Assembly (NCBI GenBank): GCA_964036665.1
Contig: OZ038528.1
Span: 11,724,501-11,788,500 of the forward strand
Origin: Gordius sp. MW1
Taxonomy: Eukaryota > Nematomorpha > Gordioida > Gordea > Gordiidae
Reading direction: 5' to 3'
Length of the DNA: 64,000 bases
Shown in pieces: positions 1-64,000 of this stretch (its first letter is position 1; each line of letters starts with the position of its first letter). The position numbers and the translations under genes are program-made. The notes under the pieces are model-generated. The model searched no databases and had not been told where the DNA came from. It was given only the letters and a program-made list of their open reading frames with translations.

Positions 1-42
1 TTTTTACCTCAAAAATTTTCACATATTTTTCTTTGAACCGTA

Positions 43-55
43 TTCATCCGATGAA
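43..55. other. 13-bp dyad TTCATC-C-GATGAA (first copy)
   Basis: TTCATC (43-48) and GATGAA (50-55) are exact reverse complements around one central C. The dyad is present in most monomers. A common variant, GAAGAA in place of GATGAA (for example near 2441, 3129, 19370, 21036, 27 to 28.7 kb, 31049, 34747, 59970 and 63062), breaks it. At about 5869 the only change is the central base (C to T), which keeps the symmetry. Short dyads like this can be protein-binding sites, but nothing here shows that. Confidence 0.6.
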
Positions 56-129
56 AGTTGTCGTTTTCAGACGTGGTTTCCTTGATAAAAAGTAAAAATT
101 TATCAGAATCAGAAAACTATTAATTTGAA

Positions 130-137
130 ATCATGAT
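130..137. other. 8-bp palindrome ATCATGAT (first copy)
   Basis: This perfect palindrome sits about 35 bp before the hairpin in almost every monomer. It is altered in a few units: CTTGATC in the units near 21117, 25454, 28125, 28469 and 28811, and CAAGATC near 38537. An 8-bp palindrome arises often by chance in AT-rich DNA; its repetition follows from the satellite structure. Confidence 0.5.
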
Positions 138-171
138 CGCATAGTGCATTTTTGAAAAATTAAGCACTCAC

Positions 172-198
172 GTTGCGATACAACAAACTAATCGCAAC
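172..198. other. 8-bp inverted repeat with 11-nt spacer (first copy)
   Basis: GTTGCGAT at 172-179 is the exact reverse complement of ATCGCAAC at 191-198, separated by 11 nt. A stem of 8 bp could form in single-stranded DNA or in a transcript. The element recurs in nearly every long monomer. Short monomers have lost the right arm. Some long units carry GTTGCTAT instead of GTTGCGAT (for example 21157, 25494, 28163, 28507, 28851, 33173), which breaks the stem without a compensating change. Two other units lost 4 bp in the same place (near 14811 and 39605). Whether it folds or binds protein is not known. Confidence 0.75.
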
Positions 199-331
199 AA
201 TAAAACGTTGTCTTTTGTCAAAATGATAGTTCTCGCAGCTTAAAACCTCTTTTCGGAAGTCAATCGAGGATAATAGGATTCTCAACTTGGCTTACTTTTA
301 TATATTTTTTATGCTCTTTTACATAGAATCG

Positions 332-374
332 AAAAAAATAAATATTTTTACCTCAAAATTTTTCACATATTTTT
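332..374. other. Variable A-run plus alternating A/T tracts (first copy)
   Basis: After GAATC each monomer has an A-run of about 7 to 12 bases, then T5, then AAAATTTTT, then another T5, here centred near 335, 347, 359 and 372. Tract spacing is about 12 bp, slightly more than one helical turn, so some curvature is plausible but not ideal phasing. The run is the main site of 1-3 bp length differences between monomers, and two layouts alternate: A-run followed by TAAATATTTTT, or a longer A-run going straight into TATTTTT. This is typical replication slippage. Confidence 0.7.
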
Positions 375-1453
375 CTTTCAACCGTATCCATCCGATGAAA
401 GTTGTCGTTTTCAGACGTGGTTTCCATGATAAAAAGTAAAAATTTATCAGAATCAGAAAACTATTACTTTGAAATCATGATCGCATAGTGCATTTTTGAA
501 AAATTAAGCACTCACGTTGCGATACAACAAATTAATCGCAACAATAAAACGTTGTCTTTTGTCAAAATGATAGTTCTCGCAGCTTAAAACCTCTTTTCGG
601 AAGTCAATAGAGGATAATAGGATTCTCAAATTGGCCTACTTTTATATATTTTTTCATGCTCTTTCACATAGAATCGAAAAAAATAAATATTTTTACCTCA
701 AAATTTTTCACATATTTTTCTTTGAACCGTATTCATCCGATGAAAGTTGTCGTTTTCCGACGTGGTTTCCATGATAAAAAGTAAAATTTTATCAGAATCA
801 GAAAACTATTACTTTAAAATCATGATCGCATAGTGCATTTTTGAAAAATTAAGCACTCACGTTGCGATACAACAAACTAATCGCAACAATAAAACGTTGT
901 CTTTTGTCAAAATGATAGTTCTCGCAGCTTAAAACCTCTTTTCGGAAGTCAATCGAGGATAATAGGATTCTCAAATTGGCTTACTTTTATATATTTTTTT
1001 ATGCTCTTTCACATAGAATTAAAAAAAATAAATATTTTTCCCTTAAAATTTTTCACATATTTTTCTTTGAACCGTATTCATCCGATGAAAGTTGTCGTTT
1101 TCAGACGTGGTTTCCATGATAAAAAGTAAAAATTTATCAGAATCAGAAAACTATTAATTTGAAATCATGATCGCATAGTGCATTTTTGAAAAATTAAGCA
1201 CTCACGTTGCGATACAACAAACTAATCGCAACAATAAAACGTTGTCTTTTGTCAAAATGATAGTTCTCGCAGCTTAAAACCTCTTTTCGGAAGTCAATCG
1301 AGGATAATAGGATTCTCAAATTGGCCTACTTTTATATATTTTTTCATGCTCTTTCACATAGAATCAATAAAAAAAATATTTTTACCTCAAAATTTTTCAC
1401 ATATTTTTCTTTGAACCGTATTCATCCGATGAAAGTTGTCGTTTTCAGACGTG

Positions 1454-1459
1454 GGATCC
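1454..1459. other. GGATCC (BamHI) variant, first of eight
   Basis: In eight monomers GTGGTTTCC is replaced by GTGGGATCC, creating a BamHI site: 1454, 2121, 7571, 8917, 30731, 32384, 39147 and 41877. They come as four pairs whose spacings equal the local duplication shifts (667, 1346, 1653, 2730), so most sites were copied by block duplication. Such sites would give a diagnostic restriction ladder. Confidence 0.9.
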
Positions 1460-1894
1460 TTGATAAAAAGTAAAAATTTATCAGAATCAGAAAACTATTA
1501 CTTTGAAATCATGATCGCATAGTGCATTTTTGAAAAATTAAGCACTCACGTTGCGATACAACAAACTAATCGCAACAATAAAACGTTGTCTTTTGTCAAA
1601 ATGATAGTTCTCGCAGCTTAAAACCTCTTTTCGGAAGTCAATCGAGGATAATAGGATTCTCAAATTGGCTTACTTTTATATATTTTTTCATGCTCTTTCA
1701 CATAGAATCGAAAAAAAAAAATATTTTTACCTTAAAATTTTTCACATATTTTTCTTTGAACCGTATTCATCCGATGAAAGTTGTCGTTTTCAGACGTGGT
1801 TTCCATGATAAAAAGTAAAAATTTATCAGAATCAGAAAACTATTACTTTGAAATCATGATCGCATAGTGCATTTTTGAAAAATTAAGCACTCAC

Positions 1895-2216
1895 GTTGCG
1901 ATACAACGTTGTCTTTTGTCAAAATGATAGTTCTCGCAGCTTAAAACCTCTTTTCGGAAGTCAATCGAGGATAATAGGATTCTCAAATTGGCCTACTTTT
2001 ATATATTTTTTCATGCTCTTTCACATAGAATCAATAAAAAAAATATTTTTACCTCAAAATTTTTCACATATTTTTCTTTGAACCGTATTCATCCGATGAA
2101 AGTTGTCGTTTTCAGACGTGGGATCCTTGATAAAAAGTAAAAATTTATCAGAATCAGAAAACTATTACTTTGAAATCATGATCGCATAGTGCATTTTTGA
2201 AAAATTAAGCACTCAC
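1895..2216 (+). repeat. Representative short monomer (322 bp, 22-bp deletion)
   Basis: This unit lacks the 22 bp that in long units follow GATACAAC, so GATACAAC joins directly to GTTGTC. I count 37 short units, with the landmark G at 1895, 7345, 8691, 9357, 12075, 16133, 16798, 17811, 18476, 19834, 20494, 21491, 22503, 23163, 24171, 24831, 25828, 26840, 27500, 29196, 29519, 29842, 30506, 31172, 31495, 32159, 33515, 36242, 37249, 37913, 38922, 41652, 43353, 44017, 44680, 47065 and 53235. Usual length is 322-323 bp; some carry further small losses (315 or 319 bp). Twenty-two of the 37 lie between 16 and 34 kb and none after 53.6 kb. The identical junction everywhere suggests one founding deletion followed by spread within the array. 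Confidence 0.95.
1903..1912. other. 10-bp palindrome at the short-monomer junction
   Basis: ACAACGTTGT reads the same on both strands. It exists only where the 22-bp deletion joins ACAAC to GTTGT, so it is present in the short monomers (37 places) and absent from long ones. It replaces the interrupted 8-bp inverted repeat of the long units by an uninterrupted dyad. A binding role is possible but only inferred. Confidence 0.85.
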
Positions 2217-2369
2217 GTTGCGATACAACAAACTAATCGCAACAATAAAACGTTGTCTTTTGTCAAAATGATAGTTCTCGCATCTTAAAACCTCTTTTCG
2301 GAAGTCAATCGAGGATAATAGGATTCTCAAATTGGCTTACTTTTATATATTTTTTCATGCTCTTTCACA

Positions 2370-3768
2370 TAGAATCGAAAAAAAATAATATTTTTACCTC
2401 AAAATTTTTCACATATTTTTCTTTGAACCGTATTCATCCGAAGAAAGTTGTCGTTTTCAGACGTGGTTTCCATGATAAAAAGTAAAAATTTATCAGAATC
2501 AGAAAACTATTACTTTGAAATCATGATCGCATAGTGCATTTTTGAAAAATTAAGCACTCACGTTGCGATACAACAAACTAATCGCAACAATAAAACGTTG
2601 TCTTTTGTCAAAATGATAGTTCTCGCAGCTTAAAACCTCTTTTCGGAAGTCAATAGAGGATAATAGGATTCTCAAATTGGCCTACTTTTATATATTTTTT
2701 CATGCTCTTTCACATAGAATCGAAAAAAATAAATATTTTTACCTCAAAAATTTTAACATATTTTTCTTTGAACCGTATTCATCCGATGAAAGTTGTCGTT
2801 TTCAGACGTGGTTTCCATGATAAAAAGTAAAATTTTATCAGAATCAGAAAACTATTACTTTGAAATCATGATCGCATAGTGCATTTTTGAAAAATTAAGC
2901 ACTCACGTTGCGATACAACAAACTAATCGCAACAATAAAACGTTGTCTTTTGTCAAAATGATAGTTCTCGCAGCTTAAAACCTCTTTTCGGAAGTCAATC
3001 GAGGATAATAGGATTCTCAAATTGGCTTACTTTTATATCTTTTTTCATGCTCTTTCACATAGAATCGAAAAAAAAAATATTTTTACCTCAAAATTTTTCA
3101 CATATTTTTCTTTGAACCGTATTCATCCGAAGAAAGTTGTCGTTTTCAGACGTGGTTTCCATGATAAAAAGTAAAAATTTATCAGAATCAGAAAACTATT
3201 ACTTTGAAATCATGATCGCATAGTGCATTTTTGAAAAATTAAGCAGTCACGTTGCGATACAACAAACTAATCGCAACAATAAAACGTTGTCTTTTGTCAA
3301 AATGATAGTTCTCGCAGCTTAAAACCTCTTTTCGGAAGTCAATCGAGGATAATAGGATTCTCAAATTGGCCTACTTTTAAATATTTTTTCATGCTCTTTC
3401 ACATAGAATCAAAAAAAATAAATATTTTTACCTCAAAATGTTTCACATATTTTTCTTTCAACCGTATTCATCCGATGAAAATTGTCGTTTTCAGACGTGG
3501 TTTCCATGATAAAAAGTAAAAATTTATCAGAATCAGAAAACTATTACTTTGAAATCATGATCGCATAGTGCATTTTTGAAAAATTAAGCACTCACGTTGC
3601 GATACAACAAACTAATCGCAACAATAAAACGTTGTCTTTTGTCAAAATGATAGTTCTCGCAGCTTAAAACCTCTTTTCGGAATCAATCGATGATAATAGG
3701 ATTCTCAAATTGGCCTACTTTTATATATTTTTTCATGCTCTTTCACATAGAATCGAAAAAAATAAATA
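2370..3768 (+). repeat. Mixed long monomers, partly shared with 32.6-33.2 kb
   Basis: Long units only. The part at about 2376-2900 shares a chain of rare variants with 32637-33160 at a shift of 30263 bp: the AAAAATAATATT run, the GAAGAAAG change, AATAGAGG, AAAAATTTTAACA (2745; 33008) and AGTAAAATTTTATC. The rest (about 2900-3768) holds units with AAGCAGTCACG (3241), AAAATGTTTCAC (3436), GATGAAAATTG (3474) and a 1-bp loss in GGAATCAATCGATG (3679), for which I saw no close partner. Confidence 0.7.
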
Positions 3769-5058
3769 TTTTTACCTCAAAAATTTTCACATATTTTTCT
3801 TTGAACCGTATTCATCCGATGAAAGTTGTCGTTTTCAGACGTGGTTTCCTTGATAAAAAGTAAAAATTTATCAGAATCAGAAAACTATTACTTTGAAATC
3901 ATGATCGCATAGTGCATTTTTGAAAAATTAAGCACTCACGTTGCGATACAACAAACTAATCGCAACAATAAAACGTTGTCTTTTGTCAAAATGATAGTTC
4001 TCGCAGCTTAAAACCTCTTTTCGGAAGTCAATCGAGGATAATAGGATTCTCAACTTGGCTTACTTTTATATATTTTTTATGCTCTTTTACATAGAATCGA
4101 AAAAAATAAATATTTTTACCTCAAAATTTTTCACATATTTTTCTTTCAACCGTATCCATCCGATGAAAGTTGTCGTTTTCAGACGTGGTTTCCATGATAA
4201 AAAGTAAAAATTTATCAGAATCAGAAAACTATTACTTTGAAATTATGATCGCATAGTGCATTTTTGAAAAATTAAGCACTCACGTTGCGATACAACAAAC
4301 TAATCGCAACAATAAAACGTTGTCTTTTGTCAAAATGATAGTTCTCGCAGCTTAAAACCTCTTTTCGGAAGTCAATAGAGGATAATAGGATTCTCAAATT
4401 GGCCTACTTTTATATATTTTTTCATGCTCTTTCACATAGAATCGAAAAAAATAAATATTTTTACCTCAAAATTTTTCACATATTTTTCTTTGAACCGTAT
4501 TCATCCGATGAAAGTTGTCGTTTTCCGACGTGGTTTCCATGATAAAAAGTAAAATTTTATCAGAATCAGAAAACTATTACTTTAAAATCATGATCGCATA
4601 GTGCATTTTTGAAAAATTAAGCACTCACGTTGCGATACAACAAACTAATCGCAACAATAAAACGTTGTCTTTTGTCAAAATGATAGTTCTCGCAGCTTAA
4701 AACCTCTTTTCGGAAGTCAATCGAGGATAATAGGATTCTCAAATTGGCTTACTTTTATATATTTTTTTATGCTCTTTCACATAGAATTAAAAAAAATAAA
4801 TATTTTTCCCTTAAAATTTTTCACATATTTTTCTTTGAACCGTATTCATCCGATGAAAGTTGTCGTTTTCAGACGTGGTTTCCATGATAAAAAGTAAAAA
4901 TTTATCAGAATCAGAAAACTATTAATTTGAAATCATGATCGCATAGTGCATTTTTGAAAAATTAAGCACTCACGTTGCGATACAACAAACTAATCGCAAC
5001 AATAAAACGTTGTCTTTTGTCAAAATGATAGTTCTCGCAGCTTAAAACCTCTTTTCGG
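3769..5058. repeat. Multi-monomer block, copy 2 (partner 1-1290)
   Basis: Second copy of the block that opens the window, 3768 bp downstream. Differences are few: the first unit has CTATTACTTTG where copy 1 has CTATTAATTTG, and GAAATTATGATC near 4240 is private to this copy. From about 4371 on, the same sequence is also the start of a block shared with 13517 onward, so three regions of the window share this trimer. Confidence 0.85.
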
Positions 5059-6590
5059 AAGTCAATCGATGATAATAGGATTCTCAAATTTAACTACTTT
5101 TATATATTTTTTCATGCTCTTTCACATAGAATCGAAAAAAATAAATATTTTTACCTCAAAATTTTTCACATATTTTTCTTTGAACCGTATTCATCCGATG
5201 AAAGTTGTCGTTTTCAGACGTGGTTTCCTTGATAAAAAGTAAAAATTTATCAGAATCAGAAAAATATTACTTTGAAATCATGATCGCATAGTGCATTTTT
5301 GAAAAATTAAGCACTCACGTTGCGATACAACAAACTAATCGCAACAATAAAACGTTGTCTTTTGTCAAAATGATAGTTCTCGCAGCTTAAAACCTCTTTT
5401 CGGAAGTCAATCGAGGATAATAGGATTCTCAAATTGGCTTACTTTTATATCTTTTTTCATGCTCTTTCACATAGAATCGAAAAAAAATAATATTTTTACC
5501 TTAAAATTTTGAACCGTATTCATCCGATGAAAGTTGTCGTTTTCAGACGTGGTTTCCATGATAAAAAGTAAAAATTTATCAGAATCAGAATACTATTACT
5601 TTGAAATCATGATCGCATAGTGCATTTTTGAAAAATTAAGCACTCACGTTGCGATACAACAAACTAATCGCAACAATAAAACGTTGTCTTTTGTCAAAAT
5701 GATAGTTCTCGCAGCTTAAAACCTCTTTTCGGAAGTCAATCGATGATAATAGGATTCTCAAATTGGCCTACTTTTATATATTTTTTCATGCTCTTTCACA
5801 TAGAATCGAAAAAAATAAATATTTTTACCTCAAAATTTTTCACATATTTTTCTTTCAACCGTATTCATCTGATGAAAGTTGTCGTTTTCAGACGTTATTT
5901 CCATGATAAAAAGTAAAAATTTATCAGAATCAGAAAACTATTACTTTGAAATCATGATCGCATAGTGCATTTTTGAAAAATTAAGCAGTTACGTTGCGAT
6001 ACAACAAACTAATCGCAACAATAAAACGTTGTCTTTTGTCAAAATGATAGTTCTCGCAGCATAAAACCTCTTTTCGGAAGTCAATCGAGGATAATAGGAT
6101 TCTCAAATTGGCTTACTTTTATATATTTTTTTATGCTCTTTCACATAGAATCGAAAAAAATAAATATTTTTACCTTAAAATTTTGAACCGTATTCATCCG
6201 ATGAAAGTTGTCGTTTTCAGACGTGGTTTCCATGATAAAAAGTAAAAATTTATCAGAATCAGAATACTATTTCTTTGAAATCATGATCGCATACTGCATT
6301 TTTGAAAAATTAAGCACTCACGTTGCGATACAACAAACTAATCGCAACAATAAAACGTTGTCTTTTGTCAAAATGATAGTTCTCGCAGCTTAAAACCTCT
6401 TTTCGGAAGTCAATCGAGAATAATAGGATTCTCAAATTGGCCTACTTTTATATATTTTTTCATGCTCTTTCACATAGAATCAAAAAAAAAATATTTTTTC
6501 CCCAAAATTTTTCACATATTTTTCTTTGAACCGTATTCATCCGATGAAAGTTGTCGTTTTCAGACGTGGTTTCCTTGATAAAAAGTATCA
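4371..6590. repeat. ~2.2 kb block, partner at 13517-15720
   Basis: A chain of variants appears in the same order here and about 9.14 kb downstream: AATAGAGG (4371; 13517), CCGACGTGG, TTTAAAATC, ATTAATTTG, TCGATGATAAT, TTATATCTTTTTT (c at 5451; 14597), a 16-bp loss giving AAAATTTTGAACC (5503; 14649), GACGTTATTTCC (5891; 15032), AAGCAGTTACG (5983; 15125), TTTTTTCCCCAAAA and AAAAAGTATCAG (6585 and 15717). The shift falls from 9146 to 9132 as small deletions accumulate in the second copy (ATCG lost near 14811, 8 bp lost near 15304). Private to this copy are GCAGCATAAAAC (6058), GCATACTGC (6290) and TTTAACTAC (5090). Confidence 0.8.
5497..5512 (+). other. 16-bp deletion variant in the T-rich stretch (first copy)
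   Basis: AAAATTTTT followed by CACATATTTTTCTTTGAACC in most units is here AAAATTTTGAACC, a loss of 16 bp between T runs. The same junction is near 5503, 6177, 11931, 14649 and 15313, confined to the left 16 kb. The 11931 and 14649 copies are explained by the 2718-bp doubling and 5503/6177 with 14649/15313 by the 9.14-kb block. The T runs on both sides fit slippage. Confidence 0.8.
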
Positions 6591-9206
6591 GAATCAGAAA
6601 ACTATTACTTTGAAATCATGATCGCATAGTGCATTTTTGAAAAATTGAGCACTCACGTTGCGATACAACAAACTAATCGCAACAATAAAACGTTGTCTTT
6701 TGTCAAAATGATAGTTCTCGCAGCTTAAAACCTCTTTTCGGAAGTCAATCGAGGATAATAGGATTCTCAAATTGGCCTACTTTTATATATTTTTTCATGC
6801 TCTTTCACATAGAATCAAAAAAAAAATATTTTTAATTCAAAATTTTTCACATATTTTTCTTTGAACCGTATTCATCCGATGAAAGTTGTCGTTTTCAGAC
6901 GTGGTTTCCTTGATAAAAAGTAAAAATTTATCAGAATCAGAAAACTATTACTTTGAAATCATGATCGCATAGTGCATTTTTGAAAAATTAAGCACTCACG
7001 TTGCGATACAACAAACTAATCGCAACAATAAAACGTTGTCTTTTGTCAAAATGATAGTTCTCGCAGCTTAAAACCTATTTTCGGAAGTCAATAGAGGATA
7101 ATAGGACTCTCAAATTGGCTTACTTTTACATATTTTTTTATGCTCTTTCACATAGAATCGAAAAAAATAAATATTTTTACCTTAAAATTTTTCACATATT
7201 TTTCTTTGAACCGTATTCATCCGATGAAAGTTGTCGTTTTCAGACGTGGTTTCCATGATAAAAAGTAAAAATTTATCAGAATCAGAAATCTATTACTTTG
7301 AAATCATGATCGCATAGTGCATTTTTGAAAAATTAAGCACTCACGTTGCGATACAACGTTGTCTTTTGTCAAAATGATAGTTCTCGCAGCTTAAAACCTC
7401 TTTTCGGAAGTCAATCGAGGATAATAGGATTCTCAAATTGGCCTACTTTTATATATTTTTTCATGCTCTTTCACATAGAATCAATAAAAAAAATATTTTT
7501 ACCTCAAAATTTTTCACATATTTTTCTTTGAACCGTATTCATCCGATGAAAGTTGTCGTTTTCAGACGTGGGATCCTTGATAAAAAGTAAAAATTTATCA
7601 GAATCAGAAAACTATTACTTTGAAATCATGATCGCATAGTGCATTTTTGAAAAATTAAGCACTCACGTTGCGATACAACAAACTAATCGCAACAATAAAA
7701 CGTTGTCTTTTGTCAAAATGATAGTTCTCGCAGCTTAAAACCTCTTTTCGGAAGTCAATCGAGGATAATAGGATTCTCAAATTGGCTTACTTTTATATAT
7801 TTTTTCATGCTCTTTCACATAGAATCGAAAAAAAAAATATTTTTACCTTAAAATTTTTCACATATTTTTCTTTGAACCGTATTCATCCGATGAAAGTTGT
7901 CGTTTTCAGACGTGGTTTCCTTGATAAAAAGTATCAGAATCAGAAAACTATTACTTTGAAATCATGATCGCATAGTGCATTTTTGAAAAATTGAGCACTC
8001 ACGTTGCGATACAACAAACTAATCGCAACAATAAAACGTTGTCTTTTGTCAAAATGATAGTTCTCGCAGCTTAAAACCTCTTTTCGGAAGTCAATCGAGG
8101 ATAATAGGATTCTCAAATTGGCCTACTTTTATATATTTTTTCATGCTCTTTCACATAGAATCAAAAAAAAAATATTTTTAATTCAAAATTTTTCACATAT
8201 TTTTCTTTGAACCGTATTCATCCGATGAAAGTTGTCGTTTTCAGACGTGGTTTCCTTGATAAAAAGTAAAAATTTATCAGAATCAGAAAACTATTACTTT
8301 GAAATCATGATCGCATAGTGCATTTTTGAAAAATTAAGCACTCACGTTGCGATACAACAAACTAATCGCAACAATAAAACGTTGTCTTTTGTCAAAATGA
8401 TAGTTCTCGCAGCTTAAAACCTATTTTCGGAAGTCAATAGAGGATAATAGGACTCTCAAATTGGCTTACTTTTACATATTTTTTTATGCTCTTTCACATA
8501 GAATCGAAAAAAATAAATATTTTTACCTTAAAATTTTTCACATATTTTTCTTTGAACCGTATTCATCCGATGAAAGTTGTCGTTTTCAGACGTGGTTTCC
8601 ATGATAAAAAGTAAAAATTTATCAGAATCAGAAATCTATTACTTTGAAATCATGATCGCATAGTGCATTTTTGAAAAATTAAGCACTCACGTTGCGATAC
8701 AACGTTGTCTTTTGTCAAAATGATAGTTCTCGCAGCTTAAAACCTCTTTTCGGAAGTCAATCGAGGATAATAGGATTCTCAAATTGGCCTACTTTTATAT
8801 ATTTTTTCATGCTCTTTCACATAGAATCAATAAAAAAAATATTTTTACCTCAAAATTTTTCACATATTTTTCTTTGAACCGTATTCATCCGATGAAAGTT
8901 GTCGTTTTCAGACGTGGGATCCTTGATAAAAAGTAAAAATTTATCAGAATCAGAAAACTATTACTTTGAAATCATGATCGCATAGTGCATTTTTGAAAAA
9001 TTAAGCACTCACGTTGCGATACAACAAACTAATCGCAACAATAAAACGTTGTCTTTTGTCAAAATGATAGTTCTCGCAGCTTAAAACCTCTTTTCGGAAG
9101 TCAATCGAGGATAATAGGATTCTCAAATTGGCTTACTTTTATATATTTTTTCATGCTCTTTCACATAGAATCGAAAAAAAAAATATTTTTACCTTAAAAT
9201 TTTTCA
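6515..9206. repeat. Four-monomer tandem duplication, 1346 bp x 2
   Basis: Two adjacent copies of a 1346-bp unit. Markers at this exact shift: the 8-bp loss AAAAAGTATCAG (6585; 7931), the short-monomer landmarks (7345; 8691), and the GGATCC variant (7571; 8917). The unit consists of three long-class monomers, one of them shortened by 8 bp, and one short monomer (344+344+336+322 fits the length). The copies part near 9270, where the second continues with TTCCATGAT rather than TTCCTTGAT and lacks the 8-bp loss. I saw no convincing difference inside the matched part. Confidence 0.85.
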
Positions 9207-9357
9207 CATATTTTTCTTTGAACCGTATTCATCCGATGAAAGTTGTCGTTTTCAGACGTGGTTTCCATGATAAAAAGTAAAAATTTATCAGAATCAGAAA
9301 ACTATTACTTTGAAATCATGATCGCATAGTGCATTTTTGAAAAATTAAGCACTCACG

Positions 9358-12075
9358 TTGCGATACAACGTTGTCTTTTGTCAAAATGATAGTTCTCGCA
9401 GCTTAAAACCTCTTTTCGGAAGTCAATCGAGGATAGTAGGATTCTCAAATTGGCCTACTTTTATATATTTTTTCATGCTCTTTCACATACAATCAAAAAA
9501 AAAATATTTTTAATTCAAAATTTTTCACATATTTTTCTTTGAACCGTATTCATCCGATGAAAGTTGTCGTTTTCAGACGTGGTTTCCTTGATAAAAAGTA
9601 AAAATTTATCAGAATCAGAAAACTATTACTTTGAAATCATGATCGCATAGTGCATTTTTGAAAAATTAAGCACTCACGTTGCGATACAACAAACTAATCG
9701 CAACAATAAAACGTTGTCTTTTGTCAAAATGATAGTTCTCGCAGCTTAAAACCTCTTTTCGGAAGTCAATAGAGGATAATAGGATTCTCAAATTGGCCTA
9801 CTTTTATATATTTTTTCATGCTCTTTCACATAGAATCGAAAAAAATAAATATTTTTACCTCAAAATTTTTCACATATTTTTCTTTGAACCGTATTCATCC
9901 GATGAAAGTTGTCGTTTTCCGACGTGGTTTCCATGATAAAAAGTAAAATTTTATCAGAATCAGAAAACTATTACTTTAAAATCATGATCGCATAGTGCAT
10001 TTTTGAAAAATTAAGCACTCACGTTGCGATACAACAAACTAATCGCAACAATAAAACGTTGTCTTTTGTCAAAATGATAGTTCTCGCAGCTTAAAACCTC
10101 TTTTCGGAAGTCAATCGAGGATAATAGGATTCTCAAATTGGCTTACTTTTGTATATTTTTTTATGCTCTTTCACATAGAATCAAAAAAATAAATATTTTT
10201 ACCTTAAAATTTTTCACATATTTTTCTTTGAACCGTATTCATCCGATGAAAGTTGTCGTTTTCAGACGTGGTTTCCATGATAAAAAGTAAAAATTTATCA
10301 GAATCAGAAAACTATTAATTTGAAATCATGATCGCATAGTGCATTTTTGAAAAATTAAGCACTCACGTTGCGATACAACAAACTAATCGCAACAATAAAA
10401 CGTTGTCTTTTGTCAAAATGATAGTTCTCGCAGCTTAAAACCTCTTTTCGGAAGTCAATCGATGATAATAGGATTCTCAAATTGGCCTACTTTTATATAT
10501 TTTTTCATGCTCTTTCACATAGAATCGAAAAAAATAAATATTTTTACCTCAAAATTTTTCACATATTTTTCTTTGAACCGTATTCATCCGATGAAAGTTG
10601 TCGTTTTCAGACGTGGTTTCCTTGATAAAAAGTAAAAATTTATCAGAATCAGAAAACTATTACTTTGAAATCATGATCGCATAGTGCATTTTTGAAAAAT
10701 TAAGCACTCACGTTGCGATACAACAAACTAATCGCAACAATAAAACGTTGTCTTTTGTCAAAATGATAGTTCTCGCAGCTTAAAACCTCTTTTCGGAAGT
10801 CAATAGAGGATAATAGGATTCTCAAATTGGCCTACTTTTATATATTTTTTCATGCTCTTTCACATAGAATCGAAAAAAATAAATATTTTTACCTCAAAAT
10901 TTTTCACATATTTTTCTTTGAACCGTATTCATCCGATGAAAGTTGTCGTTTTCCGACGTGGTTTCCATGATAAAAAGTAAAATTTTATCAGAATCAGAAA
11001 ACTATTACTTTAAAATCATGATCGCATAGTGCATTTTTGAAAAATTAAGCACTCACGTTGCGATACAACAAACTAATCGCAACAATAAAACGTTGTCTTT
11101 TGTCAAAATGATAGTTCTCGCAGCTTAAAACCTCTTTTCGGAAGTCAATCGAGGATAATAGGATTCTCAAATTGGCTTACTTTTATATATTTTTTTATGC
11201 TCTTTCACATAGAATCAAAAAAAATAAATATTTTTACCTTAAAATTTTTCACATATTTTTCTTTGAACCGTATTCATCCGATGAAAGTTGTCGTTTTCAG
11301 ACGTGGTTTCCATGATAAAAAGTAAAAATTTATCAGAATCAGAAAACTATTAATTTGAAATCATGATCGCATAGTGCATTTTTGAAAAATTAAGCACTCA
11401 CGTTGCGATACAACAAACTAATCGCAACAATAAAACGTTGTCTTTTGTCAAAATGATAGTTCTCGCAGCTTAAAACCTCTTTTCGGAAGTCAATCGATGA
11501 TAATAGGATTCTCAAATTGGCCTACTTTTATATATTTTTTCATGCTCTTTCACATAGAATCGAAAAAAATAAATATTTTTACCTCAAAATTTTTCACATA
11601 TTTTTCTTTGAACCGTATTCATCCGATGAAAGTTGTCGTTTTCAGACGTGGTTTCCTTGATAAAAAGTAAAAATTTATCAGAATCAGAAAACTATTACTT
11701 TGAAATCATGATCGCATAGTGCATTTTTGAAAAATTAAGCACTCACGTTGCGATACAACAAACTAATCGCAACAATAAAACGTTGTCTTTTGTCAAAATG
11801 ATAGTTCTCGCAGCTTAAAACCTCTTTTCGGAAGTCAATCGAGGATAATAGGATTCTCAAATTGGCTTACTTTTATATCTTTTTTCATGCTCTTTCACAT
11901 AGAATCGAAAAAAAAAATATTTTTACCTTAAAATTTTGAACCGTATTCATCCGATGAAAGTTGTCCTTTTCAGACGTGGTTTCCATGATAAAAAGTAAAA
12001 ATTTATCAGAATCAGAATACTATTACTTTGAAATCATGATCGCATAGTGCATTTTTGAAAAATTAAGCACTCACG
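9358..12075. repeat. Eight-monomer block, copy 1 of a 2718 bp tandem pair
   Basis: Matches 12076 onward at a shift of 2718 bp. Markers: short-monomer landmark (9357; 12075), GGATAGTAGG (9431; 12149), TTTTGTATATTTTTTT (about 10147; 12865), the 16-bp loss AAAATTTTGAACC (about 11931; 14649) and GTCCTTTTC (11963; 14681). It holds one short unit, one 16-bp-deleted unit and six ordinary long units. A trimer duplication is nested inside. Confidence 0.85.
9525..11592. repeat. Nested trimer duplication, 1034 bp x 2
   Basis: Inside the eight-monomer block a three-monomer unit is doubled at a shift of 1034 bp: AATAGAGG (AGAGG at 9771; 10805) and CCGACGTGG (9919; 10953), followed each time by TTTAAAATC, ATTAATTTG and TCGATGATAAT. 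The copies differ at TTTTGTATATT (first) versus TTTTATATATT (second). Because the same trimer order occurs at about 0.6-1.3 kb and 4.4-5.3 kb, the trimer is older than this doubling. Confidence 0.8.
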
Positions 12076-14802
12076 TTGCGATACAACGTTGTCTTTTGTC
12101 AAAATGATAGTTCTCGCAGCTTAAAACCTCTTTTCGGAAGTCAATCGAGGATAGTAGGATTCTCAAATTGGCCTACTTTTATATATTTTTTCATGCTCTT
12201 TCACATACAATCAAAAAAAAAATATTTTTAATTCAAAATTTTTCACATATTTTTCTTTGAACCGTATTCATCCGATGAAAGTTGTCGTTTTCAGACGTGG
12301 TTTCCTTGATAAAAAGTAAAAATTTATCAGAATCAGAAAACTATTACTTTGAAATCATGATCGCATAGTGCATTTTTGAAAAATTAAGCACTCACGTTGC
12401 GATACAACAAACTAATCGCAACAATAAAACGTTGTCTTTTGTCAAAATGATAGTTCTCGCAGCTTAAAACCTCTTTTCGGAAGTCAATAGAGGATAATAG
12501 GATTCTCAAATTGGCCTACTTTTATATATTTTTTCATGCTCTTTCACATAGAATCGAAAAAAATAAATATTTTTACCTCAAAATTTTTCACATATTTTTC
12601 TTTGAACCGTATTCATCCGATGAAAGTTGTCGTTTTCCGACGTGGTTTCCATGATAAAAAGTAAAATTTTATCAGAATCAGAAAACTATTACTTTAAAAT
12701 CATGATCGCATAGTGCATTTTTGAAAAATTAAGCACTCACGTTGCGATACAACAAACTAATCGCAACAATAAAACGTTGTCTTTTGTCAAAATGATAGTT
12801 CTCGCAGCTTAAAACCTCTTTTCGGAAGTCAATCGAGGATAATAGGATTCTCAAATTGGCTTACTTTTGTATATTTTTTTATGCTCTTTCACATAGAATC
12901 AAAAAAATAAATATTTTTACCTTAAAATTTTTCACATATTTTTCTTTGAACCGTATTCATCCGATGAAAGTTGTCGTTTTCAGACGTGGTTTCCATGATA
13001 AAAAGTAAAAATTTATCAGAATCAGAAAACTATTAATTTGAAATCATGATCGCATAGTGCATTTTTGAAAAATTAAGCACTCACGTTGCGATACAACAAA
13101 CTAATCGCAACAATAAAACGTTGTCTTTTGTCAAAATGATAGTTCTCGCAGCTTAAAACCTCTTTTCGGAAGTCAATCGATGATAATAGGATTCTCAAAT
13201 TGGCCTACTTTTATATATTTTTTCATGCTCTTTCACATAGAATCGAAAAAAATAAATATTTTTACCTCAAAATTTTTCACATATTTTTCTTTGAACCGTA
13301 TTCATCCGATGAAAGTTGTCGTTTTCAGACGTGGTTTCCTTGATAAAAAGTAAAAATTTATCAGAATCAGAAAACTATTACTTTGAAATCATGATCGCAT
13401 AGTGCATTTTTGAAAAATTAAGCACTCACGTTGCGATACAACAAACTAATCGCAACAATAAAACGTTGTCTTTTGTCAAAATGATAGTTCTCGCAGCTTA
13501 AAACCTCTTTTCGGAAGTCAATAGAGGATAATAGGATTCTCAAATTGGCCTACTTTTATATATTTTTTCATGCTCTTTCACATAGAATCGAAAAAAATAA
13601 ATATTTTTACCTCAAAATTTTTCACATATTTTTCTTTGAACCGTATTCATCCGATGAAAGTTGTCGTTTTCCGACGTGGTTTCCATGATAAAAAGTAAAA
13701 TTTTATCAGAATCAGAAAACTATTACTTTAAAATCATGATCGCATAGTGCATTTTTGAAAAATTAAGCACTCACGTTGCGATACAACAAACTAATCGCAA
13801 CAATAAAACGTTGTCTTTTGTCAAAATGATAGTTCTCGCAGCTTAAAACCTCTTTTCGGAAGTCAATCGAGGATAATAGGATTCTCAAATTGGCTTACTT
13901 TTATATATTTTTTTATGCTCTTTCACATAGAATCAAAAAAAAAAAATATTTTTACCTTAAAATTTTTCACATATTTTTCTTTGAACCGTATTCATCCGAT
14001 GAAAGTTGTCGTTTTCAGACGTGGTTTCCATGATAAAAAGTAAAAATTTATCAGAATCAGAAAACTATTAATTTGAAATCATGATCGCATAGTGCATTTT
14101 TGAAAAATTAAGCACTCACGTTGCGATACAACAAACTAATCGCAACAATAAAACGTTGTCTTTTGTCAAAATGATAGTTCTCGCAGCTTAAAACCTCTTT
14201 TCGGAAGTCAATCGATGATAATAGGATTCTCAAATTGGCCTACTTTTATATATTTTTTCATGCTCTTTCACATAGAATCGAAAAAAATAAATATTTTTAC
14301 CTCAAAATTTTTCACATATTTTTCTTTGAACCGTATTCATCCGATGAAAGTTGTCGTTTTCAGACGTGGTTTCCTTGATAAAAAGTAAAAATTTATCAGA
14401 ATCAGAAAACTATTACTTTGAAATCATGATCGCATAGTGCATTTTTGAAAAATTAAGCACTCACGTTGCGATACAACAAACTAATCGCAACAATAAAACG
14501 TTGTCTTTTGTCAAAATGATAGTTCTCGCAGCTTAAAACCTCTTTTCGGAAGTCAATCGAGGATAATAGGATTCTCAAATTGGCTTACTTTTATATCTTT
14601 TTTCATGCTCTTTCACATAGAATCGAAAAAAAAAATATTTTTACCTTAAAATTTTGAACCGTATTCATCCGATGAAAGTTGTCCTTTTCAGACGTGGTTT
14701 CCATGATAAAAAGTAAAAATTTATCAGAATCAGAATACTATTACTTTGAAATCATGATCGCATAGTGCATTTTTGAAAAATTAAGCACTCACGTTGCGAT
14801 AC
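12076..14802. repeat. Eight-monomer block, copy 2 of the 2718 bp tandem pair
   Basis: Second copy of the preceding block, with the nested trimer pair carried over (CCGACGTGG at 12637 and 13671). A small difference is the length of the A-run near 13935. The match ends near 14802 in the hairpin, where this copy reads ACAACAAACTACAACAAT (ATCG lost) while copy 1 runs into a short monomer. The breakpoint therefore falls within or beside the inverted repeat. Confidence 0.85.
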
Positions 14803-15939
14803 AACAAACTACAACAATAAAACGTTGTCTTTTGTCAAAATGATAGTTCTCGCAGCTTAAAACCTCTTTTCGGAAGTCAATCGATGATAATAGGATTCTC
14901 AAATTGGCCTACTTTTATATATTTTTTCATGCTCTTTCACATAGAATCGAAAAAAATAAATATTTTTACCTCAAAATTTTTCACATATTTTTCTTTCAAC
15001 CGTATTCATCCGATGAAAGTTGTCGTTTTCAGACGTTATTTCCATGATAAAAAGTAAAAATTTATCAGAATCAGAAAACTATTACTTTGAAATCATGATC
15101 GCATAGTGCATTTTTGAAAAATTAAGCAGTTACGTTGCGATACAACAAACTAATCGCAACAATAAAACGTTGTCTTTTGTCAAAATGATAGTTCTCGCAG
15201 CTTAAAACCTCTTTTCGGAAGTCAATCGAGGATAATAGGATTCTCAAATTGGCTTACTTTTATATATTTTTTTATGCTCTTTCACATAGAATCGAAAAAA
15301 ATAAACCTTAAAATTTTGAACCGTATTCATCCGATGAAAGTTGTCGTTTTCAGACGTGGTTTCCATGATAAAAAGTAAAAATTTATCAGAATCAGAATAC
15401 TATTACTTTGAAATCATGATCGCATAGTGCATTTTTGAAAAATTAAGCACTCACGTTGCGATACAACAAACTAATCGCAACAATAAAACGTTGTCTTTTG
15501 TCAAAATGATAGTTCTCGCAGCTTAAAACCTCTTTTCGGAAGTCAATCGAGAATAATAGGATTCTCAAATTGGCCTACTTTTATATATTTTTTCATGCTC
15601 TTTCACATAGAGTCAAAAAAAAATATTTTTTCCCCAAAATTTTTCACATATTTTTCTTTGAACCGTATTCATCCGATGAAAGTTGTCGTTTTCAGACGTG
15701 GTTTCCTTGATAAAAAGTATCAGAATCAGAAAACTATTACTTTGAAATCATGATCGCATAGTGCATTTTTGAAAAATTGAGCACTCACGTTGCGATACAA
15801 CAAACTAATCGCAACAATAAAACGTTGTCTTTTGTCAAAATGATAGTTCTCGCAGCTTAAAACCTCTTTTCGGGAGTCAATCGAGGATAATAGGATTCTC
15901 AAATTGGCTTACTTTTATATATTTTTTCATGCTCTTTCA
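14803..15939 (+). repeat. Mixed monomers with several small deletions
   Basis: Three units that continue the block shared with 5.6-6.6 kb. They contain the GACGTTATTTCC and AAGCAGTTACG variants (15032, 15125), a unit that has lost TATTTTTA (near 15304) as well as 16 bp of the T-rich stretch (near 15317), AGAGTCAAAA (15611), the 8-bp loss AAAAAGTATCAG (15717) and a private CGGGAGTC (15872). Confidence 0.75.
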
Positions 15940-18900
15940 CATAGAATCGAAAAAAAAAATATTTTTACCTTAAAATTTTTCACATATTTTTCTTTGAACC
16001 GTATTCATCCGATGAAAGTTGTCGTTTTCAGACGTGGTTTCCATGATAAAAAGTAAAAATTTATCAGAATCAGAAAACTATTACTTTGAAATCATGATCG
16101 CATAGTGCATTTTTGAAAAATTAAGCACTCACGTTGCGATACAACGTTGTCTTTTGTCAAAATGATAGTTCTCGCAGCTTAAAACCTCTTTTCGGAAGTC
16201 AATCGAGGATAATAGGATTCTCAAATTGGCCTACTTTTATATATTTTTTCATGCTCTTTCACATAGAATCAAAAAAAAAATATTTTTAATTCAAAATTTT
16301 TCACATATTTTTCTTTGAACCGTATTCATCCGATGAAAGTTGTCGTTTTCAGACGTGGTTTCCTTGATAAAAAGTAAAAATTTATCAGAATCAGAAAACT
16401 ATTACTTTGAAATCATGATCGCATAGTGCATTTTTGAAAAATTAAGCACTCACGTTGCGATACAACAAACTAATCGCAACAATAAAACGTTGTCTTTTGT
16501 CAAAATGATAGTTCTCGCAGCTTAAAACCTCTTTTCGGAAGTCAATAGAGGATAATAGGATTCTCAAATTGGCTTACTTTTACATATTTTTTTATGCTCT
16601 TTCACATAGAATCGAAAAAATAAATATTTTTACCTTAAAATTTTTCACATATTTTTCTTTGAACCGTATTCATCCGATGAAAGTTGTCGTTTTCAGACGT
16701 GGTTTCCATGATAAAAAGTAAAAATTTATCAGAATCAGAAAACTATTACTTTGAAATCATGATCGCATAGTGCATTTTTGAAAAATTAAGCACTCACGTT
16801 GCGATACAACGTTGTCTTTTGTCAAAATGATAGTTCTCGCAGCTTAAAACCTCTTTTCGGAAGTCAATCGAGGATAATAGGATTCTCAAATTGGCCTACT
16901 TTTATATATTTTTTCATGCTCTTTCACATAGAATCAAAAAAAAAAAATATTTTTACCTCAAAATTTTTCACACATTTTTCTTTGAACCGTATTCATCCGA
17001 TGAAAGTTGTCGTTTTCAGACGTGGTTTCCTTGATAAAAAGTAAAAATTTATCAGAATCAGAAAACTATTACTTTGAAATCATGATCGCATAGTGCATTT
17101 TTGAAAAATTAAGCACTCACGTTGCGATACAACAAACTAATCGCAACAATAAAACGTTGTCTTTTGTCAAAATGATAGTTCTCGCAGCTTAAAACCTTTT
17201 TTTCGGAAGTCAATCGAGGATAATAGGATTCTCAAATTGGCTTACTTTTATATATTTTTTCATGCTCTTTCACATAGAATCGAAAAAAATAAATATTTTT
17301 ACCTTAAAATATTTCACATATTTTTCTTTGAACCGTATTCATCCGATGAAAGTTGTCGTTTTCAGACGTGGTTTCCATAATAAAAAGTAAAAATTTATCA
17401 GAATCAGAAAACTATTACTTTGAAATCATGATCGCATAGTGCATTTTTGAAAAATTAAGCACTCACGTTGCGATACAACAAACTAATCGCAACAATAAAA
17501 CGTTGTCTTTTGTCAAAATGATAGTTCTCGCAGCTTAAAACCTCTTTTCGGAAGTCAATCGAGGATAATAGGATTCTCAAATTGGCTTACTTTTATATAT
17601 TTTTTCATGCTCTTTCACATAGAATCGAAAAAAAAAATATTTTTACCTTAAAATTTTTCACATATTTTTCTTTGAACCGTATTCATCCGATGAAAGTTGT
17701 CGTTTTCAGACGTGGTTTCCATGATAAAAAGTAAAAATTTATCAGAATCAGAAAACTATTACTTTGAAATCATGATCGCATAGTGCATTTTTGAAAAATT
17801 AAGCACTCACGTTGCGATACAACGTTGTCTTTTGTCAAAATGATAGTTCTCGCAGCTTAAAACCTCTTTTCGGAAGTCAATCGAGGATAATAGGATTCTC
17901 AAATTGGCCTACTTTTATATATTTTTTCATGCTCTTTCACATAGAATCAAAAAAAAAATATTTTTAATTCAAAATTTTTCACATATTTTTCTTTGAACCG
18001 TATTCATCCGATGAAAGTTGTCGTTTTCAGACGTGGTTTCCTTGATAAAAAGTAAAAATTTATCAGAATCAGAAAACTATTACTTTGAAATCATGATCGC
18101 ATAGTGCATTTTTGAAAAATTAAGCACTCACGTTGCGATACAACAAACTAATCGCAACAATAAAACGTTGTCTTTTGTCAAAATGATAGTTCTCGCAGCT
18201 TAAAACCTCTTTTCGGAAGTCAATAGAGGATAATAGGATTCTCAAATTGGCTTACTTTTACATATTTTTTTATGCTCTTTCACATAGAATCGAAAAAATA
18301 AATATTTTTACCTTAAAATTTTTCACATATTTTTCTTTGAACCGTATTCATCCGATGAAAGTTGTCGTTTTCAGACGTGGTTTCCATGATAAAAAGTAAA
18401 AATTTATCAGAATCAGAAAACTATTACTTTGAAATCATGATCGCATAGTGCATTTTTGAAAAATTAAGCACTCACGTTGCGATACAACGTTGTCTTTTGT
18501 CAAAATGATAGTTCTCGCAGCTTAAAACCTCTTTTCGGAAGTCAATCGAGGATAATAGGATTCTCAAATTGGCCTACTTTTATATATTTTTTCATGCTCT
18601 TTCACATAGAATCAAAAAAAAAAAATATTTTTACCTCAAAATTTTTCACACATTTTTCTTTGAACCGTATTCATCCGATGAAAGTTGTCGTTTTCAGACG
18701 TGGTTTCCTTGATAAAAAGTAAAAATTTATCAGAATCAGAAAACTATTACTTTGAAATCATGATCGCATAGTGCATTTTTGAAAAATTAAGCACTCACGT
18801 TGCGATACAACAAACTAATCGCAACAATAAAACGTTGTCTTTTGTCAAAATGATAGTTCTCGCAGCTTAAAACCTTTTTTTCGGAAGTCAATCGAGGATA

Positions 18901-19120
18901 ATAGGATTCTCAAATTGGCTTACTTTTATATATTTTTTCATGCTCTTTCACATAGAATCGAAAAAAATAAATATTTTTACCTTAAAATATTTCACATATT
19001 TTTCTTTGAACCGTATTCATCCGATGAAAGTTGTCGTTTTCAGACGTGGTTTCCATAATAAAAAGTAAAAATTTATCAGAATCAGAAAACTATTACTTTG
19101 AAATCATGATCGCATAGTGC
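15940..19120. repeat. Five-monomer tandem duplication, 1678 bp x 2
   Basis: Two copies of a pentamer with two short and three long units (2 x 322 + 3 x ~345). Markers at the 1678-bp shift: short landmarks (16133; 17811 and 16798; 18476), AACCTTTTTTTCGG (about 17194; 18872), AAAATATTTCAC (about 17307; 18985) and TTCCATAATAAAAAG (about 17375; 19053). The boundary between copies lies near 17620. No convincing difference was seen between the copies. The CCATAATAAAA and AAAATATTTCAC pair returns once at about 34366-34440. Confidence 0.85.
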
Positions 19121-19124
19121 ATTT

Positions 19125-22100
19125 TTGAAAAATTAAGCACTCACGTTGCGATACAACAAACTAATCGCAACAATAAAACGTTGTCTTTTGTCAAAATGAT
19201 AGTTCTCGCAGCTTAAAACCTCTTTTCGGAAGTCAATCGAGGATAATAGGATTCTCAAATTGGCTTACTTTTATATATTTTTTCATGCTCTTTCACATAG
19301 AATCGAAAAAAAAAAATATTTTTACCTCAAAATTTTTCACATATTTTTCTTTGAACCGTATTCATCCGAAGAAAGTTGTCGTTTTCAGACGTGGTTTCCA
19401 TGATAAAAAGTAAAAATTTATCAGAATCAGAAAACTATTACTTTGAAATCATGATCGCATAGTGCATTTTTAAAAATTAAGCCCTCACGTTGCGATACAA
19501 CAAACTAATCGCAACAATAAAACGTTGTCTTTTGTCAAAATGATAGTTCTCGCAGCTTAAAACCTCTTTTCGGAAGTCAATCGAGGATAATAGGATTCTC
19601 AAATTGGCTTACTTTTATATATTTTTTTATGCTCTTTCACATAGAATCGAAAAAAATAAATATTTTTACCTTAAAATTTTTCACATATTTTTCTTTGAAC
19701 CGTATTCATCCGATGAAAGTTGTCGTTTTCAGACGTGGTTTCCATGATAATAAGTAAAAATTTATCAGAATCAGAAAACTATTACTTTGAAATCATGATC
19801 GCATAGTGCGTTTTTGAAAAATTAAGCACTCACGTTGCGATACAACGTTGTCTTTTGTCAAAATGATAGTTCTCGCAGCTTAAAACCTCTTTTCGGAAGT
19901 CAATCGAGGATAATAGGATTCTCAAATTGGCCTACTTTTATATATTTTTTCATGCTCTTTCACATAGAATCAAAAAAAAATATTTTTACCTCAAAATTTT
20001 TCACACATTTTTCTTTGAACCGTATTCATCCGATGAAAGTTGTCGTTTTCCGACGTGGTTTCCATGATAAAAAGTAAAAATTTATCAGAATCAGAAAACT
20101 GTTACTTTGAAATCATGATCGCATAGTTTTGAAAAATTAAGCACTCACGTTGCGATACAACAAACTAATCGCAACAATAAAACGTTGTCTTTTGTCAAAA
20201 TGATAGTTCTCGCAGCTTAAAACCTCTTTTCGGAAGTCAATCGAGGATAATAGGATTCTCAAATTGGCTTACTTTTATATATTTTTTTATGCTCTTTCAC
20301 ATAGAATCGAAAACAATAAATATTTTTACCTTAAAATTTTTCACATATTTTTCTTTGAACCGTATTCATCCGATGAAAGTTGTTGTTTTCAGACGTGGTT
20401 TCCATGATAAAAAGTAAAAATTTATCAGAATCAGAAAACTATTACTTTGAAATCATGATCGCATAGTGCATTTTTGAAAAATTAAGCACTCACGTTGCGA
20501 TACAACGTTGTCTTTTGTCAAAATGATAGTTCTCGCAGCTTAAAACCTCTTTTCGGAAGTCAATCAAGGATAATAGGATTCTCAAATTGGCCTACTTTTA
20601 TATATTTTTTCATGCTCTTTCACATAGAATCAAAAAAAAATATTTTTACCTCAAAATTTTCACACATTTTTCTTTGAACCGTATTCATCCGATGAAAGTT
20701 GTCGTTTTCAGACGTGGTTTCCTTGATAAAAAGTAAAAATTTATCAGAATCAGAAAACTATAACTTTGAATTCATGATTGCATAGTGCATTTTTGAAAAA
20801 TTAAGCACTCACGTTGCGATACAACAAACTAATCGCAACAATAAAACGTTGTCTTTTGTCAAAATGATAGTTCTCGCAGCTTAAAACCTCTTTTCGGAAG
20901 TCAATCGAGGATAATAGGATTCTCAAATTGGCTTACTTTTATATATTTTTTCATGCTCTTTCACATAGAATCGAAAAAAAAAATATTTTTACCTCAAAAT
21001 TTTTCACATATTTTTCTTTGAACCGTATTCATCCGAAGAAAGTTGTCGTTTTCAGACGTGGTTTCCATGATAAAAAGTAAAAATTTATCAGAATCAGAAA
21101 ACTATTACTTTGAAATCTTGATCGCATAGTGCATTTTTGAAAAATTAAGCACTCACGTTGCTATACAACAAACTAATCGCAACAATAAAACGTTGTCTTT
21201 TGTCAAAATGATAGTTCTCGCAGCTTAAAACCTCTTTTCGGAAGTCAATCGAGGATAATAGGATTCTCAAATTGGCTTACTTTTATATATTTTTTTATGC
21301 TCTTTCACATAGAATCGAAAAAAATAAATATTTTTACCTTAAAATTTTTCACATATTTTTCTTTGAACCGTATTCATCCGATGAAAGTTGTCGTTTTCAG
21401 ACGTGGTTTCCATGATAAAAAGTAAAAATTTATCAGAATCAGAAAACTATTACTTTGAAATCGTGCGTTTTTGAAAAATTAAGCACTCACGTTGCGATAC
21501 AACGTTGTCTTTTGTCAAAATGATAGTTCTCGCAGCTTAAAACCTCTTTTCGGAAGTCAATCGAGGATAATAGGATTCTCAAATTGGCTTACTTTTATAT
21601 ATTTTTTTATGCTCTTTCACATAGAATCGAAAACAATAAATATTTTTACCTTAAAATTTTTCACATATTTTTCTTTGAACCGTATTCATCCGATGAAAGT
21701 TGTTGTTTTCAGACGTGGTTTCCATGATAAAAAGTAAAAATTTATCAGAATCAGAAAACTATTACTTTGAAATCATGATCGCATAGTGCATTTTTGAAAA
21801 ATTAAGCACTCACGTTGCGATACAACAAACTAATCGCAACAATAAAACGTTGTCTTTTGTCAAAATGATAGTTCTCGCAGCTTAAAACCTCTTTTCGGAA
21901 GTCAATCGAGGATAATAGGATTCTCAAATTGGCTTACTTTTATATATTTTTTCATGCTCTTTCACATAGAATCGAAAAAAAAAAATATTTTTACCTCAAA
22001 ATTTTTCACATATTTTTCTTTGAACCGTATTCATCCGAAGAAAGTTGTCGTTTTCAGACGTGGTTTCCATGATAAAAAGTAAAAATTTATCAGAATCAGA

Positions 22101-23461
22101 AAACTATTACTTTGAAATCATGATCGCATAGTGCATTTTTAAAAATTAAGCCCTCACGTTGCGATACAACAAACTAATCGCAACAATAAAACGTTGTCTT
22201 TTGTCAAAATGATAGTTCTCGCAGCTTAAAACCTCTTTTCGGAAGTCAATCGAGGATAATAGGATTCTCAAATTGGCTTACTTTTATATATTTTTTTATG
22301 CTCTTTCACATAGAATCGAAAAAAATAAATATTTTTACCTTAAAATTTTTCACATATTTTTCTTTGAACCGTATTCATCCGATGAAAGTTGTCGTTTTCA
22401 GACGTGGTTTCCATGATAAAAAGTAAAAATTTATCAGAATCAGAAAACTATTACTTTGAAATCATGATCGCATAGTGCGTTTTTGAAAAATTAAGCACTC
22501 ACGTTGCGATACAACGTTGTCTTTTGTCAAAATGATAGTTCTCGCAGCTTAAAACCTCTTTTCGGAAGTCAATCGAGGATAATAGGATTCTCAAATTGGC
22601 CTACTTTTATATATTTTTTCATGCTCTTTCACATAGAATCAAAAAAAAATATTTTTACCTCAAAATTTTTTACACATTTTTCTTTGAACCGTATTCATCC
22701 GATGAAAGTTGTCGTTTTCCGACGTGGTTTCCATGATAAAAAGTAAAAATTTATCAGAATCAGAAAACTGTTACTTTGAAATCATGATCGCATAGTTTTG
22801 AAAAATTAAGCACTCACGTTGCGATACAACAAACTAATCGCAACAATAAAACGTTGTCTTTTGTCAAAATGATAGTTCTCGCAGCTTAAAACCTCTTTTC
22901 GGAAGTCAATCGAGGATAATAGGATTCTCAAATTGGCTTACTTTTATATATTTTTTTATGCTCTTTCACATAGAATCGAAAACAATAAATATTTTTACCT
23001 TAAAATTTTTCACATATTTTTCTTTGAACCGTATTCATCCGATGAAAGTTGTTGTTTTCAGACGTGGTTTCCATGATAAAAAGTAAAAATTTATCAGAAT
23101 CAGAAAACTATTACTTTGAAATCATGATCGCATAGTGCATTTTTGAAAAATTAAGCACTCACGTTGCGATACAACGTTGTCTTTTGTCAAAATGATAGTT
23201 CTCGCAGCTTAAAACCTCTTTTCGGAAGTCAATCAAGGATAATAGGATTCTCAAATTGGCCTACTTTTATATATTTTTTCATGCTCTTTCACATAGAATC
23301 AAAAAAAAATATTTTTACCTCAAAATTTTCACACATTTTTCTTTGAACCGTATTCATCCGATGAAAGTTGTCGTTTTCAGACGTGGTTTCCTTGATAAAA
23401 AGTAAAAATTTATCAGAATCAGAAAACTATAACTTTGAATTCATGATTGCATAGTGCATTT
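19125..23461. repeat. 13-monomer higher-order unit, copy 1 (4337 bp)
   Basis: Matches 23462-27798 at exactly 4337 bp. From landmark to landmark the spacings from 19834 are 315, 345, 319, 344, 334, 323, 344, 345 (sum 2669), then 315, 345, 319, 344, 345 (sum 1668). The order of length variants is itself a fingerprint: the 315-bp units lack TGCAT-like sequence (GCATAGTTTTG at 20123 and 22792), the 319-bp units carry GAATTCATGATTGC, and the 334-bp unit is a long-class-neighbour short unit following an 11-bp loss (GAAATCGTGCG at 21460). ATGATAATAAGT at 19743 is shared with 24080 in copy 2 but not with the inner unit at 22421. TTTTTTACACAT near 22668 is private to this copy. Confidence 0.88.
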
Positions 23462-24170
23462 TTGAAAAATTAAGCACTCACGTTGCGATACAACAAACTA
23501 ATCGCAACAATAAAACGTTGTCTTTTGTCAAAATGATAGTTCTCGCAGCTTAAAACCTCTTTTCGGAAGTCAATCGAGGATAATAGGATTCTCAAATTGG
23601 CTTACTTTTATATATTTTTTCATGCTCTTTCACATAGAATCGAAAAAAAAAAATATTTTTACCTCAAAATTTTTCACATATTTTTCTTTGAACCGTATTC
23701 ATCCGAAGAAAGTTGTCGTTTTCAGACGTGGTTTCCATGATAAAAAGTAAAAATTTATCAGAATCAGAAAACTATTACTTTGAAATCATGATCGCATAGT
23801 GCATTTTTAAAAATTAAGCCCTCACGTTGCGATACAACAAACTAATCGCAACAATAAAACGTTGTCTTTTGTCAAAATGATAGTTCTCGCAGCTTAAAAC
23901 CTCTTTTCGGAAGTCAATCGAGGATAATAGGATTCTCAAATTGGCTTACTTTTATATATTTTTTTATGCTCTTTCACATAGAATCGAAAAAAATAAATAT
24001 TTTTACCTTAAAATTTTTCACATATTTTTCTTTGAACCGTATTCATCCGATGAAAGTTGTCGTTTTCAGACGTGGTTTCCATGATAATAAGTAAAAATTT
24101 ATCAGAATCAGAAAACTATTACTTTGAAATCATGATCGCATAGTGCGTTTTTGAAAAATTAAGCACTCAC
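22503..24170. repeat. Internal 5-monomer segment related to the preceding 8-mer
   Basis: The 1668-bp segment 22503-24170 repeats the start and end of the preceding 2669-bp segment (19834-22502): both open with spacings 315, 345, 319 and both close with 344, 345. The 8-mer differs by three extra units in the middle (344, 334, 323). So the 13-mer is an 8-mer plus a shortened relative of itself, as expected if unequal exchange removed or added three units before the whole was doubled. Confidence 0.8.
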
Positions 24171-27100
24171 GTTGCGATACAACGTTGTCTTTTGTCAAAA
24201 TGATAGTTCTCGCAGCTTAAAACCTCTTTTCGGAAGTCAATCGAGGATAATAGGATTCTCAAATTGGCCTACTTTTATATATTTTTTCATGCTCTTTCAC
24301 ATAGAATCAAAAAAAAATATTTTTACCTCAAAATTTTTCACACATTTTTCTTTGAACCGTATTCATCCGATGAAAGTTGTCGTTTTCCGACGTGGTTTCC
24401 ATGATAAAAAGTAAAAATTTATCAGAATCAGAAAACTGTTACTTTGAAATCATGATCGCATAGTTTTGAAAAATTAAGCACTCACGTTGCGATACAACAA
24501 ACTAATCGCAACAATAAAACGTTGTCTTTTGTCAAAATGATAGTTCTCGCAGCTTAAAACCTCTTTTCGGAAGTCAATCGAGGATAATAGGATTCTCAAA
24601 TTGGCTTACTTTTATATATTTTTTTATGCTCTTTCACATAGAATCGAAAACAATAAATATTTTTACCTTAAAATTTTTCACATATTTTTCTTTGAACCGT
24701 ATTCATCCGATGAAAGTTGTTGTTTTCAGACGTGGTTTCCATGATAAAAAGTAAAAATTTATCAGAATCAGAAAACTATTACTTTGAAATCATGATCGCA
24801 TAGTGCATTTTTGAAAAATTAAGCACTCACGTTGCGATACAACGTTGTCTTTTGTCAAAGTGATAGTTCTCGCAGCTTAAAACCTCTTTTCGGAAGTCAA
24901 TCAAGGATAATAGGATTCTCAAATTGGCCTACTTTTATATATTTTTTCATGCTCTTTCACATAGAATCAAAAAAAAATATTTTTACCTCAAAATTTTCAC
25001 ACATTTTTCTTTGAACCGTATTCATCCGATGAAAGTTGTCGTTTTCAGACGTGGTTTCCTTGATAAAAAGTAAAAATTTATCAGAATCAGAAAACTATAA
25101 CTTTGAATTCATGATTGCATAGTGCATTTTTGAAAAATTAAGCACTCACGTTGCGATACAACAAACTAATCGCAACAATAAAACGTTGTCTTTTGTCAAA
25201 ATGATAGTTCTCGCAGCTTAAAACCTCTTTTCGGAAGTCAATCGAGGATAATAGGATTCTCAAATTGGCTTACTTTTATATATTTTTTCATGCTCTTTCA
25301 CATAGAATCGAAAAAAAAAATATTTTTACCTCAAAATTTTTCACATATTTTTCTTTGAACCGTATTCATCCGAAGAAAGTTGTCGTTTTCAGACGTGGTT
25401 TCCATGATAAAAAGTAAAAATTTATCAGAATCAGAAAACTATTACTTTGAAATCTTGATCGCATAGTGCATTTTTGAAAAATTAAGCACTCACGTTGCTA
25501 TACAACAAACTAATCGCAACAATAAAACGTTGTCTTTTGTCAAAATGATAGTTCTCGCAGCTTAAAACCTCTTTTCGGAAGTCAATCGAGGATAATAGGA
25601 TTCTCAAATTGGCTTACTTTTATATATTTTTTTATGCTCTTTCACATAGAATCGAAAAAAATAAATATTTTTACCTTAAAATTTTTCACATATTTTTCTT
25701 TGAACCGTATTCATCCGATGAAAGTTGTCGTTTTCAGACGTGGTTTCCATGATAAAAAGTAAAAATTTATCAGAATCAGAAAACTATTACTTTGAAATCG
25801 TGCGTTTTTGAAAAATTAAGCACTCACGTTGCGATACAACGTTGTCTTTTGTCAAAATGATAGTTCTCGCAGCTTAAAACCTCTTTTCGGAAGTCAATCG
25901 AGGATAATAGGATTCTCAAATTGGCTTACTTTTATATATTTTTTTATGCTCTTTCACATAGAATCGAAAACAATAAATATTTTTACCTTAAAATTTTTCA
26001 CATATTTTTCTTTGAACCGTATTCATCCGATGAAAGTTGTTGTTTTCAGACGTGGTTTCCATGATAAAAAGTAAAAATTTATCAGAATCAGAAAACTATT
26101 ACTTTGAAATCATGATCGCATAGTGCATTTTTGAAAAATTAAGCACTCACGTTGCGATACAACAAACTAATCGCAACAATAAAACGTTGTCTTTTGTCAA
26201 AATGATAGTTCTCGCAGCTTAAAACCTCTTTTCGGAAGTCAATCGAGGATAATAGGATTCTCAAATTGGCTTACTTTTATATATTTTTTCATGCTCTTTC
26301 ACATAGAATCGAAAAAAAAAAATATTTTTACCTCAAAATTTTTCACATATTTTTCTTTGAACCGTATTCATCCGAAGAAAGTTGTCGTTTTCAGACGTGG
26401 TTTCCATGATAAAAAGTAAAAATTTATCAGAATCAGAAAACTATTACTTTGAAATCATGATCGCATAGTGCATTTTTAAAAATTAAGCCCTCACGTTGCG
26501 ATACAACAAACTAATCGCAACAATAAAACGTTGTCTTTTGTCAAAATGATAGTTCTCGCAGCTTAAAACCTCTTTTCGGAAGTCAATCGAGGATAATAGG
26601 ATTCTCAAATTGGCTTACTTTTATATATTTTTTTATGCTCTTTCACATAGAATCGAAAAAAATAAATATTTTTACCTTAAAATTTTTCACATATTTTTCT
26701 TTGAACCGTATTCATCCGATGAAAGTTGTCGTTTTCAGACGTGGTTTCCATGATAAAAAGTAAAAATTTATCAGAATCAGAAAACTATTACTTTGAAATC
26801 ATGATCGCATAGTGCGTTTTTGAAAAATTAAGCACTCACGTTGCGATACAACGTTGTCTTTTGTCAAAATGATAGTTCTCGCAGCTTAAAACCTCTTTTC
26901 GGAAGTCAATCGAGGATAATAGGATTCTCAAATTGGCCTACTTTTATATATTTTTTCATGCTCTTTCACATAGAATCAAAAAAAAATATTTTTACCTCAA
27001 AATTTTTCACACATTTTTCTTTGAACCGTATTCATCCGATGAAAGTTGTCGTTTTCCGACGTGGTTTCCATGATAAAAAGTAAAAATTTATCAGAATCAG

Positions 27101-27798
27101 AAAACTGTTACTTTGAAATCATGATCGCATAGTTTTGAAAAATTAAGCACTCACGTTGCGATACAACAAACTAATCGCAACAATAAAACGTTGTCTTTTG
27201 TCAAAATGATAGTTCTCGCAGCTTAAAACCTCTTTTCGGAAGTCAATCGAGGATAATAGGATTCTCAAATTGGCTTACTTTTATATATTTTTTTATGCTC
27301 TTTCACATAGAATCGAAAACAATAAATATTTTTACCTTAAAATTTTTCACATATTTTTCTTTGAACCGTATTCATCCGATGAAAGTTGTTGTTTTCAGAC
27401 GTGGTTTCCATGATAAAAAGTAAAAATTTATCAGAATCAGAAAACTATTACTTTGAAATCATGATCGCATAGTGCATTTTTGAAAAATTAAGCACTCACG
27501 TTGCGATACAACGTTGTCTTTTGTCAAAATGATAGTTCTCGCAGCTTAAAACCTCTTTTCGGAAGTCAATCAAGGATAATAGGATTCTCAAATTGGCCTA
27601 CTTTTATATATTTTTTCATGCTCTTTCACATAGAATCAAAAAAAAATATTTTTACCTCAAAATTTTCACACATTTTTCTTTGAACCGTATTCATCCGATG
27701 AAAGTTGTCGTTTTCAGACGTGGTTTCCTTGATAAAAAGTAAAAATTTATCAGAATCAGAAAACTATAACTTTGAATTCATGATTGCATAGTGCATTT
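23462..27798. repeat. 13-monomer higher-order unit, copy 2 (4337 bp)
   Basis: Second copy. Short landmarks at 24171, 24831, 25828, 26840 and 27500 equal those at 19834, 20494, 21491, 22503 and 23163 plus 4337. The only change I noticed here and not in copy 1 is CAAAGTGATAG near 24856 (CAAAATGATAG elsewhere), besides the private change in copy 1. Few differences over more than 4 kb indicate a recent doubling or an assembly effect. At the right end the array continues with a unit of the type found before 21491 (GTTGCTATAC at 28163). Confidence 0.88.
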
Positions 27799-27819
27799 TT
27801 GAAAAATTAAGCACTCACG

Positions 27820-28870
27820 TTGCGATACAACAAACTAATCGCAACAATAAAACGTTGTCTTTTGTCAAAATGATAGTTCTCGCAGCTTAAAACCTCTTTT
27901 CGGAAGTCAATCGAGGATAATAGGATTCTCAAATTGGCTTACTTTTATATATTTTTTCATGCTCTTTCACATAGAATCGAAAAAAAAAATATTTTTACCT
28001 CAAAATTTTTCACATATTTTTCTTTGAACCGTATTCATCCGAAGAAAGTTGTCGTTTTCAGACGTGGTTTCCATGATAAAAAGTAAAAATTTATCAGAAT
28101 CAGAAAACTATTACTTTGAAATCTTGATCGCATAGTGCATTTTTGAAAAATTAAGCAATCACGTTGCTATACAACAAACTAATCGCAACAATAAAACGTT
28201 GTCTTTTGTCAAAATGATAGTTCTCGCAGCTTAAAACCTCTTTTCGGAAGTCAATCGAGGATAATAGGATTCTCAAATTGGCTTACTTTTATATATTTTT
28301 TCATGCTCTTTCACATAGAATCGAAAAAAAAAATATTTTTACCTCAAAATTTTTCACATATTTTTCTTTGAACCGTATTCATCCGAAGAAAGTTGTCGTT
28401 TTCAGACGTGGTTTCCATGATAAAAAGTAAAAATTTATCAGAATCAGAAAACTATTACTTTGAAATCTTGATCGCATAGTGCATTTTTGAAAAATTAAGC
28501 AATCACGTTGCTATACAACAAACTAATCGCAACAATAAAACGTTGTCTTTTGTCAAAATGATAGTTCTCGCAGCTTAAAACCTCTTTTCGGAAGTCAATC
28601 GAGGATAATAGGATTCTCAAATTGGCTTACTTTTATATATTTTTTCATGCTCTTTCACATAGAATCGAAAAAAAAAATATTTTTACCTCAAAATTTTTCA
28701 CATATTTTTCTTTGAACCGTATTCATCCGAAGAAAGTTGTCGTTTTCAGACGTGGTTTCCATGATAAAAAGTAAAAATTTATCAGAATCAGAAAACTATT
28801 ACTTTGAAATCTTGATCGCATAGTGCATTTTTGAAAAATTAAGCACTCACGTTGCTATACAACAAACTAA
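27820..28870 (+). repeat. Run of near-identical single monomers (344 bp steps)
   Basis: Landmarks at 28163, 28507 and 28851 are exactly 344 bp apart and all carry the GTTGCTATAC change that breaks the hairpin, together with GAAGAAAG and CTTGATCGC. The first two also share AAGCAATCACG. The third has AAGCACTCACG and ACTAAACGCAAC. This is amplification of a single unit, not of a multimer. Confidence 0.8.
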
Positions 28871-29195
28871 ACGCAACAATAAAACGTTGTCTTTTGTCAA
28901 AATGATAGTTCTCGCAGCTTAAAACCTCTTTTCGGAAGTCAATCGAGGATAATAGGATTCTCAAATTGGCTTACTTTTATATATTTTTTTATGCTCTTTC
29001 ACATAGAATCGAAAAAAATAAATATTTTTACCTTAAAATTTTTCACATATTTTTCTTTGAACCGTATTCATCCGATGAAAGTTGTCGTTTTCAGACGTGG
29101 TTTCCATGATAAAAAGTAAAAATTTATCAGAATCAGAAAACTATTACTTTGAAATCATGATCGCATAGTGCGTTTTTGAAAAATTAAGCACTCAC

Positions 29196-29841
29196 GTTGC
29201 GATACAACGTTGTCTTTTGTCAAAATGATAGTTCTCGCAGCTTAAAACCTCTTTTCGGAAGTCAATCGAGGATAATAGGATTCTCAAATTGGCTTACTTT
29301 TATATATTTTTTTATGCTCTTTCACATAGAATCGAAAAAAATAAATATTTTTACCTTAAAATTTTTCACATATTTTTCTTTGAACCGTATTCATCCGATG
29401 AAAGTTGTCGTTTTCAGACGTGGTTTCCATGATAAAAAGTAAAAATTTATCAGAATCAGAAAACTATTACTTTGAAATCATGATCGCATAGTGCGTTTTT
29501 GAAAAATTAAGCACTCACGTTGCGATACAACGTTGTCTTTTGTCAAAATGATAGTTCTCGCAGCTTAAAACCTCTTTTCGGAAGTCAATCGAGGATAATA
29601 GGATTCTCAAATTGGCTTACTTTTATATATTTTTTTATGCTCTTTCACATAGAATCAAAAAAAATAAATATTTTTACCTTAAAATTTTTCACATATTTTT
29701 CTTTGAACCGTATTCATCCGATGAAAGTTGTCGTTTTCAGACGTGGTTTCCATGATAAAAAGTAAAAATTTATCAGAATCAGAAAACTATTACTTTGAAA
29801 TCATGATCGCATAGTGCGTTTTTGAAAAATTAAGCACTCAC
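29196..29841 (+). repeat. Tandem short monomers (323 bp steps)
   Basis: Three short landmarks follow each other directly at 29196, 29519 and 29842, 323 bp apart, with the TGCGTTTTTG variant in each preceding tail. Elsewhere short units usually alternate with long ones, so a run of short units is unusual here. A similar short-short pair is at 31172 and 31495. The first two units differ at the A-run (GAATCGAAAA versus GAATCAAAA). Confidence 0.8.
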
Positions 29842-32790
29842 GTTGCGATACAACGTTGTCTTTTGTCAAAATGATAGTTCTCGCAGCTTAAAACCTCTTT
29901 TCGGAAGTCAATCGAGGATAATAGGATTCTCAAATTGGCCTACTTTTATATATTTTTTCATGCTCTTTCACATAGAATCAAAAAAAAATATTTTTACCTC
30001 AAAATTTTTCACACATTTTTCTTTGAACCGTATTCATCCGATGAAAGTTATCGTTTTCCGACGTGGTTTCCATGATAAAAAGTAAAAATTTATCAGAATC
30101 AGAAAACTGTTACTTTGAAATCATGATCGCATAGTGCATTTTTGAAAAATTAAGCACTCACGTTGCGATACAACAAACTAATCGCAACAATAAAACGTTG
30201 TCTTTTGTCAAAATGATAGTTCTCGCAGCTTAAAACCTCTTTTCGGAAGTCAATCGAGGATAATAGGATTCTCAAATTGGCTTACTTTTATATATTTTTT
30301 TATGCTCTTTCACATAGAATCGAAAACAATAAATATTTTTACCTTAAAATTTTTCACATATTTTTCTTTGAACCGTATTCATCCGATGAAAGTTGTTGTT
30401 TTCAGACGTGGTTTCCATGATAAAAAGTAAAAATTTATCAGAACAGAAAACTATTACTTTGAAATCATGATCGCATAGTGCATTTTTGAAAAATTAAGCA
30501 CTCACGTTGCGATACAACGTTGTCTTTTGTCAAAATGATAGTTCTCGCAGCTTAAAACCTCTTTTCGGAAGTCAATTGAGGATAATAGGATTCTCAAATT
30601 GGCCTACTTTTATATATTTTTTCATGCTCTTTCACATAGAATCAAAAAAAAAATATTTTTACCTCAAAATTTTTCACACATTTTTCTTTGGACCGTATTC
30701 ATCCGATGAAAGTTGTCGTTTTCAGACGTGGGATCCTTGATGAAAAGGAAAAATTTATCAGAATCAGAAAACTATTACTTTGAAATCATGATCGCATAGT
30801 GCATTTTTGAAAAATTAAGCACTCACGTTGCGATACAACAAACTAATCGCAACAATAAAACGTTGTCTTTTGTCAAAATGATAGTTTTCGCAGCTTAAAA
30901 CCTCTTTTCGGAAGTCAATCGAGGATAATAGGATTCTCAAATTGGCTTACTTTTATATATTTTTTCATGCTCTTTCACATAGAATCGAAAAAAAATAATA
31001 TTTTTACCTCAAAATTTTTCACATATTTTTCTTTGAACCGTATTCATCCGAAGAAAGTTGTCGTTTTCAGACGTGGTTTCCATGATAAAAAGTAAAAATT
31101 TATCAGAATCAGAAAACTATTACTTTGAAATCATGATCGCATAGTGCGTTTTTGAAAAATTAAGCACTCACGTTGCGATACAACGTTGTCTTTTGTCAAA
31201 ATGATAGTTCTCGCAGCTTAAAACCTCTTTTCGGAAGTCAATCGAGGATAATAGGATTCTCAAATTGGCTTACTTTTATATATTTTTTTATGCTCTTTCA
31301 CATAGAATCGAAAAAAATAAATATTTTTACCTTAAAATTTTTCACATATTTTTCTTTGAACCGTATTCATCCGATGAAAGTTGTCGTTTTCAGACGTGGT
31401 TTCCATGATAAAAAGTAAAAATTTATCAGAATCAGAAAACTATTACTTTGAAATCATGATCGCATAGTGCGTTTTTGAAAAATTAAGCACTCACGTTGCG
31501 ATACAACGTTGTCTTTTGTCAAAATGATAGTTCTCGCAGCTTAAAACCTCTTTTCGGAAGTCAATCGAGGATAATAGGATTCTCAAATTGGCCTACTTTT
31601 ATATATTTTTTCATGCTCTTTCACATAGAATCAAAAAAAAATATTTTTACCTCAAAATTTTTCACACATTTTTCTTTGAACCGTATTCATCCGATGAAAG
31701 TTATCGTTTTCCGACGTGGTTTCCATGATAAAAAGTAAAAATTTATCAGAATCAGAAAACTGTTACTTTGAAATCATGATCGCATAGTGCATTTTTGAAA
31801 AATTAAGCACTCACGTTGCGATACAACAAACTAATCGCAACAATAAAACGTTGTCTTTTGTCAAAATGATAGTTCTCGCAGCTTAAAACCTCTTTTCGGA
31901 AGTCAATCGAGGATAATAGGATTCTCAAATTGGCTTACTTTTATATATTTTTTTATGCTCTTTCACATAGAATCGAAAACAATAAATATTTTTACCTTAA
32001 AATTTTTCACATATTTTTCTTTGAACCGTATTCATCCGATGAAAGTTGTTGTTTTCAGACGTGGTTTCCATGATAAAAAGTAAAAATTTATCAGAACAGA
32101 AAACTATTACTTTGAAATCATGATCGCATAGTGCATTTTTGAAAAATTAAGCACTCACGTTGCGATACAACGTTGTCTTTTGTCAAAATGATAGTTCTCG
32201 CAGCTTAAAACCTCTTTTCGGAAGTCAATTGAGGATAATAGGATTCTCAAATTGGCCTACTTTTATATATTTTTTCATGCTCTTTCACATAGAATCAAAA
32301 AAAAAATATTTTTACCTCAAAATTTTTCACACATTTTTCTTTGGACCGTATTCATCCGATGAAAGTTGTCGTTTTCAGACGTGGGATCCTTGATGAAAAG
32401 GAAAAATTTATCAGAATCAGAAAACTATTACTTTGAAATCATGATCGCATAGTGCATTTTTGAAAAATTAAGCACTCACGTTGCGATACAACAAACTAAT
32501 CGCAACAATAAAACGTTGTCTTTTGTCAAAATGATAGTTTTCGCAGCTTAAAACCTCTTTTCGGAAGTCAATCGAGGATAATAGGATTCTCAAATTGGCT
32601 TACTTTTATATATTTTTTCATGCTCTTTCACATAGAATCGAAAAAAAATAATATTTTTACCTCAAAATTTTTCACATATTTTTCTTTGAACCGTATTCAT
32701 CCGAAGAAAGTTGTCGTTTTCAGACGTGGTTTCCATGATAAAAAGTAAAAATTTATCAGAATCAGAAAACTATTACTTTGAAATCATGAT
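29460..32790. repeat. Five-monomer tandem duplication, 1653 bp x 2
   Basis: Shift 1653 bp. Markers: short landmarks (29519; 31172, 29842; 31495, 30506; 32159), AAAGTTATCGTTTTCC (about 30045; 31698), CAGAACAGAAAAC with ATC-like loss (about 30440; 32093), TCAATTGAGG (about 30574; 32227), CTTTGGACCG (about 30687; 32340), GGATCC (30731; 32384), GATGAAAAGGAAAAA and TAGTTTTCGCAG (about 30881; 32534). The match ends near 32790, where the second copy has GTGCATTTTTG and a long unit instead of GTGCGTTTTTG and a short one. Confidence 0.85.
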
Positions 32791-35640
32791 CGCATAGTGC
32801 ATTTTTGAAAAATTAAGCACTCACGTTGCGATACAACAAACTAATCGCAACAATAAAACGTTGTCTTTTGTCAAAATGATAGTTCTCGCAGCTTAAAACC
32901 TCTTTTCGGAAGTCAATAGAGGATAATAGGATTCTCAAATTGGCCTACTTTTATATATTTTTTCATGCTCTTTCACATAGAATCGAAAAAAATAAATATT
33001 TTTACCTCAAAAATTTTAACATATTTTTCTTTGAACCGTATTCATCCGATGAAAGTTGTCGTTTTCAGACGTGGTTTCCATGATAAAAAGTAAAATTTTA
33101 TCAGAATCAGAAAACTATTACTTTGAAATCATGATCGCATAGTGCATTTTTGAAAAATTAAGCACTCACGTTGCTATACAACAAACTAATCGCAACAATA
33201 AAACGTTGTCTTTTGTCAAAATGATAGTTCTCGCAGCTTAAAACCTCTTTTCGGAAGTCAATCGAGGATAATAGGATTCTCAAATTGGCTTACTTTTATA
33301 TATTTTTTTATGCTCTTTCACATAGAATCGAAAAAAATAAATATTTTTACCTTAAAATTTTTCACATATTTTTCTTTGAACCGTATTCATCCGATGAAAG
33401 TTGTCGTTTTCAGACGTGGTTTCCATGATAAAAAGTAAAAATTTATCAAAATCAGAAAACTATTACTTTGAAATCATGATCGCATAGTGCATTTTTGAAA
33501 AATTAAGCACTCACGTTGCGATACAACGTTGTCTTTTGTCAAAATGATAGTTCTCGCAGCTTAAAACCTCTTTTCGGAAGTCAATCGAGGATAATAGGAT
33601 TCTCAAATTGGCCTACTTTTATATATTTTTTCATGCTCTTTCACATAGAATCAAAAAAAAAATATTTTTACCTCAAAATTTTTCACATATTTTTCTTTGA
33701 ACCGTATTCATCCGATGAAAGTTGTCGTTTTCAGACGTGGTTTCCTTGATAAAAAGTAAAAATTTATCAGAATCAGAAAACTATTACTTTGAAATCATGA
33801 TCGCATAGTGCATTTTTGAAAAATTAAGCACTCACGTTGCGATACAACAAACTAATCGCAACAATAAAACGTTGTCTTTTGTCAATATGATAGTTCTCGC
33901 AGCTTAAAACCTCTTTTCGGAAGTCAATCGAGGATAGGATTCTCAAATTGGCTTACTTTTATATATTTTTTCATGCTCTTTCACATAGAATCGAAAAAAA
34001 AAAATATTTTTACCTCAAAATTTTTCACATATTTTTCTTTGAACCGTATTCATCCGAAGAAAGTTGTCGTTTTCAGACGTGGTTTCCATGATAAAAGGTA
34101 AAAATTTATCAGAATCAGAAAACTATTACTTTGTAATCATGATCGCATAGTGCATTTTTGAAAAATTAAGCACTCACGTTGCGATACAACAAACTAATCG
34201 CAACAATAAAACGTTGTCTTTTGTCAAAATGATAGTTCTCGCAGCTTAAAACCTCTTTTCGGAAGTCAATCGAGGATAATAGGATTCTCAAATTGGCTTA
34301 CTTTTATATATTTTTTCATGCTCTTTCACATAGAATCGAAAAAAATAAATATTTTTACCTTAAAATATTTCACATATTTTTCTTTGAACCGTATTCATCC
34401 GATGAAAGTTGTCGTTTTCAGACGTGGTTTCCATAATAAAAAGTAAAAATTTATCAGAATCAGAAAACTATTACTTTGAAATCATGATCGCATAGTGCAT
34501 TTTTGAAAAATTAAGCACTCACGTTGCGATACAACAAACTAATCGCAACAATAAAACGTTGTCTTTTGTCAAAATGATAGTTCTCGCAGCTTAAAACCTC
34601 TTTTCGGAAGTCAATCGAGGATAATAGGATTCTCAAATTGGCTTACTTTTATATATTTTTTCATGCTCTTTCACATAGAATCGAAAAAAATAAATATTTT
34701 TACCTCAAAATTTTTCACATATTTTTCTTTGAACCGTATTCATCCGAAGAAAGTTGTCGTTTTCAGACCTGGTTTCCATGATAAAAAGTAAAAATTTATC
34801 AGAATCAGAAAACTATTACTTTGAAATCATGATCGCATAGTGCATTTTTGAAAAATTAAGCACTCACGTTGCGATACAACAAACTAATCGCAACAATAAA
34901 ACGTTGTCTTTTGTCAAAATGATAGTTCTCGCAGCTTAAAACCTCTTTTCGGAAGTCAATCGAGGATAATAGGATTCTCAAATTGGCCTACTTTTATATG
35001 TTTTTTCATGCTCTTTCACATAGAATCAAAAAAAAATATTTTTACCTCAAAATTTTTCATATATTTTTCTTTGAACCGTATTCATCCGATGAAAGTTGTC
35101 GTTTTCAGACGTGGTTTCCTTGATAAAAAGTAAAAATTTATCAGAATCAGAAAACTATTACTTTGAAATCATGATCGCATAGTGCATTTTTGAAAAATTA
35201 AACTCACGTTGCGATACAACAAACTAATCGCAACAATAAAACGTTGTCTTTTGTCAAAATGATAGTTCTCGCAGCTTAAAACCTCTTTTCGGAAGTCAAT
35301 CGAGGATAATAGGATTCTCAAATTGGCTTACTTTTATATATTTTTTCATGCTCTTTCACATAGAATCGAAAAAAAAAATATTTTTACCTCAAAATTTTTC
35401 ACATATTTTTCTTTGAACCGTATTCATCCGAAGAAAGTTGTCGTTTTCAGACCTGGTTTCCATGATAAAATGTAAAAATTTATCAGAATCAGAAAACTAT
35501 TACTTTGAAATCATTATCGCATAGTGCATTTTTGAAAAATTAAGCACTCACGTTGCGATACAACAAACTAATCGCAACAATAAAACGTTGTCTTTTGTCA
35601 AAATGATAGTTCTCGCAGCTTAAAACCTCTTTTCGGAAGT
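32790..35640 (+). repeat. Mixed monomers without a clear local period
   Basis: About eight units, each with its own changes. They include a segment shared with 2.4-2.9 kb (to about 33160), a short unit at 33515, GTCAATATGATAG (about 33883), a 3-bp loss giving GAGGATAGG (about 33932), AAAAGGTAAA (about 34092), TTTGTAATC (about 34132), the CCATAATAAAA unit also seen at 17.4 and 19.1 kb, AGACCTGG (34767; 35450) and a 2-bp loss in ATTAAACTCACG (about 35198). Divergence between neighbours is visibly higher than in the duplicated blocks. Confidence 0.7.
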
Positions 35641-38600
35641 CAATCGAGGATAATAGGAATCTCAAATTGGCTTACTTTTATATATTTTTTCATGCTCTTT
35701 CACATAGAATCGAAAAAAAAAAATATTTTTACCTCAAAATTTTTCACATATTTTTCTTTGAACCGTATTCATCCGAAGAAAGTTGTCGTTTTCAGTAGTG
35801 GTTTCCATGATAAAAAGTAAAAATTTATCAGAATCAGAAAATTATTACTTTGAAATCATGATCGCATAGTGCATTTTTGAAAAATTAAGCACTCACGTTG
35901 CGATACAACAAACTAATCGCAACAATAAAACGTTGTCTTTTGTCAAAATGATAGTTCTCGCAGCTTAAAACCTCTTTTCGGAAGTCAATCGAGGATAATA
36001 GGATTCTCAAATTAGCTTACTTTTATATATTTTTTTATGCTCTTTCACATAGAATCGAAAAAAATAAATATTTTTACCTTAAAATTTTTCACATATTTTT
36101 CTTTGAACCGTATTCATCCGATGAAAGTTGTCGTTTTCAGACGTGGTTTCCATGATAAAAAGTAAAAATTTATCAGAATCAGAAAACTATTACTTTGAAA
36201 TCATGATCGCATAGTGCATTTTTGAAAAATTAAGCACTCACGTTGCGATACAACGTTGTCTTTTGTCAAAATGAGAGTTCTCGCAGCTTAAAACCTCTTT
36301 TCGGAAGTCAATCGAGGATAATAGGATTCTCAAATTGGCCTACTTTTATATATTTTTTCATGCTCTTTCACATGGAATCAAAAAAAAATATTTTTAACTC
36401 AAAATTTTTCACACATTTTTCTTTGAACCGTATTCATCCGATGAAAGTTGTCGTTTTCAGACGTGGTTTCCTTGATAAAAAGTAAAAATTTATCAGAATC
36501 AGAAAACTATTACTTTGAAATCATGATCGCATAGTGCATTTTTGAAAAATTAAGCACTCACGTTGCGATACAACAAACTAATCGCAACAATAAAACGTTG
36601 TCTTTTGTCAAAATGAGAGTTCTCGCAGCTTAAAACCTCTTTTCGGAAGTCAATCGAGAATAATAGGATTCTCAAATTGGCCTACTTTTATATATTTTTT
36701 CATGCTCTTTCACATGGAATCAAAAAAAAAATATTTTTACCTAAAAGTTTTTCACATATTTTTCTTTGAACCGTATTCATCCGATGAAAGTTGTCGTTTT
36801 CAGACGTGGTTTCCTTGATAAAAAGTAAAAATTTATCAGAATCAGAAAACTATTACTTTGAAATCATGATCGCATAGTGCATTTTTGAAAAATTAAGCAC
36901 TCACGTTGCGATACAACAAACTAATCGCAACAATAAAACGTTGTCTTTTGTCAAAATGATAGTTCTCGCAGCTTAAAACCTCTTTTCGGAAGTCAATCGA
37001 GGATAATAGGATTCTCAAATTGGCTTACTTTTATATATTTTTTTATGCTCTTTCACATAGAATCGAAAAAAATAAATATTTTTACCTTAAAATTTTCACA
37101 TATTTTTCTTTGAACCGTATTCATCCGATGAAAGTTGTCGTTTTCAGACGTGGTTTCCATGATAAAAAGTAAAAATTTATCAGAATCAGAAAACTATTAC
37201 TTTGAAATCATGATCGCATAGTGCATTTTTGAAAAATTAAGCACTCACGTTGCGATACAACGTTGTCTTTTGTCAAAATGATAGTTCTCGCAGCTTAAAA
37301 CCTCTTTTCGGAAGTCAATAGAGGATAATAGGATTCTCAAATTGGCCTACTTTTATATATTTTTCATGCTCTTTCACATAGAATCAAAAAAAAATATTTT
37401 TACCTCAAAATTTTTCACACATTTTTCTTTGAACCGTATTCATCCGATGAAAGTTGTCGTTTTCCGACGTGGTTTCCATGATAAAAAGTAAAAATTTATC
37501 AGAATCAGAAAACTATTACTTTGAAATCATGATCGCATAGTGCATTTTTGAAAAATTAAGCACTCACGTTGCGATACAACAAACTAATCGCAACAATAAA
37601 ACGTTGTCTTTTGTCAAAATGATAGTTCTCGCAGCTTAAAACCTCTTTTCGGAAGTCAATCGAGGATAATAGGATTCTCAAATTGGCTTACTTTTATATA
37701 TTTTTTTATGCTCTTTCACATAGAATCGAAAACAATAAATATTTTTACCTTAAAATTTTTCACATATTTTTCTTTGAACCGTATTCATCCGATGAAAGTT
37801 GTTGTTTTCAGACCTGGTTTCCATGATAAAAAGTAAAAATTTATCAGAATCAGAAAACTATTACTTTGAAATCATGATCGCATAGTGCATTTTTGAAAAA
37901 TTAAGCACTCACGTTGCGATACAACGTTGTCTTTTGTCAAAATGATAGTTCTCGCAGCTTAAAACCTCTTTTCGGAAGTCAATCGAGGATAATAGGATTC
38001 TCAAATTGGCCTACTTTTATATATTTTTTCATGCTCTTTCACATAGAATAAAAAAAAAATATTTTTACCTCATAATTTTCACACATTTTTCTTTGAACCG
38101 TATTCATCCGATGAAAGTTGTCGTTTTCAGACGTGGTTTCCTTGATAAAAAGTAAAAATTTATCAGAATCAGAAAACTATTACTTTGAAATCATGATCGC
38201 ATAGTGCATTTTTGAAAAATTAAGCACTCACGTTGCGATACAACAAACTAATCGCAACAATAAAACGTTGTCTTTTGTCAAAATGATAGTTCTCGCAGCT
38301 TAAAACCTCTTTTCGGAAGTCAATCGAGGATAATAGGATTCTCAAATTGGCTTACTTTTATATATTTTTTCATGCTCTTTCACATAGAATCGAAAAAAAA
38401 AAATATTTTTACCTCAAAATTTTTCACATATTTTTCTTTGAACCGTATTCATCCGAAGAAAGTTGTCGTTTTCAGACGTGGTTTCCATGATAAAAAGTAA
38501 AAATTTATCAGAATCAGAAAACTATTACTTTGAAATCAAGATCGCATAGTGCATTTTTGAAAAATTAAGCACTCACGTTGCGATACAACAAACTAATCGC

Positions 38601-38870
38601 AACAATAAAACGTTGTCTTTTGTCAAAATGATAGTTCTCGCAGCTTAAAACCTCTTTTCGGAAGTCAATCGAGGATAATAGGATTCTCAAATTGGCTTAC
38701 TTTTATATATTTTTTTATGCTCTTTCACATAGAATCGAAAAAAATAAATATTTTTACCTTAAAATTTTTCACATATTTTTCTTTGAACCGTATTCATCCG
38801 ATGAAAGTTGTCGTTTTCAGACGTGGTTTCCATGATAAAAAGTAAAAATTTATCAGAATCAGAAAACTAT
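35640..38870. repeat. ~3 kb block, partner at 42750-45640
   Basis: Shared chain of variants with the partner: GGAATCTC (GGAA at 35656; 42767), AAATTAGCTTAC (36011; 43122), GTCAAAATGAGAG in a short unit (36242; 43353), CACATGGAATC, AAAATTTTCACAT with one T less (about 37091; 43859), a short unit (37249; 44017) and AGACCTGG after TTGTTGTTTTC (37811; 44578). The shift is 7111 bp at first and 6768 later because this copy has one extra monomer. Between the copies the CAGTAGTGG (35795) and CACTCGTGG (42905) changes differ. GAAATCAAGATC near 38535 is private. Confidence 0.8.
36564..36907 (+). repeat. Extra monomer inside the 35.6-38.9 kb block
   Basis: The landmarks 36242, 36564, 36908, 37249 here correspond to 43353, 43675, 44017 in the partner, so one unit of about 343 bp is extra. 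It carries GTCAAAATGAGAG and CACATGGAATC like the short unit just before it, which suggests local duplication of these features in this copy, or loss of one unit in the partner. Confidence 0.7.
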
Positions 38871-41800
38871 TACTTTGAAATCATGATCGCATAGTGCATT
38901 TTTGAAAAATTAAGCACTCACGTTGCGATACAACGTTGTCTTTTGTCAAAATGATAGTTCTCGCAGCTTAAAACCTCTTTTCGGAAGTCAATCGAGGATA
39001 ATAGGATTCTCAAATTGGCCTACTTTTATATATTTTTTCATGCTCTTTCACATAGAATCAAAAAAAAAATATTTTTACCTCAAAATTTTTCACACATTTT
39101 TCTTTGAACCGTATTCATCCGATGAAAGTTGTCGTTTTCAGACGTGGGATCCTTGATAAAAAGGAAAAATTTATCAGAATCAGAAAACTATTACTTTGAA
39201 ATCATGATCGCATAGTGCATTTTTGAAAAATTAAGCACTCACGTTGCGATACAACAAACTAATCGCAACAATAAAACGTTGTCTTTTGTCAAAATGATAG
39301 TTTTCGCAGCTTAAAACCTCTTTTCGGAAGTTAATCGAGGATAATAGGATTCTCAAATTGGCTTACTTTTATATATTTTTTCATGCTCTTTCACATAGAA
39401 TCGAAAAAAAATAATATTTTTACCTCAAAATTTTTCACATATTTTTATTTGAACCGTATTCATCCGAAGAAAGTTGTCGTTTTCAGACGTGGTTTCCATG
39501 ATAAAAAGTAAAAATTTATCAGAATCAGAAAACTATTACTTTGAAATCATGATCGCATAGTGCATTTTTGAAAAATTAAGCACTCACGTTGCGATACAAC
39601 AAACCGCAACAATAAAACGTTGTCTTTTGTCAAAATGATAGTTCTCGCAGCTTAAAACCTCTTTTCGGAAGTCAATAGAGGATAATAGGATTCTCAAATT
39701 GGCCTACTTTTATATATTTTTTCATGCTCTTTCACATAGAATCGAAAAAATTAAATATTTTTACCTCAAAATTTTTCACATATTTTTCTTTGAACCGTAT
39801 TCATCCGATGAAAGTTGTCGTTTTCCGACGTGGTTTCCATGATAAAAAGTAAAAATTTATCAGAATCAAAAAACTATTACTTTGAAATCATGATCGCATA
39901 GTGCATTTTTGAAAAATTAAGCACCCACGTTGCGATACAACAAACTAATCGCAACAATAAAACGTTGTCGTTTGTCAAAATGATAGTTCTCGCAGCTTAA
40001 AACCTCTTTTCGGAAGTCAATCGAGGATAATAGGAATCTCAAATTGGCTTACTTTTATATATTTTTTCATGCTCTTTCACATAGAATCGAAAAAAAAAAT
40101 ATTTTTACCTCAAAATTTTTCACATATTTTTCTTTGAACCGTATTCATCCGAAGAAAGTTGTCGTTTTCACTCGTGGTTTCCATGATAAAAAGTAAAAAT
40201 TTATCAGAATCAGAAAACTATTACTTTGAAATCATGATCGCATAGTGCATTTTTGAAAAATTAAGCACTCACGTTGCGATACAACAAACTAATCGCAACA
40301 ATAAAACGTTGTCTTTTGTCAAAATGATAGTTCTCGCAGCTTAAAACCTCTTTTCGGAAGTCAATCGAGGATAATAGGATTCTCAAATTGGCTTACTTTT
40401 ATATATTTTTTTATGCTCTTTCACATAGAATCGAAAAAAATAAATATTTTTACCTTAAAATTTTTCACATATTTTTCTTTGAACCGTATTCATCCGATGA
40501 AAGTTGTCGTTTTCAGACGTGGTTTCCATGATAAAAAGTAAAAATTTATCAGAATCAGAAAACTATTACTTTGAAATCATGATCGCATAGTGCATTTTTG
40601 AAAAATTAAGCACCCACGTTGCGATACAACAAACTAATCGCAACAATAAAACGTTGTCGTTTGTCAAAATGATAGTTCTCGCAGCTTAAAACCTCTTTTC
40701 GGAAGTCAATAGAGGATAATAGGATTCTCAAATTGGCCTACTTTTATATATTTTTTCATGCTCTTTCACATAGAATCGAAAAAATTAAATATTTTTACCT
40801 CAAAATTTTTCACATATTTTTCTTTGAACCGTATTCATCCGATGAAAGTTGTCGTTTTCCGACGTGGTTTCCATGATAAAAAGTAAAAATTTATCAGAAT
40901 CAAAAAACTATTACTTTGAAATCATGATCGCATAGTGCATTTTTGAAAAATTAAGCATCCACGTTGCGATACAACAAACTAATCGCAACAATAAAACGTT
41001 GTCGTTTGTCAAAATGATAGTTCTCGCAGCTTAAAACCTCTTTTCGGAAGTCAATCGAGGATAATAGGAATCTCAAATTGGCTTACTTTTATATATTTTT
41101 TCATGCTCTTTCACATAGAATCGAAAAAAAAAATATTTTTACCTCAAAATTTTTCACATATTTTTCTTTGAACCGTATTCATCCGAAGAAAGTTGTCGTT
41201 TTCAGACGTGGTTTCCATGATAAAAAGTAAAAATTTATCAGAATCAGAAAACTATTACTTTGAAATCATGATCGCATAGTGCATTTTTGAAAAATTAAGC
41301 ACTCACGTTGCGATACAACAAACTAATCGCAACAATAAAACGTTGTCTTTTGTCAAAATGATAGTTCTCGCAGCTTAAAACCTCTTTTCGGAAGTCAATC
41401 GAGGATAATAGGATTCTCAAATTGGCTTACTTTTATATATTTTTTTATGCTCTTTCACATAGAATCGAAAAAAATAAATATTTTTACCTTAAAATTTTTC
41501 ACATATTTTTCTTTGAACCGTATTCATCCGATGAAAGTTGTCGTTTTCAGACGTGGTTTCCATGATAAAAAGTAAAAATTTATCAGAATCAGAAAACTAT
41601 TACTTTTAAATCATGATCGCATAGTGCATTTTTGAAAAATTAAGCACTCACGTTGCGATACAACGTTGTCTTTTGTCAAAATGATAGTTCTCGCAGCTTA
41701 AAACCTCTTTTCGGAAGTCAATCGAGGATAATAGGATTCTCAAATTGGCCTACTTTTATATATTTTTTCATGCTCTTTCACATAGAATCAAAAAAAAAAT

Positions 41801-43220
41801 ATTTTTACCTCAAAATTTTTCACACATTTTTCTTTGAACCGTATTCATCCGATGAAAGTTGTCGTTTTCAGACGTGGGATCCTTGATAAAAAGGAAAAAT
41901 TTATCAGAATCAGAAAACTATTACTTTGAAATCATGATCGCATAGTGCATTTTTGAAAAATTAAGCACTCACGTTGCGATACAACAAACTAATCGCAACA
42001 ATAAAACGTTGTCTTTTGTCAAAATGATAGTTTTCGCAGCTTAAAACCTCTTTTCGGAAGTTAATCGAGGATAATAGGATTCTTAAATTGGCTTACTTTT
42101 ATATATTTTTTCATGCTCTTTCACATAGAATCGAAAAAAAATAATATTTTTACCTCAAAATTTTTCACATATTTTTCTTTGAACCGTATTCATCCGAAGA
42201 AAGTTGTCGTTTTCAGACGTGGTTTCCATGATAAAAAGTAAAAATTTATCAGAATCAGAAAACTATTACTTTGAAATCATGATCGCATAGTGCATTTTTG
42301 AAAAATTAAGCACTCACGTTGCGATACAACAAACTAATCGCAACAATAAAACGTTGTCTTTTGTCAAAATGATAGTTCTCGCAGCTTAAAACCTCTTTTC
42401 GGAAGTCAATAGAGGATAATAGGATTCTCAAATTGGCCTACTTTTATATATTTTTTCATGCTCTTTCACATAGAATCGAAAAAATTAAATATTTTTACCT
42501 CAAAATTTTTCACATATTTTTCTTTGAACCGTATTCATCCGATGAAAGTTGTCGTTTTCCGACGTGGTTTCCATGATAAAAAGTAAAAATTTATCAGAAT
42601 CAAAAAACTATTACTTTGAAATCATGATCGCATAGTGCATTTTTGAAAAATTAAGCACCCACGTTGCGATACAACAAACTAATCGCAACAATAAAACGTT
42701 GTCGTTTGTCAAAATGATAGTTCTCGCAGCTTAAAACCTCTTTTCGGAAGTCAATCGAGGATAATAGGAATCTCAAATTGGCTTACTTTTATATATTTTT
42801 TCATGCTCTTTCACATAGAATCGAAAAAAAAAAATATTTTTACCTCAAAATTTTTCACATATTTTTCTTTGAACCGTATTCATCCGAAGAAAGTTGTCGT
42901 TTTCACTCGTGGTTTCCATGATAAAAAGTAAAAATTTATCAGAATCAGAAAACTATTACTTTGAAATCATGATCGCATAGTGCATTTTTGAAAAATTAAG
43001 CACTCACGTTGCGATACAACAAACTAATCGCAACAATAAAACGTTGTCTTTTGTCAAAATGATAGTTCTCGCAGCTTAAAACCTCTTTTCGGAAGTCAAT
43101 CGAGGATAATAGGATTCTCAAATTAGCTTACTTTTATATATTTTTTTATGCTCTTTCACATAGAATCGAAAAAAATAAATATTTTTACCTTAAAATTTTT
43201 CACATATTTTTCTTTGAACC
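38360..43220. repeat. Overlapping blocks at 2730/2734 and 1034 bp shifts
   Basis: About 38360-40600 matches 41090-43330: short landmark (38922; 41652), GGATCC (39147; 41877), AAAAAGGAAAAA, GAAGTTAATCG (about 39328; 42058) and CACTCGTGG (40171; 42905). The shift grows from 2730 to 2734 because TAAT is lost in the hairpin near 39605. Within this, AAAAAATTAAAT (TTAAAT at 39751; 40785) with CACCCACG and TTGTCGTTTGTC marks a three-monomer shift of 1034 bp. CATCCACG (about 40957) is a private change. GATCCTTGATAAAAAGG is shared with the 29.5-32.8 kb pentamer. Confidence 0.75.
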
Positions 43221-45640
43221 GTATTCATCCGATGAAAGTTGTCGTTTTCAGACGTGGTTTCCATGATAAAAAGTAAAAATTTACCAGAATCAGAAAACTA
43301 TTACTTTGAAATCATGATCGCATAGTGCATTTTTGAAAAATTAAGCACTCACGTTGCGATACAACGTTGTCTTTTGTCAAAATGAGAGTTCTCGCAGCTT
43401 AAAACCTCTTTTCGGAAGTCAATCGAGGATAATAGGATTCTCAAATTGGCCTACTTTTATATATTTTTTCATGCTCTTTCACATGGAATCAAAAAAAAAT
43501 ATTTTTACCTCAAAATTTTTCACACATTTTTCTTTGAACCGTATTCATCCGATGAAAGTTGTCGTTTTCAGACGTGGTTTCCTTGATAAAAAGTAAAAAT
43601 TTATCAGAATCAGAAAACTATTACTTTGAAATCATGATCGCATAGTGCATTTTTGAAAAATTAAGCACTCACGTTGCGATACAACAAACTAATCGCAACA
43701 ATAAAACGTTGTCTTTTGTCAAAATGATAGTTCTCGCAGCTTAAAACCTCTTTTCGGAAGTCAATCGAGGATAATAGGATTCTCAAATTGGCTTACTTTT
43801 ATATATTTTTTTATGCTCTTTCACATAGAATCGAAAAAAATAAATATTTTTACCTTAAAATTTTCACATATTTTTCTTTGAACCGTATTCATCCGATGAA
43901 AGTTGTCGTTTTCAGACGTGGTTTCCATGATAAAAAGTAAAAATTTATCAGAATCAGAAAACTATTACTTTGAAATCATGATCGCATAGTGCATTTTTGA
44001 AAAATTAAGCACTCACGTTGCGATACAACGTTGTCTTTTGTCAAAATGATAGTTCTCGCAGCTTAAAACCTCTTTTCGGAAGTCAATAGAGGATAATAGG
44101 ATTCTCAAATTGGCCTACTTTTATATATTTTTCATGCTCTTTCACATAGAATCAAAAAAAAATATTTTTACCTCAAAATTTTTCACACATTTTTCTTTGA
44201 ACCGTATTCATCCGATGAAAGTTGTCGTTTTCCGACGTGGTTTCCATGATAAAAAGTAAAAATTTATCAGAATCAGAAAACTATTACTTTGAAATCATGA
44301 TCGCATAGTGCATTTTTGAAAAATTAAGCACTCACGTTGCGATACAACAAACTAATCGCAACAATAAAACGTTGTCTTTTGTCAAAATGATAGTTCTCGC
44401 AGCTTAAAACCTCTTTTCGGAAGTCAATCGAGGATAATAGGATTCTCAAATTGGCTTACTTTTATATATTTTTTTATGCTCTTTCACATAGAATCGAAAC
44501 AATAAATATTTTTACCTTAAAATTTTTCACATATTTTTCTTTGAACCGTATTCATCCGATGAAAGTTGTTGTTTTCAGACCTGGTTTCCATGATAAAAAG
44601 TAAAAATTTATCAGAATCAGAAAACTATTACTTTGAAATCATGATCGCATAGTGCATTTTTGAAAAATTAAGCACTCACGTTGCGATACAACGTTGTCTT
44701 TTGTCAAAATGATAGTTCTCGCAGCTTAAAACCTCTTTTCGGAAGTCAATCGAGGATAATAGGATTCTCAAATTGGCCTACTTTTATATATTTTTTCATG
44801 CTCTTTCACATAGAATCAAAAAAAAATATTTTTACCTCAAAATTTTCACACATTTTTCTTTGAACCGTATTCATCCGATGAAAGTTGTCGTTTTCAGACG
44901 TGGTTTCCTTGATAAAAAGTAAAAATTTATCAGAATCAGAAAACTATTACTTTGAAATCATGATCGCATAGTGCATTTTTGAAAAATTAAGCACTCACGT
45001 TGCGATACAACAAACTAATCGCAACAATAAAACGTTGTCTTTTGTCAAAATGATAGTTCTCGCAGCTTAAAACCTCTTTTCGGAAGTCAATCGAGGATAA
45101 TAGGATTCTCAAATTGGCTTACTTTTATATATTTTTTCATGCTCTTTCACATAGAATCGAAAAAAAAAATATTTTTACCTCAAAATTTTTCACATATTTT
45201 TCTTTGAACCGTATTCATCCGAAGAAAGTTGTCGTTTTCAGACGTGGTTTCCATGATAAAAAGTAAAAATTTATCAGAATCAGAAAACTATTACTTTGAA
45301 ATCATGATCGCATAGTGCATTTTTGAAAAATTAAGCACTCACGTTGCGATACAACAAACTAATCGCAACAATAAAACGTTGTCTTTTGTCAAAATGATAG
45401 TTCTCGCAGCTTAAAACCTCTTTTCGGAAGTCAATCGAGGATAATAGGATTCTCAAATTGGCTTACTTTTATATATTTTTTTATGCTCTTTCACATAGAA
45501 TCGAAAAAAATAAATATTTTTACCTTAAAATTTTTCACATATTTTTCTTTGAACCGTATTCATCCGATGAAAGTTGTCGTTTTCAGACGTGGTTTCCATG
45601 ATAAAAAGTAAAAATTTATCAGAATCAGAAAACTATTACT
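42750..45640. repeat. ~2.9 kb block, partner at 35640-38870
   Basis: Second copy of the block at 35.6-38.9 kb, one monomer shorter. It overlaps at its left side with the second copy of the 2730-bp duplication, so breakpoints of two events lie close together near 43.1-43.3 kb. A private ATTTACCAGAATC change is at about 43283. The part 44370-44880, with CGAAACAATAAAT and AGACCTGG, is repeated again at 46750-47270 (shift 2385; short landmark 44680 and 47065). Confidence 0.78.
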
Positions 45641-45734
45641 TTAAAATCATGATCGCATAGTGCATTTTTGAAAAATTAAGCACTCACGTTGCGATACAAC
45701 AAACTAATCGCAACAATAAAACGTTGTCTTTTGT

Positions 45735-45750
45735 CATAATAATAGTTCTC
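45735..45750 (+). other. GTCATAAT variant marking the right third of the array
   Basis: Long units right of about 45.7 kb often read TTTTGTCATAATGATAG or TTTTGTCATAATAATAG where the rest of the array has TTTTGTCAAAATGATAG. First seen near 45735 and last near 63570. I saw none to the left of 45.7 kb. Together with the CACGTG change this defines a local subfamily spread by the 6170-bp doubling. Confidence 0.75.
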
Positions 45751-46273
45751 GCAGCTTAAAACCTCTTTTCGGAAGTCAATCGAGGATAATAGGATTCTCA
45801 AATTGGCCTACTTTTATATGTTTTTTCATGCTCTTTCACATAGAATCAAAAAAAAAATATTTTTAACTCAAAATTTTTCACATATTTTTCTTTGAACCGT
45901 ATTCATCCGATGAAAGTTGTCGTTTTCAGACGTGGTTTCCTTGATAAAAAGTAAAAATTTATCAGAATCAGAAAACTATTACTTTGAAATCATGATCGCA
46001 TAGTGCATTTTTGAAAAATTAAGCACTCACGTTGCGATACAACAAACTAATCGCAACAATAAAACGTTGTCTTTTGTCATAATGATAGTTCTCGCAGCTT
46101 AAAACCTCTTTTCGGAAGTCAATCGATGATAATAGGATTCTCAAATTGGCCTACTTTTATATATTTTTTCATGCTCTTTCACATAGAATCGAAAAAAATA
46201 AATATTTTTACCTCAAAATTTTTCACATATTTTTCTTTCAACCGTATTCATCCGATGAAAGTTGTCGTTTTCT

Positions 46274-46279
46274 CACGTG
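46274..46279. other. CACGTG (E-box/G-box) variant, first of 19
   Basis: In 19 monomers TTTCAGACGTGG is replaced by TTTCTCACGTGG, giving the palindrome CACGTG: starts at 46274, 46619, 47971, 48316, 48658, 49004, 50037, 51068, the same eight plus 6170 (52444, 52789, 54141, 54486, 54828, 55174, 56207, 57238), and 59302, 61362, 63768. None was seen left of 46 kb. CACGTG is the core bound by bHLH factors in animals and fungi and bHLH/bZIP factors in plants; binding here is not shown. Confidence 0.85.
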
Positions 46280-49200
46280 GTTTCCATGATAAAAAGTAAA
46301 AATTTATCAGAATCAGAAAACTATTACTTTGAAATCATGATCGCATAGTGCATTTTTGAAAAATTAAGCACTCACGTTGCGATACAACAAACTAATCGCA
46401 ACAATAAAACGTTGTCTTTTGTCATAATAATAGTTCTCGCAGCTTAAAACCTCTTTTCGGAAGTCAATCGATGATAATAGGATTCTCAAATTGGCCTACT
46501 TTTATATATTTTTTCATGCTCTTTCACATAGAATCGAAAAAAATAAATATTTTTACCTCAAAATTTTTCACATATTTTTCTTTCAACCGTATTCATCCGA
46601 TGAAAGTTGTCGTTTTCTCACGTGGTTTCCATGATAAAAAGTAAAAATTTATCAGAATCAGAAAACTATTACTTTGAAATCATGATCGCATAGTGCATTT
46701 TTGAAAAATTAAGCACTCACGTTGCGATACAACAAACTAATCGCAACAATAAAACGTTGTCTTTTGTCAAAATGATAGTTCTCGCAGCTTAAAACCTCTT
46801 TTCGGAAGTCAATCGAGGATAATAGGATTCTCAAATTGGCTTACTTTTATATATTTTTTTATGCTCTTTCACATAGAATCGAAACAATAAATATTTTTAC
46901 CTTAAAATTTTTCACATATTTTTCTTTGAACCGTATTCATCCGATGAAAGTTGTTGTTTTCAGACCTGGTTTCCATGATAAAAAGTAAAAATTTATCAGA
47001 ATCAGAAAACTATTACTTTGAAATCATGATCGCATAGTGCATTTTTGAAAAATTAAGCACTCACGTTGCGATACAACGTTGTCTTTTGTCAAAATGATAG
47101 TTCTCGCAGCTTAAAACCTCTTTTCGGAAGTCAATCGAGGATAATAGGATTCTCAAATTGGCCTACTTTTATATATTTTTTCATGCTCTTTCACATAGAA
47201 TCAAAAAAAAATATTTTTACCTCAAAATTTTCACACATTTTTCTTTGAACCGTATTCATCCGATGAAAGTTGTCGTTTTCCGACGTGGTTTCCATGATAA
47301 AAAGTAAAAATTTATCAGAATCAGAAAACTATTACTTTGAAATCATGATCGCATAGTGCATTTTTGAAAAATTAAGCACTCACGTTGCGATACAACAAAC
47401 TAATCGCAACAATAAAACGTTGTCTTTTGTCAAAATGATAGTTCTCGCAGCTTAAAACCTCTTTTCGGAAGTCAATCGAGAATAATAGGATTCTCAAATT
47501 GGCCTACTTTTATATATTTTTTTATGCTCTTTCACATAGAATCGAAAAAAATAAATATTTTTACCTTAAAATTTTCACATATTTTTCTTTGAACCGTATT
47601 CATCCGATGAAAGTTGTCGTTTTCAGACGTGGTTTCCATGATAAAAAGTAAAAATTTATCAGAATCAGAAAACTATTACTTTGAAATCATGATCGCATAG
47701 TGCATTTTTGAAAAATTAAGCACTCACGTTGCGATACAACAAACTAATCGCAACAATAAAACGTTGTCTTTTGTCAAAATGATAGTTCTCGCAGCTTAAA
47801 ACCTCTTTTCGGAAGTCAATCGAGAATAATAGGATTCTCAAATTGGCCTACTTTTATATATTTTTTTATGCTCTTTCACATAGAATCGAAAAAAATAAAT
47901 ATTTTTACCTCAAAATTTTTTACATATTTTTCTTTCAACCGTATTCATCCGATGAAAGTTGTCGTTTTCTCACGTGGTTTCCATGATAAAAAGTAAAAAT
48001 TTATCAGAATCAGAAAACTATTACTTTGAAATCATGATCGCATAGTGCATTTTTGAAAAATTAAGCACTCACGTTGCGATACAACAAACTAATCGCAACA
48101 ATAAAACGTTGTCTTTTGTCATAATAATAGTTCTCGCAGCTTAAAACCTCTTTTCGGAAGTCAATCGATGATAATAGGATTCTCAAATTGGCCTACTTTT
48201 ATATATTTTTTCATGCTCTTTCACATAGAATCGAAAAAAATAAATATTTTTACCTCAAAATTTTTCACATATTTTTCTTTCAACCGTATTCATCCGATGA
48301 AAGTTGTCGTTTTCTCACGTGGTTTCCATGATAAAAAGTAAAAATTTATCAGAATCAGAAAACTATTACTTTGAAATCATGATCGCATAGTGCATTTTTG
48401 AAAAATTAAGCACTCACGTTGCGATACAACAAACTAATCGCAACAATAAAACGTTGTCTTTTGTCATAATAATAGTTCTCGCAGCTTAAAACCTCTTTTC
48501 GGAAGTCAATCGAGGATAATAGGATTCTCAAATTGGCCTACTTTTATATGTTTTTTCATGCTCTTTCACATAGAATCAAAAAAAAATATTTTTAACTCAA
48601 AATTTTTCACATATTTTTCTTTCAACCGTATTCATCCGATGAAAGTTGTCGTTTTCTCACGTGGTTTCCATAATAAAAAGTAAAAATTTATCAGAATCAG
48701 AAAACTATTACTTTGAAATCATGATCGCATAGTGCATTTTTGAAAAATTAAGCACTCACGTTGCGATACAACAAACTAATCGCAACAATAAAACGTTGTC
48801 TTTTGTCATAATGATAGTTCTCGCAGCTTAAAACCTCTTTTCGGAAGTCAATCGAGGATAATAGGATTCTCAAATTGGCCTACTTTTATATGTTTTTTCA
48901 TGCTCTTTTACATAGAATCGAAAAAAAATAAATATTTTTACCTCAAAATTTTTCACATATTTTTCTTTCAACCGTATTCATCCGATGAAAGTTGTCGTTT
49001 TCTCACGTGGTTTCCATAATAAAAAGTAAAAATTTATCAGAATCAGAAAACTATTACTTTGAAATCATGATCGCATAGTGCATTTTTGAAAAATTAAGCA
49101 CTCACGTTGCGATACAACAAACTAATCGCAACAATAAAACGTTGTCTTTTGTCAAAATGATAGTTCTCGCAGCTTAAAACCTCTTTTCGGAAGTCAATCG

Positions 49201-51569
49201 AGGATAATAGGATTCTCAAATTGGCCTACTTTTATATGTTTTTTCATGCTCTTTCACATAGAATCAAAAAAAATAAATATTTTTACCTTAAAATTTTTCA
49301 CATATTTTTCTTTCAACCGTATTCATCCGATGAAAGTTGTCGTTTTCAGACGTGGTTTCCATGATAAAAAGTAAAAATTTATCAGAATCAGAAAACTATT
49401 ACTTTGAAATCATGATCGCATAGTGCATTTTTGAAAAATTAAGCACTCACGTTGCGATACAACAAACTAATCGCAACAATAAAACGTTGTCTTTTGTCAA
49501 AATGATAGTTCTCGCAGCTTAAAACCTCTTTTCGGAAGTCAATCGAGGATAATAGGATTCTCAAATTGGCCTACTTTTATATGTTTTTTCATGCTCTTTC
49601 ACATAGAATCAAAAAAAAAATATTTTTAACTCAAAATTTTTCACATATTTTTCTTTGAACCGTATTCATCCGATGAAAGTTGTCGTTTTCAGACGTGGTT
49701 TCCTTGATAAAGAGTGAAAATTTATCAGAATCAGAAAACTATTACTTTGAAATCATGATCGCATAGTGCATTTTTGAAAAATTAAGCACTCACGTTGCGA
49801 TACAACAAACTAATCGCAACAATAAAACGTTGTCTTTTGTCATAATGATAGTTCTCGCAGCTTAAAACCTCTTTTCGGAAGTCAATCGATGATAATAGGA
49901 TTCTCAAATTGGCCTACTTTTATATATTTTTTCATGCTCTTTCACATAGAATCGAAAAAAATAAATATTTTTACCTCAAAATTTTTCACATATGTTTCTT
50001 TCAACCGTATTCATCCGATGAAAGTTGTCGTTTTCTCACGTGGTTTCCATGATAAAAAGTAAAAATTTATCAGAATCAGAAAACTATTACTTTGAAATCA
50101 TGATCGCATAGTGCATTTTTGAAAAATTAAGCACTCACGTTGCGATACAACAAACTAATCGCAACAATAAAACGTTGTCTTTTGTCAAAATAATAGTTCT
50201 CGCAGCTTAAAACCTCTTTTCGGAAGTCAATCGAGGATAATAGGATTCTCAAATTGGCCTACTTTTATATGTTTTTTCATGCTCTTTCACATAGAATCAA
50301 AAAAAAAATATTTTTAACTCAAAATTTTTCACATATTTTTCTTTGAACCGTATTCATCCGATGAAAGTTGTCGTTTTCAGACGTGGTTTCCTTGATAAAA
50401 AGTAAAAATTTATCAGAATCAGAAAACTATTACTTTGAAATCATGATCGCATAGTGCATTTTTGAAAAATTAAGCACTCACGTTGCGATACAACAAACTA
50501 ATCGCAACAATAAAACGTTGTCTTTTGTCAAAATAATAGTTCTCGCAGCTTAAAACCTCTTTTCGGAAGTCAATCGAGGATAATAGGATTCTCAAATTGG
50601 CCTACTTTTATATGTTTTTTCATGCTCTTTCACATAGAATCAAAAAAAAAATATTTTTAACTCAAAATTTTTCACATATTTTTCTTTGAACCGTATTCAT
50701 CCGATGAAAGTTGTCGTTTTCAGTCGTGGTTTCCTTGATAAAAAGTAAAAATTTATCAGAATCAGAAAACTATTACTTTGAAATCATGATCGCATAGTGC
50801 ATTTTTGAAAAATTAAGCACTCACGTTGCGATACAACAAACTAATCGCAACAATAAAACGTTGTCTTTTGTCATAATGATAGTTCTCGCAGCTTAAAACC
50901 TCTTTTCGGAAGTCAATCGATGATAATAGGATTCTCAAATTGGCCTACTTTTATATATTTTTTCATGCTCTTTCACATAGAATCGAAAAAAATAAATATT
51001 TTTACCTCAAAATTTTTCACATATTTTTCTTTCAACCGTATTCATCCGATGAAAGTTGTCGTTTTCTCACGTGGTTTCCATGATAAAAAGTAAAAATTTA
51101 TCAGAATCAGAAAACTATTACTTTGAAATCATGATCGCATAGTGCATTTTTGAAAAATTAAGCACTCACGTTGCGATACAACAAACTAATCGCAACAATA
51201 AAACGTTGTCTTTTGTCAAAATAATAGTTCTCGCAGCTTAAAACCTCTTTTCGGAAGTCAATCGAGGATAATAGGATTCTCAAATTGGCCTACTTTTATA
51301 TGTTTTTTCATGCTCTTTCATATAGAATCAAAAAAAAAATATTTTTAACTCAAAATTTTTCACATATTTTTCTTTGAACCGTATTCATCCGATGAAAGTT
51401 GTCGTTTTCAGACGTGGTTTCCTTGATAAAAAGTAAAAATTTATCAGAATCAGAAAACTATTACTTTGAAATCATGATCGCATAGTGCATTTTTGAAAAA
51501 TTAAGCACTCACGTTGCGATACAACAAACTAATCGCAACAATAAAACGTTGTCTTTTGTCAAAATAATA

Positions 51570-54500
51570 GTTCTCGCAGCTTAAAACCTCTTTTCGGAAG
51601 TCAATCGAGGATAATAGGATTCTCAAATTGGCTTACTTTTATATATTTTTTTATGCTCTTTCACATAGAATCGAAAAAAATAAATATTTTTACCTTAAAA
51701 TTTTTCACATATTTTTCTTTGAACCGTATTCATCCGATGAAAGTTGTCGTTTTCAGACGTGGTTTCCATGATAAAAAGTAAAAATTTATCAGAATCAGAA
51801 AACTATTACTTTAAAATCATGATCGCATAGTGCATTTTTGAAAAATTAAGCACTCACGTTGCGATACAACAAACTAATCGCAACAATAAAACGTTGTCTT
51901 TTGTCATAATAATAGTTCTCGCAGCTTAAAACCTCTTTTCGGAAGTCAATCGAGGATAATAGGATTCTCAAATTGGCCTACTTTTATATGTTTTTTCATG
52001 CTCTTTCACATAGAATCAAAAAAAAAATATTTTTAACTCAAAATTTTTCACATATTTTTCTTTGAACCGTATTCATCCGATGAAAGTTGTCGTTTTCAGA
52101 CGTGGTTTCCTTGATAAAAAGTAAAAATTTATCAGAATCAGAAAACTATTACTTTGAAATCATGATCGCATAGTGCATTTTTGAAAAATTAAGCACTCAC
52201 GTTGCGATACAACAAACTAATCGCAACAATAAAACGTTGTCTTTTGTCATAATGATAGTTCTCGCAGCTTAAAACCTCTTTTCGGAAGTCAATCGATGAT
52301 AATAGGATTCTCAAATTGGCCTACTTTTATATATTTTTTCATGCTCTTTCACATAGAATCGAAAAAAATAAATATTTTTACCTCAAAATTTTTCACATAT
52401 TTTTCTTTCAACCGTATTCATCCGATGAAAGTTGTCGTTTTCTCACGTGGTTTCCATGATAAAAAGTAAAAATTTATCAGAATCAGAAAACTATTACTTT
52501 GAAATCATGATCGCATAGTGCATTTTTGAAAAATTAAGCACTCACGTTGCGATACAACAAACTAATCGCAACAATAAAACGTTGTCTTTTGTCATAATAA
52601 TAGTTCTCGCAGCTTAAAACCTCTTTTCGGAAGTCAATCGATGATAATAGGATTCTCAAATTGGCCTACTTTTATATATTTTTTCATGCTCTTTCACATA
52701 GAATCGAAAAAAATAAATATTTTTACCTCAAAATTTTTCACATATTTTTCTTTCAACCGTATTCATCCGATGAAAGTTGTCGTTTTCTCACGTGGTTTCC
52801 ATGATAAAAAGTAAAAATTTATCAGAATCAGAAAACTATTACTTTGAAATCATGATCGCATAGTGCATTTTTGAAAAATTAAGCACTCACGTTGCGATAC
52901 AACAAACTAATCGCAACAATAAAACGTTGTCTTTTGTCAAAATGATAGTTCTCGCAGCTTAAAACCTCTTTTCGGAAGTCAATCGAGGATAATAGGATTC
53001 TCAAATTGGCTTACTTTTATATATTTTTTTATGCTCTTTCACATAGAATCGAAACAATAAATATTTTTACCTTAAAATTTTTCACATATTTTTCTTTGAA
53101 CCGTATTCATCCGATGAAAGTTGTTGTTTTCAGACCTGGTTTCCATGATAAAAAGTAAAAATTTATCAGAATCAGAAAACTATTACTTTGAAATCATGAT
53201 CGCATAGTGCATTTTTGAAAAATTAAGCACTCACGTTGCGATACAACGTTGTCTTTTGTCAAAATGATAGTTCTCGCAGCTTAAAACCTCTTTTCGGAAG
53301 TCAATCGAGGATAATAGGATTCTCAAATTGGCCTACTTTTATATATTTTTTCATGCTCTTTCACATAGAATCAAAAAAAAATATTTTTACCTCAAAATTT
53401 TCACACATTTTTCTTTGAACCGTATTCATCCGATGAAAGTTGTCGTTTTCCGACGTGGTTTCCATGATAAAAAGTAAAAATTTATCAGAATCAGAAAACT
53501 ATTACTTTGAAATCATGATCGCATAGTGCATTTTTGAAAAATTAAGCACTCACGTTGCGATACAACAAACTAATCGCAACAATAAAACGTTGTCTTTTGT
53601 CAAAATGATAGTTCTCGCAGCTTAAAACCTCTTTTCGGAAGTCAATCGAGAATAATAGGATTCTCAAATTGGCCTACTTTTATATATTTTTTTATGCTCT
53701 TTCACATAGAATCGAAAAAAATAAATATTTTTACCTTAAAATTTTCACATATTTTTCTTTGAACCGTATTCATCCGATGAAAGTTGTCGTTTTCAGACGT
53801 GGTTTCCATGATAAAAAGTAAAAATTTATCAGAATCAGAAAACTATTACTTTGAAATCATGATCGCATAGTGCATTTTTGAAAAATTAAGCACTCACGTT
53901 GCGATACAACAAACTAATCGCAACAATAAAACGTTGTCTTTTGTCAAAATGATAGTTCTCGCAGCTTAAAACCTCTTTTCGGAAGTCAATCGAGAATAAT
54001 AGGATTCTCAAATTGGCCTACTTTTATATATTTTTTTATGCTCTTTCACATAGAATCGAAAAAAATAAATATTTTTACCTCAAAATTTTTTACATATTTT
54101 TCTTTCAACCGTATTCATCCGATGAAAGTTGTCGTTTTCTCACGTGGTTTCCATGATAAAAAGTAAAAATTTATCAGAATCAGAAAACTATTACTTTGAA
54201 ATCATGATCGCATAGTGCATTTTTGAAAAATTAAGCACTCACGTTGCGATACAACAAACTAATCGCAACAATAAAACGTTGTCTTTTGTCATAATAATAG
54301 TTCTCGCAGCTTAAAACCTCTTTTCGGAAGTCAATCGATGATAATAGGATTCTCAAATTGGCCTACTTTTATATATTTTTTCATGCTCTTTCACATAGAA
54401 TCGAAAAAAATAAATATTTTTACCTCAAAATTTTTCACATATTTTTCTTTCAACCGTATTCATCCGATGAAAGTTGTCGTTTTCTCACGTGGTTTCCATG

Positions 54501-57500
54501 ATAAAAAGTAAAAATTTATCAGAATCAGAAAACTATTACTTTGAAATCATGATCGCATAGTGCATTTTTGAAAAATTAAGCACTCACGTTGCGATACAAC
54601 AAACTAATCGCAACAATAAAACGTTGTCTTTTGTCATAATAATAGTTCTCGCAGCTTAAAACCTCTTTTCGGAAGTCAATCGAGGATAATAGGATTCTCA
54701 AATTGGCCTACTTTTATATGTTTTTTCATGCTCTTTCACATAGAATCAAAAAAAAATATTTTTAACTCAAAATTTTTCACATATTTTTCTTTCAACCGTA
54801 TTCATCCGATGAAAGTTGTCGTTTTCTCACGTGGTTTCCATAATAAAAAGTAAAAATTTATCAGAATCAGAAAACTATTACTTTGAAATCATGATCGCAT
54901 AGTGCATTTTTGAAAAATTAAGCACTCACGTTGCGATACAACAAACTAATCGCAACAATAAAACGTTGTCTTTTGTCATAATGATAGTTCTCGCAGCTTA
55001 AAACCTCTTTTCGGAAGTCAATCGAGGATAATAGGATTCTCAAATTGGCCTACTTTTATATGTTTTTTCATGCTCTTTTACATAGAATCGAAAAAAAATA
55101 AATATTTTTACCTCAAAATTTTTCACATATTTTTCTTTCAACCGTATTCATCCGATGAAAGTTGTCGTTTTCTCACGTGGTTTCCATAATAAAAAGTAAA
55201 AATTTATCAGAATCAGAAAACTATTACTTTGAAATCATGATCGCATAGTGCATTTTTGAAAAATTAAGCACTCACGTTGCGATACAACAAACTAATCGCA
55301 ACAATAAAACGTTGTCTTTTGTCAAAATGATAGTTCTCGCAGCTTAAAACCTCTTTTCGGAAGTCAATCGAGGATAATAGGATTCTCAAATTGGCCTACT
55401 TTTATATGTTTTTTCATGCTCTTTCACATAGAATCAAAAAAAATAAATATTTTTACCTTAAAATTTTTCACATATTTTTCTTTCAACCGTATTCATCCGA
55501 TGAAAGTTGTCGTTTTCAGACGTGGTTTCCATGATAAAAAGTAAAAATTTATCAGAATCAGAAAACTATTACTTTGAAATCATGATCGCATAGTGCATTT
55601 TTGAAAAATTAAGCACTCACGTTGCGATACAACAAACTAATCGCAACAATAAAACGTTGTCTTTTGTCAAAATGATAGTTCTCGCAGCTTAAAACCTCTT
55701 TTCGGAAGTCAATCGAGGATAATAGGATTCTCAAATTGGCCTACTTTTATATGTTTTTTCATGCTCTTTCACATAGAATCAAAAAAAAAATATTTTTAAC
55801 TCAAAATTTTTCACATATTTTTCTTTGAACCGTATTCATCCGATGAAAGTTGTCGTTTTCAGACGTGGTTTCCTTGATAAAGAGTGAAAATTTATCAGAA
55901 TCAGAAAACTATTACTTTGAAATCATGATCGCATAGTGCATTTTTGAAAAATTAAGCACTCACGTTGCGATACAACAAACTAATCGCAACAATAAAACGT
56001 TGTCTTTTGTCATAATGATAGTTCTCGCAGCTTAAAACCTCTTTTCGGAAGTCAATCGATGATAATAGGATTCTCAAATTGGCCTACTTTTATATATTTT
56101 TTCATGCTCTTTCACATAGAATCGAAAAAAATAAATATTTTTACCTCAAAATTTTTCACATATGTTTCTTTCAACCGTATTCATCCGATGAAAGTTGTCG
56201 TTTTCTCACGTGGTTTCCATGATAAAAAGTAAAAATTTATCAGAATCAGAAAACTATTACTTTGAAATCATGATCGCATAGTGCATTTTTGAAAAATTAA
56301 GCACTCACGTTGCGATACAACAAACTAATCGCAACAATAAAACGTTGTCTTTTGTCAAAATAATAGTTCTCGCAGCTTAAAACCTCTTTTCGGAAGTCAA
56401 TCGAGGATAATAGGATTCTCAAATTGGCCTACTTTTATATGTTTTTTCATGCTCTTTCACATAGAATCAAAAAAAAAATATTTTTAACTCAAAATTTTTC
56501 ACATATTTTTCTTTGAACCGTATTCATCCGATGAAAGTTGTCGTTTTCAGACGTGGTTTCCTTGATAAAAAGTAAAAATTTATCAGAATCAGAAAACTAT
56601 TACTTTGAAATCATGATCGCATAGTGCATTTTTGAAAAATTAAGCACTCACGTTGCGATACAACAAACTAATCGCAACAATAAAACGTTGTCTTTTGTCA
56701 AAATAATAGTTCTCGCAGCTTAAAACCTCTTTTCGGAAGTCAATCGAGGATAATAGGATTCTCAAATTGGCCTACTTTTATATGTTTTTTCATGCTCTTT
56801 CACATAGAATCAAAAAAAAAATATTTTTAACTCAAAATTTTTCACATATTTTTCTTTGAACCGTATTCATCCGATGAAAGTTGTCGTTTTCAGTCGTGGT
56901 TTCCTTGATAAAAAGTAAAAATTTATCAGAATCAGAAAACTATTACTTTGAAATCATGATCGCATAGTGCATTTTTGAAAAATTAAGCACTCACGTTGCG
57001 ATACAACAAACTAATCGCAACAATAAAACGTTGTCTTTTGTCATAATGATAGTTCTCGCAGCTTAAAACCTCTTTTCGGAAGTCAATCGATGATAATAGG
57101 ATTCTCAAATTGGCCTACTTTTATATATTTTTTCATGCTCTTTCACATAGAATCGAAAAAAATAAATATTTTTACCTCAAAATTTTTCACATATTTTTCT
57201 TTCAACCGTATTCATCCGATGAAAGTTGTCGTTTTCTCACGTGGTTTCCATGATAAAAAGTAAAAATTTATCAGAATCAGAAAACTATTACTTTGAAATC
57301 ATGATCGCATAGTGCATTTTTGAAAAATTAAGCACTCACGTTGCGATACAACAAACTAATCGCAACAATAAAACGTTGTCTTTTGTCAAAATAATAGTTC
57401 TCGCAGCTTAAAACCTCTTTTCGGAAGTCAATCGAGGATAATAGGATTCTCAAATTGGCCTACTTTTATATGTTTTTTCATGCTCTTTCATATAGAATCA

Positions 57501-57800
57501 AAAAAAAAATATTTTTAACTCAAAATTTTTCACATATTTTTCTTTGAACCGTATTCATCCGATGAAAGTTGTCGTTTTCAGACGTGGTTTCCTTGATAAA
57601 AAGTAAAAATTTATCAGAATCAGAAAACTATTACTTTGAAATCATGATCGCATAGTGCATTTTTGAAAAATTAAGCACTCACGTTGCGATACAACAAACT
57701 AATCGCAACAATAAAACGTTGTCTTTTGTCAAAATAATAGTTCTCGCAGCTTAAAACCTCTTTTCGGAAGTCAATCGAGGATAATAGGATTCTCAAATTG
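51570..57800. repeat. 18-monomer block, copy 2 (6170 bp)
   Basis: Second copy of the 18-mer. I compared many individual rare variants and found none that differ between the two copies, including A-run lengths next to several of them. The match stops near 57803, where this copy has GGCCTACTTTTATATG and copy 1 (51633) has GGCTTACTTTTATATA. The last short monomer of the window (53235) lies in this copy. Confidence 0.9.
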
Positions 57801-60800
57801 GCCTACTTTTATATGTTTTTTCATGCTCTTTCACATAGAATCAAAAAAAAAAATATTTTTACCTTAAAATTTTTCACATATTTTTCTTTCAACCGTATTC
57901 ATCCGATGAAAGTTGTCGTTTTCAGACGTGGTTTCCATGATAAAAAGTAAAAATTTATCAGAATCAGAAAACTATTACTTTGAAATCATGATCGCATAGT
58001 GCATTTTTGAAAAATTAAGCACTCACGTTGCGATACAACAAACTAATCGCAACAATAAAACGTTGTCTTTTGTCAAAATGATAGTTCTCGCAGCTTAAAA
58101 CCTCTTTTCGGAAGTCAATCGAGGATAATAGGATTCTCAAATTGGCTTACTTTTATATATTTTTTTATGCTCTTTCACATAGAATCGAAAAAAATAAATA
58201 TTTTTACCTTAAAATTTTTCACATATTTTTCTTTGAACCGTATTCATCCGATGAAAGTTGTCGTTTTCAGACGTGGTTTCCATGATAAAAAGTAAAAATT
58301 TATCAGAATCAGAAAACTATTACTTTGAAATCATGATCGAATAGTGCATTTTTGAAAAATTAAGCACTCACGTTGCGATACAACAAACTAATCGCAACAA
58401 TAAAACCTTGTCTTTTGTCAAAATGATAGTTCTCGCAGCTTAAAACCTCTTTTCGGAAGTCAATCGAGGATAATAGGATTCTCAAATTGGCTTACTTTTA
58501 TATATTTTTTCATGCTCTTTCACATAGAATCGAAAAAAATAAATATTTTTACCTTAAAATTTTTCACATATTTTTCTTTCAACCGTATTCATCCGATGAA
58601 AGTTGTCGTTTTCAGACGTGGTTTCCATGATAAAAAGTAAAAATTTATCAGAATCAGAAAACTATTACTTTGAAATCATGATCGCATAGTGCATTTTTGA
58701 AAAATTAAGCACTCACGTTGCGATACAACAAACTAATCGCAACAATAAAACGTTGTCTTTTGTCAAAATGATAGTTCTCGCAGCTTAAAACCTCTTTTCG
58801 GAAGTCAATCGAGGATAATAGGATTCTCAAATTGGCTTACTTTTATATGCTTTTTCATGCTCTTTCACATAGAATCAAAAAAAAATATTTTTACCTCAAA
58901 ATTTTTCACATATTTTTCTTTGAACCGTATTCATCCGATGAAAGTTGTCGTTTTCAGACGTGGTTTCCTTGATAAAAAGTAAAAATTTATCAGAATCAGA
59001 AAACTATTACTTTGAAATCATGATCGCATAGTGCATTTTTGAAAAATTAAGCACTCACGTTGCGATACAACAAACTAATCGCAACAATAAAACGTTGTCT
59101 TTTGTCATAATGATAGTTCTCGCAGCTTAAAACCTCTTTTCGGAAGTCAATCGATGATAATAGGATTCTCAAATTGGCCTACTTTTATATATTTTTTCAT
59201 GCTCTTTCACATAGAATCGAAAAAAATAAATATTTTTACCTCTAAATTTTTCACATATTTTTCTTTCAACCGTATTCATCCGATGAAAGTTGTCGTTTTC
59301 TCACGTGGTTTCCATGATAAAAAGTAAAAATTTGTCAGAATCAGAAAACTATTACTTTGAAATCATGATCGCATAGTGCATTTTTGAAAAATTAAGCACT
59401 CACGTTGCGATACAACAAACTAATCGCAACAATAAAACGTTGCCTTTTGTCAAAATGATAGTTCTCGCAGCTTAAAACCTCTTTTCGGAAGTCAATCGAG
59501 GATAATAGGATTCTCAAATTGGCTTACTTTTATATATTTTTTCATGCTCTTTCACATAGAATCGAAAAAAAAAATATTTTTACCTCAAAATTTTTCACAT
59601 ATTTTTCTTTGAACCGTATTCATCCGATGAAAGTTGTCGTTTTCAGACGTGGTTTCCATGATAAAAAGTAAAAATTTATCAGAATCAGAAAACTATTACT
59701 TTGAAATCATGATCGCATAGTGCATTTTTGAAAAATTAAGCACTCACGTTGCGATACAACAAACTAATCGCAACAATAAAACGTTGTCTTTTGTCAAAAT
59801 GATAGTTCTCGCAGCTTAAAACCTCTTTTCGGAAGTCAATCGAGGATAATAGGATTCTCAAATTGGCTAACTTTTATATATTTTTTCATGCTCTTTCACA
59901 TAAAATCGAAAAAAAAATATTTTTACCTCAAAATTTTTCACATATTTTTCTTTGAACCGTATTCATCCGAAGAAAGTTGTCGTTTTCAGACGTGGTTTCC
60001 ATGATAAAAAGTAAAAATTTATCAGAATCAGAAAACTATTACTTTGAAATCATGATCGCATAGTGCATTTTTGAAAAATTAAGCACTCACGTTGCGATAC
60101 AACAAACTAATCGCAACAATAAAACGTTGTCTTTTGTCAAAATGATAGTTCTCGCAGCTTAAAACCTCTTTTCGGAAGTCAATCGAGGATAATAGGATTC
60201 TCAAATTGGCCTACTTTTATATATTTTTCCATGCTCTTTAACATAGAATCAAAAAAAATAAATATTTTTACCTCAAAATATTTCACATATTTTTCTTTCA
60301 ACCGTATTCATCCGATGAAAGTTGTCGTTTTCAGACGTGGTTTCCATGATAAAAAGTAAAAATTTATCAGAATCAGAAAACTATTACTTTGAAATCATGA
60401 TCGCATAGTGCATTTTTGAAAAATTAAGCACTCACGTTGCGATACAACAAACTAATCGCAACAATAAAACGTTGTCTTTTGTCAAAATGATAGTTCTCGC
60501 AGCTTAAAACCTCTTTTCGGAAGTCAATCGAGGATAATAGGATTCTCAAATTGGCTTACTTTTATATATTTTTTTATGCTCTTTCACATAGAATCGAAAA
60601 AAATAAATATTTTTACCTTAAAATTTTTCACATATTTTTTTTTGAACCGTATTCATCCGATGAAAGTTGTCGTTTTCAGACGTGGTTTCCATGATAAAAA
60701 GTAAAAATTTATCAGAATCAGAAAACTATTACTTTGAAATCATGATCGAATAGTGCATTTTTGAAAAATTAAGCACTCACGTTGCGATACAACAAACTAA

Positions 60801-63800
60801 TCGCAACAATAAAACGTTGTCTTTTGTCAAAATGATAGTTCTCGCAGCTTAAAACCTCTTTTCGGAAGTCAATCGAGGATAATTCAAATTGGCCTACTTT
60901 TATATGTTTTTTCATGCTCTTTCACATAGAATCAAAAAAAAAAAATATTTTTACCTCAAAATTTTTCACATATTTTTCTTTGAACCGTATTCATCCGATG
61001 AAAGTTGTCGTTTTCAGACGTGGTTTCCTTGATAAAAAGTAAAAATTTATCAGAATCAGAAAACTATTACTTTGAAATCATGATCGCATAGTGCATTTTT
61101 GAAAAATTAAGCACTCACGTTGCGATACAACAAACTAATCGCAACAATAAAACGTTGTCTTTTGTCATAATGATAGTTCTCGCAGCTTAAAACCTCTTTT
61201 CGGAAGTCAATCGATGATAATAGGATTCTCAAATTGGCCTACTTTTATATATTTTTTCATGCTCTTTCACATAGAATCGAAAAAAATAAATATTTTTACC
61301 TCTAAATTTTTCACATATTTTTCTTTCAACCGTATTCATCCGATGAAAGTTGTCGTTTTCTCACGTGGTTTCCATGATAAAAAGTAAAAATTTGTCAGAA
61401 TCAGAAAACTATTACTTTGAAATCATGATCGCATAGTGCATTTTTTAAAAATTAAGCACTCACGTTGCGATACAACAAACTAATCGCAACAATAAAACGT
61501 TGTCTTTTGTCAAAATGATAGTTCTCGCAGCTTAAAACCTCTTTTCGGAAGTCAATCGAGGATAATAGGATTCTCAAATTGGCTTACTTTTATATATTTT
61601 TTTATGCTCTTTCACATAGAATCGAAAAAAATAAATATTTTTACCTTAAAATATTTCACATATTTTTCTTTGAACCGTATTCATCCGATGAAAGTTGTCG
61701 TTTTCAGACGTGGTTTCCTTGATAAAAAGTAAAAATTTATCAGAATCAGAAAACTATTACTTTGAAATCATGATCGCATAGTGCATTTTTGAAAAATTAA
61801 GCACTCACGTTGCGATACAACAAACTAATCGCAACAATAAAACGTTGTTTTTTGTCAAAATGATAGTTCTCGCAGCTTAAAACCTCTTTTCGGAAGTCAA
61901 TAGAGGATAATAGGATTCTCAAATTGGCCTACTTTTATATATTTTTTCATGCTTTTTCACATAGAATCAAAAAAAATAAATATTTTTACCTCAAAATTTT
62001 TCACATATTTTTCTTTGAACCGTATTCATCCGATGAAAGTTGTCGTTTTCAGATGTGGTTTCCTTGATAAAAAGTAAAAATTTATCAGAATCAGAAAACT
62101 ATTACTTTGAAATCATGATCGCATAGTGCATTTTTGAAAAATTAAGCACTCACGTTTCGATACAACAAACTAATCGCAACAATAAAACGTTGTCTTTTGT
62201 CATAATGATAGTTCTCGCAGCTTAAAACCTCTTTTCGGAAGTCAATCGAGGATAATAGGATTCTCAAATTGGCTTACTTTTATATATTTTTTCATGCTCT
62301 TTCACATAGAATCGAAAAAAAAAAATTTTTACCTCAAAATTTTTCACATATTTTTCTTTGAACCGTATTCATCCGATGAAAGTTGTCGTTTTCAGACGTG
62401 GTTTCCATGATAAAAAGTAAAAATTTATCAGAATCAGAAAACTATTACTTTGAAATCATGATCGCATAGTGCATTTTTGAAAAATTAAGCACTCACGTTG
62501 CGATACAACAAACTAATCGCAACAATAAAACGTTGTCTTTTGTCAAAATGATACTTCTCGCAGCTTAAAACCTCTTTTCGGAAGTCAATCGAGGATAATA
62601 GGATTCTCAAATTGGCTTACTTTTATATATTTTTTCATGCTCTTTCACATAGAATCGAAAAAAAAAAATTTTTACCTCAAAATTTTTCACATATTTTTCT
62701 TTGAACCGTATTCATCCGATGAAAGTTGTCGTTTTCAGACGTGGTTTCCATGATAAAAAGTAAAAATTTATCAGAATCAGAAAACTATTACTTTGAAATC
62801 ATGATCGCATAGTGCATTTTTGAAAAATTAAGCACTCACGTTGCGATACAACAAACTAATCGCAACAATAAAACGTTGTCTTTTGTCAAAATGATACTTC
62901 TCGCAGCTTAAAACCTCTTTTCGGAAGTCAATCGAGGATAATAGGATTCTCAAATTGGCTTACTTTTATATATTTTTTCATGCTCTTTCACATAAAATCG
63001 AAAAAAAAATATTTTTACCTCAAAATTTTTCACATATTTTTCTTTGAACCGTATTCATCCGAAGAAAGTTGTCGTTTTCAGACGTGGTTTCCATGATAAA
63101 AAGTAAAAAATTATCAGAATCAGAAAACTATTACTTTGAAATCATGATCGCATAGTGCATTTTTGAAAAATTAAGCACTCACGTTGCGATACAACAAACT
63201 AATCGCAACAATAAAACGTTGTCTTTTGTCAAAATAATAGTTCTCGCAGCTTAAAACCTCTTTTCGGAAGTAAATCGAGGATAATAGGATTCTCAAATTG
63301 GCCTACTTTTATATGTTTTTTCATGCTCTTTCACATAGAATCAAAAAAAAATATTTTTAACTCAAAATTTTTCACATATTTTTCTTTGAACCGTATTCAT
63401 CCGATGAAAGTTGTCGTTTTGAGACGTGGTTTCCTTGATAAAAAGTAAAAATTTATCAGAATCAGAAAACTATTACTTTGAAATCATGATCGCATAGTGC
63501 ATTTTTGAAAAATTAAGCACTCACGTTGCGATACAACAAACTAATCGCAACAATAAAACGTTGTCTTTTGTCATAATGATAGTTCTCGCAGCTTAAAACC
63601 TCTTTTCGGAAGTCAATCGATGATAATAGGATTCTCAAATTGGCCTACTTTTATATATTTTTTCATGCTCTTTCACATAGAATCGAAAAAAATAAATATT
63701 TTTACCTCAAAATTTTTCACATATTTTTCTTTCAACCGTATTCATCCGATGAAAGTTGTCGTTTTCTCACGTGGTTTCCATGATAAAAAGTAAAAATTTA

Positions 63801-64000
63801 TCAGAATCAGAAAACTATTACTTTGAAATCATGATCGCATAGTGCATTTTTGAAAAATTAAGCACTCACGTTGCGATACAACAAACTAATCGCAACAATA
63901 AAACGTTGTCTTTTGTCAAAATGATACTTCTCGCAGCTTAAAACCTCTTTTCGGAAGTCAATCGAGGATAATCGGATTCTCAAATTGGCTTACTTTTATA
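57800..64000 (+). repeat. Mixed long monomers with short-range duplications
   Basis: About 18 long units and no short ones. Partial repeats: 58880-59530 with 60940-61590 (shift 2060; ACCTCTAAATTTTT at 59239 and 61299, TTTGTCAGAATC at 59331 and 61391), GATCGAATAG at 58335 and 60745 (shift 2410), CATAAAATCGAAA at 59901 and 62993 (shift 3092), and a single-unit doubling of 343 bp with GATACTTCTCG (62551; 62894; again near 63924). Private changes include AAAACCTTGTC (about 58405), ACGTTGCCTTTTG (about 59440), a 7-bp loss in GGATAATTCAAATTGG (about 60881), CACGTTTCGATAC (about 62153) and GTTTTGAGACG (about 63416). The array runs off the right edge of the window. Confidence 0.75.

What the first reader, a model, noticed from the sequence alone, without database searches (positions are those of the whole stretch)
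45400..57800. A 6170-bp, 18-monomer block doubled with no visible difference
Every rare variant I compared across the two copies sits at exactly +6170 and is identical, including an isolated GAGTGAAAA change, an ATATGTTTC change and A-run lengths. Single monomers in the same region differ from each other by several changes, so the 18-mer was copied as a block very recently. It is the largest and youngest-looking rearrangement in the window. The alternative is a false duplication made during assembly.
Basis: partly seen in the sequence, partly recalled or inferred. Interest (0 to 1): 0.7.

Follow-up and report, generated by a model that had tools for sequence, protein, structure and literature searches.

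The report
Tandem doubling inside satellite DNA
A stretch of 18 satellite repeats has been copied once, head to tail and without a single difference, in a way that looks like an ordinary misaligned exchange inside a megabase-sized repeat array of an animal chromosome.

Summary
The sequence at 45397-51632 matches itself at +6170 for 6236 bases with no difference. The block is 18 monomers of a ~345-bp satellite. In 300 permutations of monomer order the longest matching run was 3 monomers. The joint monomer matches the right-edge monomer on its left and the left-edge monomer on its right, with one switch inside a 66-bp identical tract. That is what one in-register unequal homologous exchange produces. 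Of four markers searched genome-wide, two occur only twice, both times in this window, so the event is local.

It is ordinary for this satellite, which forms megabase arrays; on C2 it is found from 8.466 to beyond 12.5 Mb, with a related family in between. The window holds two smaller zero-difference block duplications, and other sampled C2 stretches hold three more. C4 has a block pair at offset 26,128 bp with 0, 0 and 2 differences in three 1-kb samples. So this block is the largest in the window, not in the genome, and not uniquely young. An assembly artefact cannot be excluded without reads, but the joint argues against one. The species was not identified.

The parts
1..64000 (+). satellite array, ~345-bp monomer (a shorter form of about 315-323 bp is also common), one orientation, no gaps
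   Evidence: Tandem Repeats Finder: one row 1-64000, period 345, 188.9 copies; monomer spacings; 0 N in window
45397..51566 (+). block copy 1, 6170 bp, 18 monomers
   Evidence: identical to 51567-57736
51567..57736 (+). block copy 2, 6170 bp, 18 monomers
   Evidence: identical to copy 1
57737..57802 (+). 66 bp past copy 2 that still match at offset 6170 (third occurrence of the exchange tract)
   Evidence: exact run ends at 51632 + 6170 = 57802
51567..51632 (+). inferred exchange tract at the joint between the copies; joint monomer 51480-51824 switches here from right-edge to left-edge variants
   Evidence: three-way comparison of edge and joint monomers; surplus of 66 bp over the offset
45254..45396 (+). 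left shoulder: 142 identical bases plus one mismatch at 45396 (G versus A at 51566)
15875..19315 (+). smaller clean tandem duplication, offset 1678, zero differences (comparison case)
   Evidence: exact run 15875-17637, surplus 85
6504..9266 (+). smaller clean tandem duplication, offset 1346, zero differences (comparison case)
   Evidence: exact run 6504-7920, surplus 71
19112..28130 (+). 13-monomer (offset 4337) block pair with nested 5- and 8-monomer repeats, not difference-free (comparison case)
   Evidence: 14 monomers at lag 13 with 5 edits

Best explanation
A single out-of-register homologous exchange (unequal sister-chromatid crossover, or out-of-register break-induced replication, which leaves the same product) paired one monomer with the monomer 18 units along. 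It joined them inside a 66-bp stretch where the two are identical and so doubled 6170 bp head to tail. Shown here: identity, register, single-switch joint, and two copies genome-wide for two markers. Inferred: the enzymology, and that the event took place in the animal rather than in the assembly. The evidence calls for no function; it is one step in the normal turnover of a satellite array.
For: Zero differences over 6236 bases at one offset. The offset equals 18 whole monomers. Left-edge monomer P and right-edge monomer Q differ at 8 sites; the joint monomer J has Q's letter at site 87 and P's at the 7 sites from 154 to 334, a single switch. The markers at 49682 and 51291 occur twice each genome-wide, both in this window. 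Other exact runs also exceed their offset by a short tract: 34, 26 and 103 bp in sampled C2 stretches, and 85 and 71 bp in the window. A larger block pair exists in the same family on C4.
Against: No reads, depth or second individual were available. Within the joint monomer only one diagnostic site (87) supports the left side of the switch, although sequence further left also differs from the left flank. Exchange, out-of-register replication repair and insertion of an excised circle at its home site leave the same sequence. The other two markers searched also occur outside the window, 13 of 15 and 1 of 3 hits, so single variants need not be unique to the block.
Confidence: 0.85

Rival explanations
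1. False duplication made during assembly or polishing: one true copy was laid down twice, or two slightly different copies were made identical by ambiguous read mapping.
For: Zero differences in 6236 bases that hold 36 A or T runs of 6 or more. The assembly has at least one 200-N join, with a 99.9% inverted repeat on its two sides, at C2:13.00 Mb, so it is not free of hard places.
Against: The edge monomers share a 66-bp identical tract (142 more after one mismatch) and differ at 7 further sites to the right. An overlap-based assembler needs kilobases to join such ends unless reads contain the joint (recalled knowledge of assemblers). No gap lies in the window. The same signature recurs elsewhere.
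Confidence: 0.1
2. A circle of 18 monomers, excised and perhaps amplified by rolling-circle replication, was inserted in tandem.
For: The product at the home site would look the same. A solitary satellite copy of 369 bp sits on C1 at 17.79 Mb, which such a route could leave.
Against: Two markers show only two copies, one in each block copy; rolling-circle amplification would be expected to give more (recalled). It needs more steps than one exchange.
Confidence: 0.05

Closest known systems
Higher-order repeats of alpha satellite (passages on SF3 HORs in PMC8122249)
   Same: A multi-monomer block is copied as a unit; block copies are (up to) 97-100% alike while monomers within a block differ.
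   Different: Only two copies here, not a regular array; neighbouring monomers differ by about 4%, against about 30% in the passage.
Unequal crossover model of repeat evolution (Smith 1976 and later models; seen as discussion and references in passages of PMC8122249)
   Same: In-register, multi-unit tandem duplication with a hybrid joint monomer is the model's elementary step (the hybrid joint is recalled, not from the passage).
   Different: I found nothing here that departs from it.
Tribolium (peri)centromeric major/minor satellite regions with orientation switches (passages of PMC13081366)
   Same: Megabase satellite region, orientation switches, and a related but distinct second satellite inside it (C2:10.1-10.5 Mb).
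   Different: As far as sparse markers show, same-strand segments here run to hundreds of kilobases, against 75 kb for the longest symmetry reported in the passage; symmetry and inversion sites were not examined.

Membership tests
higher-order repeat (HOR) array | block of several monomers copied as a unit; block copies far more alike than monomers within a block | tested here: met
   0 differences between blocks against a median of 13 edits between neighbouring monomers
higher-order repeat (HOR) array | block repeated many times in a regular array | tested here: not met
   two of four searched markers are found exactly twice in the genome; the match at +6170 ends at 51632/57802
product of unequal homologous exchange | offset is a whole number of monomers | tested here: met
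   6170 bp = 18 monomers
product of unequal homologous exchange | joint monomer is a single-switch hybrid of the two edge monomers | tested here: met
centromeric satellite | megabase array at one place per chromosome | tested here: inconclusive
   clusters of hits seen on C1, C2, C3 and C2, C3, C4; the lists were cut at 100 of 336 and 100 of 217 places, so C5-C11 were not covered by them
centromeric satellite | binds centromeric histone CENH3/CENP-A | not testable with these tools
   needs ChIP or CUT&RUN

The most novel reading that the evidence does not exclude
The array is the active centromere, and blocks of 6-26 kb are doubled there often by out-of-register repair of forks that collapse at kinetochore chromatin. 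Zero-difference blocks would then mark where the kinetochore now sits, and their positions could be used to map it from sequence alone.
Probability: 0.12. Interest if true: 0.45.

Novelty: new member of a known kind. Interest (0 to 1): 0.17.

Why it matters
It is a clean example of the elementary step by which satellite arrays grow and homogenise, with the exchange placed within 66 bp, in an assembly that appears to resolve megabase arrays. Its value is as a data point; the mechanism and the kind of product are long known.

Tried and rejected
Other recurring offsets rest on 3 or 4 marker pairs without a chance control, and the five-marker recurrence at 5,851 bp near C2:8.58 Mb has none either; these are not relied on.

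Uniquely young: an edit-count comparison between blocks cut at fixed monomer phase (last lines) gave, for the chance that all edits fall in the other pair if ages are equal, 0.015 (lag 13, 5 edits), 0.010 (lag 5 at 15757, 3 edits), 0.010 (lag 5 at 21781, 3 edits), 0.31 (lag 8, 1 edit) and 0.21 (lag 5 at 29486, 1 edit). It supports the block being younger than some others, such as the lag-13 pair. But the 15757 block contains the clean 1678-bp duplication, so monomer phasing adds edge differences, and I do not lean on these values.

Coding content: the longest stop-free stretch in any of six frames is 88 codons, so no gene reading was pursued. Rfam was run on seven sampled loci only, not on the window.

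Species: COX1 on the 14.8-kb contig C12 reads through under the invertebrate mitochondrial code, and its best matches in PDB are cytochrome c oxidase subunit 1 chains (that these are animal chains is recalled). My impression of a bryozoan is recalled, not tested. One search listed five bryozoan papers; the four whose listed abstracts give a size (235, 216, 784 and 339 Mb) do not fit 211.8 Mb. A search for 345-bp centromeric satellites (25 of 118 papers listed) gave nothing that I could tie to this array from the listing. The BLAST-type genome search with the monomer returned nothing, as its note on common words allows; exact patterns were used instead. A pattern taken from about 58.3 kb of the window, meant to show the spread over contigs, matched only its own place and said nothing about that.

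Of the six private stretches listed, four were searched genome-wide; two (48879-48950 and 50694-50754) were not.

Full report
Observation. The whole window is one satellite array, period 345 bp, about 189 copies. At offset 6170 the sequence matches itself from 45397 to 51632, 6236 bases with no difference, after a left shoulder of 142 identical bases and one mismatch at 45396. In monomer terms, 18 monomers (45310-51479) equal the next 18 (51480-57649) with 1 edit, the edge site. Of 188 monomers cut out, 122 are distinct; neighbours differ by a median of 13 edits. Permuting monomer order 300 times gave a longest run of 3 matching monomers (at most 1 edit each) against 18 observed.

Anatomy of the joint. 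Call the left-edge monomer P (45310-45654), the joint monomer J (51480-51824) and the right-edge monomer Q (57650-57993). P and Q differ at 8 sites. J carries Q's letter at the first and P's letter at the other seven. J is therefore a hybrid with one switch, and the exact run exceeds the offset by 66 bp, which bounds the switch to 51567-51632. The offset is a whole number of monomers. This is what one in-register exchange between monomers 18 units apart gives. Sister-chromatid crossover, out-of-register break-induced replication and insertion of an excised circle at its home site cannot be told apart from this product.

Copies elsewhere. The window is C2:11724501-11788500 of a 211.8-Mb, 12-contig genome. 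Six stretches private to the two copies within the window were listed; four were searched genome-wide. Two occur only here, 2 hits each. One has 3 hits (the third on C4) and one has 15 (13 of them on C3 and C4). Taken singly, variants can recur on other chromosomes; the block as a whole is local.

Context. An 80-base pattern from the window has 5731 forward and 2749 reverse exact matches in the genome. On C2 the array starts at about 8.466 Mb and is still present at 12.5 Mb. Of 20 sampled 10-kb stretches (L031-L050), 8 are over 95% this satellite: five forward, three reverse. One more (10.50 Mb) is a related family with no match at that setting; L031 holds the array edge; the other 10, from 13.0 Mb on, have no match (its printed table covered 22 of the 50 loci then held). 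Marker lists suggest same-strand segments of up to hundreds of kilobases on C1, C2 and C3; the markers are sparse, so shorter switches could be missed, and the lists were cut at the first 100 of 336 and 100 of 217 places. The stretch at C2:10.50 Mb is a 346-349-bp satellite that aligns to this family at about 66-72% identity. An exact 91-base pattern from it has 134 hits; the places listed (the first 100) lie at C2:10.12-10.52 Mb.

Is it exceptional? Among exact runs of 650 bases or more in the window and eleven other C2 stretches, seven exceed their own offset: four in the window (offsets 6170, 1678, 1346, and 344, the last a single-monomer case) and three near the array's left end (2412, 1086, 690). 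So the window holds two smaller block duplications with no difference at all. A comparison of edit counts with older blocks does support this block being younger than some, such as the 13-monomer pair (5 edits, 0.015). On C4, three marker hits recur at offset 26,128 (positions, offsets); three 1-kb pairs fetched at that offset show 0, 0 and 2 mismatches, so the points sampled span 3,872,001-3,889,000. On C2, 8 marker pairs from two markers recur at 8,915 bp near 12.18-12.20 Mb; I could not read those bases. The finding is the largest of its kind in the window and an ordinary one in the genome.

Age. With assumed rates of 1e-8 to 1e-9 per base per generation, no difference in 6236 bases gives an upper 95% bound of about 24,000 to 240,000 generations (my arithmetic). 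Gene conversion between copies would make this a bound on the last homogenisation rather than on the duplication.

Assembly artefact. No reads are held. Against an artefact: the identical tract at the joint is only 66 bp (142 more after one mismatch), the window has no gap, and the same signature recurs elsewhere. For caution: polishing can make copies alike, and this assembly has a 200-N join at C2:13.00 Mb with a 99.9% inverted repeat of at least 4.29 kb on its two sides.

Known kinds. The passages I saw in PMC8122249 describe higher-order repeats and unequal crossing over; the block meets the first HOR criterion (block identity) and fails the second (many regular copies). The passages I saw in PMC13081366 describe orientation switches and major/minor satellites in Tribolium and state that such symmetries had been documented only in that genus. 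The strand switches here resemble that at a larger scale, but symmetry and switch points were not examined. Verdict: a real sequence feature, a new member of a known kind, low interest.

Noticed in passing
G000 C1, C2, C3 (marker positions): Satellite orientation switches: the listed markers fall into five same-strand segments on C1 (11.47-14.55 Mb), four on C2 (8.49-12.50 Mb) and five on C3 (12.62-16.35 Mb, list cut there). Whether switches lie at scaffold gaps was not checked.
   Followed up: partly
L036 (C2:10500001-10510000); pattern hits C2:10.12-10.52 Mb: A related satellite of 346-349 bp, about 66-72% identical to the window's family, lies in the middle of the C2 array region.
   Followed up: partly
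G000 C4:3870190-3915128: Block pair at offset 26,128 bp in the same satellite family, 0, 0 and 2 mismatches in three 1-kb pairs.
   Followed up: partly
L041 (C2:13000001-13010000) 1-9095: A 200-N gap (4288-4487) with a 99.9% inverted repeat of at least 4.29 kb on its two sides (the left arm abuts the gap), holding two histone 3' stem-loop matches; possibly a scaffolding fault or a histone cluster palindrome.
   Followed up: partly
L001 1425-1793 (C1:17.79 Mb): A solitary satellite copy of 369 bp, slightly over one monomer, 96% identical over its length, with no other copy in the 3 kb held.
   Followed up: no
G000 C8:2829490-2830827; C4:356383-379815 and 1458719-1486890; others: 23 of 24 COX1 matches lie outside the mitochondrial contig C12 (three of them below the family cut-off); one on C8 covers the whole matched range, and C4 has equal-scoring sets on opposite strands. 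They look like nuclear copies of mitochondrial DNA.
   Followed up: no
L031 end to L032 start (C2:8.466 Mb): The left edge of the array is made of visibly more diverged monomer sequence (by eye).
   Followed up: no
G000 C1: The 80-base pattern has one listed hit on C1 (at 17.79 Mb) before the list goes on to C2, although other markers show C1 arrays at 11.5-14.6 Mb, so C1 may carry a different subfamily.
   Followed up: no
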